A stretch of DNA of 64,000 nucleotides from Phyllobacterium endophyticum (GTDB taxonomy: Bacteria > Pseudomonadota > Alphaproteobacteria > Rhizobiales > Rhizobiaceae), in the NCBI RefSeq assembly GCF_003010935.1, contig NZ_PGGN01000002.1:682001-746000 (forward strand), read 5' to 3'. Made by a program: the position numbers and the translations under genes. Numbering within the stretch: position 1 is the first letter of the stretch; every line of letters begins with the position of its first letter. Below are positions 1-64,000 of the stretch, one piece after another. The notes beneath the pieces are model-generated. The model made no database searches. It was not told the origin of the DNA and saw nothing but the letters and a program-made list of their open reading frames with translations.

Positions 1-350
1 ATGCCGTTCTCGAGCTTCGCACCTGCTACCTTGACGTGGTCGGCAAGCTCGAACCGGCGCTGGAACGAACGCCCGGCGATGCCGTGGTGCAGATATTGTC
101 CGCTTTCCTCGCCGGACTTTTGTCCGCTGACCATCAGCATGTTGCGTTCAAGGGTGATGTCGATCTCGTCTTGACCGAAACCCGCCAGCGCCATGCTGAT
201 GCGATAGTCGTCCTCGCCCAATTTGGCGATGTCGTAGGGCGGGAAGTTGTCGGCGGCGTCTACGCGGCTTGCGCTTTCAAGCAAGTCGATCATTCGGTCA
301 AAGCCGATACTTGACCGGAACAGGGGAGAGAAATCGAAGTTTGTCCTCAT
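1..350 (-). CDS. Hsp20/alpha-crystallin small heat shock protein (partial, C-terminus outside window)
   Basis: Small heat shock chaperones hold unfolding proteins in the cytoplasm in an ATP-independent way. The minus-strand frame begins MRTNFDFSPLFRSS and continues with an alpha-crystallin-domain pattern (YDIAKLGEDDYRISMALAGF, then DITLERNMLMVSG), as in rhizobial IbpA/HspA proteins. About 116 codons are present; the gene runs off the left edge. Two ATGs are possible, at 356 and 350. The one at 350 is chosen because the AAGGAGG ribosome site lies 8 bases before it but only 2 bases before the other. The ribosome site sits inside a ROSE-like hairpin, which suggests translational heat control. 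Confidence 0.9.
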   Translation of the reverse strand, partial: MRTNFDFSPLFRSSIGFDRMIDLLESASRVDAADNFPPYDIAKLGEDDYRISMALAGFGQDEIDITLERNMLMVSGQKSGEESGQYLHHGIAGRSFQRRFELADHVKVAGAKLENG

Positions 351-353
351 GGC

Positions 354-377
354 CATATCCTCCTTGTGAGCAATATG
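354..377 (-). promoter_or_regulatory. ROSE-like RNA thermometer hairpin over the Hsp20 ribosome binding site
   Basis: On the minus strand the 24 bases before the Hsp20 start fold into one hairpin. An outer CATAT/ATATG stem of five pairs is followed by a TTGCT box facing AGGAG of the Shine-Dalgarno, with one G left unpaired, and a loop of about five bases. A U(U/C)GCU box with a bulged or G-G paired G against AGGA is the hallmark of ROSE elements, which rhizobia use on small heat shock genes. The rest of the leader (to about 430) is GC-rich and may hold the other ROSE stems. Confidence 0.72.
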
Positions 378-623
378 AACGCCAGAGAGTGCCAAAGAGC
401 CGGCGCCCCCTGACTGGCCGAATCCTCTATGGGCTTTCGGCAACAAATTATTTGGTTTGTCGATTATCTGCGTCAAGAGTTGCGCCGAAAAATTTTTGGA
501 CATGCGTCTTTTGGTTTCGGAACCAAGAAAAGGGCGCCGCAGTTTCGTCCCAAATGCCCGGGGGCTCAATGTAAAACGTTGCGATTGAAGTTTTCGTGGC
601 GAGAGACAAGAGAAGGGTGTCAA

Positions 624-1676
624 ATGAAAATTGCTCAAATCGCCCCGCTTGCCGAACGGGTTCCGCCGAAGCTTTACGGGGGAACAGAGCGAATAGTATC
701 TTACCTGACAGAAGAATTCGTCCGGGACGGTCACGACGTGACCTTGTTCGCCAGTGGCGATTCAATGACCAGTGCAAAGCTCGTTGCTTGCTCGGACGTT
801 GCACTGAGGCTAAATCCCGCAGTCCAGGATCCTATTCCGCATCAGGTTCTGATGCTTGAGGAAGTTCGGCAGCGCGCGCACGAATTCGATGTGCTTCATT
901 TTCATGTAGATGTCCTGCATTTTCCGATAATCCGGGACTTCGCCGCAAGAACGGTAACCACCCTGCATGGGCGCCTGGACCTTGCAGATCTCCAGCCGTT
1001 CTACAGGGCATTTCCGGATATACCCCTGGTCTCGATCTCGGATAGCCAGCGCCAGCCTATGCCGCCGGTAAACTGGCGCGGAACCGTGTATCATGGTCTT
1101 CCGATAAGCTTGCTGCCATTTACAGAAAAGCCGCAGAATCCCTACCTTGCCTTCCTTGGCCGGATCTCACCGGAGAAACGTCCGGATCGGGCCATAGAAA
1201 TTGCCTTGAGAACCGGTCTTCCACTCAAGATTGCCGCAAAGGTGGACAAGATCGATGAGACATACTGGCTCAACGTCATCAAGCCATTGATAATGAGCAA
1301 TCAGAACGTCGAGTTCATCGGCGAAATTGCAGAGCACGAGAAGCCGGATTTTCTCGGTAATGCAAGTGCCCTCCTCTTTCCGATAGACTGGCCGGAACCC
1401 TTCGGTCTGGCAATGATCGAAGCAATGGCGTGCGGGACACCGACGCTCGCTTTCCGCTGCGGGTCTGCTCCGGAGGTGGTGGATGACGGTATTTCTGGTA
1501 TCCTCGTCGATAGCATGAGTCAGGCAGTCGCGAGTATCGGAGAGGTGATCGGCCTCGACCGCCGAAAGGTCAGAGCAACCTTCGAGCAGCGGTTCACCGT
1601 GCAGCGGATGGCGATGGATTATCTGGATATCTACCGCAGTCTGCCCGACTCCAATGCTCACTGGGCGGCGGAGTAA
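624..1676 (+). CDS. GT4-family glycosyltransferase
   Basis: 350-residue retaining glycosyltransferase of the GT4 (GT-B) type, moving a sugar from a nucleotide donor. The N-terminal domain starts MKIAQIAPLAERVPP with a glycine-rich acceptor loop (KLYGGTERIV, residues 16-25). The C-terminal donor domain has FLGRISPEKRPDRA and the EPFGLAMIEAMACGTP motif with the two conserved glutamates. The frame stays open upstream to 429, but the ATG at 624 is chosen because the family N-terminus begins there and AGAAGGG precedes it. It lies 41 bp before a debranching-enzyme-like gene, so the pair probably acts on one glucan or glycoside. The exact sugar is not predictable. Confidence 0.88.
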   Translation: MKIAQIAPLAERVPPKLYGGTERIVSYLTEEFVRDGHDVTLFASGDSMTSAKLVACSDVALRLNPAVQDPIPHQVLMLEEVRQRAHEFDVLHFHVDVLHFPIIRDFAARTVTTLHGRLDLADLQPFYRAFPDIPLVSISDSQRQPMPPVNWRGTVYHGLPISLLPFTEKPQNPYLAFLGRISPEKRPDRAIEIALRTGLPLKIAAKVDKIDETYWLNVIKPLIMSNQNVEFIGEIAEHEKPDFLGNASALLFPIDWPEPFGLAMIEAMACGTPTLAFRCGSAPEVVDDGISGILVDSMSQAVASIGEVIGLDRRKVRATFEQRFTVQRMAMDYLDIYRSLPDSNAHWAAE

Positions 1677-1717
1677 TTGTCCGCCAAGAGTCACCTGATA
1701 GCTAAAAGGGGAAACTC

Positions 1718-3931
1718 ATGTCCACTGCCAATGCTGAACCCCGTGTTGAGACGCTTGGCGTGTCGGCTATCGATGCGCCAGCCACCCCGTTTTACATCCC
1801 GGCTGCGGAATCTCTCCAGGAGCGGCGTCCGCGAACCTTGAAACATGGCGATACGTTCGGGGTCTTCGATCACAATGGCGATGCCCGCGTTGGTTCTGGT
1901 ATGCCCGAGGGGCTTTTCCATCGTGATACCCGGCACTTGTCGCATTTATCCCTGAGCATAAACGGCGCGCGGCCAATGCTTCTGTCGTCGACGTTGCGCG
2001 ATGATAATGCAACGCTTACTTGCGACCTGACCAACCCCGACATTTTTGACGCCGGCAACCGCCTGACGCTTGCGCATGATCTGGTTCATATTCGCCGCTC
2101 GCGTTTTCTGTGGAAGGAGAGTTGCTTTGAGCGCCTGACCGTTCGCAATTTCAGCGACGAACCGCAGGACATCACTATCGCGATAGCTTTTGCAGCCGAT
2201 TTCAGCGATCTGTTTGAAGTACGCGGTACACAAAGGGTCCGCAAAGGCGAGCTTCATGCACCTGAGGTCGGCAAAGGCGACGTCGTGCTGAGCTATACCG
2301 GGCTGGACAAGCGGCAATGTACCACGAGACTGTCATTCGATCCGGCGCCCACGCGCCTCGACGGCCGTTCTGCGACATACCGGCTTGCGCTTGGCCCGCA
2401 TGAAGGCCAGTCGCTATTCATCGCGATCAATTGCAACCACCAGCCATCGGACATTCTAGTCCGGCGTGCATTCTACATCGCATTGCGCGATGCAAGGCGG
2501 GCATTGCGTTCATCCTCCTCCCGCGCGGCAGCGATCGTCACCTCCAACGACATCTTCAATGAAGTTGTGCGAAGAAGCATTTCAGATATCTACATGCTTA
2601 TAACCGATACTCCGGAGGGTCCCTACCCCTATGCCGGCATTCCGTGGTTCAGTGCTGCATTTGGCCGGGACGCGATCATCACAGCTCTTGAGATGTTGTG
2701 GGTCGATCCAGCAATTGCCCGCGGCGTGCTCGGTCATCTGGCGGCGAATCAGGCTGAGGTACTGGATCCGTCGGCAGACGCTGAGCCCGGCAAGATATTG
2801 CACGAGGTGCGCTATGGCGAGATGGCCGAACTGGGCGAAGTTCCATTCCGGCGTTACTATGGCAGTGTCGATTCAACACCCCTCTTCGTTATGCTTGCGG
2901 GGAAGTATCTTGGACGGACGGGTGACCTTGCGTCCATCAGGGAGCTTTGGCCCAGCATTGAAGCCGCGCTGGCGTGGATCGACGCCTATGGAGACCGCGA
3001 CGGCGATGGTTTTGTCGAGTATGGAAGGCGCACTGGCGAAGGTTTGATCAATCAGGGCTGGAAAGATAGCCACGACTCTATTTTCCACGCTGATGGCTCC
3101 CTTGCCCACGGCCCGATCGCGCTGGCTGAAGTTCAGGCCTACGTCTATGGCGCGTGGCAAGCCGCCGCTGACATCCTGCGTCAACTCGGTGAGCCTGGCC
3201 GTGCCGTCGCATTCGAGGCGCGGGCGGAGGTGCTGCGGCGCGCATTCGATGTGCAGTTTTTCGATGACGAACTCGGAACCTATGTTCTGGCGCTTGACGG
3301 TGACAAGCGCCAATGCCGAGTCCGTTCGTCCAATGCGGGACATGCTCTGTTTGCGGGACTCGCCTATCAGGAACGCGCTGCGTCCATCGTCGAGAGCTTG
3401 ATGGGGGCTTCCTCTTTCTCCGGGTGGGGCGTTCGGACGATTCCTTCCACAGAAGCCCGTTACAATCCCATGAGCTATCATAATGGTTCGGTTTGGCCGC
3501 ACGACAACGCGTTGATCGCGATGGGCATGGCGCAATATGGCTATAGACGTGAAGCAGCACGCATTTTCGAAGGTGTTTTTGCTGCCTCGACCTACATTGA
3601 TCTGCGCAGACTGCCTGAACTGATCTGCGGCTTTCCAAGAAAACGCGCACAGGGCCCGACCTTCTATCCGGTTGCCTGCGCGCCGCAGGCCTGGGCAGCC
3701 GCCGCACCTCTGGCGCTGATTCAGGCATGCGTCGGTTTGGAGTTTCATCCTGATGAACAGCAGATCAGCTTTGACGAACCCCTACTTCCGCCATCACTGA
3801 ATGAAGTTGTTTTCAACCGGCTGACTGCGGGGAAAGGATCTGCCAGTGTGTCACTGCGTCGTTCTGGCCAGCAGACCGTCGTTGATGTGCTCGAGCGGCA
3901 GGGCGACATGCGCGTCATGATCAAGGTCTGA
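1718..3931 (+). CDS. Amylo-alpha-1,6-glucosidase / glycogen debranching-type glycosidase
   Basis: 737-residue protein with an N-terminal beta-rich GDE_N-type domain (about 40-230, with HRDTRHLSHLSLSINGARP) and a C-terminal six-hairpin (alpha/alpha)6 barrel (about 280-690). Barrel signatures include AGIPWFSAAFGRDAI near 305 and GLINQGWKDSHDSIF near 440, the region that carries the acidic catalytic residues in related glucosidases. Rhizobia often encode such proteins beside glycosyltransferases, probably to trim alpha-glucans. No signal peptide is visible, so it is likely cytoplasmic. The start follows AAAGGGGAAACTC. Substrate is inferred from family only. Confidence 0.88.
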   Translation: MSTANAEPRVETLGVSAIDAPATPFYIPAAESLQERRPRTLKHGDTFGVFDHNGDARVGSGMPEGLFHRDTRHLSHLSLSINGARPMLLSSTLRDDNATLTCDLTNPDIFDAGNRLTLAHDLVHIRRSRFLWKESCFERLTVRNFSDEPQDITIAIAFAADFSDLFEVRGTQRVRKGELHAPEVGKGDVVLSYTGLDKRQCTTRLSFDPAPTRLDGRSATYRLALGPHEGQSLFIAINCNHQPSDILVRRAFYIALRDARRALRSSSSRAAAIVTSNDIFNEVVRRSISDIYMLITDTPEGPYPYAGIPWFSAAFGRDAIITALEMLWVDPAIARGVLGHLAANQAEVLDPSADAEPGKILHEVRYGEMAELGEVPFRRYYGSVDSTPLFVMLAGKYLGRTGDLASIRELWPSIEAALAWIDAYGDRDGDGFVEYGRRTGEGLINQGWKDSHDSIFHADGSLAHGPIALAEVQAYVYGAWQAAADILRQLGEPGRAVAFEARAEVLRRAFDVQFFDDELGTYVLALDGDKRQCRVRSSNAGHALFAGLAYQERAASIVESLMGASSFSGWGVRTIPSTEARYNPMSYHNGSVWPHDNALIAMGMAQYGYRREAARIFEGVFAASTYIDLRRLPELICGFPRKRAQGPTFYPVACAPQAWAAAAPLALIQACVGLEFHPDEQQISFDEPLLPPSLNEVVFNRLTAGKGSASVSLRRSGQQTVVDVLERQGDMRVMIKV

Positions 3932-3964
3932 GCTGTAGTTGATTGCGATTACTTTGACACCTAA

Positions 3965-3989
3965 GGAACAGCAGCATGTGCCGCGCGTT
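3965..3989 (+). promoter_or_regulatory. Possible EcfG-type promoter (GGAAC-N16-CGTT) overlapping a DUF982 start
   Basis: A perfect match to the alphaproteobacterial general-stress promoter, GGAAC at 3965 and CGTT at 3986 with 16 bases between. It overlaps the ATG at 3976, and AGGA of the same GGAAC also looks like that gene's Shine-Dalgarno. If the promoter is real, transcription would begin near 3997 and translation would have to use a downstream ATG. The match could instead be chance. Confidence 0.45.
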
Positions 3990-4248
3990 GATGCGCATGC
4001 GCAAGTTCTCATTCCCTTTTGTCACTGTCACCGACCAATTTGGTGAGGTGAAGAACATAGGGTCTGTCGGGGAAGCTGCGGTCTGGCTCGTGGCCCATTG
4101 GCCTATTACCTCAAGCGAAAAACTCACGGCAGCAAAACAGGCTTGCCTCGATGCTCTCGATGGCAAGGTTGCATCCACGACCTGTAGAGACGCTTTCGTC
4201 GAAGCTGCGAAGGAGGCTCGCATCTACGTGACCCACAAACAGCATTGA
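3976..4248 (+). CDS. DUF982 domain protein
   Basis: 90-residue protein of the DUF982 family, small proteins abundant in Rhizobiales with no established biochemical role. The family core is visible as AAKQACLDALDGKV followed by CRDAFVEAAKEARIYV. A paralogue at 5765-6076 aligns over its whole length (AACLDAI, AFIAAAKESGIYV-type matches). The ATG at 3976 has AGGA 8 bases upstream. Downstream ATGs at 3991 and 3997 remain possible; 3997 gives MRKFSFPFVTV, which matches the paralogue's N-terminus best and coincides with the predicted start of transcription from the overlapping EcfG-like promoter. It lies 44 bp after the glycosidase gene. Confidence 0.85.
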   Translation: MCRALMRMRKFSFPFVTVTDQFGEVKNIGSVGEAAVWLVAHWPITSSEKLTAAKQACLDALDGKVASTTCRDAFVEAAKEARIYVTHKQH

Positions 4249-4267
4249 AGGCGAATGCACTCCTGCC

Positions 4268-4283
4268 CAGGCGAGATCGCCTG
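4268..4283. terminator. Hairpin between convergent genes
   Basis: CAGGCGA and TCGCCTG form a perfect 7-bp stem around GA, between the DUF982 stop and the stop of the oppositely oriented sigma gene. There is no T-run, so it is a weak bidirectional terminator candidate only. Confidence 0.35.
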
Positions 4284-4284
4284 A

Positions 4285-4809
4285 CTAGGCTTCCAGTATG
4301 GTCGTGTTGCTCGTATCGCCGAGAAATTCCAAAAGATGCTTCTTGCCCCGGTTCAACCTGCTCTTGATTGTGCCTACCGGGCAGCCACAAATTTCAGACG
4401 CTTCTTCATACGAAACGCCGGCGACGCAGACGAGCATGATCGGCTCGCGGAACTCCGGTGCGAGCGCATGCAGGGCATCCTCGAGTTCCGATCCCCTCAA
4501 CGACCACTCCTGGCTGGGGGGCAACCCGACAACGGTGCCGGCTACATCCGCGGTCGCGCCGGTAGGCTCACGCTTTCTTCTCCGGTACGATGTGTTGAAG
4601 CTGTTGCGCATGATTGTGAACATCCAGTTCTTCAGGCTAGTGCCGGGCCTGAATGAATGAAGAGCGCCAAGCGCTTTTTGTAAAGTTTCCTGCACGAGAT
4701 CATCCGCGTCGTCAGGATTACGATGAAACCCTCGGGAAAACGCTCTCAGTGCGGGAAGTAGCATGACCATCTCGTCGTGCAGGCTTGATCTACTATCGTC
4801 GTAGAGCAT
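4285..4809 (-). CDS. EcfG-like RNA polymerase sigma factor (ECF15 type)
   Basis: 174-residue ECF sigma factor. Region 2 (about 15-80) reads LPALRAFSRGFHRNPDDADDLVQETL and KNWMFTIMRNSF. Region 4 (about 105-165) reads LAPEFREPIMLV and YEEASEICGCPVGTIKSRLNRGKKHL. The EICGC-GTIKSR helix and the N-terminal LPALRAF closely resemble EcfG/RpoE2, the general stress sigma factor of alphaproteobacteria. The usual partners phyR and nepR are not in this window, so this may be an extra EcfG paralogue. A GGAAC-N16-CATT element 22 bases upstream suggests autoregulation, and several neighbours carry the same promoter type. Confidence 0.9.
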   Translation of the reverse strand: MLYDDSRSSLHDEMVMLLPALRAFSRGFHRNPDDADDLVQETLQKALGALHSFRPGTSLKNWMFTIMRNSFNTSYRRRKREPTGATADVAGTVVGLPPSQEWSLRGSELEDALHALAPEFREPIMLVCVAGVSYEEASEICGCPVGTIKSRLNRGKKHLLEFLGDTSNTTILEA

Positions 4810-4831
4810 TCCAATCTCCCTTCCGAAGAAA

Positions 4832-4856
4832 AATGAATGCCGAACTCAAGCGTTCC
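4832..4856 (-). promoter_or_regulatory. EcfG-type promoter of the sigma gene (GGAAC-N16-CATT)
   Basis: On the minus strand GGAAC (4856-4852) and CATT (4835-4832) are 16 bases apart and end 22 bases before the sigma start codon. The second box differs from CGTT at one base. An autoregulated stress sigma gene would be typical. Confidence 0.55.
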
Positions 4857-4908
4857 ACCAAAACAGGAAACTGTCCGGTAAAAGACAAACGCAACCATTG
4901 GTAGCAGT

Positions 4909-4933
4909 GGAACGATCGCACTTCAGCATGGTT
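4909..4933 (+). promoter_or_regulatory. EcfG-type promoter (GGAAC-N16-GGTT)
   Basis: GGAAC at 4909 and GGTT at 4930 with a 16-base spacer, 29 bases before the ATG of the 60-residue gene and divergent from the sigma gene promoter. One mismatch to CGTT. Confidence 0.6.
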
Positions 4934-4962
4934 GGGTCGCGTGTATTGGAAACAGGTGGGAC

Positions 4963-5145
4963 ATGAATAACGTGATAAAATTCGAAGAAGCGCTGCGCGG
5001 GTATGTTTACCTGATTGCCCAGATGCCCCCCTCACCCTCAACGATACAGATCTGGCGCGACCTCCAGCGCGAACTTCTGAGTTTGGGTGAGGAAATCCGG
5101 CCTTGGCAACATGCCAACGACAATATGCGGCCCGGGCATTCCTGA
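4963..5145 (+). CDS. Small protein of unknown function (60 aa)
   Basis: 60 residues, starting MNNVIKFEEALRGYVYLIAQ and ending in a charged tail with no membrane segment. I do not recognise a family. It is divergent from the EcfG-like sigma gene and has a good EcfG-type promoter directly upstream, so stress induction is likely. NepR anti-sigma factors are of similar size, but the sequence does not show the NepR helices. It lies 45 bp before the DUF2243 gene and may be cotranscribed with it. Confidence 0.6.
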   Translation: MNNVIKFEEALRGYVYLIAQMPPSPSTIQIWRDLQRELLSLGEEIRPWQHANDNMRPGHS

Positions 5146-5190
5146 TACTCATGAAGTACTACGCGTTGAGTTCATCGGAGACATAGAGTC

Positions 5191-5682
5191 ATGAGCGACA
5201 ATGTCACGGCCAGGAGAAAGTTTCCCGTTTCGGCAGGAATTCTGCTGGGGCTAGGTCTCGGCGGATTTTTCGACGGGATCGTTCTGCACCAGATTCTGCA
5301 GTGGCACCACATGGCAACCAACGCCGGCTACCCCGCCGACAATCTCGGGAACCTTGAATTCAACACGACACTCGACGGTCTTTTCCATGCCGCCACTTAC
5401 CTGTTTACCGCCTCGGGCCTTGTCCTCTTGTGGAATACCGCACGCAAGCCTCACTTCTGGTGGTCGGCAAGAATGCTCTTTTCTACGATGTTGATCGGCT
5501 TCGGCTTGTTCAACGTCGTCGAAGGGATAGTTGATCATCATCTGCTTGAACTCCACCACGTCAACGAGACTGTCGCGCGTGAGTATTGGATTTACTGGGA
5601 CCTGGGGTTCCTGATCTGGGGCGCTGCGATGCTCATCGTAGGACTGGCACTGTTCCGCCGGGCTCGGCACGCTCATCCCTAG
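5191..5682 (+). CDS. DUF2243 membrane protein
   Basis: 163-residue inner-membrane protein with four predicted helices (about 12-30, 67-85, 95-113, 132-155). The DUF2243 pattern is clear: GLGLGGFFDGIVLHQILQWHH near 20-40, LDGLFHAATY near 62 and NVVEGIVDHHLLELHHV near 110. The many conserved histidines facing the membrane suggest metal or heme binding, but no function is established. GGAGACATAGAGTC precedes the ATG. Its place in the stress block suggests control by the EcfG-type promoter at 4909. Confidence 0.88.
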   Translation: MSDNVTARRKFPVSAGILLGLGLGGFFDGIVLHQILQWHHMATNAGYPADNLGNLEFNTTLDGLFHAATYLFTASGLVLLWNTARKPHFWWSARMLFSTMLIGFGLFNVVEGIVDHHLLELHHVNETVAREYWIYWDLGFLIWGAAMLIVGLALFRRARHAHP

Positions 5683-5719
5683 ACCCCCTTTCTCCACCTC
5701 CAGGCATCATCAAAAACGA

Positions 5720-5744
5720 GGAACTTTTGAAGGCTTTTCAGGTT
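5720..5744 (+). promoter_or_regulatory. EcfG-type promoter (GGAAC-N16-GGTT)
   Basis: GGAAC at 5720 and GGTT at 5741 separated by 16 bases, 20 bases before the second DUF982 ATG. Same box variant as at 4909 and at 8173-8197. Confidence 0.6.
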
Positions 5745-5764
5745 CGATCAGCGAAAGGAGTTCA

Positions 5765-6076
5765 ATGATGTTCAAGCCTGTAAAAGTGCGTACGCCCGAC
5801 GGCGGTTCTCCCAAGCGAATTGTTTCCCTGGCCGAAGCTACCGAATTCATACTACTGGAATGGCCCCCTAGCGACAGCATGACACTGGAACATGCCCGCC
5901 AGGCATGCCTCGATGCAATATCGGGCAAGGTTCCCGTTGAGACCGCACGCGCCGCATTCATCGCGGCTGCCAAGGAAAGCGGCATTTATGTTCGCCGGTC
6001 GAAGTTGAAGAAACTGGTCCGTCTCGTCACCGATACGGCTACACCTTCAAATGCCGCGGATCCCTCGGCCGCCTGA
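5765..6076 (+). CDS. DUF982 domain protein
   Basis: 103-residue DUF982 protein, paralogue of the one at 3976. The core ARQACLDAISGKVPVETARAAFIAAAKESGIYV matches the family. A lysine-rich tail (RRSKLKKLVRLV) extends beyond the paralogue. AAAGGAG precedes the first of two adjacent ATGs (5765 and 5768). An EcfG-type promoter lies immediately upstream. Function unknown; cytoplasmic. Confidence 0.86.
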   Translation: MMFKPVKVRTPDGGSPKRIVSLAEATEFILLEWPPSDSMTLEHARQACLDAISGKVPVETARAAFIAAAKESGIYVRRSKLKKLVRLVTDTATPSNAADPSAA

Positions 6077-6112
6077 AAATCAACGCCGCAGTCAGAACGA
6101 TTCTGCAACGAT

Positions 6113-6718
6113 CTATTTCTTGGTCTGGCTCGCGACAACCTCGCGCGAGCCCTGCCCGGTCAGTTCTGATGCGATATTTTGCGCCATTCGCAGGTGATGC
6201 ATCACCTTGGGCAACGTCGCCGCTGCATACCGCTGCATCTCGGCGTCCTCGCCTGAATTGAGTTCCCAAGCGAGCAGCTGCGCCATCTTCTGGTGGTCGA
6301 TGATCTGGCTACGCATATAGGCGATATCGAAAGCCTTGCCTTCCGCCTTCTCCAGGTCTTGCCTGATCACCCTGTGATCAGCATCCAGTGTGTCTGGCAA
6401 GGGGATCTTCGCAGCGTCGGCAAGCTCCTTCAGCTTGCTGTTGGCGTCCGTGTGGTCATTGACCATGGCTTGTGCAAACTCTTTGACGCTCGCCGTAGTG
6501 GCTTTGGTCGAGGCGAATTTTCCGAACTCAACCTCCGCCAGCCCGCCTGCAGCCGCGAGCTGAGCGAAGAGCCTGTCCTGATTGTTTGTCTGGTGTGGTG
6601 CAGGAACGCCTGGCTCCTGCATCTTGGTATCTGGCGCAAGACCGGCAGGATTGCCGATCTGGGCGAAAGCCGGGGAGCCGATCATCAAGGCTAAAGCAAC
6701 GGGCAGAAATCTGTTCAT
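6113..6718 (-). CDS. DUF4142 periplasmic protein
   Basis: 201-residue secreted protein with signal peptide MNRFLPVALALMIGSPAFA and a DUF4142 ferritin-like helical domain (about 45-190: GGLAEVEFGKFASTKA, AQAMVNDHTDANSKL, YMRSQIIDHQKMAQLLAWEL). Family members are common stress-induced envelope proteins without a defined reaction. It follows the cytochrome gene by 24 bp on the same strand, so the two form an operon read from the EcfG-type promoter at 8173-8197. Confidence 0.9.
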   Translation of the reverse strand: MNRFLPVALALMIGSPAFAQIGNPAGLAPDTKMQEPGVPAPHQTNNQDRLFAQLAAAGGLAEVEFGKFASTKATTASVKEFAQAMVNDHTDANSKLKELADAAKIPLPDTLDADHRVIRQDLEKAEGKAFDIAYMRSQIIDHQKMAQLLAWELNSGEDAEMQRYAAATLPKVMHHLRMAQNIASELTGQGSREVVASQTKK

Positions 6719-6742
6719 CTTGTCCTCCTCGATTACCCAACG

Positions 6743-8140
6743 TCAAAGGGTCAGCATATAGGCAACAAGCGCGTTCTTCTCGTCCTGCGTAAGCTTCACG
6801 CCAAGAACAAGATTGAAGTATTCGACCGTATCGGCAAGCGTCAGCAATCGCCCGTCGTGCAGGTAAGGCGGGGTATCCTTGATGCCTCTCAGCGTGAACG
6901 TCTTTATCGGCCCGTCAGGAATGGCGACCTGATCGTTGGCGCTATATCCGACGTTGTAGAAGCGCTCTAGCCTCAGATCATGCATGTTGTTATCGAGGAA
7001 CGACGTCTGCGGGATATGACACTCGCCGCAACGACCCTTCCCGAGGAACACGCGCTCCCCCATCAGCTCCTGTTCGCTCGCCTTGGCGGGGTCCAGCCTA
7101 CCCAGCGGGTCAAGTTTCGGAGCAGGCGGAAAATCGATGATATTCTGCATCTGCGCCATCATCGCGACCTGGTTTGGCCGATCCGGTAGGTTCACTCCCT
7201 TGCGCGTGGCACTGACGTGATCGCCGTTGAAGTAAGCAGTACGTTGTTCGAACTCGGTGAAGTCCTCCACTGAGCGCAGCGAGCGTTTCGATCCATGGAT
7301 CTGCTGGTTGAACATGCCGCGAAGACTCGTCGTGTCGAGGCGGAAACGTGATGCCTGCGGCCGGACGTCGGGTGTCAGGTGGAACGCCGCATTCGTGTTG
7401 AAGTTGGAATGACAGTCAAGGCACGCAACGCCCATGCTCTGCTGTGCGACCTTGCGATCTTCCGTCTGGTTGAATTCCTCCTGGGGAAACGGCGTCAGGA
7501 GAAGGCGCAGGCCTTCCATTTGAACCGGTGTGATAATGCCGTTCATGTACTCGTAAAAATTCCTGATTGTCAGGAGTTGCCCGCGTGAGACATCGCCAAG
7601 TTCCGGGTGTGTCGTAAGAAAGATCGGTGGGGGAAATTCTGGCGTCAGGTGATCTGGAAGGTCAAAGTCGACGTCGAAGCGCTTCAGATCACGCGCTTCC
7701 TGTTTGCCGATTTCGTCGATTTGCTTTTGAGGGAAAACCTGACCGCCAGTAGCCTGCTTCACATGCGGCAAAGGCTTGAAACCGTCAGGCAGAAGGTTCT
7801 TGTCGCGGATCTCATCCGGGCTCATGTCAGCCAGGGACTCCCACGTCACGCCATCCGGCAGTTTCACACGCACGCCCTCCTGCACTTTCTTCATGCCGCC
7901 CGACATGCTGACGTTGGACATGGCCTTGTCGGAGAGATCGTAGCGCTGGTTAAGAAGGGTTTGCTGGCGTTCCATGACCTTGGGCTTTTGCGCCTCGTCA
8001 TTTGCCTTCACGCTGGAGAAAGGTTGCGTAGGCAGCGGCCGGTAGGTCAGGTCGGGAGGAAGCGGATCCGAAAAAGCCGCCAGGCTGACGGCACTGGCGG
8101 TGACCAGACAGGAAAGAGCGATCAGTTTCAACGGGGACAT
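6743..8140 (-). CDS. Di-heme cytochrome c peroxidase/MauG-like protein
   Basis: 465-residue periplasmic protein with signal peptide MSPLKLIALSCLVTASAVSLAAF and two heme c attachment sites, CLDCH near 240 and CGECH near 372. This two-CxxCH layout with HGSKRS and HDGRLLTLADTVEYFN near the C-terminus is that of the bacterial cytochrome c peroxidase/MauG superfamily. The N-terminal 170 residues are an extension not seen in the classical 330-residue peroxidase. It may reduce peroxide or oxidise a partner protein; the substrate is open. First gene of a two-gene operon with DUF4142. Confidence 0.85.
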   Translation of the reverse strand: MSPLKLIALSCLVTASAVSLAAFSDPLPPDLTYRPLPTQPFSSVKANDEAQKPKVMERQQTLLNQRYDLSDKAMSNVSMSGGMKKVQEGVRVKLPDGVTWESLADMSPDEIRDKNLLPDGFKPLPHVKQATGGQVFPQKQIDEIGKQEARDLKRFDVDFDLPDHLTPEFPPPIFLTTHPELGDVSRGQLLTIRNFYEYMNGIITPVQMEGLRLLLTPFPQEEFNQTEDRKVAQQSMGVACLDCHSNFNTNAAFHLTPDVRPQASRFRLDTTSLRGMFNQQIHGSKRSLRSVEDFTEFEQRTAYFNGDHVSATRKGVNLPDRPNQVAMMAQMQNIIDFPPAPKLDPLGRLDPAKASEQELMGERVFLGKGRCGECHIPQTSFLDNNMHDLRLERFYNVGYSANDQVAIPDGPIKTFTLRGIKDTPPYLHDGRLLTLADTVEYFNLVLGVKLTQDEKNALVAYMLTL

Positions 8141-8172
8141 TGCCGATCTCCAACAACGCGAGGATGTGTCCG

Positions 8173-8197
8173 AACCGAGATGAAAACATTTTGTTCC
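8173..8197 (-). promoter_or_regulatory. EcfG-type promoter (GGAAC-N16-GGTT) of the cytochrome-DUF4142 operon
   Basis: Read on the minus strand, GGAAC (8197-8193) and GGTT (8176-8173) are 16 bases apart, 32 bases before the cytochrome start. A second element for the divergent SDR gene begins 62 bases away. Confidence 0.62.
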
Positions 8198-8258
8198 CCA
8201 TGCGGCTAAATCATATCGCGATCACGAGCTCGCCGCAGAGCCCAGCCAGCTACTTTTC

Positions 8259-8283
8259 GGAACATTCATCCTGTCTTGGTGTT
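8259..8283 (+). promoter_or_regulatory. EcfG-type promoter (GGAAC-N16-TGTT) of the SDR-DoxX operon
   Basis: GGAAC at 8259 and TGTT at 8280 with a 16-base spacer, 56 bases before the SDR start. It shares the divergent intergenic region with the minus-strand element at 8173-8197. Confidence 0.55.
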
Positions 8284-8339
8284 TCGCTCCAAGATCCAAA
8301 GCCGCAAAGGAACGCAACACTTAAGATGCGAGATGCAAC

Positions 8340-9629
8340 ATGAAGGTTCTCGTGCTTGGCGCGACTGGTCTTATAGGTTCGGCAGTCTGTGCAAGGCTCA
8401 CGGCCGATGGTCATCAGGTCGTGGCCGCCGCACGCTCCACGTCAGGTCCACGGCCTCTTTCCCCAAGAGAGTTTGTTGCCATCGACATGGCAAGGCTGGT
8501 CACGCCTCAGATGTGGCAGCCGCTTCTCGAGGGAATGGAGATCGTCGTCAACTGTGCAGGAACTCTGCAGGATGGTCCGCGCGAGAATGTCAGGGGCGTA
8601 CACGCGCAGGGACCCGCAGCGCTTTTCCTCGCCTGTGAACGGGCCGGAGTGCGAAGGGTCATCCACTTTTCCGCGATGGGTGTCGAGAGGATGCAACCAT
8701 CCGATTTCTCCCGCACCAAGCTCGAAGGCGATCAGTCTCTGATGGCCAGCGAGCTCGACTGGGTGATACTGCGGCCTTCGGTCGTGCTTGGAGAGGGCGC
8801 CTTCGGCGCCAGCGCGCTGTTTCGGGCATTGGCGGTCTTTCCGTGGCTACCCGTCATGCCATCGACGGGCAACCTTCAAGTCGTGCAGCTCGATGATGTC
8901 GTTACTACTGTCGCGTATTTCGCCTCGCCAGACGCTCCCGGGAAGGTCGCTCTCGATCTTGCCGGTCCGCAGGAATTGACTTTCAACGAGGTGGTAGCGT
9001 CTTACCGGAAATGGTTTGGCTGGCCGCCCGCCAGACCGGTGAAGTTGCCCCTGTTCGTCTCCCGCATCCTCTACTGGCTCGGTGATGCGGCGGGTCAACT
9101 CGGTTGGCGTCCGCCAATGCGCACCACCGCCGCGAAGGAAATTGTAAGAGGCGCAACCGGCGATCCGCGGGAGTGGATGGAGCGCACTGGAGTCCGGCCC
9201 GCCAGTCTCGAGATGGCGCTTTCCTCCCGCCCCGTCACAGTACAGGAGCGATGGTTCGCGAAGCTCTATTTTCTCAAAGCGCTCACTTTCATCGTTCTTC
9301 CCCTCTTCTGGATCGCCACGGGTGTTATTTCCCTGACCGTTGGCTATCAGATCGGCATCGACCTCATGCACCGGGGTGGCGCCGGCATTCTTGCCGCCCC
9401 CGCGGTGATTGCGGGAGCCTTGGCAGACATTGCCGTAGGTGTTTGCATCGCATATCGCCCCCTGTCGAGATGGGGACTTTGTGGCGCAATATTCCTGTGT
9501 CTCTTCTACGCATTGGCCGGAACGATCATCCTGCCTGAATTGTGGAACGAGCCCTTGGGGCCGCTCTTGAAAATATGGCCAATTCTGGTCCTGCATCTGA
9601 TCGCCCTCGCGATCCTGAAGGAACGGTGA
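8340..9629 (+). CDS. NAD(P)-binding SDR fused to a DoxX-like membrane domain
   Basis: 429 residues in two parts. Residues 1-290 form an atypical short-chain dehydrogenase fold (NmrA/NAD-epimerase type) with the nucleotide motif VLVLGATGLIGSAV at 3-16 and IVVNCAGTLQDG near 70; the usual YxxxK is replaced by an SRTKLEGD context near 125. Residues 300-425 contain four hydrophobic helices of DoxX-like type. Such fusions are annotated as SDR/DoxX-like oxidoreductases of unknown substrate. The stop overlaps the next ATG (TGATG), indicating coupling to the DUF2269 gene. An EcfG-type promoter precedes it. Confidence 0.86.
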   Translation: MKVLVLGATGLIGSAVCARLTADGHQVVAAARSTSGPRPLSPREFVAIDMARLVTPQMWQPLLEGMEIVVNCAGTLQDGPRENVRGVHAQGPAALFLACERAGVRRVIHFSAMGVERMQPSDFSRTKLEGDQSLMASELDWVILRPSVVLGEGAFGASALFRALAVFPWLPVMPSTGNLQVVQLDDVVTTVAYFASPDAPGKVALDLAGPQELTFNEVVASYRKWFGWPPARPVKLPLFVSRILYWLGDAAGQLGWRPPMRTTAAKEIVRGATGDPREWMERTGVRPASLEMALSSRPVTVQERWFAKLYFLKALTFIVLPLFWIATGVISLTVGYQIGIDLMHRGGAGILAAPAVIAGALADIAVGVCIAYRPLSRWGLCGAIFLCLFYALAGTIILPELWNEPLGPLLKIWPILVLHLIALAILKER

Positions 9630-10102
9630 TGGAATATTTCATACTGAAATATCTCCACATCATGGGTGCATCCGTGCTGCTCGGCACCGGGGCGGGTATT
9701 GCGTTCTTCCTGCTCGTCGCTCACCGCACCGGCAATTCGGCGAGTGTTGCGGCTGTTGCACGCATCGTCGTCATCGCGGATTTTGTATTCACGGCTACCG
9801 CTGTCGTCGTCCAGCCGATTACCGGAATAGCGCTCGCCTGGAACGCAGGCTATTCACTCTCCGAAGGATGGATCCTGTTGTCGATAGCTCTCTATCTCGT
9901 GACAGGCGCGTTCTGGCTGCCCGTCGTGTGGATGCAAATGGAGATGCGAAACCTTGCGATCATCGCGGCCAAGGACAATAGACCCCTGCCTCCACGTTAT
10001 CACCGGCTCTTCAGGTTGTGGTTTGCGTTCGGATTCCCGGCATTCGGTGCGGTTCTGGCGATCTTCTGGCTGATGATCACGAGACCGGCGTTGCAATTTT
10101 GA
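9629..10102 (+). CDS. DUF2269 integral membrane protein
   Basis: 157-residue protein with four predicted membrane helices and the DUF2269 features YLHIMGASVLLGTGAG near 8 and PRYHRLFRLWFAFGFPAF near 125. Function unknown, inner membrane. The ATG at 9629 overlaps the upstream stop, so it is translationally coupled to the SDR-DoxX gene. Its 3' end overlaps the convergent FMN reductase gene by 26 bp. Confidence 0.86.
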   Translation: MEYFILKYLHIMGASVLLGTGAGIAFFLLVAHRTGNSASVAAVARIVVIADFVFTATAVVVQPITGIALAWNAGYSLSEGWILLSIALYLVTGAFWLPVVWMQMEMRNLAIIAAKDNRPLPPRYHRLFRLWFAFGFPAFGAVLAIFWLMITRPALQF

Positions 10103-10676
10103 GTGCCGGCGCTGGCCTCGGTGACATCGCCGCGGGGATTTGATCCACCTGTACAAATTGCCCGACGTCACCCACAGCCTGGGAAATACGCGCGTGGAGA
10201 TGGTCGCTCGATACTTCATACTCGCGAAAGTCACGATCGACAGCGAAAACTCCGGTTGGCAACGTATGGGCCATGAAGAAGCCGAACAGCGGCCGAAGCT
10301 GGTGCTCGATGATCAACGCATGCCGGTCACTGCCCCCCGTTGCAGTTAGAAGAATGGGCTTGCTCTGCAGCGCCAATGGATCAAGCAAATCGATGAAGTG
10401 CTTGAATAGTCCGGTGTAACTGCCTTTGTAGGTTGGGGTTCCCACGACAATGACGTCCGCCGCGAGGAACTTTTCGGCAATTTGCCTTGAACGATCGTTC
10501 AAGTCCCTGAAAGATCGGGCTGCGCCAAGGCTTTCACCAAAATCCTCCAGGTCGAAGACGTCGGAATCAAGTCCATACTGATGGCTGATGCGGCTGACGA
10601 TATTGGCAACGAGCGATCTGGTTTTCGACGGGCGGTGGAAATTGCCGGAAAGGCCGACGACGGTCCGATTGGACAT
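10077..10676 (-). CDS. NADPH-dependent FMN reductase (SsuE/MsuE type)
   Basis: 199-residue flavodoxin-fold reductase. It begins VVGLSGNFHRPSKTRSLV (phosphate-binding loop, residues 6-23) and carries VIVVGTPTYKGSYTGLFKHFIDLL near 75-98, the FMN-isoalloxazine loop typical of SsuE and MsuE. Such enzymes give reduced FMN to two-component monooxygenases that desulfonate alkanesulfonates. No monooxygenase gene is next to it, so the partner is elsewhere or it serves general flavin reduction. Start at 10676 after GGATCCTC-type spacing; convergent with the DUF2269 gene. Confidence 0.88.
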   Translation of the reverse strand: MSNRTVVGLSGNFHRPSKTRSLVANIVSRISHQYGLDSDVFDLEDFGESLGAARSFRDLNDRSRQIAEKFLAADVIVVGTPTYKGSYTGLFKHFIDLLDPLALQSKPILLTATGGSDRHALIIEHQLRPLFGFFMAHTLPTGVFAVDRDFREYEVSSDHLHARISQAVGDVGQFVQVDQIPAAMSPRPAPALKIATPVS

Positions 10677-10859
10677 GGAGGATCCTTTGAAACATAGCGG
10701 CGACCATGCCGCCGCGTAGGAACACTAGCAAGAGCGGTCGGATTGAGAAGAAAATCAAACCCCATCTTCCACGCGATTCCGACAAATTATTCTCAATGCG
10801 TACACTCTTGTGCAATCAGCGGTGGAGGCCGACGTGTTATCTCCCGATGCGATCCGGCT

Positions 10860-11738
10860 TCAACCTGCAAAGCGCGGCTCCGGAACTCCCTTGATACCAA
10901 GTCCCGTGATTGCAAAGAGACTGCCGCGTAAAACTCCGTCACCCGGGAATCTGGGAAGGGGCGGCTTTGCCATCGAAGTCACGTAGATGATGTCGAGTTC
11001 CGGGCCGCCGAACATGACACTCGTGACCTTTTTCACCGGCATATCAATGACGCGGTCCACCGTTCCATCGGGCCTGTAGCGGACAAGCTGGCCATCATAG
11101 ACTTGTGCATTCCAGAGGCAGCCCTCCGCGTCCACTGTCGAGCCGTCGGCAGCACCGCCTCTTGACGTATCGATCTTGGTAAACGTCCGGCGATTTGCAA
11201 CATTTCCCGTCGCCTGATCATAGTCATAGACCCAGATTTCGCCTGACCATGAATCGGCGAAATAGAACAGGCTGCCATCCGGGCTCCAGCATGGACCATT
11301 GGAAACAATGATCCCATCATCAAGTTTATGAACGCTGAGGTCAGGATCAACGCGATAAAGTGCGCCGTTCGGACCGCTCTCCATCGTGTCCATCGAGCCT
11401 GCGATGAACCTCCCCTGCTTGTCGACCTTGCCGTCATTGATGCGGTTTTCAGCTTGGTCCGGTTCGGGATCGTGGATAAGCTCGACATCGCCGGTCTTGA
11501 AATCCAGCAGATGAAATCCGCGTGCCAGGGATACGATGGCACCATTTCCGCCCTTGCGCAGCGCCATCGAGCCGATCTTCATCGGAACGTCCCAGGAGCG
11601 GATCTCACGCCCATCGGCGGTGGCGCGAAATACGCGGCCGTCGAAACTGTCGATCCAGTAGAGCCGCTGCTGTTCGACGTCCCAAAGCGGACCCTCGCCA
11701 AGCGTCGTCTTTACATCCACCACCACATCGATTTTCAT
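10860..11738 (-). CDS. SMP-30/gluconolactonase-type lactonase (second copy)
   Basis: 292-residue six-bladed beta-propeller of the SMP-30/regucalcin family, hydrolysing sugar lactones with a divalent metal. Family landmarks are LGEGPLWD near 13 (metal-binding glutamate), NDGKVDKQGRFIAGSMD near 100, NGPCWSPDGSLFYFADS near 145 and the final EPRFAG. The start at 11738 has GGGAGGAAAC upstream; the frame stays open further. It is a tandem paralogue of the 290-residue copy 10 bp upstream in the operon, with alignable motifs throughout. Last gene of the catabolic operon. Confidence 0.9.
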   Translation of the reverse strand: MKIDVVVDVKTTLGEGPLWDVEQQRLYWIDSFDGRVFRATADGREIRSWDVPMKIGSMALRKGGNGAIVSLARGFHLLDFKTGDVELIHDPEPDQAENRINDGKVDKQGRFIAGSMDTMESGPNGALYRVDPDLSVHKLDDGIIVSNGPCWSPDGSLFYFADSWSGEIWVYDYDQATGNVANRRTFTKIDTSRGGAADGSTVDAEGCLWNAQVYDGQLVRYRPDGTVDRVIDMPVKKVTSVMFGGPELDIIYVTSMAKPPLPRFPGDGVLRGSLFAITGLGIKGVPEPRFAG

Positions 11739-11748
11739 GTTTCCTCCC

Positions 11749-12621
11749 TCATCCCTTGAAACGCGGTTCCGGCAGACCACGCACGCCGAGTCCATAGATC
11801 GCAAACATGCAGCCCGCCTCGCGTTCGCGGTGATATTCATTGTTGAATGGCCGCGCCATTGATGTAACGAACGCGATGTCGAGATCAGGGCCGCCGAAGG
11901 TGATGCTCGTTGTCGATTGCACAGGCAGGCCGACAATCCGGTCAATCACACCATTTGGATCGAAGCGGATAAGCCGTCCGGAATAGACCTCGACACTCCA
12001 GACATATCCGTCCGCATCGACGGTCGCCCCGTCGGGATAGCCGCGCAATCCCTCAAAACTTGTGAACACGCGCCGCGACCCAACCGTGCCGGAACTGGTG
12101 TCATAGCTATACGCGTAGATCGCCTTCTTATGGCTGTCGGCAAAATAGAGCGTCGAACCATCGGGGCTGAAACATGGTCCATTCGAGCAGATTATGCCCG
12201 TATCCAGCGTGTGCAGAGAAAGGTCCGGGTCAAGACGAAAGAGCCTGCCTACCGGATCGCGCTCTTCGAAATCCATCGAACCGGCAATGAAGCGGCCTTG
12301 TCGGTCCACCTTTCCGTCATTGAGACGCGGGCGGAGCTCGCCCGGGTGGGTCTCATGCAAAAGTTCGACGCGGCCCGTTTCGAAATCCAGGGTATGAAAT
12401 CCATTTCTCAACGAGACGATGGCGCCTCCTTTTTCGCGCAACGCCAGCGAACCGACAGGCTCCGGCAATTTCCAGCTTTTGCGGTCGCCGCCTCTTGCAT
12501 CGCAGGAATAGACCGCAGGCGCATAGGAATCGATCCAGTATAGCCGTTGCTCCTCAACGTCCCAGAGCGGTCCCTCACCGAGCTGATTTCGATCTTCGCT
12601 GAAAACCTCTATGCGCAGCAT
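11749..12621 (-). CDS. SMP-30/gluconolactonase-type lactonase (first copy)
   Basis: 290-residue SMP-30 beta-propeller lactonase with LGEGPLWDVEEQRLYWIDS near 13-31, LNDGKVDRQGRFIAGSMD near 100, and CFSPDGSTLYFADS near 145. It would open an aldonolactone made by the sugar dehydrogenase of the operon. AGGAGGGCGAA precedes the ATG. Two lactonases in one operon suggest either two lactone stereoisomers or ring sizes, or that one copy has a different substrate. No signal peptide, so cytoplasmic. Confidence 0.9.
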   Translation of the reverse strand: MLRIEVFSEDRNQLGEGPLWDVEEQRLYWIDSYAPAVYSCDARGGDRKSWKLPEPVGSLALREKGGAIVSLRNGFHTLDFETGRVELLHETHPGELRPRLNDGKVDRQGRFIAGSMDFEERDPVGRLFRLDPDLSLHTLDTGIICSNGPCFSPDGSTLYFADSHKKAIYAYSYDTSSGTVGSRRVFTSFEGLRGYPDGATVDADGYVWSVEVYSGRLIRFDPNGVIDRIVGLPVQSTTSITFGGPDLDIAFVTSMARPFNNEYHREREAGCMFAIYGLGVRGLPEPRFKG

Positions 12622-12630
12622 TTCGCCCTC

Positions 12631-13593
12631 CTAGAACGCGACCTTGTCGCCGCCCTTGAGTTGCAGGATCGCGCGTGCCTCATCTGGGGTAGCCACTTCC
12701 ATGCCGAGCCCCTCGATGATCTTGCGTGCAAGCAGGACCTGATCCGCGTTCGACTTTGCCAGCTTGCCCTTACCTGCCCACAGACTGTCTTCGAGGCCAA
12801 CACGGATATTGCCGCCGAGTGCCGCTGCCTGAGCGGCAATGCGAAGCTGGCTCGATCCGGCGCCGAGCACCGACCAGCGATAACTGTCACCGAAAAGCCG
12901 GTCGGCCGTGCGCTTCATATGCGCGACGTCTTCGGGGTGCGTGCCGATTGCGCCGAGAAGCCCGAAAACCGACTGCACGAAGAATGGCGGCTTTACCAGA
13001 CCACGCTCGGCGAAATGCGCGAGGTTATAGAGATGCGCGATGTCGTAGCACTCGAACTCGAATCGCGTACCGTTGTCGTAGCAGGTCGCAAGAATATACT
13101 CGATGTCCTTGAAACTGTTGCGGAATACCAGATCGCGGGTAGCTTCGAGATGAGGTTTCTCCCAATCGAACTTGAACTCCTTGTATTTGTCGACAAGGTG
13201 ATAGAGCCCGAAATTGATCGAACCCATGTTGAGGGAAGCAACTTCCGGCTTGAATGTTGCTGCAGGCTTCACCCGTTCCTCGACCTTCATGTAAGGGCTG
13301 CCGCCGGTGGTGATGTTGATCGCCGCATTCGTGTTCTGCTTGATCCGCGGCAAAAACTTCGCGAATGCCTCCGGCGTTTGGTCCGGCTTGCCGGTTTCCG
13401 GATCGCGCGCGTGAAGATGCAGGATCGCAGCGCCAGCCTCGGCTGCGGCGAGCGCTTCCTTCGCAATCTCATCGGGCGTAATCGGCAGATAGGGCGACAT
13501 GGTCGGCGTATGGATCGCACCGGTAATTGCGCACGTTATGATGACCTTGCCCTTTGTGCTCGAACCGCTTGTCACCCGTGTCGTCTCGCTCAT
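12631..13593 (-). CDS. Beta-keto acid cleavage enzyme (BKACE, DUF849)
   Basis: 320-residue TIM-barrel enzyme of the BKACE family. Known members use acetyl-CoA to split a beta-keto acid into an acyl-CoA and acetoacetate, for example 3-keto-5-aminohexanoate or dehydrocarnitine. Zinc-site histidines are in ILHLHARDPETG (near 57), followed by INITTGGSPY (near 95). The later metal-site glutamate lies in VGLEDSLWAGKGKLAKSN (near 275). The start overlaps the dehydrogenase stop by four bases, so the two probably act in series: the dehydrogenase makes the 3-keto acid and this enzyme cleaves it. The substrate is not set by sequence alone. Confidence 0.9.
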   Translation of the reverse strand: MSETTRVTSGSSTKGKVIITCAITGAIHTPTMSPYLPITPDEIAKEALAAAEAGAAILHLHARDPETGKPDQTPEAFAKFLPRIKQNTNAAINITTGGSPYMKVEERVKPAATFKPEVASLNMGSINFGLYHLVDKYKEFKFDWEKPHLEATRDLVFRNSFKDIEYILATCYDNGTRFEFECYDIAHLYNLAHFAERGLVKPPFFVQSVFGLLGAIGTHPEDVAHMKRTADRLFGDSYRWSVLGAGSSQLRIAAQAAALGGNIRVGLEDSLWAGKGKLAKSNADQVLLARKIIEGLGMEVATPDEARAILQLKGGDKVAF

Positions 13594-14537
13594 TGTCCGA
13601 ACTCCTGCGTTGATTTCTTCTTGTGCGCCGCAAGCGCCATGAGGCGGCGATCACGCCAGACCTGACGCTCGACAAGCTTGTCTTCGGGCAGCCTTTCGCG
13701 CCGCCCGGCCTCCACGGTTTCGAGCACCTCGCCTGCCCAGTCGACGCGGTGCTGCATCTGCGGAAACAGCCGCTCGTAGATGATCTGATAGCGCTCGACA
13801 TAGTCGCGCACCCCGCCCGGCGCATTGAGGTCGATTGTCTCGAACGGCCCCATGAACGACCAGCGGAGCGCAAGCCCGTCACGGATGCCGATATCGACAT
13901 CTTCGACCGTCGCATACCCTTCCGCCACCAGCCGGAACGCTTCCTCCAGAAGAGCGCCCTGCATGCGGTTCATGATGAATCCGTCGAGTTCGCGCTTCAT
14001 GACCAGCGGCGCGTGGCCTGCAGCAACCAAAAACGCGCGGGTGCGTTCGACGACCTCGCCCGAGGTCCATGGCGCCGGAACAATCTCGGCGGCAGGAATG
14101 AGATACGGGGGATTGATCGGGTGAACGACGAGACAACGCTGCCGGTTTTTCAGATGCTCGGTGAATTTCGATGGCAGCAAGGCTGAAGTCGAACTGGCGA
14201 TAACGGCCGAAGCATCCGCTGCCTCATCGAGGAGCGAGAACACCTTGATCTTGGTGTCGAGATTTTCGGGCGTATTCTCCTGGATATGAAGCGCACCTTC
14301 CAGCGCCTTTGCGAGGTCCGTTTCGGCAACAATGCGCGACAATACGGTTTCGGGAGAATTGCCGTTGAGCAGGTCGTTCCGCTCAAGATCGGCGAGTACA
14401 TCGGCAATATAGCCGCGCGCTTTTGCGACTGCGTCTGGTGCCTGATCCCACAGGCTCACCTGATAGCCCGCGCGGGCAAAACTGATGGCCCAAGCCCTGC
14501 CGATGAAACCACTGCCGATGATCGCTGTCTTTTGCAT
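13590..14537 (-). CDS. 3-hydroxyacyl-CoA dehydrogenase family; lambda-crystallin/L-gulonate 3-dehydrogenase type
   Basis: 315 residues. The N-terminal Rossmann domain has IIGSGFIGRAWA at 5-16, the substrate loop SSTSALLPSKF lies near 125 and VVHPINPPYLIPAAEIVP near 147. The C-terminal domain carries LDGFIMNRMQGAL and LRWSFMGPFETIDLNAPGG. The HPxNPPYxIP and GPxETxxLN motifs are closest to lambda-crystallin/L-gulonate 3-dehydrogenase, less so to carnitine dehydrogenase (HPFNPVYLLP). It would oxidise the 3-hydroxyl of a sugar acid to a 3-keto acid using NAD. It overlaps the BKACE gene by 4 bp and lies 7 bp after the SDR gene. Confidence 0.87.
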   Translation of the reverse strand: MQKTAIIGSGFIGRAWAISFARAGYQVSLWDQAPDAVAKARGYIADVLADLERNDLLNGNSPETVLSRIVAETDLAKALEGALHIQENTPENLDTKIKVFSLLDEAADASAVIASSTSALLPSKFTEHLKNRQRCLVVHPINPPYLIPAAEIVPAPWTSGEVVERTRAFLVAAGHAPLVMKRELDGFIMNRMQGALLEEAFRLVAEGYATVEDVDIGIRDGLALRWSFMGPFETIDLNAPGGVRDYVERYQIIYERLFPQMQHRVDWAGEVLETVEAGRRERLPEDKLVERQVWRDRRLMALAAHKKKSTQEFGQ

Positions 14538-14544
14538 CGCTACC

Positions 14545-15351
14545 TCACAGGGTTTCTACATTGCCATCGACGCCAAGCGACTGGCCCGAGACATTGATAC
14601 CGGCATTCGAAAGCAGGAAGGCCACCATCGTCGCGACGTCGTAGGGGCTGACCATCCGTCGCAGCGAAACGTTCTCCAGATAGCGCTCTGTCATTTCCTC
14701 GTGCGAAATGCCCAATTGCTTGGCCCGGTTGCTAATGACGTTTTCAATGCGCGGCCCCTCGACAATGCCCGGTAGTATGGCGTTGACCCGGATCGCATGC
14801 GGCCCAAGCTCCTTGGCGAGGCTCTGGGTAAAGCCAATCACCCCAAACTTGGCCGCAGAATACGGCGTTCGAAAAGCATAACCGTGCTTGCCGGCGGCAG
14901 ATGACATATTGACGATCGAGCCGCCTCCGGAAGCCTTGAGCATGGGTACGGCGCGCCGCGCGCAAAGGAACTGCCCGGTCAGGCAGATGTCGATGCAACG
15001 GCGCCAATCCTCGGTACTGATCTCATCCACGCCGCCCGTCGGACCGGCTATGCCTGCATTGTTGATGAGCGCGTCGAGACCGCCAAGCGACGAGGCAAGT
15101 TCGTCGAACATGCGGTCGACATCGTCTTCACGCGATACGTCGGCCAGCGTCGCGTGGGCCGGTGAGATGGCGTTTGCCGCTTCGTCCAGCAGTGATTGGG
15201 ATATATCGCAAATCGCAACGCGGGCGCCGAGCCGCGACAGCGTCGCGGCAATTGCGTAGCCGATGCCTGAGGCCCCTGCGGTAACCAGTACCCTCTGGTC
15301 GCGCAGACCGCCCAGGAACTCTTCTGCAGATGCCGGAGCCATCCTGTTCAT
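14545..15351 (-). CDS. Short-chain dehydrogenase/reductase (sugar or sugar-acid dehydrogenase)
   Basis: 268-residue classical SDR with the cofactor motif VTAGASGIGYAIA (near 22), ADVSREDDV (near 70, acidic residue favouring NAD), NNAGIAG (near 95), the catalytic serine in NMSSAAGKHG and the YSAAK pair (near 165). The C-terminus ends in the typical VSGQSLGVDGN. The start at 15351 follows AAAGGGTGAATT. Within the operon it could make the lactone from the imported sugar, or oxidise the 3-position of a deoxyaldonate as an SDR does in the oxidative deoxyribonate pathway of Pseudomonas. The role is inference. Confidence 0.88.
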   Translation of the reverse strand: MNRMAPASAEEFLGGLRDQRVLVTAGASGIGYAIAATLSRLGARVAICDISQSLLDEAANAISPAHATLADVSREDDVDRMFDELASSLGGLDALINNAGIAGPTGGVDEISTEDWRRCIDICLTGQFLCARRAVPMLKASGGGSIVNMSSAAGKHGYAFRTPYSAAKFGVIGFTQSLAKELGPHAIRVNAILPGIVEGPRIENVISNRAKQLGISHEEMTERYLENVSLRRMVSPYDVATMVAFLLSNAGINVSGQSLGVDGNVETL

Positions 15352-15364
15352 AATTCACCCTTTC

Positions 15365-17434
15365 CTAAGCTCGCTTCTCACGAAGCGCCATAACCGCACC
15401 AAGCACCACAAGACCAAAGAGGATCGCGCGGGTTGCATAGGGCAACGTCGTTCCCGCCAGGAACATCTGCAGCGCGGTGAGCAGCAGGACCCCGCCCAAC
15501 ATGCCGAGATAGTGACCGCGTCCGCCGGTGATGAGCGCTCCACCGACCACGACCACGGCGATAGACGGCAGCAGATAATCGTCGCCCATGCCGAGACTTG
15601 CTTGTCCCGAGAACCCGGTGAGCAAGACCCCGACAAGCCCGGCGCAAAGGCCGGAAAGCACATAGACGAGAATGAGCGTTCGCCCGACGGCGATGCCTGA
15701 GAGCTGCGCCGCGCGTAGTCCATTGCCGATGCCGTAGACCCTGCGGCCGAAGGCTGTCCTGCCGAGCAACAACACGGCAGCGACGACGAACAGCACCATG
15801 AATGGGACGACGGGCGTTACAGTCCAGAGCTTGCCCGTCATGAACCAGCGAAGCATCGGCGAAGCAAATCCGGCTGGCGTTCCCTGCGAATAAACGAGGG
15901 CGAAACCCTGAAGAATGCCATTCATTGCCAGCGTCATCACGATGGGCGATATGCCGAGAACGACGATTCCTATGCCGTTGATAAGACCGATCACGCAGGC
16001 GATCAGAAGAACAGCGGGCAGCGCATAGATGAGAGCCGCGTCCGAACCGTTGACGATACCTGCGAGCAGGATGCCCGATATGCCGATGGTCCAGGGAACC
16101 GAGAGATCAAGGCCACCGGTCAGGATCACAGTACCCTGCCCCAGTGCCAGAATGGCGAGAAAAGTCGACAGGACAGCCAGCGAATTCCAGTAGGTTGGAT
16201 TGAGGATTGCCCGGCCTAGCCAGAATTGGGTTACGACGATGACGGCAATCAGGCACAGATAGGCCGGCAGTGCGTAGCGAATGGTTTCGCTGTTGCGGGA
16301 CAGGAACGATGCTGCCACTGCCGGCTTGCCTGCGGCAAGCGATGGCATCTTCATCCGCCGGTCAGTGCGGTCAAGCTGCGAGGGAAGCAGGCCCTGGCGC
16401 CATGCGCTGAACTGAGCCTGCGCGCCGCGCAATTGCCTGGCAAACGTCGAACTGTACGAAATGGATCCCGCCAGGACAGCAAGGATCAGGATGGTTCCTT
16501 CGGCGATGGTCGAATAATAGGCCGAGACATTCAAGACCAGCAGAATGTTCACCACCATCATCAGAATGTACGCACCGAAGACGGTGCCAAGCGGACCACC
16601 GCGTCCGCCGCCGAGACGCGTACCGCCAACGACCACGGCCGCGAACATTGACAGGAGCAGCGGATTGCCGACCAGTGGATCGGCGCTGCCGGTCTGTGCG
16701 CTGATGAAGACGCCAGCGAGGCCATAGCAGCCACCTGCGATGACATAGACCAGGAATTTGGTGATCTTGACCCTGACGCCAATGGCGGCAGCCGCGTCCG
16801 GATCGCTTCCGACCGCATAGATCGCCGTACCGAACCGCGTATTCTTCAGCCAGAGCCAGGCGAGAAGTACGACACCTATCACCACCAGCGGCATCGGCAG
16901 CCAGCCGGGTATCGCGTCACCGAGATAAAACGTTCCAAGGTCGGGAGCGACGAAACCGCCGGGCTTGTCCATCACCAGCAATGTCAGACCCTGGATGATG
17001 AACATCGTGGACAACGTGACCACGATGGGCTGCAACCGGAAGAAAGCGATGAAAACGCCGTTGAAAGCGCCGGTCAGCATGCCGACACCGATGCCTACGC
17101 ACGTCCAGTAGAGCACGCTCGTCTGCGCCGCAGCCGGGTCCATGCCCTGCGCGAGAACGACGTTGACCAGAGAAATCACCGCGCCTGCCGACAGGTCGAA
17201 CCCGCCAGAGAGAATGACGATCGTTTGGCCGATTGCCGCAATTGCCGACGTTGCGCCGCCGCTCGACAGGAAGGAAATATCGAAATAGCTGAGCGGTCCG
17301 CTGCTGATGAAGTCCACCACGGCAAGCAGGCCAAGAAAAACGCCGATGGCGATAAGAACGCTGCGCCGCTCGGGTGACATGCTGAACAGTGAAGTCCAAT
17401 GGCGGCTTGTTGCGCTTGAGGTCATCATTGTCAT
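15365..17434 (-). CDS. Sugar ABC transporter permease, two RbsC-like domains fused
   Basis: 689-residue inner-membrane protein, twice the usual 320-340. Both halves are complete RbsC-type permeases: residues about 25-335 (GGFDLSAGAVISLVNVVLAQG, then VGGTRLGGGRGGPLGTVFGAY) and about 380-685 (GGLDLSVPWTIGISGILLAG, then VGGALITGGRGHYLGMLGGVLL). A hydrophilic joint rich in R, Q and K lies near 335-370. RbsC normally dimerises, so the fusion would enforce a heterodimer. It overlaps the ATPase stop by 4 bp (ATGA). No frameshift or stop interrupts the joint. Confidence 0.92.
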   Translation of the reverse strand: MTMMTSSATSRHWTSLFSMSPERRSVLIAIGVFLGLLAVVDFISSGPLSYFDISFLSSGGATSAIAAIGQTIVILSGGFDLSAGAVISLVNVVLAQGMDPAAAQTSVLYWTCVGIGVGMLTGAFNGVFIAFFRLQPIVVTLSTMFIIQGLTLLVMDKPGGFVAPDLGTFYLGDAIPGWLPMPLVVIGVVLLAWLWLKNTRFGTAIYAVGSDPDAAAAIGVRVKITKFLVYVIAGGCYGLAGVFISAQTGSADPLVGNPLLLSMFAAVVVGGTRLGGGRGGPLGTVFGAYILMMVVNILLVLNVSAYYSTIAEGTILILAVLAGSISYSSTFARQLRGAQAQFSAWRQGLLPSQLDRTDRRMKMPSLAAGKPAVAASFLSRNSETIRYALPAYLCLIAVIVVTQFWLGRAILNPTYWNSLAVLSTFLAILALGQGTVILTGGLDLSVPWTIGISGILLAGIVNGSDAALIYALPAVLLIACVIGLINGIGIVVLGISPIVMTLAMNGILQGFALVYSQGTPAGFASPMLRWFMTGKLWTVTPVVPFMVLFVVAAVLLLGRTAFGRRVYGIGNGLRAAQLSGIAVGRTLILVYVLSGLCAGLVGVLLTGFSGQASLGMGDDYLLPSIAVVVVGGALITGGRGHYLGMLGGVLLLTALQMFLAGTTLPYATRAILFGLVVLGAVMALREKRA

Positions 17435-18972
17435 TCGGCAGCCTCTTTCGCTGCACTGTCATGGCCCAGTGCTGGCCGCATGATCGCCGCTTCCGTCAGT
17501 TGATCGCGCGAAAGCTGTGCGGCGATGCGCCCGTCATAGAGAACGAGAACCCTGTCGCACAGGTGAACGAGTTCGGGAATCTCGGTCGAGTGCAACAGTA
17601 TCGATCCGCCCGCATCCGTGAAATTGCGCATCATGACGTAGAGTTCATGCTTTGTGCCGACATCGATGCCGCGAGTGGGATCGAACAACAGGAGAATGCG
17701 GCTTTCGGCGACGAGCCATTTGGCTATGGCTATTTTCTGCTGGTTTCCGCCCGAAAAGGCTCCTGCCCTCGTCCACAGCGCTCGCTGGTCAATCTCGACG
17801 GTGCCGAAGGCGGCGCGTACGGCTTGGCGTTCAAGGTCGTTCTGGATCAATCCAAATCGTGAAAACCTGTCGATTACCGGCAGGGACGCATTGTGCGTTC
17901 CGCTCAGCTTGAGGAACAGGCCCTCCGTCTTTCGATCCTCCGGTACCAAGCCGATGGCGATATTGGGCTTGAGTGCATCGGAAGGCGAAGCAAAGCGAAC
18001 CCTGCGTCCATCGACAAGGACATCGCCCCGGATCACCTGCGTCATGCCGAAACAAGTCAGGAACAGATCGAGCTGGCCCATGCCCTGCAAGCCGGCAACG
18101 CCCAGGATCTCACCTTTTCGCAAATCGAAACTCGCGTCCCGCAGCTTGTGACCCGCTTGCAAGTTGCGGACACCCAGCACCGGAGCACCGAAGGCGGCTT
18201 CGCTTTTTGGCCTCGCGGGAAAAGTCTGGGCAATCGACCGTCCAACAATACTTTCAATGACTTGCGCGTCAGTGATGGAGGCAACCGAACAGGTGGTGAT
18301 GTGCCGGCCGTTGCGCAAAATGGTCAGCGTGTCGCAGAAGGCGCGCACTTCACGCATGCGGTGCGTGATGAAAACGATGGTCGTCCCCGCCGCTTTGAGT
18401 TTCGCAATGATGCTACCGAGCCATTCGACATCGCTGCCAGCAAGCGTCGACGTCGGCTCATCCAGCAGAAGAACCCGTGGTTTGCGATAAAGAGCCCGGG
18501 CGATCTCGATCTTCTGCTGAATGGCAAGGTCCAATGTGCCGACTTCGGCATCGAGATCCACTGAAAATTCGATATCCTGCAAATGCTGCTCGATAGCACG
18601 GCGCGCCGAAGCGCGGCGGACCAGTCCGGTGATCCCCATCGGCGCATAGGGCATCAGCATATTGTCGAGCACCGTCAAATCCTTGACCAGTGTCATTTCC
18701 TGGAACGCGGTCTGGACACCAAGCGTGTGCGCTGCCCGTGGTGCGTTCAGCGCCGCTCTTTGGCCGAATACCGTTATGTGTCCGTCGTCGGGACGCAGGA
18801 GTCCCGATAGTAATTTGACGATCGTCGACTTGCCGGCACCGTTTTCCCCCAGCAAGGCGTGGGTGCTTCCGGGCTGGATGCGGAAGGATACGCCATCCAC
18901 GGCAACCGTGGCGCCAAACGCCTTGCGAATATCGGTTACTTCAATGGCGGATTGTTCGAATGGAGAATTCAT
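17431..18972 (-). CDS. Sugar ABC transporter ATP-binding protein, RbsA type
   Basis: 513-residue duplicated ATPase. The first cassette has Walker A GENGAGKST near 36 and DEPTSTLAGSDVEWL near 165. The second starts with VLGVRNLQAGHKLRDASFDLRKGE near 265, with degenerate GLQGMGQLDL and the signature FSGGNQQKIAIAKWLV near 405. This is the RbsA/MglA layout for pentose or hexose importers. The frame extends to a TTG at 18990, but the ATG at 18972 fits the family N-terminus (EQSAIEVTDIRKAFG). Second gene of the operon. Confidence 0.9.
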   Translation of the reverse strand: MNSPFEQSAIEVTDIRKAFGATVAVDGVSFRIQPGSTHALLGENGAGKSTIVKLLSGLLRPDDGHITVFGQRAALNAPRAAHTLGVQTAFQEMTLVKDLTVLDNMLMPYAPMGITGLVRRASARRAIEQHLQDIEFSVDLDAEVGTLDLAIQQKIEIARALYRKPRVLLLDEPTSTLAGSDVEWLGSIIAKLKAAGTTIVFITHRMREVRAFCDTLTILRNGRHITTCSVASITDAQVIESIVGRSIAQTFPARPKSEAAFGAPVLGVRNLQAGHKLRDASFDLRKGEILGVAGLQGMGQLDLFLTCFGMTQVIRGDVLVDGRRVRFASPSDALKPNIAIGLVPEDRKTEGLFLKLSGTHNASLPVIDRFSRFGLIQNDLERQAVRAAFGTVEIDQRALWTRAGAFSGGNQQKIAIAKWLVAESRILLLFDPTRGIDVGTKHELYVMMRNFTDAGGSILLHSTEIPELVHLCDRVLVLYDGRIAAQLSRDQLTEAAIMRPALGHDSAAKEAAE

Positions 18973-19044
18973 GCCACCGGCCCTGCTCAATTCAACGAAA
19001 TAGCCGATTGCGCGGAGCGGCTATCGCTCCACGCACTCCGACCC

Positions 19045-20172
19045 TCAGTTTTCGGGTTGGCCGACCAATGCTGCGTTGAGACCGATCTCGGGTGTCTTGT
19101 CCGAGAAGATCGAGGCAAACCAGCCCGGATTGGAGACAATGGAGGGTTTGAACGCGTTGCAGCCATCCTTCATTTCCTGCCATGTCCCTTCCTGGCAGAG
19201 CTTGATGGTTTCGTTCGTAACCAGAGGCAGCGGCAACACCGTCTTCTTCGCCACGTCCTTGCCTTCGATCGCATCGACTGCGAGCTTCAGCGCGAGGGCG
19301 CCGGAATATGGCGGAGACGCATAGGAAATGCGTGGCGCGCCTAGCGGGGCATAGGGTGAAGTTGCGCCCTCGGCTTCGGTACCAGCGGGCAGCATCTGGA
19401 TACGGCCTCCGTTCGAACCTTCGCCTGCGCATGGGAGAAGCTGTTCCGGCTTCTTTCCTGCTTCAAGTTGCATGGAATTGGCTGTAAAGCAGCCGACCTG
19501 CATCCAAAGCCCGTTGATATCGTCCCAATTGCGGGTCGCCAGTATTTTCGAGAGTTCTGTGCGCGCGACCGCCTGGCTCCACATGCCTACCGCTTCACCG
19601 ACAATCTTTATGTCGGGATGTTTGGCGAATACTTCCTTCGCAGCCTTGGTGCGCAAATTGTCGACGGACGTGCCGGGCACGCCGGTTATCGCGATGATAT
19701 TGCCCTTGCCATTGAGCTTCTTGACCAGCCATTCCGCGGTCACGCGGCCGGCTTCTTCCTGATCGATCGCTATGTTGTAGGCGCATGGTTCGGTGATCTC
19801 GCCATCATAGGCGAAAACCTTGACGCCCTTGTCACAGGCGTTTTTGACAACCTGGTTGAGCGCGGTCGGTGAAATCGGAAAAATGACTATGGCTTCCGCC
19901 CCGGCTTGCACCATGGCGTTGATCTGCTGGATCTGGCGCTGCGCATTGGGTCCGGCAACCTGTACCTGCAGGTCGATCTTGTCCGCGTAGTTCTTGTGAG
20001 CGGCCATTGCCTTGACCATGTTGGCGGCTTCGGCCTGCCAGTCATTGCCGATGAAGCTCATGCTGAGAAAAATCTTGTGCTTTTCCGCTGCGTCGGCGTG
20101 GCTGATCATAGCCATGCTTGACGCAAGACAAGCGAAGGCGGTTGCGCGCCGGATGGTCGTTGCAATTCCCAT
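19045..20172 (-). CDS. Periplasmic sugar-binding protein, RbsB/Peripla_BP_4 type
   Basis: 375-residue substrate-binding protein with a signal peptide ending near SHADA (residue 28). The fold follows RbsB: FLSMSFIGNDWQAEAANMVKAMA (40-62), VQVAGPNAQRQIQQINAMVQAGAEAIVIFP (70-100), VFAYDGEI near 125 and the hinge ITGVPGTSVDNLRTKAAKEVF near 165. It is about 60 residues longer than E. coli RbsB. It begins the minus-strand operon after GGGAGGAACTATA. The ligand is probably a monosaccharide or a related polyol or acid. Confidence 0.9.
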   Translation of the reverse strand: MGIATTIRRATAFACLASSMAMISHADAAEKHKIFLSMSFIGNDWQAEAANMVKAMAAHKNYADKIDLQVQVAGPNAQRQIQQINAMVQAGAEAIVIFPISPTALNQVVKNACDKGVKVFAYDGEITEPCAYNIAIDQEEAGRVTAEWLVKKLNGKGNIIAITGVPGTSVDNLRTKAAKEVFAKHPDIKIVGEAVGMWSQAVARTELSKILATRNWDDINGLWMQVGCFTANSMQLEAGKKPEQLLPCAGEGSNGGRIQMLPAGTEAEGATSPYAPLGAPRISYASPPYSGALALKLAVDAIEGKDVAKKTVLPLPLVTNETIKLCQEGTWQEMKDGCNAFKPSIVSNPGWFASIFSDKTPEIGLNAALVGQPEN

Positions 20173-20257
20173 TATAGTTCCTCCCTCACACAGGAAAACA
20201 TCTCCGAGCGGGCTCCTCTTCCCTCTCGTCGTTCCTTGGCATCAACCGTACCAGCAT

Positions 20258-20272
20258 TTGATCAAAGATCAA
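20258..20272. promoter_or_regulatory. Candidate GntR operator (TTGATC-N3-GATCAA)
   Basis: A perfect 6+6 inverted repeat around AAA in the intergenic region between the sugar operon and the divergent GntR gene. Another GATC half-site lies at about 20286. FCD-type GntR proteins bind short palindromes of this size near their own genes, so this is the best operator candidate. Confidence 0.5.
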
Positions 20273-20385
20273 TGATGAAACAGCATTGATCGCACTTAAA
20301 ATTTGTAAGATAAGGAGATGGTCTTGACGCGCTGCAGTGGAGTCTGCATTCCACGCTCGATGTTGCGATGCTGAAAAGGTGAACA

Positions 20386-21066
20386 ATGGCTGAAGCCGGG
20401 TACAGGAGACCAGGTGTTGAGATTCTCCCGCTTTCCAAGGAGACGCTGCAGGACCGTGTCTATCGCCAGATCGCGAGCCTGATCCTCGAGGGAGGCATCG
20501 TCCCGGGCGAAATGGTCCCGGTGCAAAGTCTTGCGGATGCCTTTGGTGTAAGCGCGATGCCGGTCCGGGAAGCCTTGCGGCGCCTGACGGCGGCCAATGC
20601 TTTGACAGTGGTATCCGGGCGCTCCATCGGGATACCACGCTTGAGCCGTGCCAAACTGACTGATCTGCGGAACGTGCGCATCGAAATCGAAGCGCTTGCC
20701 GGCAAATGGGCTGCCGAGCGCATCGAGGAGAAGGAAATAGAGGAGCTTCGTTCACTTCTCAAAGACCTCGAGGAGGCAAACGCGTCGGGCGACATCAAGT
20801 CATATCTTCGTGCAAACTACGCGTTCCATTTCTCGATCTATCGGGCAGCAGGGTCGGAAAGCATACTCAATATAATAGAGAACCTTTGGCTGCAGGTCAG
20901 TCCATACTTCAATATGCTGCATGATTCAGGCAATTACACAAAGGCGAACGAACACCATCAGTCGATGCTGGCTGCACTTTGCGCGCACGATGGCAAGGCG
21001 ATAGAAAAAGCCGTAAAGGCGGATATTGATGCCGCTTATGATGTACTTGTGGAGTTGGTCACCTGA
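20386..21066 (+). CDS. GntR-family transcriptional regulator (FadR/FCD subfamily)
   Basis: 226 residues. The winged helix (about 15-85) contains QDRVYRQIASLILEGGIVPGEMV and LADAFGVSAMPVREALRRL, the typical GntR recognition helix. The FCD ligand domain (about 90-220) contains RIEIEALAGKWAAERI, ANYAFHFSIYRAAG and NEHHQSMLAALCAHD, with the aspartate and histidines that bind metal in this subfamily. It is divergent from the sugar operon, so it most likely represses that operon and responds to a pathway acid. AAAAGGTGAACA precedes the ATG. Confidence 0.92.
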   Translation: MAEAGYRRPGVEILPLSKETLQDRVYRQIASLILEGGIVPGEMVPVQSLADAFGVSAMPVREALRRLTAANALTVVSGRSIGIPRLSRAKLTDLRNVRIEIEALAGKWAAERIEEKEIEELRSLLKDLEEANASGDIKSYLRANYAFHFSIYRAAGSESILNIIENLWLQVSPYFNMLHDSGNYTKANEHHQSMLAALCAHDGKAIEKAVKADIDAAYDVLVELVT

Positions 21067-21140
21067 GCCTCGCGATTTCGCGCATGTAGTCTCTTGCGCT
21101 TTGCACGGGTACGATTACGCTCCTGATTTGGCAGGATTTC

Positions 21141-22331
21141 TTGCGGTTGCAAGCCCCCTGCAAGGGTTCGTCTATACAGCCGTTCGTGGAGCAATATTTG
21201 ACTGAGTTGATCGATGAGCCAAAGGCTGCCGGTGACAAGCCGCCACCGTGGTGGCGGCGGCACAACCGGCTCTTCTGGATTCTCATCAGCGTAACCGCAG
21301 CGGCAGTGATACTGTGCTGCACGTACATCTATCTGATCGGCAATGTCAGGCAAATCGAAGTTACCCCCGAATATCTTGGCGGCGCGCGCCCTCCGAAAGG
21401 ATCAACCGGCGCTCTCAACATTCTGCTGGTCGGGTCGGACCAGCAGGAGATCAAGAACGGCGGCAATGCCGGAGAACGCACGGACACGATCATGCTTGTG
21501 CACCTGTCTGCGGACAGGAACGAGGCAGCCATTGTCAGTTTTCCCCGCGATTCGATGGTTCGGCTTCCCGCTTGCCGCTCGCGCGAGGGGTTCCCGGGGC
21601 AGCGGCCGCATGTTGGAATGATAAACTCGTCGTTCAATTACGGCATCGGCTGCACCTGGAAGACCATCGAATCTCTTACTGGCATTCATATCGACCATTT
21701 CGTCCAACTCGACTTCGGCGGATTCAGGGGAATCGTGGACGCCATAGGCGGCGTGGACATCTGCATCCCCGAGCCGATCCAGGACAGGTACGCCCAGTTG
21801 AACGTTCCGGCAGGCTGGCAGACACTGCACGGGGAACAGGCCCTCGCCTACGTCCGGGCCCGCCACAGCATAGGCGACGGGACTGACATCGGACGTATCC
21901 AGCGCCAGCAATACTTTATCTCCGCAATGGCAAGGAAAGCCGTGGGTCGTGAGATATTGCTCCACCCCGCGCGGCTGCTCGGCCTGCTGAACGCCGCCAC
22001 CAGATCATTCACCACTGATGCCGGCCTGACCCCGGCCGTCATGCGAGACCTGGCGCTCGCCGCCATTCGCCTGTCATTTGACGATATTCGCTTCTTTACC
22101 ACGCCCTGGCGCTATTCGATCACCAGCCCGGGCCGGGTCGAGTGGCGCCAGGGATCGGCACGCAAGCTCTTCCGGTTGATCGCAGCCGACCAGCCGCTCA
22201 CGGATTTTGATGTTGGTTCCGTGGAGCCGGTTGCGCTCGGCCCTGCCGTTTCGGACAAGCCGGGCGGCACAACTTCACAGGTCCAAACCGCCACTTGTAG
22301 CGTCGGCGTCCAGGTCGGCGCAAACCAATGA
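21141..22331 (+). CDS. LytR-CpsA-Psr (LCP) family protein
   Basis: 396-residue type II membrane protein: a short cytoplasmic N-terminus, one helix (about 45-68, LFWILISVTAAAVILCCTYIYLIG) and an extracytoplasmic LCP domain (about 90-310). Motifs are NILLVGSDQ, the catalytic ERTDTIMLVHLS, AIVSFPRDSMV, DAIGGVDICIPEPI and AYVRARHSIGDGTDIGRIQRQQ. LCP enzymes transfer glycopolymers from lipid carriers to the wall, mainly in Gram-positives; these motif spellings look actinobacterial. The start is uncertain: TTG at 21141 has GGCAGG upstream and GTG at 21186 is an alternative. No ATG is available. Confidence 0.85.
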   Translation: MRLQAPCKGSSIQPFVEQYLTELIDEPKAAGDKPPPWWRRHNRLFWILISVTAAAVILCCTYIYLIGNVRQIEVTPEYLGGARPPKGSTGALNILLVGSDQQEIKNGGNAGERTDTIMLVHLSADRNEAAIVSFPRDSMVRLPACRSREGFPGQRPHVGMINSSFNYGIGCTWKTIESLTGIHIDHFVQLDFGGFRGIVDAIGGVDICIPEPIQDRYAQLNVPAGWQTLHGEQALAYVRARHSIGDGTDIGRIQRQQYFISAMARKAVGREILLHPARLLGLLNAATRSFTTDAGLTPAVMRDLALAAIRLSFDDIRFFTTPWRYSITSPGRVEWRQGSARKLFRLIAADQPLTDFDVGSVEPVALGPAVSDKPGGTTSQVQTATCSVGVQVGANQ

Positions 22332-22351
22332 CCTGTCGTCGGTCCCCCAGC

Positions 22352-23263
22352 TTATTGAAGGTGCGGTTTCTTGAGAAAGCTGTTCCGGTCGCCCGACTTC
22401 ACGCGCAGCCAAGCTTCACGGCCATTGCGAATGACCCGCATCGGGATTTCGGCTCCGGCCGGTCCGCTTGCCCATACTTTCCGGTAGAAATCGGCCAGCC
22501 CTTCGATTTCCTTGCCTCGGACCTCTGAAATGACATCGCCCGGCCGGAGGCCGGCCTGGACGGCCGGGCTCCCTTCCGCAACGCTCATCACGATCACCTT
22601 GCCGTTGTTCTCGGCGGAGAACGCGCCCAGCCAGGGCCGCGGCGGCTTGTTGACACGTCCGCGGCTGACGAGATCGGCAAGGATCGGCGTGAGCAGATCG
22701 ATCGGTACGACCATGTTCACGTCTGCAATCGCTCCACTCCTGTTCATTTGCAGATGGAGGGAGCCTATACCCAGAAGCTTGCCATCCGATCCGATCAGTG
22801 CGGCGCCGCCCCATGCCGGATGGGCGGGCGCTACGAAAATCGCTTCATCCAGCGCATATTCCCAGTAGCCCGCAAACTCCTGCTTGGCGACGATATTTGC
22901 CCGGACCGCCCGGCCGGAACCGTCGGCCAAGACTACGGGATCGCCGATTTTGGCGTGGGCGGCCTTGCCGAAGCTCAAGGCCGGGAGGTCAAGCGAGCCA
23001 AGCGCCTGTACGAGACCGAAACCGGTCTCCTGGTCGTATGCGAGCGCATGACCGGCAAGCACTTGCCCGTCATGGCGTGTCAGCCAGACCTCCTCCGCCT
23101 CTGTGATAAGATAACCGATCGTAAGCACCAGCCCGTCTTCCCGGATCACGACGCCGCTGCCTTCCCTCAAGGTGCCGAGCGCCGTTGCCGTGAACGCATC
23201 ATCCGGAATTACGGACCGTACGGCTACGATTGATTGAGATGCCTTGTCGATATTCATGACCAT
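22352..23263 (-). CDS. HtrA-like trypsin-fold protein with PDZ domain, catalytic triad absent
   Basis: 303 residues: a chymotrypsin-fold domain (about 8-195) and one PDZ domain (about 205-290, GKVIVMSVAEGSPAVQAGLRPGDVI). Against HtrA/DegP the three catalytic positions are replaced. The histidine of TNNH is Y51 (LTIGYLITEAEEV), the aspartate of ETDLAL is G81 (ETGFGLV), and the serine of GNSGG is G152 (AWGGAALIG). It has no signal peptide, so it is probably a cytoplasmic, non-proteolytic binding protein. An alternative ATG at 23257 has better spacing from AGGA. Convergent with the LCP gene, 20 bp apart. Confidence 0.85.
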   Translation of the reverse strand: MVMNIDKASQSIVAVRSVIPDDAFTATALGTLREGSGVVIREDGLVLTIGYLITEAEEVWLTRHDGQVLAGHALAYDQETGFGLVQALGSLDLPALSFGKAAHAKIGDPVVLADGSGRAVRANIVAKQEFAGYWEYALDEAIFVAPAHPAWGGAALIGSDGKLLGIGSLHLQMNRSGAIADVNMVVPIDLLTPILADLVSRGRVNKPPRPWLGAFSAENNGKVIVMSVAEGSPAVQAGLRPGDVISEVRGKEIEGLADFYRKVWASGPAGAEIPMRVIRNGREAWLRVKSGDRNSFLKKPHLQ

Positions 23264-23622
23264 TTATCCTGCGAGCAACACACCTGCATTCGGGCAGAGT
23301 TCAAGCTATAGCTATGAAGGCGACCGGCTTTGCGCAAGGGCAGGACAGGATTGCGCGTCGCCTATTCGCAGCGCACTCTGCGGCGCGACGGATTAGCTAA
23401 GAGTGATTATTTGACAGTCGGTCGGTGCAGGAGCAATTTGAAGTCTGTTGTATGTCTGGAACCTTGCAACAGAGGCCCGGCGCCCCGGCCACCCTTCGAA
23501 AAAGTTGTCGCTGCCGGGCCTCCCCAGTTCCAAGGTTCAAACCAGTCGCCTTGGCAATTTTCGCACGCGCGACCACACAAAAATCCTCGCAAAGTTGCAG
23601 TGTTTTTCCTCGCGCCAGCTTT

Positions 23623-23647
23623 GGAACTATCGGGCACATGGCGCGTT
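23623..23647 (+). promoter_or_regulatory. EcfG-type promoter (GGAAC-N16-CGTT), perfect match
   Basis: GGAAC at 23623 and CGTT at 23644 with exactly 16 bases between, in the 581-base gene-free region 23264-23844. The next gene on this strand starts at 23845, so a transcript would carry a leader of about 190 bases that includes the large hairpin at 23695-23743. I see no credible gene elsewhere in this region. Confidence 0.68.
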
Positions 23648-23694
23648 CCCTTAGTGCGAGGATGGCATTGAACAGGTTTCAAAAAGTATCCTGG

Positions 23695-23743
23695 CAGGAG
23701 GCCCAGTATAGTCCAGCAAACCGGACTATCTGGGCCTCACCTG
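23695..23743 (+). repeat. Long intergenic inverted repeat (hairpin) in a leader region
   Basis: AGGCCCAG and ATAGTCC pair with GGACTAT and CTGGGCCT around an 8-base loop, with one bulged T. The outer CAGG/CCTG can extend the stem. No T-run follows, so it is not a standard terminator. It would lie in the 5' leader of the 23845 gene if the 23623 promoter is used, suggesting an RNA stability or control element. Confidence 0.6.
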
Positions 23744-23844
23744 CATCCGGGGCCGCCACGCTTCACGAAGGTTAATGCCGGCGGGTGATATCCGGCCCTA
23801 CCGGCCCGGAAATTTGAGCGAAATCGAACAGGAGGACACCAGCT

Positions 23845-24150
23845 ATGAATGCGGCCAACCTGCAAATTGAAGGTCTCTGTCTCGCCCTTGCATCGATAAA
23901 CCGGCTGCTCGTGGCCAAGGGGCTCGTTTCGCAAGAAGAACTGGACGTGGCATTTCAAAAGGCCGAAGCGACGGCGCACGGCGACAATCGTTTTGCGGAG
24001 GACCTGTCGCCTTCCAACAGGGATGCCGTATGTTTCCCCATCAGGGTCCTGCAGGTGGCAAATGACACCGGAGCCGAGAAACCGTGGTCGTTTTCGGAAC
24101 TCGCCAAGCTCGTCGGCGAGACGAAAGAGCCGTATAACGACCAGCGCTGA
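23845..24150 (+). CDS. Small protein of unknown function (101 aa)
   Basis: 101-residue soluble protein starting MNAANLQIEGLCLALASINRLLVAKGLVSQEEL, with an amphipathic N-terminal half and a polar C-terminus. I do not recognise a named family; the LLVAKGLVSQEELD segment resembles short helical pieces seen in other rhizobial small proteins. AGGAGGACACCAGCT gives a strong ribosome site. A perfect EcfG-type promoter lies about 200 bases upstream, so it is a probable general-stress gene. Confidence 0.65.
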   Translation: MNAANLQIEGLCLALASINRLLVAKGLVSQEELDVAFQKAEATAHGDNRFAEDLSPSNRDAVCFPIRVLQVANDTGAEKPWSFSELAKLVGETKEPYNDQR

Positions 24151-24171
24151 CTCGGATCATCCGCAACGCCC

Positions 24172-24873
24172 CTAATCGGACGCGCAGGGCCAGTTCTTTG
24201 GTGGGGTCAACCCGGCCGGCAGCTTCGTCGACCCGTCACCGCAGGCCAGGTCAATCTGCGGCTGTATCAATCCTTGGGCGGCAGATAGGTCGACCCCTTC
24301 GATCCGGGTCCGAAACATGAACGCACGGTCAAACACCGGCTTGCCGTCAAGCATGGCACCCGTAAGGTCGGCGCGCGAAAGATTGGCGAGCGAAAATCGC
24401 GCGTCAGTCAGCAGCGATTTCTGGAAATTCACCCGTCCGAGTTCTGCCTTTTCAAAATTGGCCTTTTTCAGGCTTGCACCACTTAGATCGGCGCGCTGCA
24501 ATTCTGCGCTCGCGAAAATGGCGCCATCGGCGGAAATCGTGGCGAAGTTTGCCCTATATGCCTCGATCCTCGAAAAGTTCGCGCCTGCGGCTTTGGCTCC
24601 GGCGAGAGATGCCCGCATCAAACCTGCTTTTTCCAGGTTTGCGGACTGCAGGACGGAATTTCCGAGATCTGTCCCGGTAAAATCGGTTCCCGCAAGGTTG
24701 GCTCCCTCGAGATTGCTTCCCGGAATGATGATGCTCTTCTTGGAGCACTCACTCCAGTCCAGTCCCGGTTGAGCCATGCTGTCACAATCGCCAGCGATTG
24801 CCGCGCCGCCTGTCAACGCGGAGACGGAAATGGGAAAAGCCATAAAAAGGGCCAGGGTTAATCGTCGTCGCAT
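24172..24873 (-). CDS. Secreted pentapeptide-repeat protein
   Basis: 233 residues with a signal peptide (MRRRLTLALFMAFPISVSALTGGAAIAG) and a right-handed quadrilateral helix of A(D/N)LxX repeats from about 50 to 190, for example SNLEGANLAGTDFTGTDLGN and AELQRADLSGASLKKANFEK. Cysteines at 30, 43 and in the tail may form disulfides in the periplasm. Such proteins are structural; some bind DNA gyrase, but a periplasmic one cannot. It stands alone, 22 bp beyond the stop of the convergent 101-residue gene. Confidence 0.88.
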   Translation of the reverse strand: MRRRLTLALFMAFPISVSALTGGAAIAGDCDSMAQPGLDWSECSKKSIIIPGSNLEGANLAGTDFTGTDLGNSVLQSANLEKAGLMRASLAGAKAAGANFSRIEAYRANFATISADGAIFASAELQRADLSGASLKKANFEKAELGRVNFQKSLLTDARFSLANLSRADLTGAMLDGKPVFDRAFMFRTRIEGVDLSAAQGLIQPQIDLACGDGSTKLPAGLTPPKNWPCASD

Positions 24874-24974
24874 TGCATGAGAACTCCTTCAAACAGGAGA
24901 ATGGCTCCTTACTGACGCAATTTCAATTCAGATAAATCGCGGCCTCGATTTTGTGCGTGTGGGTTGCTGCCAAT

Positions 24975-25910
24975 CTATTCCGGTGAACGTAATAGCGCTT
25001 GCGCCATGCAATGAATGCCGCCTCCCGTTTTGGAGATTTCGCTCATATCGACCGCCGCAACATCAAACCCGGTTGCCTTCAGCTTATCGATGAGTGTCTT
25101 GCTCGATGTGGGTGCAATGATGCGATCTTTGCCAAGTGACATGAAGTTGCATCCGAGATTCATCGTGTCCTGAAATGGCACATCGATAATTTCGTGACCT
25201 TTGCCTTTCAGCCAGTCGACGATGGCCGGTTCGGTGCAGGCAAGACATACGGCCGTCAGTTTCGGCGCAATCGGGACCACCATCAGGTCGATATGGACAT
25301 AATACTCGTCGATGAAGGCGAGTCGCGTCTCCCAGCCCTCCTTGCGGAACCATTCTTCCACCTGGCGTGCGCCCTCTTCCTGCGTACGTGCGCCGCCGCA
25401 GCCGATCAGCACGCAACCTTCTTCAATCACATTGAAGTCGCCGCCCTCGAAGGTTCCCGCGGTCACCATGTCATAGATCGGGATGCCCAGCCGCTCGTAA
25501 GTGCGGATGGCAGCATAGTTTTCGCCCCGCCGCCACCAGTTCGCCATAGCGGTGATGATTGCGCCATAGGGCGTCATGACGCTGGAATCACGGGAATAGA
25601 CCTGCATCGGCAGCTCGGGCGATGGCTCGTGCCAGTGGATGTTCACGCCAAAATGCTCGTAAGCCGCGACCAGCTCCTTATGCTGGGCCTGAGCCGTCTG
25701 AATATTGCATGGCGCCTCCCGCAAATGTTTGCGCGAGAGCGAACTTGTCGCCATATGCCTCAAAAAGGCAGGCGAGCCGAGAAGCACATCGGTAAGGGGA
25801 TCGGTTTCGTTGCGAAACCCCCAGCCGTTCAGCGGCTTGGTGCCGCCGTTCGGGTTTCGCCGCTTCAGCGTGAATGCATTCGCCTCAAAGCCCTGTTCAT
25901 GACGTGTCAT
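24975..25910 (-). CDS. Amidinotransferase/arginine deiminase-fold hydrolase (DDAH-like)
   Basis: 311-residue protein of the guanidino-group-modifying superfamily. The catalytic set is present: the acidic loop GTFEGGDFNVIEEG (near 165-178), the histidine in YYVHIDLMVVP (near 215) and the nucleophilic cysteine in KTGGGIHCMAQ (near 303). Such enzymes deiminate arginine or dimethylarginine or transfer an amidino group. The ATG at 25910 has GGAG 8 bases before it. It lies 11 bp after the M20 hydrolase gene on the same strand, so both likely process one guanidino- or amide-bearing compound. Exact substrate unknown. Confidence 0.87.
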   Translation of the reverse strand: MTRHEQGFEANAFTLKRRNPNGGTKPLNGWGFRNETDPLTDVLLGSPAFLRHMATSSLSRKHLREAPCNIQTAQAQHKELVAAYEHFGVNIHWHEPSPELPMQVYSRDSSVMTPYGAIITAMANWWRRGENYAAIRTYERLGIPIYDMVTAGTFEGGDFNVIEEGCVLIGCGGARTQEEGARQVEEWFRKEGWETRLAFIDEYYVHIDLMVVPIAPKLTAVCLACTEPAIVDWLKGKGHEIIDVPFQDTMNLGCNFMSLGKDRIIAPTSSKTLIDKLKATGFDVAAVDMSEISKTGGGIHCMAQALLRSPE

Positions 25911-25921
25911 CGGACTGTCTC

Positions 25922-27511
25922 CTATTGTGGCGCGTTTGGTATCCACCACTCGCGACCGCGCGCAGTTGTTATATATTCCGGCCAGCGGAAATGGATCGGT
26001 GGCTCGTAGTCGCAAAGCGGCGCAATCCATTTTGCGCCGCCGATACCGCCGCCTGTCCGCTCGATGAATTCTTGCCTGGCCTTGCCTCGCGCGGCCTCGT
26101 CCTCGAAGAGCCGCAGAGCTGTAAGAGCGATAGTCCTGGCGGCGCAGTTGACCATCGGATCGATCGTTTCAGGAAGGCCGCCAAGCGCATTCATCACCCA
26201 GCCCGGGTAAGCGAAGCCCTTTGGAGCCTTCAGAGCCGGCCGCGCCACGTAGAAACGGACTGTCGGCGCATGCCAGGTCATGTCGGTATAGTCATCCGAG
26301 GTGGAATTGATCTGCGACGGCGGCAGGTCGCGGCGCAAGATTGCCTCGGCCTCGTGCGGCGATATCAATCGCTCGCATTCGTCGATGAATGGGTGCTCCA
26401 TTGCTTCAATGTCCGCATTCAGCTGTATCTCTCGTGCAATTGTCTTGGCCCCGTCGCTCCAATGCGGCGGGCCGACGATGTTGAGTGCGTCCCATGTGAT
26501 TTCAGCCATGGCGTGATTGGCGAGCCCCGGGCGGGACTTGCAGACCCAATGCCGTTCGACCCTGCAGCCCGTCATTGCCGCAGCGTGCTCGGCATTTCGG
26601 TCCAGCGCTTCGGTCACCTGCTCGGCCATGGCAATCGTCGGCACCCGCATCATGTACTGGATTTCGGCCAGTCCTGCTGGAAGATTGTCGGCAGTCGCCT
26701 GCCCCGCCGTGAGTATGGCCTCGCTGATCGACCAGCCGCCTTGATGGGGCAGCATGGAATCGCGCAATGCTTTCGATGCCATGTACATCATCATCAACGC
26801 ATCGTTGGCGCCGGGTGCACGAACCGCTGAGTGCGACTGCGGGATAGGCGCGCCGTCACTCAGACCCCAGCGCTCCGGCTGGTCGCAGATGAACCGGTAA
26901 ATCATCGAATAGGCTGCACCGCAATGCGTATCCCAGCGCACGGTGTTGCACAGCGGCAGCATGTAGAACGGATGGAACGATATCATCCCATCCAGCCCGT
27001 CATAGTAACCCTTGGCGGCATGGATCGGCTTCGAGCCGCGCACTTTTTCGGCCGGCTCGCCTGTAAAGCGCAATGTACCGGCGATACCATGCTTCTCCAT
27101 GGCGGCCTTGGTCGCGAGCAATCCGCCCAGACTTGATATGCCGAGACCGGAATGCGGATCAGTGTGGCCGCCAGCGTGCTCGTTCAATCCGGGTCGCGGC
27201 CGTTTGACTGTCGATGCGTCCTGGCAGTTGCCGGGCACGGCGTCATATTCCGCATACATGCCGACGACAGGCGAATTGCCGCTCATACCAGCCTTGTTCG
27301 TCCAGTGAGCACAGAACGCCGTCGGCATCCCACCTGAGCCGGTCTCGACGTCGAAACCTTCCTGCCGCAGCCGCGTCACATACCAATCCGCCGATTGATA
27401 TTCCCGCCATGCCGTTTCACCGAAATCAAAAATCGTGCGGGTCCAGGAAGACAGATCCGCCCTGTGCGCTTCAATGAATCCGAGTGCCGAGGTTGCAGCT
27501 GCCGTAACCAA
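25922..27511 (-). CDS. M20-family amidohydrolase (AbgB-like)
   Basis: 529-residue metal-dependent amidohydrolase. The metal-binding pattern appears as GHTDPHSGLG (near 115), the general base region as RFTGEPAEKVRG (near 150) and a further metal histidine as DGMISFHPFYMLP (near 175), with a lid or dimer domain around 195-320. It resembles the AbgB branch that splits p-aminobenzoyl-glutamate or indole-acyl amino acids. The start is a TTG at 27511, supported by GGGAG 7 bases upstream and no ATG close by. It is divergent from a LysR gene, the probable regulator. Confidence 0.87.
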   Translation of the reverse strand: MVTAAATSALGFIEAHRADLSSWTRTIFDFGETAWREYQSADWYVTRLRQEGFDVETGSGGMPTAFCAHWTNKAGMSGNSPVVGMYAEYDAVPGNCQDASTVKRPRPGLNEHAGGHTDPHSGLGISSLGGLLATKAAMEKHGIAGTLRFTGEPAEKVRGSKPIHAAKGYYDGLDGMISFHPFYMLPLCNTVRWDTHCGAAYSMIYRFICDQPERWGLSDGAPIPQSHSAVRAPGANDALMMMYMASKALRDSMLPHQGGWSISEAILTAGQATADNLPAGLAEIQYMMRVPTIAMAEQVTEALDRNAEHAAAMTGCRVERHWVCKSRPGLANHAMAEITWDALNIVGPPHWSDGAKTIAREIQLNADIEAMEHPFIDECERLISPHEAEAILRRDLPPSQINSTSDDYTDMTWHAPTVRFYVARPALKAPKGFAYPGWVMNALGGLPETIDPMVNCAARTIALTALRLFEDEAARGKARQEFIERTGGGIGGAKWIAPLCDYEPPIHFRWPEYITTARGREWWIPNAPQ

Positions 27512-27618
27512 ATTCTGTCTCCCGCTGTGGGCAGATAATCATCTGGAAGACAATACAAAAAGTGATATGTTTTTTCAAAACGTGCAAATTCTATTCACCC
27601 CTCTTTCAAGGATCAGGC

Positions 27619-28509
27619 ATGCGAATACCGTCCACCCAGGCACTTCGCGCGCTGGAGAGCTTTGCGAGACATGGTAGCGTCTGGCGGTCGGCCGAGGAGC
27701 TGAACCTGACGCGTAGCGCTGTCAGTCACCAGTTGCGCTTGCTCGAACGGGATCTGGGTTTCGAATTGCTGCAACGGGACGGCAAGGGGGTTACGCTGAC
27801 ACCGCGCGGGCGAAAATACGCCAATGACGTTCGTAACGCCCTCATTGTCATCGACGATGCCGGCGGGCGGCAAACCCCTGCAGGCACTGGCGGATCCTTG
27901 TGCATCAGCTGCACAGCCGGTTTCGCGTCTCTCTGGTTATGCACCCATATCGCCGAGTTTCAGGAAAAATACCCGGACGTTGCATTGCGCATTCTAACGC
28001 CTCGCAGATTAGATGACGTGAGCGATGCCAGCGTCGATCTTTTCATCGCGTTCGGCGACGGCAACTGGCCCAATCGATCCGTCGAGCTTCTATGCGAGGT
28101 GGAATTTACGCCATTGTGCAGTCCGGTCCTGCTCAACAATCTCGGCGGTATCGCCGAGCCCAAGGATATCTTGCGCGCGCCGTTGCTGCACCTCGGGGAT
28201 TTTGACGACTGGACCCGCTGGCTCGCTCTCGCCAACGTGCATAATCCGGATTCAGAGCGCGGAATCGTGTTTTCCGACATGAATCTCGTATACTCGGCGG
28301 CAATTACTGCTCAAGGTATTGCCATGGGTGATGAACTCACCTGCCGCAAGGCCATGAGGGCGGGACAACTGATCCGGCCGTTCGATCTCAGCATCAAATC
28401 TCCAAAATCATACTTCCTCGTCACCGATTTTGCGAGAATGGATCATCCCGCCCAGCTTGCATTCACGGAATGGCTGAAGTCCCGACTGTCGCAAACCCGC
28501 AATGCCTGA
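27619..28509 (+). CDS. LysR-family transcriptional regulator (GcvA-like)
   Basis: 296 residues. The winged helix-turn-helix (about 1-62) reads STQALRALESFARHGSVWRSAEELNLTRSAVSHQLRLLERDLG, and the effector domain (about 88-290) reads SLCISCTAGFASLWLCTHIAEF. The pattern fits the GcvA branch. The ATG at 27619 with AAGGA is chosen over an upstream open frame. It sits between the divergent hydrolase operon and the PotABCD-type importer, so it may control both. Confidence 0.92.
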   Translation: MRIPSTQALRALESFARHGSVWRSAEELNLTRSAVSHQLRLLERDLGFELLQRDGKGVTLTPRGRKYANDVRNALIVIDDAGGRQTPAGTGGSLCISCTAGFASLWLCTHIAEFQEKYPDVALRILTPRRLDDVSDASVDLFIAFGDGNWPNRSVELLCEVEFTPLCSPVLLNNLGGIAEPKDILRAPLLHLGDFDDWTRWLALANVHNPDSERGIVFSDMNLVYSAAITAQGIAMGDELTCRKAMRAGQLIRPFDLSIKSPKSYFLVTDFARMDHPAQLAFTEWLKSRLSQTRNA

Positions 28510-28536
28510 GCCGCAGGAGGGCGTCCGGGCGATGGC

Positions 28537-28551
28537 GTGAATTTCATTCAC
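28537..28551. promoter_or_regulatory. Palindrome GTGAAT-N3-ATTCAC ahead of the importer operon
   Basis: A perfect 6+6 inverted repeat around TTC, 80 bases before the ATPase start and just after the LysR gene. ATTC/GAAT-type dyads suit LysR proteins, so it is a candidate regulator site for the transport operon. Confidence 0.4.
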
Positions 28552-28631
28552 GTGTCGCGGCAATATAATTCAATTGTCGTGACGGCGGATTGTGCCTAGG
28601 CTTTCTGTAAAAGCAGGGGAAAGAGGTCTCA

Positions 28632-29738
28632 ATGCCTCAAAGCATGCAACCGGGCGATGCGAAAGCCGCCGAGATCAAGGCCGTGTCGATCGGTAAGACA
28701 TTCGGTGCGTTTCATGCGCTGAAGAACCTTTCGCTCGATATAGGCCGAGGCGAGTTTCTCACGCTTCTCGGGCCGTCTGGATCTGGCAAGACAACATTCC
28801 TCATGATCCTCGCCGGTTTTACGGCCCCGACCACCGGCCGCCTGATGATGGACGGCAGGGATATTACCGATGTCCCGGCCGAAGATCGCTCGTACGGAAT
28901 GGTGTTTCAGGGCTACGCGCTGTTTCCACACCTTACCGTTGAGCAGAACATCGCCTTCCCCTTGAAGGTTCGCGGACGCTCGTCTGCGGACATCAAGCGA
29001 AAAGTGGGCGACATGATAACTCGGGTCGGGCTCGGCGGACACGAGAAGAAGCTTCCTGCAAAACTCTCGGGCGGCCAGCAACAGCGCGTCGCCCTCGCCC
29101 GCGCTCTGGTGTTCGAACCCTCGGTTCTCCTGCTCGATGAACCATTTTCCGCACTCGACAAGAACCTGCGTGAAATGATGCAGCAGGAAGTCAAGCGTTT
29201 GCACGAAGAGACCGGCACGACATTCGTCTTCGTCACCCATGACCAATCGGAAGCGCTTGCCCTATCCTCGCGTGTCGCCATTTTCAACCAGGGCGAACTG
29301 TTGCAGGTCGGCAAGCCTCAGGACGTCTATGAGCGGCCCACGAACCGTTTCGTTGCCGAATTTCTGGGTGAAATCAATCTTCTCCCGCTCGAAAAAGTGG
29401 AAGTGAATGGCGAACGGGCTGCCGGCAAGTTTGAGGATCGGACGATCATCGTCAACCAGTCCATTGCTCTTGCGGGCAAGACAGCTGTCGCCGCGGTACG
29501 TCCCGAGCACATGTTCATTTCGGCAGCGCCGCAAGCCTCGGACTGCAACGCAATCACCTGCCGCGTCGAAGGCGCCACATATTTCGGCGCGTCGACCAAA
29601 TATCACTTGCGCACGCGCAGTGGCATGAGTCTTGCCGTCTCGATGCCGACGGCACTGGCGTCGCCCATCGCGCACCAATCCGACGTGTGGGTATCGTGGC
29701 CGGTGCACCAGGGCTTTTTGTTGCCTGACGCGGGTTAG
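28632..29738 (+). CDS. ABC transporter ATP-binding protein, PotA type
   Basis: 368-residue ATPase with Walker A GPSGSGKTT near 50, the signature LSGGQQQRVALARAL near 145, Walker B VLLLDEPFSALD near 165 and the switch histidine in FVFVTHDQ near 203. A C-terminal TOBE domain (about 285-365) is present. The family imports polyamines, iron, opines or related small molecules. First gene of an operon with the binding protein and two permeases; AAAGAGG precedes the ATG. Confidence 0.92.
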   Translation: MPQSMQPGDAKAAEIKAVSIGKTFGAFHALKNLSLDIGRGEFLTLLGPSGSGKTTFLMILAGFTAPTTGRLMMDGRDITDVPAEDRSYGMVFQGYALFPHLTVEQNIAFPLKVRGRSSADIKRKVGDMITRVGLGGHEKKLPAKLSGGQQQRVALARALVFEPSVLLLDEPFSALDKNLREMMQQEVKRLHEETGTTFVFVTHDQSEALALSSRVAIFNQGELLQVGKPQDVYERPTNRFVAEFLGEINLLPLEKVEVNGERAAGKFEDRTIIVNQSIALAGKTAVAAVRPEHMFISAAPQASDCNAITCRVEGATYFGASTKYHLRTRSGMSLAVSMPTALASPIAHQSDVWVSWPVHQGFLLPDAG

Positions 29739-29781
29739 GCGGCATCAGGAATGTAACCATAATAATCCAGAGGGAAACAAA

Positions 29782-30897
29782 ATGGATAATGCATTTCAAA
29801 AGGACTGCCTCGAAATACTTGCCGCCAAAGTCGAGAATGGCGAGATAAGCCGCCGCAGGTTTACCCAGATGGCAGCCATGCTGCTCGCGGGTGCACCGGC
29901 GCTGCTGCGTTCAACCGGTTCCTACGCTCAGGCCAAGGAGCTCGTTCTGGTCAATTGGGGCGGCGATGCGGTCACGGCCTATGACAAGGCTTACGGTCAG
30001 CCTTTCACCAAGGAAACGGGCGTGACCGTCAAGATGGACGGCTCGGGGCCAACGGAAGGCGCCATCACCGCACAGTTCAAGAGCGGCAAGCCCACCTGGG
30101 ATCTGGTGGATATCGACCCGTTCTCCGGTATTTCTCTCGGCAAGCAGGGCATGCTCGAGGAGATCGATTACAATATCGTCGACAAGAACAAGATGCGGCC
30201 CGGCTTCGGATGGGATCATGCTGCGTCCACCTATTTCTTCTCCTATATCATCGCCTATGACTCGTCGAAGTTCGGCGATCAGGCGCCAACCGGCATGGCC
30301 GATTTCTTCGACGTCAAGAAATTCCCCGGCAAACGCTCGCTGTACAAGTGGGGCTCGGCCATGTGGGAAGCGGCTCTGCTCGCCGATGGCGTTGCACCCG
30401 AGAAACTATATCCGCTCGATCTCAAGCGCGCTCATGACAAGATCGCCGCGTTCAAGGAAAATGTCGTCGCATACTGGGGGGGTGGGGCGGAAAGCCAGTC
30501 GGTCCTGATGGACGGCGAAGCGTCGATGGCTCTTATCTGGTCGACGCGCGCCTCATTGCTCGAGCAGGATTCCGGCGGCAATATCAAGTTCATCTGGGAT
30601 CAGGGGCTGATTTCGCCCGGCGCGCTCGGTGTCATGAAAGGCAATCCCGGCGGCAAGGACAACGCGATGAAGTTCATCGCCAGCGCGCAGACGCCCGAGC
30701 GCCAGCTTGAGATGTTCAACATGCTTGGCCAGGGCCCGGCAAATCCCGCCACCGACGCACTGATCCCGGCCGACAAGAAGCGTATCAATCCGGTCGACCC
30801 GGCCAATATGTCGAAGCAGGTCCCGCTTGACATGGAGTGGTATGCGGAAAACTACGGCAAGGCGTTCGACGAGTATACCAAGGTCATCTCGGCCTGA
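29782..30897 (+). CDS. Periplasmic binding protein, PotD-like, with twin-arginine signal
   Basis: 371-residue extracellular solute-binding protein. The N-terminus carries a twin-arginine motif and hydrophobic stretch (SRRRFTQMAAMLLAGAPALL, residues 24-43), so export is probably by Tat in a folded state. The mature part follows the PotD/spermidine-putrescine pattern: LVLVNWGGDAVTAYDKAYGQPFTKETGV and MALIWSTRASLLEQDSGG. The substrate is not readable. The frame is open upstream, but MDNAFQKD at 29782 with AGGGAAACAA is the true start. Confidence 0.9.
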   Translation: MDNAFQKDCLEILAAKVENGEISRRRFTQMAAMLLAGAPALLRSTGSYAQAKELVLVNWGGDAVTAYDKAYGQPFTKETGVTVKMDGSGPTEGAITAQFKSGKPTWDLVDIDPFSGISLGKQGMLEEIDYNIVDKNKMRPGFGWDHAASTYFFSYIIAYDSSKFGDQAPTGMADFFDVKKFPGKRSLYKWGSAMWEAALLADGVAPEKLYPLDLKRAHDKIAAFKENVVAYWGGGAESQSVLMDGEASMALIWSTRASLLEQDSGGNIKFIWDQGLISPGALGVMKGNPGGKDNAMKFIASAQTPERQLEMFNMLGQGPANPATDALIPADKKRINPVDPANMSKQVPLDMEWYAENYGKAFDEYTKVISA

Positions 30898-30902
30898 TTG
30901 CC

Positions 30903-30934
30903 CTTGGCGCGGAAGTTGAACCTTCCGCGCCAAG
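30903..30934 (+). other. Intercistronic hairpin after the binding-protein gene
   Basis: CTTGGCGCGGAAG pairs perfectly with CTTCCGCGCCAAG around TTGAAC, a 13-bp stem with no T-run after it. It sits 6 bases after the binding-protein stop and 28 bases before the permease start. Such hairpins stabilise the upstream mRNA part, so the binding protein is made in excess over the membrane parts. Confidence 0.7.
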
Positions 30935-30961
30935 CAATTGATCTGTAAGCAGGAAGAGTGA

Positions 30962-31789
30962 ATGCAGTCAGCCACATCAAGAAAACTTCTGCTGCTGGCG
31001 CCGCTCCTGCTGTTCCTTGGGCTTGCCTATGTCGTTCCGTTCCTCGGGGTCGTCCGCTGGAGTTTTACCATGCCGGAAGTTGGCCTCGGCCAATATCGGG
31101 CGCTTTTGACGGACCCGCTTGTTCAGTCTGTCTTCACGCGTACGCTGCGGATCTGCCTCATCGTAACTGCGGCGGTGCTCGTGACAGCCTATGCGATCGC
31201 CTATGTGTGGGTGCGGGGCAGTTCGGTTCAACGCATGCTTGCGGAGTTCTGCATACTGGTCCCATTCTGGATATCGGTGCTGACGCGCGCCTTTGGCTGG
31301 CTCGCGATGCTGTCCAATCGCGGCCTGATCAACACCTGGTTGCAATCGGCCGGGATCATAAGCGAGCCGCTGGCGCTGGCGCGCAACGAACTTGGCGTCA
31401 TCATCGGCATGACGCACTTCCTCATTCCCTTCGCAGTCTTCCCGATCGCCTCGGCAATGCGCAGCATCGATGAGCGTGTCCTGCTCGCCGCCCGTGGCAT
31501 GGGTGCCTCGCGTACGCGCACTTTCTGGACCGTATTCGTGCCGCTTACCTATGGCGGCCTGGCTGGCGCGGCACTGATCGTCTTCGTTTTTGCACTTGGT
31601 TTCTTCGTGACCCCGGCAATCCTCGGCGGCGGTCGCAGCGTCATGGTGGCTGAACTGGTTTACCTGCGCATCTTCCAAAGCCCGGACTGGGGCCTGGGTT
31701 CGGCGATCAGCGTCGTGCTCGTGCTGTTCATCGGTATCCTTCTTGCGCTCATGCGGCGCTTTATCAAACCCGCGCATCTGGTTGGATAA
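30962..31789 (+). CDS. ABC transporter permease, PotB type
   Basis: 275-residue inner-membrane permease with about six helices and the cytoplasmic EAA loop LLAARGMGASRTRTFWTVFVPLTYGG (near 178-203) that contacts the ATPase. The layout matches PotB of spermidine/putrescine-class importers. GGAAGAGTGA lies before the ATG. Next permease starts one base after the stop codon. Confidence 0.9.
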   Translation: MQSATSRKLLLLAPLLLFLGLAYVVPFLGVVRWSFTMPEVGLGQYRALLTDPLVQSVFTRTLRICLIVTAAVLVTAYAIAYVWVRGSSVQRMLAEFCILVPFWISVLTRAFGWLAMLSNRGLINTWLQSAGIISEPLALARNELGVIIGMTHFLIPFAVFPIASAMRSIDERVLLAARGMGASRTRTFWTVFVPLTYGGLAGAALIVFVFALGFFVTPAILGGGRSVMVAELVYLRIFQSPDWGLGSAISVVLVLFIGILLALMRRFIKPAHLVG

Positions 31790-31790
31790 C

Positions 31791-32603
31791 ATGACTTCAT
31801 CCCGCCCCGGTCCCGTCATACTGATCGTTGCGACAGCGGTAGCTCTCTTCCTGCTGATGCCTTTGATCGCAGTCGTTCCGGTGTCGTTCACGCCGGCGCG
31901 CTTTCTCTCGATGCCCTCCGACACGCTGTCCCTGCGGCACTATCAGGCGCTGTTGGACAATCCGGCCTGGGGACAGAGTATCCTGCTCAGCCTGCGCATC
32001 GGCGTCTTGTCCAGCGCTATCGCAACCGTACTTGCCACCATGTTCGGGCTTGGCATCTGGATGTTCCAGCCTCGCTTCTCGGCGTTGCTGATCGGCTTCG
32101 TCCTTTTGCCATTGGTGGTGCCACCCGTCGTTTCGGCCATGACCCTCTATTTCCTAATGACTACCCTGTCAGGTTTCAACAACTGGATTGGCTACGACAC
32201 CTGGCTCGGGGTCGCGCTCGCCCATGCGGTGATGATCACGCCCTTCGCGGTTGTGCTCATTCTCGTCGCGCTATTTCAGGTCGACCGGCGCATTGATCTT
32301 GCCGCACGCGGACTTGGTGCCAATCTGGCCACGCGCGCCTTCAAGATCATCATTCCGAACATCAAGTTTGGCATCGCGACCGCTGCGCTCCTTTCTTTCG
32401 TGCTGTCCTGGGAGGAAATCGGCGTCACGCTGTTCATCACCAGCGTCAATGCGATTACCCTGCCCCGCCTCATGTGGATGGGACTGCGTGACAATATCGA
32501 TCCGGCGATCGCCGCGATCTCGGTTCTGCTGATCGCTATCACGGCGCTCATCCTCGCCTTCAGAATTTACATCGACCGGCGCAGGACGACGGATCCGCAA
32601 TGA
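31791..32603 (+). CDS. ABC transporter permease, PotC type
   Basis: 270-residue partner permease with six helices and the EAA loop DLAARGLGANLATRAFKIIIPNIKFG (near 180-205). The ATG at 31791 is one base after the upstream stop; the frame is open further upstream inside the previous gene, which is not used. Its stop overlaps the start of the FAD dehydrogenase by four bases (ATGA), placing that enzyme in the same operon. Confidence 0.9.
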   Translation: MTSSRPGPVILIVATAVALFLLMPLIAVVPVSFTPARFLSMPSDTLSLRHYQALLDNPAWGQSILLSLRIGVLSSAIATVLATMFGLGIWMFQPRFSALLIGFVLLPLVVPPVVSAMTLYFLMTTLSGFNNWIGYDTWLGVALAHAVMITPFAVVLILVALFQVDRRIDLAARGLGANLATRAFKIIIPNIKFGIATAALLSFVLSWEEIGVTLFITSVNAITLPRLMWMGLRDNIDPAIAAISVLLIAITALILAFRIYIDRRRTTDPQ

Positions 32604-34003
32604 TTGAGCATGGCATCCTCGACGAATTGCGCTCGATCGTCGGCATAGGCGGCGTCAGGACCGGCGAGGCATTGAGCCTCATTCATCCCGGGTCCGACGA
32701 ACGCAACCTCCATGCGGGCGTCCTGGTGACGCCTGGAACTACCGAAGAGGTCGCCGCCGTGCTTCGCCTCTGCAACGAGCGCGGTATTGCCGTCGTGCCG
32801 CATGGCGGTCGAACCGGACTGGTGGGAGGCGGCGTCTCCAGCTCTGGGCAGATCGTCCTTTCACTTGGCGCCATGAACCGTATCCTGTCCCTGTCTGCCG
32901 ATGGCGCGATTGCCACGGTCGAAGGCGGCGTGACGCTCCAGTCTCTCCAGGAAGCTGCAGCACGGGTAAACCTTTCTACCGGCATCGATATTGCCTCGCG
33001 TGGGAGTGCCAGCATCGCCGGCATGATCTCCACCAATGCCGGCGGCATGGAAGCCTTCCGCTACGGCGTCATGCGCCACCGGGTCCTTGGTCTCGAAGTC
33101 GCACTACCCGATGGCAGGATCATGAGCGACATGGCGCAGGTGACGAAATCCAACGAGGGTTACGACCTGAAGCAATTGTTCATCGGAGCGGAAGGCACTC
33201 TCGGCATCGTCACCCGGGCAGTTATCAGGCTGGCACCGGCTGACCCGTTCACCGCCACCGCTCTCGTCGCCTGCCCCGCGGCAACCGATGCCATCGCGCT
33301 TTTTCGTCTCTTGCACGGCAGCCTCGATCTTCTTCGTGCGGAGTTCATGGCGCGCAATTATTTCGCGCTCGCTTCGGCAAACCTCGGCCCGGCCGCTCTT
33401 GCGGCTTTCACCGAAGCACCTTGTTACCTGATCGTCGAGACCGGCGCCGCCGACCAGCGATCCGCCCGGTCAGCCTTGGAAGATGCGTTGGCGCGCGCCA
33501 TAGAACAAGGGCTTGTCGTCGACGCAATCCTTGCTCAGAGCGAAAAGGAGCGGAGCGAAATCTGGAACATCCGTGAGGACAGCAGCATCGTCGACCGTGT
33601 TCATCCTGACGGCCACTGGTTCGACATCTCCGTTCCGCTGCAGGCACTCGAAACGTGGTTGGCACAGTTTAATGAAGGCATTGCCGCATTTGGCCCCGAC
33701 GTTCGAGGCTTTGTGTTCGGACATTTGGGCGATGGCAACCTGCACGTGGGCGTCGCTGGTCTGAAAGTGAACAAGGATGCCGCCAAGGCAATCGTCTACG
33801 CGAACCTGCGTGAACTTGGGGGGTCGTTCTCGGCAGAACATGGGGTCGGACTCGACAAGCGCCAGGAACTCGACGCCTTTGCTGATCCCGTCAAACTCGA
33901 GCTCATGCACTCTATCAAGAACCTGCTCGACCCGAATGGCATCATGAATCCGGGCAAATTGCTCGGCCGAAAAGGTGCAACGCCTATCCCTGGTGCCCAC
34001 TGA
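32600..34003 (+). CDS. FAD-linked D-2-hydroxyacid dehydrogenase (GlcD / D-2-hydroxyglutarate dehydrogenase type)
   Basis: 467-residue flavoprotein. The PCMH FAD domain (about 35-215) has VVPHGGRTGLVGGGVSS near 70 and GSASIAGMISTNAGGMEAFRYGVMR near 133. The C-terminal FAD-oxidase domain (about 220-455) has FGHLGDGNLHVGV near 373 and SAEHGVGLDKRQEL near 412. Known members oxidise D-lactate, glycolate or D-2-hydroxyglutarate with a membrane acceptor. Coupled to the importer by a 4-bp overlap, it probably degrades the imported compound or a product of it. Overlaps the convergent MFS gene by 20 bp. Confidence 0.9.
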   Translation: MIEHGILDELRSIVGIGGVRTGEALSLIHPGSDERNLHAGVLVTPGTTEEVAAVLRLCNERGIAVVPHGGRTGLVGGGVSSSGQIVLSLGAMNRILSLSADGAIATVEGGVTLQSLQEAAARVNLSTGIDIASRGSASIAGMISTNAGGMEAFRYGVMRHRVLGLEVALPDGRIMSDMAQVTKSNEGYDLKQLFIGAEGTLGIVTRAVIRLAPADPFTATALVACPAATDAIALFRLLHGSLDLLRAEFMARNYFALASANLGPAALAAFTEAPCYLIVETGAADQRSARSALEDALARAIEQGLVVDAILAQSEKERSEIWNIREDSSIVDRVHPDGHWFDISVPLQALETWLAQFNEGIAAFGPDVRGFVFGHLGDGNLHVGVAGLKVNKDAAKAIVYANLRELGGSFSAEHGVGLDKRQELDAFADPVKLELMHSIKNLLDPNGIMNPGKLLGRKGATPIPGAH

Positions 34004-35447
34004 TGTCGGAACCCGCCGAGGGAGAGAACCGCATGTTCCAGATCGTAGCGGTCAGGGAGATCGCCGTGACGACGAGGAACGCCACCGAAAAGTCACCAAG
34101 CCTGGGGTTTGCGTGATCCTGTGCAACCATTGAAATATTCAGCGCAAGTGCTCCAACACAGATGCCGAGCGATAGCATCAACTGTTGAAAGGTCGTGTAA
34201 AAGCTTGTTGCCGAACTCATGCGATCCCGTTCGATCTTGTCGAAAGCGACGATGTTGTATGCGGTGAATTGAAACGACATGAAGAACCCGCAGAAGAACA
34301 GGATCGTAAAGATAAGCCAGATCGGCCATTCCGGGCGGAAGAATGCGCACAAGGCATAGCCCAGCGTCGAGATCCACCCGATGACGACGAGGCTGTTGCG
34401 GAAACCGTATCGCTTGAGGATCTTGCCCGCCGTCGCCTTCATCGTCATGGATCCGAGCGCCGTCGCGACGACAATCCCGCCGGCGGCGGCGGCCGACAGA
34501 CCGAACTCAAGCTGGAGCATCAGAGGCAACAGAAATGGTTGCGCTCCCTGCGTGATTCTCGTCAGCGATCCGGCCATGACGGACTCGTTGAAGCTCGGTA
34601 CCCGCATCAGGGAAAAATCGAGTATCGGCGACGGATGGCCCCGGGCATGACGCAGATAGGCCGCACCAAAGACCAGCCCGACGCCAATCAGAAGAATGGA
34701 GGTTACCGCCTCGCCGCTTCGGCTCGACATCTCGAAGCCGAACAGGAAGGAACCAAGCGAGACGCCTGAAAGAACCAACCCTATCGTGTCGAACCGGCCC
34801 CTCGTTTCACCCTTGAACTCTTCGATGAACATGGAGACGAGAATGAAGCCAAGGATGCCGATCGGGACATTGATGTAAAAAATCCAGCGCCAGTCGAGAT
34901 ATGTGACGATCAGGCCGCCGACGGGCGGGCCGAGGATCGGACCGATGAGTGCGGGCACGAGCAGCCACGACATGGCCGCAACGAAGTCCTTGCGCTGGAC
35001 GCTGCGCATGAGAACCAGACGCCCGACCGGCATCATCATTGCGCCGCCCAGCCCCTGGATCAGACGTGCGAGCACCAGGAATGTCAGGTTGGGCGCTTGC
35101 GCACAGAGAATCGAGCCGAGCGTGAATACTGCGATGGCCGTGCGGAATACGGTGCGGGACCCGAACCGGTCGGCCACCCAGCCGCTGGCCGGGATGAAGA
35201 TCGCCAGGCTCAGTAGATACGAGGTAAGCGCGATGCTCATCGAAGGTGCATTCACGCCGAAATCCCGCGCCATCGTCGGCAGAGCAGTCGCCAGCACGGT
35301 CGCGTCCAGTTGCTCCATGAACATGGCGCTTGCGATAATCAGGGCGATGAGGCGAAAATTCGGTGCAGTTGGTTTGAGCGTCACGTCTTCAGGCGCACTG
35401 GGTTCGCCTGCTTCGACCTGACAAGTCTGGTCTGACATCGCTGACAT
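33984..35447 (-). CDS. MFS transporter, DHA2 (EmrB/QacA) drug-efflux type
   Basis: About 487 residues with 14 predicted membrane helices. Family motifs: FMEQLDATVLATALPTMARDFG (motif D1, helix 1), SGWVADRFGSRTVFRTAI (motif A, near 85), RLIQGLGGAMMMPVGRLVL (motif B) and GPILGPPVGGLIVTYLDWRWIFYINVPIG (motif C, near 160-188) that marks antiporters. It would export drugs or metabolites against protons. ATGs at 35447 and 35438 are both possible, and a GTG at 35462 is open. Confidence 0.9.
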   Translation of the reverse strand: MSAMSDQTCQVEAGEPSAPEDVTLKPTAPNFRLIALIIASAMFMEQLDATVLATALPTMARDFGVNAPSMSIALTSYLLSLAIFIPASGWVADRFGSRTVFRTAIAVFTLGSILCAQAPNLTFLVLARLIQGLGGAMMMPVGRLVLMRSVQRKDFVAAMSWLLVPALIGPILGPPVGGLIVTYLDWRWIFYINVPIGILGFILVSMFIEEFKGETRGRFDTIGLVLSGVSLGSFLFGFEMSSRSGEAVTSILLIGVGLVFGAAYLRHARGHPSPILDFSLMRVPSFNESVMAGSLTRITQGAQPFLLPLMLQLEFGLSAAAAGGIVVATALGSMTMKATAGKILKRYGFRNSLVVIGWISTLGYALCAFFRPEWPIWLIFTILFFCGFFMSFQFTAYNIVAFDKIERDRMSSATSFYTTFQQLMLSLGICVGALALNISMVAQDHANPRLGDFSVAFLVVTAISLTATIWNMRFSPSAGSDISGHQG

Positions 35448-35657
35448 AGCTCTCGATGGCACGGCTGAGGTCGAAAGGACAGGAACCGCAGATTTGACAA
35501 GCGTCGCCGCTTGGGATTGAGGCGGATATAGTCCCCGGCGCTCGCGATAGCCATACGTTAGGTCGAGTTTTTGCGTCGCGCGGCTAAAATGCCTCAGGTT
35601 GGCTCAAACAAGGTCCACGATCCCGGCCTTGCGTGCGCCAAAAATCCGGTCAGCTTA

Positions 35658-36083
35658 TTAATCCGCCAGGTTCGTGACAAAGTCCGCGTTGCCGCGCAAT
35701 GTATTGCTGACCGTGCAGATTTCCTCGGCAGCTTCGACAATCTGCCGCTTCGTCGCGATATCGAGGTTGCCGTCGATCTCGATGGAAATGTCGAAGCGTG
35801 CAATCCGGGAAGGTCCGTCATGTGCCTTCTCGCCCGTCACATGGACCCTGACCTCACCAAGTTCGCCGGCAACGCCAAGACGGCTGGCGGCAATGCGGGC
35901 GCTCAATACGATGCAGGCTGAAAGTGAGCTATAGAGCAAATCAAGGGGATTGAAACCCGGCTCGGACACCGAGGTAACGATGCCGATCGTACCACCCGTC
36001 TCGGACGTCACCTGCGGCAACTCCTTCGGCCGCATGACGGAAGTAGCGCCTACGGCGCGGGTCCTGATCTTGAGTTCAGACAT
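35658..36083 (-). CDS. OsmC/Ohr-family peroxiredoxin-like protein
   Basis: 141-residue OsmC-family protein. The two reactive cysteines are C58-type in LLYSSLSACIVLSARI (near 50-65) and in AAEEICTVSNTLRGN (near 120). OsmC and Ohr reduce organic hydroperoxides through these thiols with a lipoyl reductant. The sequence fits the general OsmC branch (PKELPQVTSETGG) rather than Ohr. It stands alone in the minus direction; a 195-base gap to the MFS gene (35463-35657 side) shows nothing I can name. Confidence 0.88.
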   Translation of the reverse strand: MSELKIRTRAVGATSVMRPKELPQVTSETGGTIGIVTSVSEPGFNPLDLLYSSLSACIVLSARIAASRLGVAGELGEVRVHVTGEKAHDGPSRIARFDISIEIDGNLDIATKRQIVEAAEEICTVSNTLRGNADFVTNLAD

Positions 36084-36128
36084 TCGGACGTTTCCTGGTG
36101 TTGATGGGTGCCTGGAATCGTAGGCTAA

Positions 36129-36464
36129 TCAGCGCAACCGTGAATGGCTACTGCTTTGTAGGGCTTCAAGCGCCCGCATGGCCTCGAACAGCCTCTCCCT
36201 GTCGCGCTGGTGCGCGTCAAACAGCGCGACGAAGGCCGGGTTGGTGATCTCGTGCGGCTTCGGAGCTGCCTTTGCACGGTCAAGGCTGTTGTCCGCGGCC
36301 AGCCTCGCAGCGGCGATCCGCTGTTTTGCGGCTTCGACCGGCGAGACGATCGACTGACGCCTGCCGCCTGCCGACGCGGTTGATCCCGCTTCGGTTCCTG
36401 CAACGATTGATTGCAAAAACTGTCCGCTGGCCTCATCCGCCCGTTCGACTGGTCTACCGTTCAT
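36129..36464 (-). CDS. Hypothetical protein (111 aa)
   Basis: 111-residue charged, alanine-rich protein with predicted helices at about 42-65 (SPVEAAKQRIAAARLAADNSLDRAK) and 78-103 (FVALFDAHQRDRERLFEAMRALEAL). No family recognised and no membrane segment. It lies 45 bp upstream of OsmC on the same strand and could be cotranscribed with it. Coding status rests on length, helix-forming composition and codon use. Confidence 0.55.
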   Translation of the reverse strand: MNGRPVERADEASGQFLQSIVAGTEAGSTASAGGRRQSIVSPVEAAKQRIAAARLAADNSLDRAKAAPKPHEITNPAFVALFDAHQRDRERLFEAMRALEALQSSSHSRLR

Positions 36465-36741
36465 GTCATGTGCTTTTCGTTCGCAAGGTCACCTTGTGAA
36501 GCATAAATCCTTGCTCCCCCTGACAGAACGCACCGGGGCTCAAAATACTTCAGGATATGAGAAAACAATTCCGCTTTCCGGCCGCTTCTGGAATATCGAT
36601 TGCAGCATGTCGTCCCACTGCCCGTGGCAGCGCGACTCCTTCCACGGCTGTAGACGCTTCGAAATATTCGGTCAGCCGCCGAATAAATCGGTGCGCGGCG
36701 TGTTCTCAACCCGTCAGATTGTCATTCGGAGAGAGAAACCC

Positions 36742-37281
36742 ATGAAACATTCGATCGCGTCGGCCCTGTTCGGGGCAAGCTTCGCCCTGGCTGCTTTTTC
36801 CGTGCCGGCCTTTGCTGCCGGCGGTGGCAACAGCGATGATGCCGCCACCACTCCGACCTGCCCCAAGGGCCAGGTTTGGGATTCAAAGTCCAGGAAATGC
36901 GTCAAGAAAACTAGCAGCGCCGTCCCCGACAAGGATCGCACCGAATATGCCTATACACTAGCCAAGGCCGGCCGCTACCAAGAGGCGCTGGAAATGCTCG
37001 ATACGTTGAAGAACCCGAATACCAAGGAAGCTCTGAACTACCGTGGGTACGCTACCCGCAAGCTTGGTCGCACGGATGAGGGTATCTCCTGGTACAAGAA
37101 GTCAGTCGCGCTCGATCCAAAATACGCGAAGGTTCGCGAGTATCTTGGCGAGGCCTATGTCATCAAGGGCCAGCTCGATCTCGCCAGGGATCAGTTGATG
37201 ACAATCAAGTCGATCTGCGGGACCACCTGCGAGGAATACCGCGATCTCCACGAAGCAATCGAGAAGCCATCGAAGATTTGA
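36742..37281 (+). CDS. Periplasmic TPR protein
   Basis: 179 residues with signal peptide MKHSIASALFGASFALAAFSVPAFAAG, a short CPKGQVWDSKSRKCVKK segment (near 40-56, disulfide-capable pair) and two or three TPR units (about 65-170, DRTEYAYTLAKAGRYQEALEML and ALNYRGYATRKLGRTDEGISWYKKSVALDPKYAKVREYLGEAYV). It probably acts as a protein-binding scaffold in the periplasm. GGAGAGAGAAACCC precedes the ATG. It sits 51 bp before the ECF sigma gene, which suggests a functional link. Confidence 0.88.
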   Translation: MKHSIASALFGASFALAAFSVPAFAAGGGNSDDAATTPTCPKGQVWDSKSRKCVKKTSSAVPDKDRTEYAYTLAKAGRYQEALEMLDTLKNPNTKEALNYRGYATRKLGRTDEGISWYKKSVALDPKYAKVREYLGEAYVIKGQLDLARDQLMTIKSICGTTCEEYRDLHEAIEKPSKI

Positions 37282-37332
37282 CGCCGCTTGGGTTTGGACG
37301 CGAGGCGATGGTGACTTGTTCACGAAGAAGGG

Positions 37333-37962
37333 ATGAAAGTGGCCATCGCTCGCCTCCAACTTTCTGTCTATAGTCAGACGACGCTGTCGTCAGCGCCGGA
37401 TGTCCGCAGTGGACTTGTCCGTACGGAGGCAACGACCATCGCGAGCGAACACGAAATCCGGGCTAGTCTTGCCCAGTACCTGGGCCGGCTGTGGCGATAC
37501 GGCGTCGTACTGTCCCATCAGCGGGATGTAGCCGATGACCTTGTTCAGGCTACCTGCGTTCGCGCACTGGAGCGCGCAAGCCAGTTTACGAGCGGAACGA
37601 GGCTTGACCGCTGGCTCTTCTCCATCCTGCATTCCATCTGGCTCAATGAGGTGCGTTCGCGCCGTATCCGCATGGGCAATGGGTTCGTCGATGCCGATGT
37701 CACGCTCTCGTTCGACGGGGAACATGAGACTGAAACGCATGTCATGGCAAACCAGGTCTTGCGCCAGGTGCATGAATTGCCGGAGGCGCAGCGGATTGCG
37801 GTGTTTCTCGCCTATGTCGAGGGTCTTTCCTACCAGGAGGTAGCGCAAGTGCTCGACGTGCCTATAGGCACTGTCATGAGCCGCCTTGCCGCAGCGCGAG
37901 CCAAACTGGCTGAAAATGCCGGAGCGGATATGCCGGTAAAACAGATGAAGGGAGGGATATGA
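37333..37962 (+). CDS. ECF-type RNA polymerase sigma factor
   Basis: 209 residues. Region 2 (about 45-115) has YLGRLWRYGVVLSHQRDVADDLVQATCVRAL and RLDRWLFSILHSIWLNEVRSRRIR. Region 4 (about 135-190) has LPEAQRIAVFLAYVEGLSYQEVAQVLDVPIGTVMSRLAAARAKL. It is distinct from the EcfG-like factor at 4285. The stop overlaps the ATG of the downstream anti-sigma gene, the usual arrangement. ATG at 37333 is very close to AAGGG; GTG at 37339 is better spaced. Confidence 0.9.
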   Translation: MKVAIARLQLSVYSQTTLSSAPDVRSGLVRTEATTIASEHEIRASLAQYLGRLWRYGVVLSHQRDVADDLVQATCVRALERASQFTSGTRLDRWLFSILHSIWLNEVRSRRIRMGNGFVDADVTLSFDGEHETETHVMANQVLRQVHELPEAQRIAVFLAYVEGLSYQEVAQVLDVPIGTVMSRLAAARAKLAENAGADMPVKQMKGGI

Positions 37963-38759
37963 TGAGCGATTCGAAATTCGCGGAAATGCCCTCCGACGAA
38001 CTGCTGGTGGCATATCTGGATGGTGAGCTTGCAGGCACGGAGCGCGCGCGCATCGAAAGCCTGATCGAGACCGATGATGCAGTCGCTGCGCGATACGAAT
38101 TTCTCTCGCGCAGTGAAATGGCTTTTTACGATGCGTTCGAACCACTCCTGGCAAATGCGCCCACGGCGAAGCTCGAAGCTATCTTGAGCGGCCTCGATAG
38201 TCCGGTCGCCGCGGAACCCGCCTCGCGAGGCTGGAGCCGCCGCGGTTTCATGGCGGCAGCCGTCGGGCTGTTCTTTGTCGGCGTCGCTGCCGATCGGGGC
38301 TTCTTGGCACTCAAGCAAGCGTCGGGGGACCATGCTGGTGACTGGCGGGCTGTCGTCGCCGAGTATCTTTCGCTTTACACGCCCGATACGCTTGCCAACC
38401 TCGCCAGCGACGAACAATCGCAAAGCGCGCAACTGAAAACCGTCGGCGACAGGCTTGGCATCTCCCTGCCCCTGGAGGCCGTATCTCTGCCGGGCATCGC
38501 ACTCAAGCGCGCGCAGGTGCTCCAGTACGACGACAAGCCTTTGGGTCAGATTGCCTATCTCGATCCAGAACATGGTCCCATGGCGCTTTGCATAGTCCAA
38601 TCATCGAGCGGCCCCCATTCCCCCGAGACCGAGCGGCGGCACGGGATGAATGTGGTCTATTGGTCGGACGAAGCGCATGGATATATGTTGATCGGGCGAA
38701 ATCCCACTGATCGTTTGAAGGATCTGGCCGAAGGAGTTCGCGCTGCACTCGCTGCCTAG
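37959..38759 (+). CDS. Anti-sigma factor, single membrane segment
   Basis: 266 residues. The N-terminal cytoplasmic part (1-95) starts SDELLVAYLDGELAGTERARIESLIETDD, the helix typical of anti-sigma domains. A membrane segment follows (about 96-112, GFMAAAVGLFFVGVAADRG, preceded by SRR), then a periplasmic domain. It would hold the sigma factor encoded just upstream at the membrane until a signal arrives. No zinc HxxxCxxC motif is present. ATG at 37959 overlaps the sigma stop; ATG at 37962 is better spaced from GGAGGG. Confidence 0.87.
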   Translation: MMSDSKFAEMPSDELLVAYLDGELAGTERARIESLIETDDAVAARYEFLSRSEMAFYDAFEPLLANAPTAKLEAILSGLDSPVAAEPASRGWSRRGFMAAAVGLFFVGVAADRGFLALKQASGDHAGDWRAVVAEYLSLYTPDTLANLASDEQSQSAQLKTVGDRLGISLPLEAVSLPGIALKRAQVLQYDDKPLGQIAYLDPEHGPMALCIVQSSSGPHSPETERRHGMNVVYWSDEAHGYMLIGRNPTDRLKDLAEGVRAALAA

Positions 38760-38791
38760 AGCAAGCCTTGTGTCTTCCGAGCCGGTCTGGA

Positions 38792-39640
38792 TCAATTGTC
38801 GATGAAGTCCCGAACGGCTTTGTTATAGCCCTCCGGATCCTGCAACATGGCGAAATGGCTCGTGTCCTTGAGAATAATGAGTTCGGCGCCTGGTATCGTC
38901 TTTGCCATATATTCCGTATGCGCCCGGGTAATCGCCTCATCATGATCGCCGAGGACGATCGCCACGGGCGTCTTGATCTTCTTCAGGTCCTCGTCGCTCC
39001 AGTTGGGCTGACTTGCCCACATTCCGCTGATCTGCTCGACGAAGGCGTCATACTGGTCAGGTGTGGGTGAGATATTCTTGTAGACCTCTCCTGATTTATC
39101 AATGTAAGCGGAGAACACCTTGTTTTTCATGACGTTTGGATCAACACCCTCGACTTTGGTGTTGGCGGCGTGGGCGAAAACCTTCGTCAGCCTTTCCGGA
39201 TGCTTCATTGCAATGTCGAGCCCGATTATGCCGCCATCGCTCCAGCCCACGAGAGCGGTCTTGTCGACCTTCAGGTAGTCGAGGAGCGCCAGATAGTCGG
39301 AGGCCATGAGATCATAGCTGAATGGTTCGGCGTTACGCGTCGAGCGGCCGTGGCCGCGGCTGTCTGCGACGATGACCATGTGATCCTTCGCAAGGTCGGT
39401 CACCTGCGCGCCCCAGATATCGGCGTAGCCGAGCCCGCCATGGATAAGCAGCACCGGTGGTCCTTCCCCGTAGACCGCATAGTACATTTCGATGCCATTG
39501 ACCGAAGCCATGCCGCCTTTTGCGGCTGCGGGCAAGGGTGACGGCGGAGGAAGTGTCTCCCACCGCTCGGCGGCCCCCGCGTTCGAAACAGCCAATGCAA
39601 ACAAGAGCACGAGCGAACAGGCAAGGGACTTCAGGATCAT
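38792..39640 (-). CDS. Exported alpha/beta hydrolase
   Basis: 282 residues: signal peptide MILKSLACSLVLLFALAVSNAGA, then an alpha/beta hydrolase fold. The oxyanion loop is LLIHGGLGYADIW near 64, the nucleophile serine is in LVGWSDGGIIG near 133, the acid in GDHDEAIT near 225 and the histidine in KDTSHFAM near 256. The substrate is unknown; the family includes esterases and lactonases. The frame is open upstream, but ATG at 39640 has GGAGGAAGACGTC. Possibly EcfG-controlled (element at 39676-39700). Confidence 0.9.
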   Translation of the reverse strand: MILKSLACSLVLLFALAVSNAGAAERWETLPPPSPLPAAAKGGMASVNGIEMYYAVYGEGPPVLLIHGGLGYADIWGAQVTDLAKDHMVIVADSRGHGRSTRNAEPFSYDLMASDYLALLDYLKVDKTALVGWSDGGIIGLDIAMKHPERLTKVFAHAANTKVEGVDPNVMKNKVFSAYIDKSGEVYKNISPTPDQYDAFVEQISGMWASQPNWSDEDLKKIKTPVAIVLGDHDEAITRAHTEYMAKTIPGAELIILKDTSHFAMLQDPEGYNKAVRDFIDN

Positions 39641-39675
39641 GACGTCTTCCTCCGCGATTAAACTGGATGCGCTAT

Positions 39676-39700
39676 ACCGTATCCTAGCGAAGATCGTTCC
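39676..39700 (-). promoter_or_regulatory. Weak EcfG-like element (GGAAC-N16-CGGT)
   Basis: On the minus strand GGAAC (39700-39696) and CGGT (39679-39676) are 16 bases apart and 35 bases before the hydrolase start. One mismatch in the core GTT makes it weaker than the others. Confidence 0.35.
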
Positions 39701-39771
39701 CTTTGGCGAATGTTTGCGCGTCCGCCACATGGCTAGGCCGCCCGCCAGGAGCCGGCTCGGCTTGACGTTGC

Positions 39772-40143
39772 CTATTTCACAACGTGCCAGACGCCGCCGA
39801 CATTGTCGCCGGTCGTATCGCCTTCCTTCTTGTCCTTGACGAACGTATAGAGAGGCTTGCCCTTATAGGCCCACATGTCCTTTCCGGCACTGTCCTTCAC
39901 GAGCGTCCACTCGCCTTCCGGCTTGGCACCTTGGCTTGCATGAAACGCAGGCCAGTTCTTCAGGCATTTCTCGTCACAATTGGACTTGCCATCCTGATCC
40001 TTGTCGAAAGTGTAAAGCGTCATGCCCTCTTCCGTCGCAAGGACCTTCCCCATCTTCGTATCCACCATTTTCGCCGGTTCTGCGGCGAAGGCGGACAGGC
40101 TGGTCGCGGCGAATATTCCCATTGCAATCAACATCGTTCTCAT
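39772..40143 (-). CDS. COG4315-type secreted repeat protein
   Basis: 123 residues with signal peptide MRTMLIAMGIFAATSLSAFAAEP and two copies of the secreted repeat: LATEEGMTLYTFDKDQDGKSNCDEKCLKNWPAF (near 37-69) and YKGKPLYTFVKDKKEGDTTGDNVGGVWHVVK (near 93-123). The CDEKC pair probably forms a disulfide. Family function is unknown; periplasmic. ATG at 40143 is preferred over GTG at 40152 because the GGGAG site lies 8 bases before it. Confidence 0.88.
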   Translation of the reverse strand: MRTMLIAMGIFAATSLSAFAAEPAKMVDTKMGKVLATEEGMTLYTFDKDQDGKSNCDEKCLKNWPAFHASQGAKPEGEWTLVKDSAGKDMWAYKGKPLYTFVKDKKEGDTTGDNVGGVWHVVK

Positions 40144-40326
40144 GGATTTCACTCCCTTTTTTGGGATTGCCAGCGCTGGTCTGACAGTGCCCGTTATCTG
40201 GAACGCGAACTACTGCATTCGCATCGATGAACATTGCGCTACATTCTGATCCGAATTGAGGCAACCACCGGTTGATATCTGGCGTTTGTAAGGTGCATGC
40301 TCATGGACAGGCCGACAGGAGAAACC

Positions 40327-40767
40327 ATGAATCTCGATATCGAGGAAGCCGATGGCGCTTGCCACTGCGGGTCAGTGCGTTTTCATGTCAGGCTGATGGA
40401 TGGCTTGCGGACGGCACGGCGCTGCGACTGCAGCTTTTGCCGGATGCGCGGGGCTGTTGCCGTCTCGGCGAAGGTCGGCGACCTGAACATGCTCGCCGGT
40501 GAAGACAAGCTCAGCACCTACCAGTTCAATACGCGCACCGCGAAGCACTATTTCTGTTCCGTATGCGGGATCTATACCCATCACCGGCGCCGCTCCAATC
40601 CGGAGGAATACGGCGTCAACGCCGCGTGCCTCGAAGGGATCAGCCCCTTCGACTTCGACGAAGTTCCCGTGAGCGACGGTGTTCACCATCCCTCGGACGA
40701 TGAGAGCGCCAGCAAGGACGGTCCGGTCGGCTATCTCCGATTTGTCCGTGCTGATCCTGGCGCCTGA
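40327..40767 (+). CDS. GFA (glutathione-dependent formaldehyde-activating) family protein
   Basis: 146 residues of the Mss4-like zinc fold. Zinc ligands are in CHCGSVRFHV near 12, CDCSFCRMRG near 34 and FCSVCGIYTHHR near 77. Some members add glutathione to formaldehyde, but most are uncharacterised. CAGGAGAAACC precedes the ATG at 40327; the frame is open upstream. Its TGA stop is directly abutted by the stop of the autotransporter gene on the other strand (TGATCA). Confidence 0.87.
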   Translation: MNLDIEEADGACHCGSVRFHVRLMDGLRTARRCDCSFCRMRGAVAVSAKVGDLNMLAGEDKLSTYQFNTRTAKHYFCSVCGIYTHHRRRSNPEEYGVNAACLEGISPFDFDEVPVSDGVHHPSDDESASKDGPVGYLRFVRADPGA

Positions 40768-43440
40768 TCACCATTTTACGCTCAAGCCGATATTGCCTTC
40801 GAATATTTTCTGGTTGGCGCCGTCGACATCGAATGTGTAGTCCGCAACCGCATAGGCGCTGAGCTTGTCCGTAAAATCATGCACGACGCCTGCCCCGAGT
40901 TCCAGCGAGGTGGACTCGCCCTCGGTCGTGATGGCGTCGGGGCCGAAGAGCACTGAATCCGTCGTGCTGAACCCATGCCAAAGATTGGCTTTGACATAGG
41001 GCTGGAACAGGCCGGCAGAGGTCTGATATTTGCCCTGTACCCTCACGCCCAGCCTGCCCGTAAAGCCGTCATCATTGTCGAACGCCACGTCAGAAAATGC
41101 GTCCGATTGGTCGTCCAGCGATATGTTCTGCCAGATCAGTTGCGCCTGAGGTTCGATGCTCCAGCTTTCGGAAAGCGCAATCGGATACCCGCCCTCCAGC
41201 GATGCGGTGATCCCTGTGCCGTCCACATCGATACCGACGCCGCGATCGGAGGTCGCATCGCCGCCAAACCACGACCCCATGAGCACAGCATCAACGTACC
41301 AGCCACCCGGGCCGACATGCGTCCAGTAACCGCCGAAGCTGGTCGTATCCAGATTCAAGGTGCCGACATCCAGACCGTTCCACCCGAGCGCCTGCCCCTT
41401 TATGTCGGCGTCGAGATTGGAATAGCCGAAGAACAGACCGGCTATGTCGCGGTGGCCATTGTCGTGTTCCCAGCCCAGCACGTCGAGACCGGCCTGTATC
41501 CCGTAGAGATTGCCGTCGATGGAAGGATCCACCGTTCCGTCCCAGCTTTGCTCCGTCGACTGGCCGAAGGCCCTGCCCCATGCTGCCGAGAAATTCTCAC
41601 CCGGGTTGACGATACCCTGTATGCCGCGCCTCTCGTGAAACGTGCCGAGCGTCGCCAGCGCGGTTTGACGCGCCGCCGGCCCCACAACCGAATAGGTGGG
41701 AACCTCGATGCGATACAGTGCCACATTATCCCCCTCGACAGGTGTCGCTCCCCGGTTTGGCGGTGCCGAATAGCCCGGGAGCGGTGGCGCAACAAGGCTG
41801 CCAAATTCAGGATTGTCCGGCGCATCGGCTGCTGCGGCTTGGGGTGGCGCAGGAGGGCCAACTGGTGCGGGAGCGCCTGCCAATACTGGCGGCTCGACGA
41901 TGCCCGACCCCTCCGGCGGGGTTTCAGGCGGCGGCGTCCCTCCGGGAGGAGGCGCAGGAGGTTCCGCCTCCGGCGCTTCGGGCTGCACGACTGGATTCGA
42001 ATCGGCCTGTTCGGCCGCTGCGGTTGCTCCCGATGATGTGTTGATCGTCGAGCGCAGATACCAGTTCTGCGCTGTTCCCGCCGTAACGCCGCCCTTGAAG
42101 AGAAAGTACTCGTAAGCGCCCGCTGCGACAGGGTCGTTGAGCGAAAAGGTGCCCGACCCGGTATTGGCGCCATTGATCCCCTCAACCACAAGAATACCGT
42201 TCTGCGTTGTAAGGTCGCCCGTGCCGCCCTGATTAATAATGCTGACACCCGTAGTGCCGCTGGCCGTACCGCCGGAAATGACAAGCTTGTCGGAGGCGGA
42301 CGCGTCGTCACCGAGCACCGTATCGAGGAAGAGCAGCCCGTTATTGCCGCTATAATTGCCGGCGATGGTGAAACTGTCGGCTTCACTGTCATTGCCGTTG
42401 GATAGATCGATACGGCCGGAATTGACGACATTCACCAATTGTCCAGCTGTAAACGCGTGAACGCCGGTATCTGTGCTGCCGGCAAAAACCGTGCTCGTTG
42501 CATCGATGCTGAACGTTCCCGTGCCGGTCCCGGCATCGCCGAGCGCGAGATTACCTTCGAATCTCAGTTCCGTGTCGTTTGTTGCTGCAACGGATTCCCA
42601 ATTGTCGAACCGTGTTACACTGTCGATGGACACGTTGCTGAAAGTCAGGCGATCTGTCCCGGTTCCACCGGAAAGCAGCGTCATCGCGCCCATATTGCCG
42701 TTGGTGAGGTTTGTCAGCGTCGCGGTGTCATTACCACCCTCGAGCTGAATGGCGTTGTAGATGATGCCGCCACTCCAGGCGAAGGTATCATTACCCTCAC
42801 CCGTCTTGACACCATTGCCGATGCTGCCGCCGCTGACTGTGACACTGTCCACGCCGCTGCTGGTGCTGATGTTGCCGCCGATAGTCCCACCCGAGATTAT
42901 AATCGTATCGCGGCCAAGGCCGGTTACGACATTCCGGTCAACCGTCCCGCCGGACATGTTGTAGTAGTTATCATCGAGTTTCATGTTGACGCGGCCGATA
43001 CGGCCTCCCGTCATTACAGCGTTGTCACCATCCTCGAAGAAATCGATTATGTGACCGCTCGACATGGTGAATGTATCGAGTCCGTCGCCCTGGCTTAGCG
43101 AACCGATGGTCCCGCCCGTCATCCTGTAATCGTCTATTCCGCCGCCTTGCTGGACTGTCCCGCCAATTGTGCCGGATTGCACGACGACGCTGTCCGTTCC
43201 CGCGCCAAACGTGACATTGCCGGTGATCTGCCCGGTCCCGCCGGCAGGTAGCGACAGCGAGTTGTTTCCGCTCGCGTCGGTCAAGGATGCGGCTGTTCCG
43301 CTGTCGCAGACATATGAATCGTCACCGGCAGTCGGTGCGAAACTGCAAGCTGCGGATGCGAATTGGGCGGTGGTGAGAAGGGAAATCAAAGAAACAGAAG
43401 AAAGGCACACGATGCGTGCAAAGCCAATGGTCGACTTCAT
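40768..43440 (-). CDS. Autotransporter (type Va secretion) with beta-helical passenger
   Basis: 890 residues. Signal peptide MKSTIGFARIVCLSSVSLISLLTTAQFASA. The passenger (about 35-490) is a right-handed beta-helix of repeats with GGTIGG/SGGSIG and GxGxDT elements, suggesting adhesion. A proline-rich stretch (about 505-575) leads to a 12-strand barrel domain (about 610-890) that ends in VKW, a typical outer-membrane-protein C-terminus. The start at 43440 has AGGGGGT 5 bases upstream. No paired protease domain is visible. Confidence 0.92.
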   Translation of the reverse strand: MKSTIGFARIVCLSSVSLISLLTTAQFASAACSFAPTAGDDSYVCDSGTAASLTDASGNNSLSLPAGGTGQITGNVTFGAGTDSVVVQSGTIGGTVQQGGGIDDYRMTGGTIGSLSQGDGLDTFTMSSGHIIDFFEDGDNAVMTGGRIGRVNMKLDDNYYNMSGGTVDRNVVTGLGRDTIIISGGTIGGNISTSSGVDSVTVSGGSIGNGVKTGEGNDTFAWSGGIIYNAIQLEGGNDTATLTNLTNGNMGAMTLLSGGTGTDRLTFSNVSIDSVTRFDNWESVAATNDTELRFEGNLALGDAGTGTGTFSIDATSTVFAGSTDTGVHAFTAGQLVNVVNSGRIDLSNGNDSEADSFTIAGNYSGNNGLLFLDTVLGDDASASDKLVISGGTASGTTGVSIINQGGTGDLTTQNGILVVEGINGANTGSGTFSLNDPVAAGAYEYFLFKGGVTAGTAQNWYLRSTINTSSGATAAAEQADSNPVVQPEAPEAEPPAPPPGGTPPPETPPEGSGIVEPPVLAGAPAPVGPPAPPQAAAADAPDNPEFGSLVAPPLPGYSAPPNRGATPVEGDNVALYRIEVPTYSVVGPAARQTALATLGTFHERRGIQGIVNPGENFSAAWGRAFGQSTEQSWDGTVDPSIDGNLYGIQAGLDVLGWEHDNGHRDIAGLFFGYSNLDADIKGQALGWNGLDVGTLNLDTTSFGGYWTHVGPGGWYVDAVLMGSWFGGDATSDRGVGIDVDGTGITASLEGGYPIALSESWSIEPQAQLIWQNISLDDQSDAFSDVAFDNDDGFTGRLGVRVQGKYQTSAGLFQPYVKANLWHGFSTTDSVLFGPDAITTEGESTSLELGAGVVHDFTDKLSAYAVADYTFDVDGANQKIFEGNIGLSVKW

Positions 43441-43805
43441 GCAGTACCCCCTACGGCATAAACGGGTGAGGAATTGCCTTGGAAATCTTCGCAATTCCGC
43501 GATCAGGCTAGAGATATTGGCGAAAGGGAGGCTAAATTGTGTTTCTGACTTACGCAACCGAAGGTTTAACTTATACATCATCAAATTTACTGGTGTGGTA
43601 AATCTGTCGCAGTAACATACGTCGGCTTATTTTAATCTTATCGCTCGTCAAGGAAACACGCGTGGTAAGTCGCGGCAGATGCCCCCGGCGGTAGAGGCGT
43701 TAGTCAGTCTTTGGGTGCTTTTTGTCGTTCATTCTTCCTGAACAGCATTTGACTGGTCGTGGAATTCCGTTGTAATCGAAAATCACGACTGCCGGAGAGT
43801 GCAAG
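43441..43805. other. Intergenic region with two inverted repeats (autotransporter leader)
   Basis: 365 bases without a gene. GGAATTGC (43470) and GCAATTCC (43491) pair across a 13-base spacer in the autotransporter leader. ATTTAC (43585) and GTAAAT (43598) form a second dyad that could be a regulator site. The autotransporter promoter should be here, but no canonical boxes stand out. Nothing else seen. Confidence 0.4.
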
Positions 43806-44051
43806 ATGGACCGTTATGAGACATTCGCTACCTGGATATTTATAGTCTTTGGCGCGCTTATCATTGCTGGCCTGATGGCGTTTGCGATCACTACCGTCGA
43901 CAAGCCAGCTTTTCTTTTCTCGTTTGCGTCCGCATGTGCTGCATTTTTTCTTGGCTTTGCAGTTATCTTCGATCAGCCGCGCCTATATGGCCTTATCCTG
44001 TTCGCATCGGTGGCATTGATCGCAGCCTCTATCACAGCGATCGTTACCTGA
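43806..44051 (+). CDS. Small membrane protein (81 aa), paralogue of 47264-47509
   Basis: 81 residues with three predicted helices (about 8-28, 32-52, 58-78). It aligns end to end with the protein at 47264: both have VFGALIIxGLMA near 15 and FDxPRxYGLxLx near 55. Function unknown. GGAGAGTGCAAG gives the ribosome site. Both lie in a cluster of small stress-type genes. Confidence 0.75.
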   Translation: MDRYETFATWIFIVFGALIIAGLMAFAITTVDKPAFLFSFASACAAFFLGFAVIFDQPRLYGLILFASVALIAASITAIVT

Positions 44052-44155
44052 GAGCCTGGGGCTGCGATCCCCGAACAAACCTCGCCGGGTGACATGCTTC
44101 GGGTTCCACCAGTTTCGGGAATATCATTCCATATGATGATGGAGCGACGCAAAAC

Positions 44156-44178
44156 ATTACCCGCTGGACGCGGGTAAT
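44156..44178 (+). repeat. Perfect inverted repeat ATTACCCGC-N5-GCGGGTAAT
   Basis: 9-bp perfect stem with a 5-base loop (TGGAC) in the gap between two small genes. No strong T-run follows, so it may be a weak terminator for the upstream gene or a regulator site. Confidence 0.5.
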
Positions 44179-44251
44179 TGTAATCTCTATCGTTTTAATC
44201 GTGTATGGAATATCAGAAGATCAAGCCACTGGAAACGAGAGACAGAACCTG

Positions 44252-44395
44252 ATGGCTTCAACCGACTGCACGAACGACCGCAGCCCTGCCCGGAGTCTGA
44301 ACCGCGCCGTCAAAGGCCGTGTCCTAGGAGCCGCGCTGTTTGTCACTGCCTTCGCGTTTCACGTCGCACTTCTCTTCGACCTCCTGCCATCCTGA
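44252..44395 (+). CDS. Very small membrane protein (47 aa)
   Basis: 47 residues starting MASTDCTNDRSPARSLNRA, with one membrane helix at about 24-44 (LGAALFVTAFAFHVALLFDLL). The open frame begins at 44201, but the ATG at 44252 gives the compact form. No family recognised; a coding call rests on the hydrophobic C-terminus and its neighbourhood of other small genes. Confidence 0.45.
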   Translation: MASTDCTNDRSPARSLNRAVKGRVLGAALFVTAFAFHVALLFDLLPS

Positions 44396-44467
44396 TGCCG
44401 TCTCGGATTTAGAATGTAACGTCGAACGGGCTCCCGCCGCCTCGGCAGAAAATTTGCCTTCTCATCC

Positions 44468-44492
44468 GGAACCATTTGGCGCCAGAAACATT
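44468..44492 (+). promoter_or_regulatory. EcfG-type promoter (GGAAC-N16-CATT) ahead of a candidate sRNA
   Basis: GGAAC at 44468 and CATT at 44489 with a 16-base spacer, the same variant found ahead of the sigma gene. A start of transcription near 44499 would fall just before the first C-rich hairpin of the candidate sRNA. Confidence 0.5.
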
Positions 44493-44499
44493 GTAGTGT

Positions 44500-44581
44500 C
44501 ACTGGTTCCCCCAAACCAGTTCTGGCTAACCCACAAGCCAACAATGACCCAATCCTCATGCCCCTTGAGGATTGGGTTTTC
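44500..44581 (+). ncRNA. Candidate stress-induced sRNA with two C-rich hairpin loops
   Basis: About 80 bases from a predicted EcfG start to a Rho-independent terminator. The first hairpin is ACTGGTT/AACCAGT with loop CCCCCA. The second (44548-44576) is the terminator stem CCCAATCCTCA/TGAGGATTGGG with loop TGCCCCT, then TTTT. No open frame with a ribosome site lies inside. C-rich loops that pair with ribosome sites are the hallmark of alphaproteobacterial regulatory RNAs, and GsrN of Caulobacter is such an RNA under the general stress sigma factor. Relationship to GsrN is inference. Confidence 0.5.
44548..44581 (+). terminator. Rho-independent terminator
   Basis: 11-bp perfect stem CCCAATCCTCA/TGAGGATTGGG, 7-base loop, then TTTT. 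It ends the candidate sRNA. Confidence 0.78.
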
Positions 44582-44617
44582 CGTATTGGCGACTAGCAAT
44601 TGTGAGTGGAGAGAACG

Positions 44618-44776
44618 ATGTCGATTGAAGATGCCAAACACGCGATCGAAGCAGCCATTCATAGCGGAGATTTCAAGAGCATGGGCGTTGCTGTCTTCAA
44701 GGCGATCAATGCCTTGGAAGCACGTATCAAACGACTTGAAGAAGATAACGAGCGCGCGAAACCAAAGTTGAAGTAG
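44618..44776 (+). CDS. Small coiled-coil protein (52 aa)
   Basis: 52 residues: MSIEDAKHAIEAAIHSG, then a heptad-like helix (ALEARIKRLEEDNERAKPKLK). Soluble and strongly charged, with GGAGAGAACG before the ATG. No family recognised. It lies 37 bases after the terminator at 44581, so read-through from the stress promoter at 44468 or a weak own promoter is possible. Confidence 0.6.
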   Translation: MSIEDAKHAIEAAIHSGDFKSMGVAVFKAINALEARIKRLEEDNERAKPKLK

Positions 44777-44932
44777 ACTTTCGCTCGACGAACCTTGAAT
44801 TCGAGGCTGGTTGTGGTAGCATTCCGCCAGGTTGAGTGTAGCGGTTTCTTGAGCCTGAGCCGCACTGAAACGATGCGCGATATTCTTATCCAGAGTCCAG
44901 TTTGCTAGAGCCAAATCAAGCCTCAACTCGCG

Positions 44933-44960
44933 AAACCCCTACCGGTCCGGCAGGGGTTTT
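44933..44960. terminator. Terminator between convergent genes
   Basis: AAACCCCT pairs with AGGGGTTT around a CCGG-containing loop region, with a T-run on the plus strand (GGGGTTTTG) and an A-run on the other. It serves the gene at 44618 and the minus-strand gene ending at 44988. Confidence 0.68.
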
Positions 44961-44987
44961 GCTTGTGTAGTCAACCTTGGCCGGCCA

Positions 44988-45437
44988 TCAGCTTTCCTCG
45001 ACAATCGCCTGGATGTCGCTCATCGAATGGTTGGTTAGAGTCTTCGGTATCTCGCTGACGATTTTATCCAGTACTTCCTTGTGAAGTTCCTGGCGCAGTT
45101 CGCCCAGAATTGTCGGCGGCGCGACTAAGACAAGCCGCTCGAACTTGCGTTTGTGCGCATGAACATAGAGCTCGTCCGCAATTTCTTTTGCAAAACGGCG
45201 TTTTGAGATCTCGTGCCAGTCCGTGTCGTCCATGGCGCTTCTATGCGCCCCTACCCCATCGGAAAAGCGCCCGGGCTTGTCGCTCCCTTGCTCACGCGTT
45301 GCCGGGTTCTGCTGATGCATTTGGTGAATGGTACTGAGTTGCGCATGCGTCGCGCTGTTTTCGTTGCGTAGAAACAAAGCCTTTTCTCCATCGGCAACAA
45401 CGACCCAGGTATGGCGATTGAGTACAGTATTAGGCAT
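44988..45437 (-). CDS. Host-attachment family protein (attachment to host cells)
   Basis: 149 residues of the family annotated as required for attachment to host cells in Agrobacterium-type bacteria. Core features: HTWVVVADGEKALFLRNE near 8-25, the FAKEIADELYVHAHKRKFERLVLVAPPTILGELRQELH stretch (about 85-125) resembling a baeRF/eRF1-like fold, and a conserved C-terminus. ATG at 45437 with GGGGAG upstream is chosen; the open frame to 45563 runs into the promoter. A perfect EcfG-type promoter lies about 115 bases upstream. Confidence 0.82.
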   Translation of the reverse strand: MPNTVLNRHTWVVVADGEKALFLRNENSATHAQLSTIHQMHQQNPATREQGSDKPGRFSDGVGAHRSAMDDTDWHEISKRRFAKEIADELYVHAHKRKFERLVLVAPPTILGELRQELHKEVLDKIVSEIPKTLTNHSMSDIQAIVEES

Positions 45438-45552
45438 TGCCAGCTCCCCTGCCAGAGCAAGTATGATGGGCTTTTTCCATGGGAATTCCTTCCGTTTTTT
45501 ACCTTGGGGGCGATCACCGGGACGAGGGTCATCGCTACGGATACGGTAAAAA

Positions 45553-45577
45553 AACGTCGTCAATACAGAGAGGTTCC
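45553..45577 (-). promoter_or_regulatory. EcfG-type promoter (GGAAC-N16-CGTT), perfect match
   Basis: On the minus strand GGAAC (45577-45573) and CGTT (45556-45553) are 16 bases apart. The next gene in this direction is the host-attachment protein at 45437, giving a leader of about 110 bases. Confidence 0.68.
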
Positions 45578-45582
45578 GAGAT

Positions 45583-45771
45583 TTATGACCGGCGCTGCTT
45601 TCGGGCGTAGTAGAGGAGTGCCGCCCCGACGGCCATAGTCAACATGCCAATGGCGATCCATTGCGTCTGGCCGACCATGAAGCTCCCGCCGATGAGGCTC
45701 AGCCCCTGGAGCACCCATACTGCGCCCATGATGACAAGAAGCACAGCGACGATAGACAGAATGAGTTTCAT
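45583..45771 (-). CDS. Small two-helix membrane protein (62 aa)
   Basis: 62 residues with two membrane helices (MKLILSIVAVLLVIMGAVWVLQG and WIAIGMLTMAVGAALLYYA) and a basic tail KQRRS. This type is common in rhizobia, function unknown. The frame is open upstream to 45912; ATG at 45771 after GGGACAGTTCAAC gives the usual compact form, and MNKQTG at 45798 is a possible earlier start. Confidence 0.7.
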   Translation of the reverse strand: MKLILSIVAVLLVIMGAVWVLQGLSLIGGSFMVGQTQWIAIGMLTMAVGAALLYYARKQRRS

Positions 45772-45930
45772 GTTGAACTGTCCCGTTTGTTTGTTCATCA
45801 AAAGCATTCTTGCACCTTCTTGACGCGGATGGAAACAAACCAGGAAGTACGTGGTTTCGTTCATGATTATGTGGATTTGTCCCATGGGGGCTGATAGACC
45901 TCGCTGACCCAAGAGGGAGATTGCCTATTC

Positions 45931-46296
45931 ATGACCGCTTTGACGATTATTGTTGAGTTCGAGACCCACGAAGGGCGCGAGGAAGAGTTTACCGCGCTTA
46001 TCCGGGAGCACGCGCGCAAAACTTTGGAAGAAGAGCCAGGGTGCCTCCGATTTGAGGTTATCAAGCCCATCGAGCGCGATGGCACGCCCATTCCCAACAA
46101 GGTGATGGTCAACGAACTTTATGCGAACGAAGCTGCTGTTACCGCTCATGAGAACAATCCGCGCCTGACGAGGGTGCGCGCTGCCAATGCACCACTGCTC
46201 AAATCCAGCCGGCTGATCCTCGCCCGATCGTTGTCGGCGAAAACCACCGATCAAGGCTTGACGCCGCAGCAGTTAAACGCCAGCAATGATGATTAA
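45931..46296 (+). CDS. Antibiotic biosynthesis monooxygenase (ABM) domain protein
   Basis: 121 residues with a dimeric alpha/beta-barrel ABM domain (about 1-95): ALTIIVEFETHEGREEEFTALIREHARKTLEEEPGCLRFEVI, then ANEAAVTAHENNPRLTRV. Members are YgiN-like quinol monooxygenases or heme-degrading proteins; this one lacks features of the heme-degrading IsdG set. AGAGGGAGA precedes the ATG. Confidence 0.86.
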   Translation: MTALTIIVEFETHEGREEEFTALIREHARKTLEEEPGCLRFEVIKPIERDGTPIPNKVMVNELYANEAAVTAHENNPRLTRVRAANAPLLKSSRLILARSLSAKTTDQGLTPQQLNASNDD

Positions 46297-46339
46297 GGCG
46301 AGATCCGACCGGTGGCGATTAACTGAAAGGCCAGCAGCG

Positions 46340-46570
46340 ATGAAGATATGGGCCGTGGCTTTTCTGCTGCCTTGCATACTCGGCACGTCGGGCTGCGGTT
46401 CAATGCGCTGGATGAGTGAAAAAACGGCTCATACGTCCAGTTGTGCTGGCTGGAACAAGATCCGGATCCGGCCGGAAACTGCTCTATACCTTGCGAAGAA
46501 CGACTTCTCCGCTGGTATCGACATCGACTCCCACAATCTCAATGGCCAGAATAATGGCTGCTGGAAGTAG
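46340..46570 (+). CDS. Small predicted lipoprotein (76 aa)
   Basis: 76 residues: MKIWAVAFLLPCILGTSGC gives a lipoprotein signal with the cysteine at 19. The mature part has SEKTAHTSSCAGWNKIRIRPETALYLAKNDFSAG and ends NNGCWK. The C-x-GW...NxxGCW pattern resembles small proteins near lysis genes of rhizobial prophages, but no phage genes are here. The open frame begins at 46286 and overlaps the ABM stop; ATG at 46340 is the better start. Confidence 0.6.
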   Translation: MKIWAVAFLLPCILGTSGCGSMRWMSEKTAHTSSCAGWNKIRIRPETALYLAKNDFSAGIDIDSHNLNGQNNGCWK

Positions 46571-46620
46571 ATTGAGTGGCCTTGCACTCAACCGCCACCG
46601 GCCCGGACAGGCCGTGAATC

Positions 46621-46645
46621 GGAACCAAACCGCGTAGTTGACGTT
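46621..46645 (+). promoter_or_regulatory. EcfG-type promoter (GGAAC-N16-CGTT), perfect match
   Basis: GGAAC at 46621 and CGTT at 46642 with 16 bases between, 34 bases before the DUF883 gene start. One of the best EcfG-type elements in the window. Confidence 0.75.
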
Positions 46646-46679
46646 CCCTCTTTCTCTACATGTGGAAAGGATTAGTGGG

Positions 46680-46985
46680 ATGGCAACGACAACCAAGGTT
46701 CAAGATATGGCGGAAACCGATCTGGAAAATCAGATCGCCGAACTTCGCGAACAGCTGACGACGATCAGCAGATCGCTGTCGGAGCAGGGTTACGAACTTT
46801 TCGAGAATGGCGGATCTGCATTCGACTCCATGAGGCGGAGCACCCGGAGAGCTGCACGCTTCGTTGGCGAAGAAGCTCAACTGGTCACCGAGAAAGCTCG
46901 TGAAAATCCAATGACCGCAGTTGCGATCGTTTCTGCTGTGGCTGGTCTCGGCCTTTTGGCTGGATTGAGTGCCTATCGGCGCTGA
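46680..46985 (+). CDS. DUF883/ElaB-YqjD-like membrane-anchored protein
   Basis: 101 residues: an amphipathic N-terminal coiled coil (about 10-45, ETDLENQIAELREQLTTISRSLSEQG), a middle helix RRSTRRAARFVGEEAQLVTEKARENP, and a C-terminal membrane helix (about 78-97, TAVAIVSAVAGLGLLAGLSAY). This matches the DUF883 family; E. coli ElaB, YgaM and YqjD are stationary-phase proteins that bind ribosomes at the membrane. The perfect EcfG promoter directly upstream agrees with a stress role. The ATG at 46680 follows GGAAAGGATTAGTGGG. Confidence 0.85.
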   Translation: MATTTKVQDMAETDLENQIAELREQLTTISRSLSEQGYELFENGGSAFDSMRRSTRRAARFVGEEAQLVTEKARENPMTAVAIVSAVAGLGLLAGLSAYRR

Positions 46986-47083
46986 CACTTGAAAACAGCT
47001 TGAGCACTGTCTATATCAGTCGCATAAATTCCTCTCCGCCTTTGACCACGGATGTACTGGCAGTGGCGTCGAGGGGAGTTGAG

Positions 47084-47110
47084 AAGGTCGGGAACTCCCC
47101 GGCCTTTTTT
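47084..47110 (+). terminator. Terminator with an alternative overlapping hairpin
   Basis: AAGGTCGGG pairs with CCCCGGCCTT around AACT, followed by TTTT. Upstream GGGGAGTT (47073-47080) can pair with AACTCCCC (47093-47100) and would break this stem. The gap 46986-47263 holds no gene I can support. Confidence 0.6.
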
Positions 47111-47263
47111 GTTGCCTATTGCACACATGACCGGGTCCAAGTGGCTCGGTGCCGCGTCTCAGGTTGCTTTCCCCGCCGCGAACAGTCTATGTAAGTCCTG
47201 CCAGCCTGATCGTTGATCGGGCCGCGGACTTTCGCATGTGGGTTCTGAGAGTGAGCTGTCTGA

Positions 47264-47509
47264 ATGGACAATTTTGAAAAGTACGCCCTGGCTTTGATGG
47301 TCGTATTTGGCGCCCTTATCATTGGCGGTCTGATGGCCGTCAATATTGCATGGGCGCACAAGGCGGGTTTCCTCTATGCACTTGGCGCTGCGGTGGTCGT
47401 ATGGTCCGCCGGCTTTGCCGTGCTCTTTGACAAACCGAGGGTATATGGCCTGCTTCTCCTATGCGCGATCGCGTTGATAACAGCCTCTGTGGTTGTTATC
47501 GTTAGATAA
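47264..47509 (+). CDS. Small membrane protein (81 aa), paralogue of 43806-44051
   Basis: 81 residues with three predicted helices (about 8-28, 33-52, 58-78) and the same VFGALIIGGLMA and FDKPRVYGLLLL motifs as the paralogue 3.2 kb upstream. Function unknown. GAGAGTGAGCTGTCTGA precedes the ATG. The two copies bracket the small-gene cluster, so they probably arose by local duplication. Confidence 0.75.
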   Translation: MDNFEKYALALMVVFGALIIGGLMAVNIAWAHKAGFLYALGAAVVVWSAGFAVLFDKPRVYGLLLLCAIALITASVVVIVR

Positions 47510-47581
47510 TTTTTCGTTGTTGATAGGTTCATGCGCAGCTGCGGAAATATGAAACCAGCTTTCATATTATCATTTACTTTA

Positions 47582-47598
47582 TCAAGAATAATTCTAAA
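47582..47598 (+). promoter_or_regulatory. Irr/ICE-type box ahead of rirA
   Basis: TCAAGAA-TAA-TTCTAAA, 55 bases before the rirA ATG, matches the rhizobial iron control element TTTAGAA-N3-TTCTAAA with two mismatches in the left arm. Irr is known to control rirA through such boxes in several Rhizobiales. Confidence 0.6.
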
Positions 47599-47653
47599 CT
47601 GCGGCCAGATTTGAATGCAGAACCTGTTTTCAGGTTGAGAAGAGATATTTCCC

Positions 47654-48115
47654 ATGCGACTGACAAGACAGACGAACTACGCCATCCGTATCCTAATGTA
47701 TTGCGCCGCCAATGAAGGCAATCTCAGCAGAATCGGCGAGATCGCCCAGGCCTACACGGTATCCGAACTTTTCCTTTTCAAGATCCTTCAACCCTTGGTC
47801 GAGAATGGTTTCATCGAAACCGTGCGCGGCCGGAACGGCGGCGTGAAGCTCGGCAAGCCGGCAGCCGATATCACCCTGTTCGACGTGGTCCGCGTGACTG
47901 AAGAAAATTTCGCCATGGCGGAATGTTTCGAAAACGATGCAGCCGATTGCCCGTTGATTGACAGTTGTGGTTTGAACGCAGCTCTGCGCAAGGCTCTCAA
48001 CGCGTTCTTCGAAGTTCTAGCCCAGTACTCGATCGAGGATATTGTCGACAAGCGCGACGTGCGGATTTTGCTCGGCATTGACGTTCTCACGCCGCGCCTC
48101 GCAACAGCCGGCTGA
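47654..48115 (+). CDS. rirA: Rrf2-family iron regulator RirA
   Basis: 153 residues. The Rrf2 winged helix (1-85) reads MRLTRQTNYAIRILMYCAANEGNLSRIGEIAQAYTVSELFLFKIL. Three Fe-S cysteines lie in the characteristic spacing AECFENDAADCPLIDSCGLN (C91, C99, C105). This is RirA, which senses iron through a 4Fe-4S cluster and represses iron uptake when iron is plentiful in rhizobia. An ICE-type box precedes it, and the bfd-bfr iron-storage genes follow, an expected neighbourhood. It is slightly shorter than the usual 160 residues at the C-terminus. Confidence 0.95.
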   Translation: MRLTRQTNYAIRILMYCAANEGNLSRIGEIAQAYTVSELFLFKILQPLVENGFIETVRGRNGGVKLGKPAADITLFDVVRVTEENFAMAECFENDAADCPLIDSCGLNAALRKALNAFFEVLAQYSIEDIVDKRDVRILLGIDVLTPRLATAG

Positions 48116-48399
48116 CAGCGGCCTTCGTTCGAAATTCCGCTGAACGAACCGAGGTGGCAAGGGTAATTGGGACGTTCGAAATCAAAAAATCCCGTTCCCG
48201 CACGAAAAAGGCCATTTTTGGTGCCGTAATTTAAACTGCGCGTTGCATATTAGTTGTAGGCGATTGCAGCGTCGCGGCTGCCTGACCCTTCGATCTTCCA
48301 TCTGGGACGTTTTGACACACGCTAAATTTCAGCGAAATTATTGGCAATCCAAACCCCGAAATACCAAACCTGATTGAATTGGTTATATTATTTGGCTAG

Positions 48400-48416
48400 T
48401 TTAGAATTATTCTAAC
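48400..48416 (+). promoter_or_regulatory. Irr/ICE box (TTTAGAA-TTA-TTCTAAC) ahead of bfd-bfr
   Basis: One mismatch from the perfect TTTAGAA-N3-TTCTAAA dyad bound by Irr. It is 287 bases before the bfd ATG and 132 before the short cysteine-rich frame at 48549. Irr represses or activates bfr-type genes by this box in other Rhizobiales. The gap 48116-48548 otherwise shows no gene. Confidence 0.7.
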
Positions 48417-48548
48417 TAATTGAAATCACGACATAATATCACCATATCCGTTTGACAGGTTCACAACAACACGGCTTTATAGCCGAAGCGTTGATGAGCG
48501 CATGACCTTTAATGTTTGGGCCTTGAACCCTTGCGATTGGAGGAACCA

Positions 48549-48710
48549 TTGTCTGGTTCGGAAATAATACCCGTTTGCGGGATAGTATCTTGCGGCTTTT
48601 GCGCACCGGTTTTCGCCGGATCATCAGTTGGTCCAAGTCAAATTGCATTTATGGCAAAAGATGTTTCGCTGTCCTGTTCTCGTAGATGCGGCGATGACAT
48701 CAAATGCTAG
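48549..48710 (+). CDS. Possible cysteine-rich leader peptide (53 aa, TTG start) overlapping bfd
   Basis: A 53-codon frame with TTG start has GGAGG five bases upstream, better than the site of bfd itself. It encodes seven cysteines ([27 protein letters not shown]). Its TAG stop overlaps the bfd ATG (ATGCTAG). bfd has no good ribosome site of its own, so coupled translation is plausible. It may also be a chance frame. No known family. Confidence 0.35.
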   Translation: MSGSEIIPVCGIVSCGFCAPVFAGSSVGPSQIAFMAKDVSLSCSRRCGDDIKC

Positions 48711-49015
48711 TTTGTCATTGCAACATCATTACTCAGAAAGAGATCGAGAATTCTATCATTGAACTTCTCGATGCTGATCCTTGGCAGCTGGTTGTCCCGG
48801 CCAAGGTTTACCATGCGATGAAAAAGCGCGGCCGCTGCTGTGGTTGCTTCCCAAATGTCGTTGAAACCATCATAAGAGTGACGGAAGAATATCACCTCCG
48901 GAACGGCTCGAGCGATTCTGAAGCAGTTTCGTTCATAGACCGCGTCCGGGCATTGCGTCACGAATACGGGAGTTCACGACATGAAGGGCGAACCAAAGGT
49001 CATCGAGCGGCTTAA
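48704..49015 (+). CDS. bfd: Bacterioferritin-associated ferredoxin
   Basis: 103 residues with the BFD-like [2Fe-2S] domain (1-70): the cysteines are C4 and C6 in MLVCHCNII and C45/C46-C48 in [13 protein letters not shown]. Bfd donates electrons to release iron from bacterioferritin. The domain is longer than the 64-residue E. coli protein, and the C-terminal tail overlaps the bfr start by 35 bases in another frame. Its own ribosome site is weak; see the upstream cysteine-rich frame. Controlled probably by Irr. Confidence 0.9.
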
Positions 49016-49466
49016 CGAGGCATTGTTTCTCGAATTAGGCGCCGTCAATCAATATTGGCTGCATTATCGCCTTCTGGACGATTGGGGCTTCACGAAGCTG
49101 GCCAAGAAGGAACGCGCCGAATCCATCGAAGAGATGCATCACGCCGACAAGATCATCCAGCGCATCATCTTCCTCGAAGGTCATCCAAATCTGCAGTCCG
49201 TCGGTGCCTTGCGCATTGGTCAGAACGTCAAGGAAGTGCTCGAAGCGGATCTCGCCGGCGAATATGATGCGGTGAAATCCTACAAGCTTTCCCGTGAGAT
49301 TTGCGACCAGCTTGGTGATTACGTCTCCAAGGAATTGTTCGACGAACTGCTCAAGGACGAGGAGGGTCATGTCGACTTCCTCGAGACGCAGATTGATCTG
49401 CTCAATTCCATCGGCGCAGAGCGCTATGGTCTGTTGAATGCCGGGTCTGCTGACGAAGCGGACTGA
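48981..49466 (+). CDS. bfr: Bacterioferritin
   Basis: 161-residue heme-containing iron-storage protein. The ferroxidase residues are present: E18 in [13 protein letters not shown]51 and H54 in EEMHHADK, E94 in LAGEYDAV, E127 and H130 in [10 protein letters not shown]52, in EEMHHAD, is the heme ligand that identifies bacterioferritin rather than ferritin. Twenty-four subunits store Fe(III). It overlaps bfd and ends in a strong terminator. Confidence 0.96.
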
Positions 49467-49487
49467 TCCTCCCGATCCATACAACAA

Positions 49488-49512
49488 AAAGGGCGCCGTT
49501 TTGGCGCCCTTT
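49488..49512. terminator. Bidirectional Rho-independent terminator
   Basis: AAAGGGCGCC and GGCGCCCTTT form a perfect 10-bp stem around GTTTT, flanked by A- and T-runs. It lies between bfr and the convergent binding-protein gene. Confidence 0.88.
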
Positions 49513-49534
49513 CTTGTTCAAGGCAGTCTTGTGC

Positions 49535-50602
49535 TCATTTCGGCAGCTTGTCGTCCACGCCGGCGACGTAGAAGTTCATGCTGAGGATGGTCTTGTCGTC
49601 AGCTGTCTCGCCGGCTTTCAGCCATTCGGAACCATCCTGCTTCTTGATGGGGCCAGTGAAAGGTTTCAGCTCGCCTGAGGTGATCTTGGCCTGCGTTTCT
49701 TCGGCTAGCTTCTTCACATCATCCGGCATGTTCGTGTAAGGCGCCATCACGACGAGCCCTTCCTTCATGCCTTCGAACACATTGTGCGACTTCCAGGTGC
49801 CATCGAGTACAGCCTTGGCGCGCTCGATATAGTACGGACCCCAATTATCGACAATCGATGTCAGCTGTGTCTCCGGGCCGAACTTGATCATGTCCGAGGC
49901 CTGACCGAAGGCCTTGATCTTGCGCTCGGCTGCGACTTGCATGGGAGCCGTCGAATCCGTGTGCTGGGTGATGATGTCTACGCCCTGATCGATCAAGGCC
50001 TTTGCGGCATCAGCCTCCTTGGCGGGGTCAAACCAGGAATTGGCCCATATGACCTTCACCTTGAAGGCGGGATTGACGGATTGCGCGCCGAGCATGAAGG
50101 AGTTGATGCCCTGGACCACCTCTGGGATCGGGAACGAGCCGATATATCCAGCGACGCCGGCCTTCGACATCTTCGCCGCGATGACGCCCTGTATATAGCG
50201 GCCTTCGTAGAAGCGGGAATTGTAGACAGCAACGTTCTCCGCCGTCTTGTAGCCTGTCGCGTGTTCGAACTTCACATCGGGAAATTTCTGCGCAACCTTG
50301 ATCGTCGCATCCATATAGCCGAACGACGTGGTGAAGATGAGCTTGTTGCCAGCTCGAGCAAGTCGCTCGATCGAGCGTTCCGCGTCGGCTCCCTCCGGCA
50401 CGTTTTCAAGGAATGTCGTTTCTACCTTGTCACCAAGAGCCTTCTCGAGCTCCTTGCGTCCCTGGTCATGCTGGTATGTCCATCCGAAATCACCGGGCGG
50501 TCCGATATAGATGAAGCCGACCTTCAGCTTGTCCGCAGCGTAGGCGGGGCCGGCGACGGCAAAGCTGGCAGCTATCGTTAGCGCCATCATCAGTTTTTTC
50601 AT
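49535..50602 (-). CDS. BMP-family ABC transporter substrate-binding protein (nucleoside/purine type)
   Basis: 355 residues with signal peptide MKKLMMALTIAASFAVAGPAYA and no lipobox. The BMP/PnrA fold shows in VGFIYIGPPGDFGWTYQHDQGRKEL near 30-54, IFTTSFGYMDATIKVAQKFPDVKFEHATGYKT near 90-120 and FYEGRYIQGVIAAKMSK near 130. BMP proteins bind nucleosides or purine-like compounds. Last gene of the operon. The ATG at 50602 is used, with GAGAGG 9 bases upstream. Confidence 0.88.
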   Translation of the reverse strand: MKKLMMALTIAASFAVAGPAYAADKLKVGFIYIGPPGDFGWTYQHDQGRKELEKALGDKVETTFLENVPEGADAERSIERLARAGNKLIFTTSFGYMDATIKVAQKFPDVKFEHATGYKTAENVAVYNSRFYEGRYIQGVIAAKMSKAGVAGYIGSFPIPEVVQGINSFMLGAQSVNPAFKVKVIWANSWFDPAKEADAAKALIDQGVDIITQHTDSTAPMQVAAERKIKAFGQASDMIKFGPETQLTSIVDNWGPYYIERAKAVLDGTWKSHNVFEGMKEGLVVMAPYTNMPDDVKKLAEETQAKITSGELKPFTGPIKKQDGSEWLKAGETADDKTILSMNFYVAGVDDKLPK

Positions 50603-50653
50603 TAGGTTCACCTCTCTGTTAAGTATCTGCTTTTCGTTCAGCCGGAGTCTGGT

Positions 50654-51574
50654 TCAGCGGTCAGGCACGAAGGGTTTGCCGAGAGACGTCGGCGTATTCA
50701 TCAATGTCAGGCGCTTGTTGCGCGAAATCAGCACGAGCACGATGATCGTTGCAAGATAGGGCAGCGAAGACATGAATTGTGACGGAACTCCGATACCAAG
50801 TGCCTGTGCATGAAGCTGCCCGATCGTCACGGCGCCGAAGAGGTAAGCGCCGGCAAGGATACGCCATGGACGCCAGGAAGCAAAAACAACGAGAGCCAGG
50901 GCGATCCAGCCGCGTCCGGACGTCATATTCTCCACCCATTGCGGCACGTAAACGAGCGAAAGCTGAGCACCTGCCAGGCCGGCGCAGGCACCGCCGAAGA
51001 TCACGGCAAGATAGCGAATGCGGACGACGGGCACGCCCAAAGCGTGTGCCGATGTATGGTTGTCACCGACTGCGCGCAGCGTCAAACCCGCACGTGTCCT
51101 GAAGAGAAACCATGCGACACCAATGGTCAAAAGGATGGAAATATAGAAGATGGGATCTTGGCCAAACAAGACCCTGCCGACATAGGGCATGTCCGTAAGC
51201 CCCTGAATGTGCAGGGAATCCATTCTCACTCCCGGGAGACCGACGAAGCTTTCGCCGATCATGGCCGAAGCGCCGAGGCCGAGCAGCGTGAGCGCGAGGC
51301 CTGTCGCCACCTGGTTGGTGATCAGCGTCAGCGTCAGGAAGCCGAACAGCAATGAAAAGCCAGCGCCCGCGAGTATGGCCGCAAACATGCCAAGCCAGGC
51401 TGAACCGGTATATTGCGCAACCGCGAACCCGGTGACGGCGCCCATAAGCATCATGCCTTCGACGCCAAGATTGAGGACGCCGGACCGCTCGACGACCAGT
51501 TCCCCAAGGGCAGCAATCAGCAACGGCGTCGCCGCTGTAGCCACTGTCAGGAGTATCGCCTCGAACATCGTCAT
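50654..51574 (-). CDS. BMP-type ABC transporter permease (second)
   Basis: 306 residues with about nine membrane segments and the family EVVERSGVLNLGVEGMMLMGAVTGFAVA stretch near 25-50. It pairs with the permease ending at 51847. Start at 51574, with no clear ribosome site, because the inverted-repeat element inserted just upstream (51587-51858) separates the two permease genes, which normally overlap or abut. Confidence 0.88.
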   Translation of the reverse strand: MTMFEAILLTVATAATPLLIAALGELVVERSGVLNLGVEGMMLMGAVTGFAVAQYTGSAWLGMFAAILAGAGFSLLFGFLTLTLITNQVATGLALTLLGLGASAMIGESFVGLPGVRMDSLHIQGLTDMPYVGRVLFGQDPIFYISILLTIGVAWFLFRTRAGLTLRAVGDNHTSAHALGVPVVRIRYLAVIFGGACAGLAGAQLSLVYVPQWVENMTSGRGWIALALVVFASWRPWRILAGAYLFGAVTIGQLHAQALGIGVPSQFMSSLPYLATIIVLVLISRNKRLTLMNTPTSLGKPFVPDR

Positions 51575-51586
51575 TTCATGCGCCCC

Positions 51587-51858
51587 AGAGCGTGGTAAGG
51601 CCATATGGAATCCGTTCTGTTTCCCGGATGGCGAGACAATCCATTAGGAAGGTGGCGAGGTCGATGTGGTTCATCGGACGAAGCCTCCTGACAAAGTGGT
51701 TGGCCGCTAGCCGGAAACCCGAAGGGCCGGGACAATTCGGAACAAATTCTTCGGGCTTCGGCTTCGTCCGATGGGCAAACATCGGCCTCGCCAAACCCCT
51801 CGACCTTATCCGCGAATTCCCTCCGGCAGAACGCTTCCATATGGCCTTACCTCGCTCT
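51587..51858. mobile_element. 272-bp MITE-like element with 32-bp terminal inverted repeats
   Basis: The left end (51587-51619, AGAGCGTGGTAAGGCCATATGG...) and the right end (51827-51858) are near-identical when one is reversed: about 32 bases with one mismatch and a one-to-two-base difference. It sits between two permease genes and its right arm supplies the TAA stop of the upstream permease. No transposase is coded; the short open frames inside are not convincing. No target-site duplication is obvious. Confidence 0.68.
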
Positions 51859-52941
51859 ATACGCTGCGTCACCCAAGCGCGACACAATCCGGATGCGATA
51901 ATAGATCAGGCTGTCACAGGCGAGGACAAAAAACAGGATGATGCCTTGGAAGATACGAGCTGATTTCTCCGAAATACCCAATGAAATCTGTGCTGCCTCG
52001 CCTCCCAAATAAGAAAGGGCAAGCACCAGCCCCGCAGCAATTATCCCCATCGGATTTAGCCTTCCCAGGAAGGCGACGATAATTGCGGTGAAGCCGTAGC
52101 CCGGCGAAATACTCGTCCGGAGTTGTCCAACAGCACCGGAGACCTCGGCGATTCCGGCCAGTCCGGCGAGCGCACCTGACACCATGAACGCGAAAAACGT
52201 CAGCCTTCCAGCACTGAAACCGGCGAAGCGCCCTGCCCTTGAACTGCGGCCAAGTACCTTGATTTCAAAGCCATTCAACGTGCGCGACAACATGAACCAG
52301 ACCACCATGGCAGCGATCAGTGCAAGGATAAATCCCCAGTGCGCCCGGCCTGAGTCCGGGAATATCGCCGGAAGGATCGCGCTATTGCTGAACTGCACCG
52401 TTTCGGGAAAGTTGTAGCCCTGCGGGTTGCGCCAGGGACCCCGAACCAGCCAATCGAGAAAAAGCTGAGCGATATAGACCAGCATCAGACTCGTCAGGAT
52501 CTCGTTGGTATTGAACCGCACCTTCAGATATGCCGGGATTGTCGCATATGCCATGCCCCCGACCATTCCCAGAAGAAGCATGATTGGCAGCACGTACCAT
52601 CCTTGGAATTCCGGAAACACGACGGGCAGTATCGATCCGAAAATTCCACCGATGATGAACTGTCCCTCGGCCCCGATATTCCAGTTGTTTGACAAAAAAC
52701 AAACAGAAAGCCCGACCGCGATGAGGATCAGCGGTGCCGCCTTCACCAGCAGTTCGTGGATCGACCAAACTTCGGTCAGCGGCTCGACGAAATAGGAATA
52801 TAGCGCGGAGATCGGGTTCTTGCCGAGGATGGAAAAGAGGATGGCTCCCGCGATCAATGTCAGGAGCAGCGCGATAAATGGCGACAGCGCACTGAACAAT
52901 GCCGAATGCTGCGGGCGTTTGATGATTTCGACGCGCATCAA
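51847..52941 (-). CDS. BMP-type ABC transporter permease (first)
   Basis: 364 residues with about nine membrane helices and the conserved LILIAVGLSVCFLSNNWNIGAEGQFIIGGIFGS segment (near 70-103). It overlaps the ATPase stop by 4 bp. The last residues, YRAR then TAA, are read inside the terminal repeat of the element at 51587-51858, so the C-terminus may have been changed slightly by insertion. Confidence 0.9.
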   Translation of the reverse strand: MMRVEIIKRPQHSALFSALSPFIALLLTLIAGAILFSILGKNPISALYSYFVEPLTEVWSIHELLVKAAPLILIAVGLSVCFLSNNWNIGAEGQFIIGGIFGSILPVVFPEFQGWYVLPIMLLLGMVGGMAYATIPAYLKVRFNTNEILTSLMLVYIAQLFLDWLVRGPWRNPQGYNFPETVQFSNSAILPAIFPDSGRAHWGFILALIAAMVVWFMLSRTLNGFEIKVLGRSSRAGRFAGFSAGRLTFFAFMVSGALAGLAGIAEVSGAVGQLRTSISPGYGFTAIIVAFLGRLNPMGIIAAGLVLALSYLGGEAAQISLGISEKSARIFQGIILFFVLACDSLIYYRIRIVSRLGDAAYRAR

Positions 52942-54503
52942 GCCGCCCCTGAGGTGGCGTCGGCGCCACCCATCATCAATCCGATGCGCTCCATCGACAT
53001 TGCCTCGATGGGCACGGATTCCGACAAACGGCCATGTACCATCGCTGCGACGCGGTCGGAGATTTCAAACAACTCGTCAAGATCCTGACTGATGACGATC
53101 ACCGCGGAACCGCTCCGCGCAAGATCAACCAGAGCCTGGCGGATATGCGCAGCCGCCCCGGCATCGACGCCCCAGGTGGGCTGGTTGACGACTATTACAG
53201 AAGGATTGCGATCGAGTTCTCGCCCGATGAGAAACTTCTGGAGGTTTCCCCCGGAAAGCGCGGATGCGTCGGGGTTTTCAGAGCTTTTACGAACATCCAT
53301 CTGCGTGATGATGCGTTTTGACGCTGATGCAAGGCTGGCGTTCGATACAAGCCGCAAGGCGCCGCCCTTCAGGAAGACCTTGCGATCCGTTGAATGGCGG
53401 GACAGGAGCAGATTGTGGGTCAGGGACATGTCGGGAACTGCGCCGTGACCAAGCCTCTCCTCGGGCACGAAGGCGGCACCGAGTTTGCGCCGGGCGGATA
53501 TGCCCATCCGGCCAGCATCCGTGCCGCGTATACGGACGATTTCGGGACGCTCCTGCAGTACTTCGCCGGAGATTGCCTCGAAAAGCTCACCCTGTCCGTT
53601 ACCGGCAACCCCTGCGATGCCAAGGATTTCCCCGCCGTTTATCGACAGGCGAATATCATGCAGCGATACCGAGAAAGGACCACGCGGCCTCTGTGACAGC
53701 CCGTTTACTACAATGAGCGGTATCTGCTCCGCCTCCTGCGCCGGGAGCCTTTCGATGACGTGGATGTCGCTGCCCACCATCATCCGAGCCAATGAAGCGG
53801 CAGTTTGAACGCGCGGGTCACAATGACCGACAACCTTGCCGTGCCTGAGTACCGTTGCGCGGTCGCATAGCCTGCGCACCTCTTCCAGCCGGTGACTGAT
53901 GTAAAGAATGGATTTTCCTTCCGAGCGCAAACGCTCCAGCGTCACAAAGAGCAAATCCGCCTCTTGCGGCGTCAACACCGAAGTCGGTTCGTCCAATATG
54001 ATCAGATCGGGGTTCTGCAAAAGACATCGAATTATCTCGATGCGCTGGCGCTCGCCCACGGAAAGGTCGCCGACGAGTGCGTCCGGGTCCACGGGGAGTC
54101 CATACGCCTGGCCGATTTCGCGCGCACGAGTTGCAATCGCATCGATGCGAGTCTTCTGGTCCAGAGATAGCGCAATATTCTCGGCTGCCGTCAGGGCGTC
54201 GAATAGCGAAAAATGCTGGAAGACCATCCCGATACCGAGCGATCTTCCCATTGCAGGGCTGGCGACAGTGACGGCTTCACCCTTCCACACCATGCCTCCG
54301 GATGTTGGCTGCAATGCGCCAAACAACATCTTCACCAATGTGGATTTGCCCGCGCCGTTTTCTCCGAGGATCGCGTGAATCTCGCCGCGCCCAATCTTCA
54401 AATCGATGCCGTCGCAGGCTCTTAGTGTACCGAAAACCTTGGTGAGCTTTTCAGCTTCCAGTAGCGGTTGCTCAGTGCCGTCTTTTGTTGTTGTGCCTGT
54501 CAT
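52938..54503 (-). CDS. BMP-type ABC transporter ATP-binding protein
   Basis: 521-residue duplicated ATPase. First cassette: Walker A GENGAGKST near 50 and LSVGERQRIEIIRCLL near 148. Second cassette: ISINGGEILGIAGVAGNGQGELFEAISG near 285, LSGGNLQKFLIGRELDRNP near 428. It matches YufO/NupA-type proteins that power nucleoside import. First gene of the minus-strand operon ATPase-permease-permease-binding protein. Confidence 0.92.
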   Translation of the reverse strand: MTGTTTKDGTEQPLLEAEKLTKVFGTLRACDGIDLKIGRGEIHAILGENGAGKSTLVKMLFGALQPTSGGMVWKGEAVTVASPAMGRSLGIGMVFQHFSLFDALTAAENIALSLDQKTRIDAIATRAREIGQAYGLPVDPDALVGDLSVGERQRIEIIRCLLQNPDLIILDEPTSVLTPQEADLLFVTLERLRSEGKSILYISHRLEEVRRLCDRATVLRHGKVVGHCDPRVQTAASLARMMVGSDIHVIERLPAQEAEQIPLIVVNGLSQRPRGPFSVSLHDIRLSINGGEILGIAGVAGNGQGELFEAISGEVLQERPEIVRIRGTDAGRMGISARRKLGAAFVPEERLGHGAVPDMSLTHNLLLSRHSTDRKVFLKGGALRLVSNASLASASKRIITQMDVRKSSENPDASALSGGNLQKFLIGRELDRNPSVIVVNQPTWGVDAGAAAHIRQALVDLARSGSAVIVISQDLDELFEISDRVAAMVHGRLSESVPIEAMSMERIGLMMGGADATSGAA

Positions 54504-54619
54504 ATTTCCCCGCGGCCAAGACCGTTTTCGATCCTATGTCAGGCTCATCAAACTTGGAAAGCGTAAAACGCCAGGTTGCGGCCATTTGCGCACAATAATC
54601 AAGCATCGGTTGAGACGGC

Positions 54620-55597
54620 TCAAGGAATGAGCACCGTCGTGCCGGTCGTTTTCCGCGCTTCCAGATCACGATGCGCAGTAGCTGCGTCCTTCAGCGCATA
54701 GGTTTGCCCGATTTTTATCGACACCGCACCAGTGGCAACGATGTCGAATAGTTCATTCGCCGACCGTTCGAGCGCCTCACGTCCTGCGATATAGGTGAAA
54801 AGCGTCGGCCGGGTCAGGTAAAGCGAACCTTTTCGCGACAGAACGCCGAGGTCAAATGGCGGAACCGGCCCGGAAGACTGGCCGAAACAGACGATCATTC
54901 CCCGGGGCCGCAAGCAGTTGAGCGACCCTTCAAACGTGTCCTTGCCAACGGAATCATAAACCACGTCGACGCCCTTGCCGCCGGTGAGGTCCTTCACCCG
55001 TTCAACGAAGTTCTCTTTGTTGTAGTTGATGACGTGATGGAACCCATGTTCAAGCGCCAGGCTGACCTTCTCGTCCGAACCTGCAGTACCAATGATCGTC
55101 GCACCGATATGCTTGGCCCATTGACCGGCAATGAGCCCGACACCACCGGCGGCAGCGTGGAAAAGAATCGTGTCGCCCTTCTTCACTGCAAAGGTTTGGC
55201 GCAACAAATATTGTGCGGTCATGCCTTTCAGCATCATGGACGCCGCTTGCTGCAACGGAATTGCGTCAGGGACCTTGACGAGACGGTCCGCGGGTATAAG
55301 CCGCTCCTCCGCGTATGCGCCTATAGGATCGGCATAGGCGACCCGGTCGCCTACGTTTAATCCCCTGACCCCGGGTCCAAGCGCCAATACAACACCCGCG
55401 CCCTCGTGGCCGGGTGTAAGCGGCAGTCCGTTCGGCGCCGGATAGAGACCTGTACGAAAATAAACGTCAAGGAAATTCAAACCGATAGCCTCGTTCCGGA
55501 TATGAACTTCGCCGCGGCCAGGTGTGCCGATTGAGACATCCTCATATGTCAGAACTTCCGGTCCGCCGTGTTGAAGAACCCGAACAGCCTTGGTCAT
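54620..55597 (-). CDS. Quinone oxidoreductase (zeta-crystallin type MDR)
   Basis: 325 residues of the medium-chain dehydrogenase family without zinc ligands: EVHIRNEAIGLNFLDVYFRTGLYP near 28-52, LTPGHEGAGVV near 60 and the cofactor loop FHAAAGGVGLIAGQWAKHIGA near 147-168. It reduces quinones with NADPH. The frame is open upstream, but MTKAVRVLQHGG at 55597 overlaps the phosphatidylcholine synthase stop (ATGA), which decides the start. Confidence 0.92.
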   Translation of the reverse strand: MTKAVRVLQHGGPEVLTYEDVSIGTPGRGEVHIRNEAIGLNFLDVYFRTGLYPAPNGLPLTPGHEGAGVVLALGPGVRGLNVGDRVAYADPIGAYAEERLIPADRLVKVPDAIPLQQAASMMLKGMTAQYLLRQTFAVKKGDTILFHAAAGGVGLIAGQWAKHIGATIIGTAGSDEKVSLALEHGFHHVINYNKENFVERVKDLTGGKGVDVVYDSVGKDTFEGSLNCLRPRGMIVCFGQSSGPVPPFDLGVLSRKGSLYLTRPTLFTYIAGREALERSANELFDIVATGAVSIKIGQTYALKDAATAHRDLEARKTTGTTVLIP

Positions 55598-56361
55598 TGT
55601 GCTTTCTCCGTTCGTCCTAGATTGGGAAATGCCTGCATCACAGCACCAATGCAGAAGAGGTAAACGCCGGTGACGGAAATGCCGACACGCACCCAGAGTG
55701 GCGAGTCCAATTCCTGAAACAATGAAAATGCACCGAAAGCACACCACAGGAAGAAGATAGCGAGATTGAGTGGCCGCAATCGCTCCACGCGCACAGGGTG
55801 CAGGAAATAGATCGGCAGGAAAGAGACGATGGCCGAGACGAGAACGATGGCAAACGCCACCCACTCTCCGGGGCGCACGATGAACAACGTGAAGACAATC
55901 ATGTTCCAGACGACCGGAAAGCCTTTGAAAAAGTTTTCCTTGGTCTTCATCCCCGTGTCGGCATAGTAGATTGCGCTTGAAACAACGATGATCGCAGCTG
56001 CAAGAAACGACAAGCCCTCGCCCATGAAGCCGCGCTGGTAGAGCGCAAATGCCGGTATCAGCACGTAGGTCATGTAGTCGATGATGTTGTCGAGAAGTTC
56101 GCCGGACCAGTTTGGCAGAACGTATTTCACGTCAAGCTTGCGTGCGATCGGTCCGTCAATTCCGTCGACGAAAAGCGCCAGTCCGAGCCACCAGAACATT
56201 GCTGTCCAGCTTTCCTCGCTCGCAGCAACCACAGAGAGAAATGCCAGGAAGGAACCCGAGGCCGTGAGCAGATGAACGGAAAACGCCTTGGCTTGAGGAG
56301 CCGTTACTTTCTTGGGCGTGATGCCCTTGGGCAATGTCGGTTTTTTCAAGGTCCGTGCCAA
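55594..56361 (-). CDS. pcs: Phosphatidylcholine synthase
   Basis: 255-residue CDP-alcohol phosphatidyltransferase that joins choline to CDP-diacylglycerol, making phosphatidylcholine directly in the membrane. The family motif is DGIDGPIARKLDVKYVLPNWSGELLDNIIDY (near 64-95), with about eight membrane helices and FLPIYFLHPVRVERLRPLNL typical for rhizobial Pcs. No ATG is available upstream of the conserved part, so TTG at 56361 is taken, giving about 25 extra N-terminal residues; another TTG could be used. Presence of this enzyme is typical for host-associated alphaproteobacteria. Confidence 0.92.
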   Translation of the reverse strand: MARTLKKPTLPKGITPKKVTAPQAKAFSVHLLTASGSFLAFLSVVAASEESWTAMFWWLGLALFVDGIDGPIARKLDVKYVLPNWSGELLDNIIDYMTYVLIPAFALYQRGFMGEGLSFLAAAIIVVSSAIYYADTGMKTKENFFKGFPVVWNMIVFTLFIVRPGEWVAFAIVLVSAIVSFLPIYFLHPVRVERLRPLNLAIFFLWCAFGAFSLFQELDSPLWVRVGISVTGVYLFCIGAVMQAFPNLGRTEKAQ

Positions 56362-56501
56362 TCTGCTGCATGATGATAGCTCGTTCGCTGTTGTATCCTA
56401 TCAATGGCGAACGATTTATGAGCAGCTTTTCTTGAAAACGACCCAAAGCGCAAGCAATTAGAGTGATATAAGCTGTTGAAAGCTCGAAGCGGAGACAAAC
56501 T

Positions 56502-57701
56502 ATGACCAGCACCAGAACCGATCCTATTATTGTTGCCGGTGCCGGTCACGTCGGGTTGATTGCGGCAATCGCCCTTTCCCGGAACTTTGAGAACGTCATC
56601 AGTCTCGGTGTCGTTCCGGGCCCTTCCGACAGCCGGACGACCGCTCTAATGGTGCCGGCGATCAAGTTTCTCAGGCAGATCGGCCTTTGGGGAAGCATAG
56701 AACCCCACGCGGCTCCTCTCGCCACAATGCGTATTCTGGACGGTACAAATCGGCTGATCCGCAGCCCGGCAGTAACCTTCGATGCCTTCGAGATCGATGA
56801 AACTGCTTTTGGCTATAACATTCCCAACGTTACGCTGACATCCGTTCTGGTCGCCGCTTTGCAACAGTCGACGGCCAGGCATGTTCCTGCGTCTGCGGTC
56901 CATTACACGCCGGGTAATGATGCCATCAGCGTAGAGGCCAACGACGGAACGACATTCAATGGCAATATCGTTGTTGCCGCTGATGGCCGTTCTTCGCTGG
57001 CACGCGAGGCGGCAGGTATTTCCGCGCGGACCTGGAGCTACAATCAGACGGCTATCGTCCTGAGCTTCGGCCACACGCGCGATCACAATGATATTTCGAC
57101 GGAATTTCATACCGAACATGGGCCGTTCACCCAAGTCCCCCTGCCTGGCAAGCGATCAAGTCTGGTCTGGGTAACCACACCGGCCAAGGCCGCGGAATTG
57201 TTGGATCTCACCCGGGATCAGCTCTCGATGCGGGTCGAAGAACGCATGCAGTCCTTGCTTGGTGCAGTGACCGTTGACACAGAGCCCCAAAGCTGGCCGC
57301 TGTCGGGACTCGTACCCACCTCGTTTGCCCGCAACCGCGTCTATCTTGCCGGCGAGTCGGCCCACGTGTTTCCTCCGATCGGTGCACAGGGTCTCAACCT
57401 CGGCGTTCGCGACGTCGAAACCTTGCTGGAAACTCTGCCAAGAGACGGCATGGACCTTGGAGCGGCCAGCGTCATAGCCACTTATAACCGCAGGCGTAGT
57501 CCGGACATCATCGCACGCACGGGCGCTGTCGATGCGCTTAACCGCTCCCTGCTGTCGGATTTTCTCCCCGTGCAAATGGTTCGCAGCGGTGGCCTTGAAC
57601 TCCTGAGGACGTTCTCGCCTTTGCGGAGCTTCCTGATGCGCGAAGGCTTGCGACCCGGCAGCAGCTTTGGTTTTCCACGCAAGCCGGCCGGGCACGCGTA
57701 A
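56502..57701 (+). CDS. UbiH/UbiF/COQ6-type FAD monooxygenase
   Basis: 399 residues of the flavoprotein hydroxylases of ubiquinone synthesis. The FAD motif is VAGAGHVGLIAAIAL near 11-25 (one glycine replaced by histidine), the second FAD contact VVAADGRSSLAREAAG near 157, and VYLAGESAHVFPPIGAQGLNLGVRDV near 283-308 (usual GDAAH is GESAH). It would hydroxylate a ring position of the ubiquinone precursor. AGCGGAGACAAACT precedes the ATG. Convergent with mntH. Confidence 0.9.
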   Translation: MTSTRTDPIIVAGAGHVGLIAAIALSRNFENVISLGVVPGPSDSRTTALMVPAIKFLRQIGLWGSIEPHAAPLATMRILDGTNRLIRSPAVTFDAFEIDETAFGYNIPNVTLTSVLVAALQQSTARHVPASAVHYTPGNDAISVEANDGTTFNGNIVVAADGRSSLAREAAGISARTWSYNQTAIVLSFGHTRDHNDISTEFHTEHGPFTQVPLPGKRSSLVWVTTPAKAAELLDLTRDQLSMRVEERMQSLLGAVTVDTEPQSWPLSGLVPTSFARNRVYLAGESAHVFPPIGAQGLNLGVRDVETLLETLPRDGMDLGAASVIATYNRRRSPDIIARTGAVDALNRSLLSDFLPVQMVRSGGLELLRTFSPLRSFLMREGLRPGSSFGFPRKPAGHA

Positions 57702-57702
57702 G

Positions 57703-59049
57703 TTACGCCAGGACGAAATCGCTCAGCAATTTCACGTTCAACAGGGCTATGACCACAGCGATGAACATCGCAAATGCTGAAAGCCATCTAGGCGACACAA
57801 GACCACCCATTTTCGCCTTGCTCATGGTAAACATCACCAGCGGGAACACGGCGAAAGACAGCTGAAGGCTCAAGACCACTTGCGTCAAGACAAGCAGCTT
57901 GGCCGTACCGCTTTCGCCGTACCAGATGGTAACGATCGAAGCTGGAATGATAGCGATACCACGTGTGATCAGCCGGCGCAGCCAAGGCGCAAGCTTGATG
58001 TGAAGGAACCCTTCCATCACAATCTGCCCGGCAAGCGTCGCTGTGACGGTAGAATTGATTCCGCAACAGAGCAACGCGATGCCGAACAACGTTGGGGCTA
58101 TTGCCAGCCCGAGCAGCGGTGCAAGCAGAGAATGCGCTTCGCCAAGTTCCGCAACCTCGGTTTGGCCGGTCTTGTGAAAGGTCGCTGCAGCGAGAATGAG
58201 GATCGACGCGTTGATAAGAAGCGCAAACATCAATGCGACCGTGGAATCGATGGTCGCGTATTTCAGCGCCTGCCGCTTCTCCGGCAACGTGTGACCATAG
58301 TCGCGCGTTTGGACGATGCCGGAGTGCAGATAGAGATTGTGCGGCATAACCGTTGCGCCGAGAATGCCAAGTGCGAGATAGAGCATTTCCGGGTTAGTCA
58401 CAATTTCCGTTGTCGGTGCAAACCCTTTGATCACCGCGCCCCATTCCGGATCTGCCATGAAAATCTGGATAGCGAAACAGACCGCAATGACACCTAGCAG
58501 CGTGATAATGAGCGCCTCGACCCAGCGGAACCCCAGTTTTTGCAGATACAGGATGAGGAATACGTCGAGTGCGGTAATCAGCACGCCGATTTCGAGAGGT
58601 ATTCCGAAGATGAGATTGAGGCCAATCGCAGTGCCGATAACCTCGGCAATGTCAGTGGCGATAATGGCGATTTCCGCCAGCAGCCATAATATGTAGGCAA
58701 CTGGCTTTGGAAAGGCATCGCGGCAGGCCTGCGCCAGGTCCCTGCCCGAGCCGATGGCGAGACGCGCGCATAACGACTGGAGTACGATTGCCATGATGTT
58801 GGAGACAAGCGCCACAACCAGCAGTGTATAGCCGAACTTCGACCCGCCTGCGAGCGATGTCGCCCAGTTGCCCGGGTCCATATAGCCCACGGCCACCAGG
58901 TATCCCGGACCAACGAAGGCCGCGGCGCGACGCCAGCCCGCCGCACCAGTCCGCACGGCAATGGTTCGATGAACGTCCGATAGCGATGCCTCACCTCTCG
59001 CACGCCGCCAACCCTTAGTCGTCTCTGTCGCCTGTCGCAACTGATCCAT
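57703..59049 (-). CDS. mntH: NRAMP-family Mn(II)/H+ transporter MntH
   Basis: 448 residues with about 11 membrane helices. The metal-site motifs are [16 protein letters not shown] (near 54, DPGN in helix 1) and [18 protein letters not shown] (near 234, MPHN in helix 6). It imports manganese and perhaps iron with protons. The start is at 59049 with AAGGGAACCTG. A Mur-type box 12 bases upstream suggests repression by Mn(II) through the Fur-family protein Mur. Confidence 0.95.
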
Positions 59050-59060
59050 CAGGTTCCCTT

Positions 59061-59085
59061 ATTCGCAATTGCAAATCATTCGCAA
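59061..59085 (-). promoter_or_regulatory. Mur (Mn-responsive Fur) type operator of mntH
   Basis: Two overlapping dyads: TTGCGAAT-G-ATTTGCAA and ATTTGCAA-TTGCGAAT, each one mismatch from perfect. This resembles the TTGCAAAT-type sites bound by Mur upstream of sit and mntH genes in Rhizobiales. It lies 12 bases before the mntH start codon. Confidence 0.6.
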
Positions 59086-59186
59086 CTATATATGGAAAAG
59101 GACTTGTCGCAATAGCCCTCGCCGTATCAAACGCGCAAAGACCACGGGTTGTGGGTAACAAACCCGTGCAACCGGCTGAGCTCAAG

Positions 59187-60131
59187 TCAGGGAACGAGGT
59201 CATGCGTCATCAGATAAAGCCACATTGTCAGCGTCGCGATTGAAAAGACTGTTGTTGCCAGGACACTGCTTGATGCCCGCTCGACCCACACCCCATATTG
59301 CTGGGCGATAACAAAAACATTGGTGGCGGTTGGCAGAGCGGCCATAAGCATAGCCGTATAAATCCACACGGGCGGGAAGGTTCCTGCCATATTGAGGACA
59401 CCATAGATCAGCAGGGGCTCAATCAGCAGCTTGACTGGAACGATCAGGTAAAGCTCCTTCGGCACCCGCCGCAACGGGCGCAAGGCCAGCGTCGCTCCCA
59501 TGGCGAAGAGCGCGCATGGTGCTGCCGCCTTGGCCAGAAGGTCGATCATGCGTTCGATGGCCACGGGAGGTTCGATCCCGAAGATCGCGGCACCAACGCC
59601 AAGGATTGTTGCGATAATGAACGGGTGGCCGAATATCCGGCGAAGCACGCTAAATGCCAGATCAAGCGGCTCGCGCTTGTCATTGCCGGAAACCGCCATC
59701 AGAAACGGCGTCATGACGAAATGCAGCGTATTGTCGAAACAGAATATCAGTGCAACCGGCACGGCCGCAGGCGCGCCAAAGGCGAGGATTGCGAGCGCCG
59801 GGCCCATATACCCGATGTTTCCATACGCTGCCGCAAGTCCCTGGATGGTGCTTTCGTCGATTCTTCGCGTCCGGCTGAACGCTATGAAAAACATCGACGC
59901 AAAAACAAGGAAAGTCGAGGCTGTGCAGCCAATGATAAAACCCCATTGCGTAAGTTCCGCGACTGGCGTTTTCGAAAGTATCTGGAAAAATAGAGCGGGC
60001 AGCGCCACATAGATGATGAATGTGTTCATCCATCCCAGTGCTTCCAATGGCTGGCGGTTTATACGTGCCACGAAAAAGCCCAGGAAAATCAGTCCAAAGA
60101 ATGGAAGTACAAGATTCAAGACACTGAGCAT
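59187..60131 (-). CDS. AEC (auxin efflux carrier) family transporter
   Basis: 314 residues with ten predicted membrane helices. It starts MLSVLNLVLPFFGLIFLGFFVARI, has the central glycine-rich GLAAAYGNIGYMGPALAILAFG (near 100-122) and a C-terminal half ending MHLVP-like. Bacterial AEC proteins export small organic acids such as malate or malonate. ATG at 60131 gives the usual N-terminus; an upstream ATG at 60179 is possible and neither has a good ribosome site. Confidence 0.88.
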   Translation of the reverse strand: MLSVLNLVLPFFGLIFLGFFVARINRQPLEALGWMNTFIIYVALPALFFQILSKTPVAELTQWGFIIGCTASTFLVFASMFFIAFSRTRRIDESTIQGLAAAYGNIGYMGPALAILAFGAPAAVPVALIFCFDNTLHFVMTPFLMAVSGNDKREPLDLAFSVLRRIFGHPFIIATILGVGAAIFGIEPPVAIERMIDLLAKAAAPCALFAMGATLALRPLRRVPKELYLIVPVKLLIEPLLIYGVLNMAGTFPPVWIYTAMLMAALPTATNVFVIAQQYGVWVERASSSVLATTVFSIATLTMWLYLMTHDLVP

Positions 60132-60220
60132 GACGGACTTTATGAATTTATGGCGGGATTGAGTGATCGCCGGAACCATTTAGGCTCGCGAGCTTTGACG
60201 GAAACAGACAGCTACAACGA

Positions 60221-60562
60221 ATGACAGTGATGACACAGATACGCCATGCAAAATTTCAGATCGGCCAAGTGGTCAGCCACCGAATCTTTGCATTCCGGGG
60301 TGTTATCTTCGATGTGGACCCGGAATTCAGCAATACCGAAGAATGGTACAGGTCGATTCCGGAGGACATAAGGCCGCGTCGTGACCAGCCCTTTTATCAC
60401 CTGTTTGCCGAGAACTCCGAAAGTGAATATGTCGCCTACGTATCGGAACAGAACCTTGTTCCCGATACGACTGGCGTGCCGTTGAGACACCCACAGATCA
60501 AGAACATGTTCGAGACGCAGGAAAACGGCGTCTATCGGGTGAAAAAACCGCACGTCAACTAA
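60221..60562 (+). CDS. hspQ: HspQ / YccV-like hemimethylated-DNA-binding heat shock protein
   Basis: 113 residues of the HspQ/YccV domain: AKFQIGQVVSHRIFAFRGVIFDVDPEFSNTEEWY (near 10-43), PFYHLFAENSESEYVAYVSEQNLVPD (near 56-82). HspQ helps DnaA turnover in E. coli as a Lon specificity enhancer. Here there is no obvious heat-shock promoter. GAACGAATGACAGTG surrounds the start; a second ATG at 60230 is possible. Confidence 0.92.
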   Translation: MTVMTQIRHAKFQIGQVVSHRIFAFRGVIFDVDPEFSNTEEWYRSIPEDIRPRRDQPFYHLFAENSESEYVAYVSEQNLVPDTTGVPLRHPQIKNMFETQENGVYRVKKPHVN

Positions 60563-60583
60563 GGCACTCAGCAATACCGCAAT

Positions 60584-60612
60584 AAAAAAGGACGCCTGAA
60601 GCGTCCTTTTTC
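60584..60612. terminator. Bidirectional Rho-independent terminator
   Basis: AAAAAAGGACGC and GCGTCCTTTTTC form a 7-10 bp stem around CTGAA with A- and T-runs on both sides. It separates hspQ from the convergent IalB gene. Confidence 0.85.
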
Positions 60613-60628
60613 TTCAATTGTGAGCCGA

Positions 60629-61246
60629 TCAGTTGCCTGTCTTGGCCTTCTGCTGTTCCGCCTTCATCTTTTCCTCGAACTCCTTTTGACGCTTCTGCAC
60701 TTCTTCCTGAAGTGTCTTCTGGCGCTGTTCAAGTTCATTCTGTTGCAGACCAGGACCTTCATAGGCCTGAGTGAAGCCTGTCAGGGCGACATTTATCGGA
60801 TTCGGCTTGTTCTGGAAGTTGACAGAAGTCATCGTCAGCTGATTGCCCTTCTTGAAGGCAGCAAGCAGTTCGTCGGACAAGGCGACTTCAGAAATGCAAC
60901 GATCCGGGAAACAAATGGCGTAATCGACCTTCTGCGTCTTTCCACCGTTGATCTGCAGGCCAACACCCGGAGCGATCAGTCGGCCCGTCGGTACCGAGAC
61001 CTGGAATATCTTGCGGTTGATCTTGCCTTTGATCTCGATAAGGTTGACTGCCGTCAAAAGCTGTCCGCTATCGGCCGTGACAATGTTCTGCGTGTTGCAG
61101 ATGTCGTTGTCTTCCTGCTTGGAGCAAACCTTGAACCAGCCCTGCGGCGCTCTCTGCTGGGCTGAAGCTGGCATTGCCGCGGCGGCAAGTAGTGCAACAG
61201 CACCTGCGATGGATGCGGTTGCAGCGAAAGTCTTTGGGGTGGACAT
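60629..61246 (-). CDS. IalB-family (invasion-associated locus B) periplasmic protein
   Basis: 205 residues with a signal peptide (cleavage near AMPASAQ) and the IalB domain: GWFKVCSKQEDNDICNTQNIV (near 36), VPTGRLIAPGVGLQINGGKTQKVDYAICFPDRCISE (near 87-122). Conserved cysteines form disulfides. The C-terminus is a highly charged coiled coil (about 170-205, QQNELEQRQKTLQEEVQKRQ), not in the Bartonella protein. The ATG is at 61246; a TTG at 61252 has better spacing from AAAGGA. Family role in invasion is known from Bartonella only. Confidence 0.87.
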   Translation of the reverse strand: MSTPKTFAATASIAGAVALLAAAAMPASAQQRAPQGWFKVCSKQEDNDICNTQNIVTADSGQLLTAVNLIEIKGKINRKIFQVSVPTGRLIAPGVGLQINGGKTQKVDYAICFPDRCISEVALSDELLAAFKKGNQLTMTSVNFQNKPNPINVALTGFTQAYEGPGLQQNELEQRQKTLQEEVQKRQKEFEEKMKAEQQKAKTGN

Positions 61247-61529
61247 TGTCAACTTTGTTCCTTTCAGCGCACTTAACCGAAGTGTGGCTTGATCACTTTA
61301 ACTGTTGTCTGGCTTTGGTCACTAAATGCGGCAACAGAGTGACCCCGGAGCGAGATGCGGTTTTCGAACGCCGTGTTACACTGCATGCACCAGCAAATCC
61401 AGACTACTTTTGGCCATATAGAGAAATCCCTCTCATCTTAGCACGTCTTCCGCCGCAGAATCGTCTTCAAATGGTAGTCTGTGACACGAATCAGGGTGAA
61501 TCGCGCCCGAAAGGCGCAGGGTTGGGTCT

Positions 61530-63347
61530 ATGTTGAAGAGAAGTTTGCAGATTTTGGCGCTGCTCCTGGCGACATGTTCGGCAACGGGTACTTCCCACGC
61601 GGAGCCCACATACGGGCTTGCGATGCATGGTGAGCCGGCGCTGGCGGCAGACTACAAGGCATTTCCATACGTCAATCCCGACGCACCGAAAGAGGGCTCA
61701 ATCACCTATGGCGTGGTCGGTACGTTCGAAAGTCTCAATCCCTTCCTGATCAAAAGCATGCGGACGACAGCCCGCGGCATGTTCGGCGATTCGGAGTTCG
61801 GCAATCTCGTCTACGAATCTCTCATGCAGCGCACTGCCGATGAACCCTTCACAGTTTACGGCCTCCTGGCCGAGAAGGTTGAAACCAACGACGAGCGCAC
61901 CTGGGTCGAATTCACGCTGAATCCAAAGGCCAGATGGTCAGACGGCCAGCCGGTGACGCCGGATGACGTGATCTTCACCTTCGATCTGCTGACGAAAAAA
62001 GGTCGGCCGCCTTTTAGCAACCGCATGAAACTCATCTCCAAGATCGAGAAAATCGGCGAGCGAGGAATAAGATTCACGTTCAACGAGCAGGCCAACAGGG
62101 AGTTTCCCCTTGTGCTGGCCCTGATGCCGGTCCTTCCAAAACATGCCATCGACAGCGATAAGTTTGACGCCTCTCCGCTTGCCATTCCAGTTGGCAGCGG
62201 ACCTTACATCGTCTCAAAAGTGCAACCGGGGCAGCGAATCATCCTCAAGCGAAATCCTGACTATTGGGCGTCGGAGCTGCCGAGCAGAGTCGGTTTCAAC
62301 AATTTCGATACGATAACAGTTGAGTATTTTCGCAACGATCAGGCGCAATTCGAAGCGTTCAAGAAGGGCGTATTCGACGTCTTCATGGAAGGAGATCCAA
62401 ACAAATGGGCAACCTCCTATGACTTTCCAGCGGTCAAAGATGGCCGTGTGATCAAGGAATCCTTTCGATCAAGGTCGCCTGCGAACATGTTCGGATTTGT
62501 TTTCAACACGAGGCGTCCCTTGTTCCAAAACAAGGATGTGCGGGAAGCACTCGCGCTCATGTTTGATTTCGAATGGACGAACCGCAATCTATATGCCGGC
62601 CGCTACCAGCGCTTGGGCAGCTATTGGCAAGGCTCGGAACTGTCGGCACTCGGCAAACCGGCTGATGCGACCGAGCGCGCATTATTGTCTCCCTACCCCG
62701 GCTCCGTGCCTCCGGATGTAATGGACGGCACGTATGAGCCTGCCAGGACCGACGGCACAGGACGCGACCGCAAGGAAATGAAACGCGCCTATGACATTCT
62801 TGTCAGTCAAGGTTACAGGATTCAGAACGAGCAATTGCTTGATCCACGCGGGATACCCTTGGCTTTTGAGATCCTGACCCGTTCGGTCGGAGAGGAGCGC
62901 CTCGGTCTCGCCTATAAGCGCACTCTCGAGCGCTTGGGTATAGCCGTCAACATCCGCACTGTTGACGACGCGCAATATCAAAAACGCCTGCAGACGTTTG
63001 ATTACGACGTTATCCTCGGGGCTTATTCCAGCTCGCTTTCCCCCGGCTACGAACAGTTCAGCCGCTGGGGCAGCCAATCGAAGGAAGTCGAAGGCAGCTT
63101 CAATTTCGCCGGGGTAGCCGATCCCGTGATCGACATGCTTCTGGACAAGATGCTGTCGGCACGCGGAAATGAGGAATTTACCAGCGTCGTTCGTGCCCTC
63201 GACAGGGTGCTGATCTCCGGTCATTATATGGTTCCGATCTATTACCAGCCCGAGCAATGGGTTGCCCGATGGGCGCATTTACAACATCCGGACAAGACTT
63301 CGCTGATCGGAAACCAGCTCAACACCTGGTGGTCCGGCAAACGGTAG
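61530..63347 (+). CDS. Peptide-type ABC transporter binding protein (YejA-like, SBP_bac_5)
   Basis: 605 residues with signal peptide MLKRSLQILALLLATCSATGTSHAEP and the SBP_bac_5 fold. Family landmarks are GTFESLNPFLIKSMRTTARGMFGDSEFGNLVYESLM (near 65-100), TLNPKARWSDGQPVTPDDVIFTFDLL (near 133-158) and DVREALALMFDFEWTNRNLYAGRY (near 337-360). The order matches YejA, which binds microcin-type or antimicrobial peptides in the YejABEF importer. No permease genes follow; the next gene is a DsbA-like protein. Binds oligopeptides or similar substrate, periplasmic. Confidence 0.88.
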   Translation: MLKRSLQILALLLATCSATGTSHAEPTYGLAMHGEPALAADYKAFPYVNPDAPKEGSITYGVVGTFESLNPFLIKSMRTTARGMFGDSEFGNLVYESLMQRTADEPFTVYGLLAEKVETNDERTWVEFTLNPKARWSDGQPVTPDDVIFTFDLLTKKGRPPFSNRMKLISKIEKIGERGIRFTFNEQANREFPLVLALMPVLPKHAIDSDKFDASPLAIPVGSGPYIVSKVQPGQRIILKRNPDYWASELPSRVGFNNFDTITVEYFRNDQAQFEAFKKGVFDVFMEGDPNKWATSYDFPAVKDGRVIKESFRSRSPANMFGFVFNTRRPLFQNKDVREALALMFDFEWTNRNLYAGRYQRLGSYWQGSELSALGKPADATERALLSPYPGSVPPDVMDGTYEPARTDGTGRDRKEMKRAYDILVSQGYRIQNEQLLDPRGIPLAFEILTRSVGEERLGLAYKRTLERLGIAVNIRTVDDAQYQKRLQTFDYDVILGAYSSSLSPGYEQFSRWGSQSKEVEGSFNFAGVADPVIDMLLDKMLSARGNEEFTSVVRALDRVLISGHYMVPIYYQPEQWVARWAHLQHPDKTSLIGNQLNTWWSGKR

Positions 63348-63357
63348 GTTCTGAGCA

Positions 63358-64000
63358 ATGACTGACAAGAAATTCACGATCGACGTAGTGTCGGATGTCG
63401 TTTGTCCCTGGTGTTTCCTCGGACGCAAGCGCCTGGAAAGCGCACTCGCCCTCAATCCCGACCTCGAGGTAATCGTGAATTGGCGGCCTTTCCAGCTGGA
63501 TCCGACAATTCCACCCGGCGGTAAGGATCGCAATCGCTATATGCAGGAGAAGTTCGGCAGCTCTGACAAGATCTTCGAGATTCACCAGCAGCTTATCGAG
63601 CTTGGCAAGGAAGCCGGCATTGAATTTGACTTTGAGGCAATCGAAGTTAGCCCCAATACGTTGGATGCGCATCGACTTATCCGCTGGGCATCACAGGCCT
63701 CGCCCAACGTGCAGGACGAAATGGTAGGCATACTTTTCTCCTACTATTTCGAGCAGGGGAAGAATATCGGCGATCATCAAATTCTGTTGGAGGCCGCCCA
63801 GGAAGCAGGGATGGACGTAGCTATCGTCGCAAGCTTGTTGCCAACCGATGCCGACACGTTAGGCGTGCGCCAGGAAATCGATACTGCCAATCAAATTGGC
63901 GTGCGCGGCGTTCCCTGCTTTATTCTGGATCAGAAATACGCCGTTATGGGTGCGCAGTCGGCAGAGGCTTTGGCAGATGCCATCCGCCAGGCTGCGGATG
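63358..64000 (+). CDS. DsbA-family oxidoreductase, FrnE type (partial, C-terminus outside window)
   Basis: The first 214 residues are in the window. It starts MTDKKFTIDVVSDVVCPWCFLGRKRLESAL with the CPWC redox pair at 16-19 and continues NWRPFQLDP, FEAIEVSPNTLDAHRLIRWA, and GVRGVPCFIL near 188 with the cis-proline (VPCF). No signal peptide, so cytoplasmic, as in FrnE/2-hydroxychromene carboxylate isomerase-like DsbA proteins. It follows the YejA-like gene after 10 bp. Confidence 0.9.
   Translation, partial: MTDKKFTIDVVSDVVCPWCFLGRKRLESALALNPDLEVIVNWRPFQLDPTIPPGGKDRNRYMQEKFGSSDKIFEIHQQLIELGKEAGIEFDFEAIEVSPNTLDAHRLIRWASQASPNVQDEMVGILFSYYFEQGKNIGDHQILLEAAQEAGMDVAIVASLLPTDADTLGVRQEIDTANQIGVRGVPCFILDQKYAVMGAQSAEALADAIRQAAD

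Follow-up and report, generated by a model that had tools for sequence, protein, structure and literature searches.

In Phyllobacterium endophyticum, a plant-associated soil bacterium, an eight-gene operon runs on the minus strand from position 20172 to position 10860 of the window, by which we mean the whole 64,000-nucleotide stretch of DNA analysed, with a gene for a GntR regulator divergent from it. The earlier note had placed a sugar importer, an SDR, a lambda-crystallin-type dehydrogenase (HCDH), a beta-keto acid cleavage enzyme (BKACE) and two SMP-30 lactonases in a single operon, and all of these were found. The 4-bp overlap that it had reported between the HCDH and BKACE genes was exact on measurement (positions 13590-13593); the ABC ATPase and permease genes likewise overlap by 4 bp, and the remaining intergenic gaps are 7-13 nt, except for 72 nt after the binding-protein gene. 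No sugar 1-dehydrogenase was recognised within the operon, leaving a sugar-to-lactone step without an obvious gene there.

Importer and regulator

Three genes, all on the minus strand, encode a CUT2-type ABC importer. The sugar-binding protein (19045..20172; Peripla_BP_4, PF13407, 6.6e-49) has an N terminus that, judged by eye, resembles a signal peptide; its nearest solved relative by sequence, 4pe6, is not close (97.5 bits), and this comparison yielded no clue to the ligand. The ATPase (17431..18972) is of the RbsA/XylG type with two ABC domains (two stretches matching PF00005) and scored 414.2 bits against NF010069, under the equivalog cut-off of 699, while the permease (15365..17434) is a fused chain of 689 aa carrying two BPD_transp_2 domains (two stretches matching PF02653).

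The divergent regulator (20386..21066, plus strand) belongs to the GntR/FCD type (PF00392 and PF07729). A putative operator, TTTGATCAAA (20257..20266), has a TGATCA core that is conserved among relatives, being present in 52 of 57 GntR-SBP intergenic regions versus a mean of 2.6 and a maximum of 7 after shuffling. The same core occurs in GTGATCAC in the excerpted text of Price 2019 (PMC6365646), the source used here for the oxidative 2-deoxyribose/2-deoxyribonate pathway of P. simiae.

Enzymes of the operon

The closest solved relative of the SDR (14545..15351, minus strand) is 5unl, at 275 bits. Trees were built from hand-picked loci at a coverage of at least 75%, and in the SDR tree we disregarded the L041 row, a long branch arising from a wrong-frame translation. 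The window SDR and the core-type SDRs of related clusters form one clade (49 rows, support 100/100) that includes the SDR of the proteobacterial locus L140, although the two are just 48.8% identical. L140 has the gene order GntR-SDR-BKACE-SMP-30-MFS-MFS, with gntR divergent, and is equated with the P. simiae cluster by gene content only.

The HCDH (13590..14537, minus strand; PF02737 and PF00725) is a hydroxyacid dehydrogenase of the lambda-crystallin/L-gulonate 3-dehydrogenase type. It matches 3ado, a member of that family, with 242 bits, and the HPxNPP and NRxQ stretches align; activity on L-gulonate is at most predicted by homology, and the window enzyme differs from that relative in adjoining BKACE in a bacterial operon. 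It exceeds the cut-off of the broad 3-hydroxyacyl-CoA dehydrogenase family NF004783 (477.4 vs 347) and falls under that of the carnitine 3-dehydrogenase equivalog (185.1 vs 592).

BKACE (12631..13593, minus strand) scored 358.9 bits against PF05853 and 546.7 against NF053538 (cut-off 430), and has the catalytic Glu181 and Arg264 named for BKACE15, by a numbering mapped by hand from the alignment; score and residues together place it in the BKACE family, the groups of which are treated in excerpts of PMC12133276 and PMC4922564. The L140 BKACE, 60.2% identical to it, also belongs to NF053538 (542.8 bits). According to the excerpted text of PMC11961710, BKACE15, a solved enzyme of the same kind, accepts beta-ketopentanoate and 5-hydroxy-beta-ketohexanoate and has no known physiological role. 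As the deoxyribonate-type BKACE of L140 falls within NF053538 and BKACE15 lacks a known role, we rejected the substrate that the NCBIfam family name, 3,5-dioxohexanoate acetone transferase, would imply. Since BKACE moves an acetyl unit (excerpt of PMC6365646), aldonates other than 2-deoxy forms were also considered unlikely.

The two lactonases, SMP1 (11749..12621; PF08450, 267 bits) and SMP2 (10860..11738; PF08450, 281.3 bits), both on the minus strand, are 54% identical to one another. Both contain the metal-site stretches GEGP, RxNDGK and SNGP, with regucalcin as the guide to the metal ligands, which together with their scores places them in the SMP-30/gluconolactonase family. SMP1 belongs to a separate paralogue clade (13 rows, 100/100) that is missing from many relatives, and 40 of 63 importer-bearing loci have a single SMP-30 gene. 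SMP2, a probable 2-deoxypentonolactonase, shares 69.7% identity with the L140 lactonase and 64.7% with the SMP-30 lactonase encoded in a cluster (L131) on a plasmid of Klebsiella pneumoniae, and groups with both in a fork of 28 rows (support 90/91), the two clusters being assigned by gene content only. The lactonases of L132 and L133, on long branches, group with the Klebsiella protein and sit in unrelated gene settings.

Related gene clusters

To count partners free of partner bias we used the best 80 BKACE-fetched loci listed (L003-L082); for loci numbered L083 and higher, HCDH, SDR or SMP-30 had served as the query. Gene maps were made by tblastn, four duplicate loci were removed, and L001, L002, L137 and L144-L146 were omitted from the architecture counts. 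Within 10 kb of BKACE, 52 of these best 80 loci have both HCDH and an SDR of the kind found in the operon, 3 have SDR only, 3 have HCDH only and 22 have neither, which suggests that close BKACEs serve other pathways as well. One of the 3 HCDH-only loci is cut by a contig end, and some of the 22 without partners lie near contig ends. SDR, HCDH, SMP-30 and the same importer occur together in 37 of the 80; this and the pairing of SDR with HCDH in 52 are more than would be expected by chance. SDR and BKACE are found without HCDH nearby in L139 and L140 too. In eleven clusters, SDR, HCDH and BKACE accompany an importer of the branched-chain-amino-acid type and SMP-30 is lacking, and 16 of the 75 HCDH-fetched loci (two of them on short contigs) have SDR and BKACE with no lactonase within 6 kb. 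As 32 of these 75 have no BKACE within 4 kb, HCDH may have other roles; the 32 loci include L101 and five (L095, L097, L099, L108 and L151) whose HCDH is at least 60% identical.

The operon resembles the P. simiae pathway, as excerpted in PMC6365646, in having an SDR in the clade of the content-matched L140, a BKACE of the same NCBIfam family, an SMP-30 lactonase that groups with those of content-matched clusters and a GntR regulator with a TGATCA-core motif. It differs in having a CUT2 ABC importer with a fused permease in place of two MFS importers, which are accessory and do not define the deoxyribonate pathway, and in its HCDH, situated between SDR and BKACE, and second lactonase. In the Klebsiella plasmid cluster, a glycerate kinase accompanies the SMP2-like lactonase, as does an acyl-CoA route of a different kind (a CoA-synthetase-like enzyme, CoA-transferase, FabG and thiolase), with import by two MFS proteins and neither BKACE nor HCDH within the examined stretch. 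This content, by which the cluster was assigned, is the gene set described for the K. michiganensis deoxyribonate cluster in the same excerpt, where 70% identity is given between the K. michiganensis lactonase and the P. simiae protein put forward as a deoxyribonolactonase.

The earlier note had called the route possibly unrecognised; because the SDR shares a clade with that of L140 and SMP2 groups with the L140 and Klebsiella lactonases, we regard it as largely recognised. For the same reasons the SDR, to which a sugar-to-lactone role had been ascribed by implication, is more likely a 3-dehydrogenase, probably of 2-deoxypentonate. The HCDH had been read as replacing the Pseudomonas-type SDR, but with an SDR of that clade already the more likely 3-dehydrogenase of the operon it would be an addition, and so the element that is new relative to the recognised pathway. 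No description of this ABC/HCDH variant was found among the titles and abstract openings listed for open-licence papers.

Downstream steps

In three relatives, L083, L084 (by annotation) and L039, a glycerate kinase lies next to this operon or to a related set of genes, which points to glyceryl-CoA as a product and hence to a five-carbon 2-deoxypentonate; L039, however, lacks a CUT2 importer, and its SDR is of another kind. Such linkage is rare, at 3 of 134 loci with a BKACE of at least 58% identity (about 0.5 expected by chance), and L083 and L084 may represent one event. In L084 a LarA-type racemase lies alongside the kinase, which could mean an L-configured C4. The P. endophyticum genome itself encodes a glycerate kinase (67%) unlinked to the operon and an adjacent CoA-transferase pair, a possible further likeness to the P. 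simiae system as excerpted in PMC6365646, along with DeoC-family proteins. In two relatives a 3-hydroxyisobutyryl-CoA-hydrolase-type gene lies beside the operon, and its product is a candidate glyceryl-CoA hydrolase, a step listed as unknown in GapMind (PMC9007349, 2022); one such candidate is an ECH_2-type protein of Ancylobacter (L057:13631-14665).

Proposed pathway and alternatives

With modest confidence, we favour uptake and breakdown of a 2-deoxy-sugar acid with five carbons, or of the corresponding lactone (2-deoxypentonate or 2-deoxypentonolactone), as the function of the operon, with two dehydrogenases for the two C3 epimers. D-2-deoxyribonate is the best-known of the proposed substrates; 2'-deoxyribonic acid derives from deoxyribonolactone arising in DNA (excerpt of PMC10182090). 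The importer would bring in lactone, acid or sugar, the SMP-30 enzymes would open the lactone, and oxidation at C3 would give 2-deoxy-3-ketopentonate, which BKACE would convert with acetyl-CoA to glyceryl-CoA and acetoacetate. A hydrolase and a glycerate kinase, both encoded outside the operon, would then pass glycerate to glycolysis, and a CoA-transferase would handle the acetoacetate. The family relationships suggest that HCDH takes the C3 epimer opposite to that of the SDR: the SDR would act on a C3 hydroxyl of D type, such as that of 2-deoxy-D-ribonate, and HCDH on one of L type, such as that of 2-deoxy-D-xylonate or 2-deoxy-L-ribonate, an assignment of D and L that rests on the opposite C3 handedness we take to be characteristic of the two families. 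Both epimers would thus converge on one BKACE. Gene content, homology, conservation, clade membership and the operator-like motif are what was observed, and from them we infer all the reactions, a C5 substrate and the division of labour between the dehydrogenases. The type of route already proposed, from lactone through 2-deoxyaldonate and 3-keto acid to acyl-CoA and acetoacetate, stands as the best reading, as does the guess of a 2-deoxy substrate.

SDRs that oxidise sugars to lactones are common, and a sugar-type importer with lactonases would suit a free sugar as the starting point, with the SDR forming the lactone, SMP-30 opening it and HCDH as the sole 3-dehydrogenase; the joint presence of SDR and HCDH in 52 of the best 80 loci listed is what two sequential steps would need. 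We consider this unlikely, given the SDR's place in the L140 clade, the occurrence of SDR and BKACE without HCDH (3 of those 80, together with L139 and L140) and the 16 of 75 HCDH-fetched loci without a nearby lactonase, where lactone formation fits less well. Were the substrate instead a sugar acid of six carbons, 2-deoxy or 2,6-dideoxy, the same reactions would yield a four-carbon hydroxyacyl-CoA and acetoacetate. This appears distinctly improbable: C6 beta-keto acids are cleaved in vitro by the solved BKACE (excerpt of PMC11961710), the NCBIfam family is named for a six-carbon compound and no solved structure comes close to the binding protein, but the glycerate kinase neighbours and the kinship of SMP2 to the lactonases of deoxyribonate-type clusters indicate C5.

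The conserved pairing of SDR and HCDH near one BKACE and their expected opposite handedness would also accord with inversion at C3, one enzyme oxidising and the other reducing, rather than parallel entry. Were BKACE to act on the 3-keto acid itself, inversion would be superfluous, and the few loci with just one of the two dehydrogenases near BKACE also speak against it, making this very unlikely. Scarcely credible, in our estimate, is an operon for carnitine or a 3-hydroxyacyl-CoA, even though a 3HCDH beside a BKACE follows the logic of carnitine degradation and both the Pfam name, 3-hydroxyacyl-CoA dehydrogenase, and the NF004783 score agree with it. Lactonases and a sugar importer are ill-suited to carnitine, which we ruled out on the evidence of a distinct carnitine-type pair (L002) elsewhere in this genome, whose dehydrogenase scores 602.3 against the cut-off of 592 that the window HCDH misses. 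In that pair, too, a 3HCDH-type dehydrogenase lies beside a BKACE, but the equivalog scores differ and the proteins are only about 31-33% identical to those of the window.

Returning to the 2-deoxypentonate reading, we tentatively propose, as a fuller version that we hold to be less likely than not, a stereo-convergent pathway in which two unrelated dehydrogenases of opposite handedness and two lactonases would lead both C3 epimers of 2-deoxypentonates, by way of one 3-keto acid, to one BKACE, with the 3-hydroxyisobutyryl-CoA-hydrolase-type enzyme as the missing glyceryl-CoA hydrolase. If this is true, 2-deoxypentonates beyond the DNA-derived D-erythro form would genuinely serve as carbon sources in the soil and in plant habitats. 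The main reading, if right, would carry the oxidative deoxyribose/deoxyribonate route into many Hyphomicrobiales, into Bordetella and into further proteobacteria that have an ABC importer. It would also give the lambda-crystallin-type dehydrogenase a testable role and provide gene candidates for the glyceryl-CoA hydrolysis listed in GapMind.

Operon organization

The annotation of the window and profile searches resolve a run of eight minus-strand genes (20172 to 10860), encoding in order a sugar-binding protein, an ATPase, a fused permease, an SDR, a 3HCDH-type dehydrogenase (HCDH), a beta-keto acid cleavage enzyme (BKACE), and two SMP-30 lactonases (SMP1, then SMP2 at 10860..11738, minus strand), with a GntR/FCD regulator divergent from it (20386-21066). 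This confirmed the composition proposed in an earlier note, including a 4-bp overlap of the HCDH and BKACE reading frames; the ATPase and permease frames overlap likewise, and the remaining gaps are 7-13 nt, except for 72 nt 3' of the binding-protein gene. In agreement with the earlier note, profile searches revealed neither a sugar kinase nor an aldolase among the eight genes. As no sugar 1-dehydrogenase was recognised among them either, the route would need import of a lactone or acid, or an enzyme encoded elsewhere. The closest named relatives among the matches listed are Phyllobacterium loci (L003-L006), whose BKACEs are 98-99% identical. Outside the operon, the window encodes a large autotransporter that has an autochaperone and a beta-barrel domain (40768-43584, minus strand), a glycogen-debranching-like protein (GDE_N_bis plus MGH1-like domain; 1718-3931, plus strand) adjoining a glycosyltransferase (429-1676), and a 465-aa reading frame (6743-8140, minus strand) without a Pfam match at 1e-8.

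A TGATCA core was found in 52 of 57 intergenic regions between the GntR and binding-protein genes (51 of 56 without one duplicate), whereas 100 base shuffles averaged 2.6 and never exceeded 7; as related genomes are not independent, this count reflects conservation and is not a probability. TGTGATCACA occurs near the GntR genes of L135, L139, L140, and L141, and the available text of Price et al. (2019, PMC6365646) proposes the motif GTGATCAC.

Probable relationship to the deoxyribonate pathway

According to the same text, the deoxyribonate pathway of P. simiae combines SDR, BKACE, and lactonase enzymes with a pair of MFS importers, a GntR-type regulator, and glycerate kinase, and K. michiganensis has a CoA-linked version of the route with a lactonase 70% identical. 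The proteobacterial cluster L140 (divergent GntR, SDR, BKACE, SMP-30, and two MFS genes) was matched to the P. simiae pathway by gene content alone, and the SDR, BKACE, and SMP2 of the window are 48.8%, 60.2%, and 69.7% identical to its products. L131, a K. pneumoniae plasmid cluster holding the CoA-linked gene set, was likened to the K. michiganensis route by gene content alone; its SMP-30 protein is 64.7% identical to SMP2. In L131, an ISKpn1-type transposase (6122-7485) lies between the thiolase and first MFS genes. Phylogenetically, 49 core-type SDRs, including that of L140, form one clade with 100/100 support, although the bootstrap had not fully settled, and SDRs of other kinds near BKACE or HCDH (e.g. 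L061, L068, L072, and L156) are not part of it. The L131 and L140 lactonases lie inside the SMP2 fork (support 90/91), which also takes in long-branched lactonases from other gene settings (L132 and L133), and SMP1 belongs to a separate 13-row clade (100/100).

The window BKACE falls in family NF053538 (546.7 versus a cut-off of 430) and matches BKACE15 of P. denitrificans at 445 bits, retaining its catalytic Glu and the Arg proposed earlier for it. BKACE15 accepts beta-ketopentanoate, beta-ketohexanoate, 5-hydroxy-beta-ketohexanoate, and 3,5-dioxohexanoate, and its physiological role is given as unknown in the available text of PMC11961710. The P. endophyticum genome has a separate carnitine-type dehydrogenase/BKACE pair outside the operon.

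Carbon number and the proposed glyceryl-CoA product

Glycerate kinase is linked to the pathway in 3 of 134 loci (two by tblastn, L084 by annotation): downstream in L083 (Agrobacterium plasmid pQ15_94_2) and L084 (Rhizobium ruizarguesonis pRlX3), and in L039, a Rhizobiaceae MAG, with HCDH, BKACE, SMP-30, and another kind of SDR. As about 0.5 linked loci are expected by chance, given that a single kinase of this kind was detected in the 5.5-Mb P. endophyticum genome, and as L083 and L084 may represent a single event, this linkage is moderate evidence for glyceryl-CoA as a product and thus for a C5 2-deoxypentonate. P. endophyticum encodes a glycerate kinase (67% identical) elsewhere; its genome also has a pair of CoA-transferase genes next to each other and two DeoC-family proteins.

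ECH_2 proteins of the 3-hydroxyisobutyryl-CoA hydrolase type lie beside the pathway in two of 134 loci, adjoining glycerate kinase in L083 (16676-17758; 425.9 versus a cut-off of 274) and SMP-30 and SDR in L057 (13631-14668; 371.2 versus 274), and we hypothesize that they are candidate glyceryl-CoA hydrolases. GapMind (PMC9007349, 2022) lists the hydrolysis of glyceryl-CoA as an unknown step. Downstream of the L084 operon, LarA, LarC, an adenine nucleotide alpha hydrolase, and LarB form one run with glycerate kinase (14377-18414). This LarA homologue scores below the lactate racemase cut-off (340 versus 460), so its substrate may be another 2-hydroxy acid; racemization of glycerate is a hypothetical role consistent with this setting, and it would hint at the L configuration at C4.

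Conservation and division of labour

Among the best 80 loci of the matches listed in a BKACE search of genome contigs, 52 have both a window-type SDR (41% or more) and HCDH within 10 kb of BKACE, and 22, several close to contig ends, have neither; under stricter rules, SDR, HCDH, SMP-30, and the same importer co-occur in 37 of the 80. Pooling all fetches, 63 of 130 distinct loci carry the window-type importer, with two SMP-30 genes in 23 and one in 40, and a second cluster type with a branched-chain-amino-acid-type importer and without SMP-30 accounts for 11 of the 130. Including P. endophyticum, HCDH was found in 75 of 397 genomes at order level (E 1e-60 or better) and 39 of 385 at class level (E 1e-75). 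BKACE lies within 4 kb of HCDH in 43 of 75 loci taken from these searches and is absent from that interval in 32. One genome (L101) has an operon with SDR, HCDH, and both SMP-30 genes, and no BKACE between HCDH and SMP1.

In nine loci (L053, L058, L060, L061, L062, L068, L069, L072, and L079), a BKACE ~78-85% identical to that of the window shares the locus with a PF04199 cyclase-family protein, called by Pfam in L072 and assigned by sequence cluster in the other eight; several also have Gfo/Idh/MocA or branched-chain-type importer genes. This would be a different BKACE pathway.

BKACE is accompanied by SDR without HCDH in 3 of the 80 loci (L031, L074, and L075) and in L139 and L140, and by HCDH without core SDR in a few, including 3 of the 80 (L039, L047, and L052, the last cut by a contig end), so each dehydrogenase can probably produce a beta-keto acid. 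3HCDH enzymes act on L-type 3-hydroxy groups, including C3 of L-gulonate, and FabG-like SDRs on D-type ones, such as C3 of 2-deoxy-D-ribonate. On this basis, SDR would oxidize 2-deoxy-D-ribonate and HCDH the opposite C3 epimer. HCDH may have other roles too, as relatives, some at 60% identity or more, occur without a nearby BKACE (L095, L097, L099, L108, and L151). The earlier proposal of a BKACE route is partly supported, with a deoxypentonate-type acid as the probable substrate and HCDH as a probable addition beside SDR and not its replacement. We consider the likeliest reading, at slightly better than even chances, to be that the operon encodes a variant of the oxidative route for deoxypentonates that uses an ABC importer and includes an extra dehydrogenase, presumably of opposite handedness.
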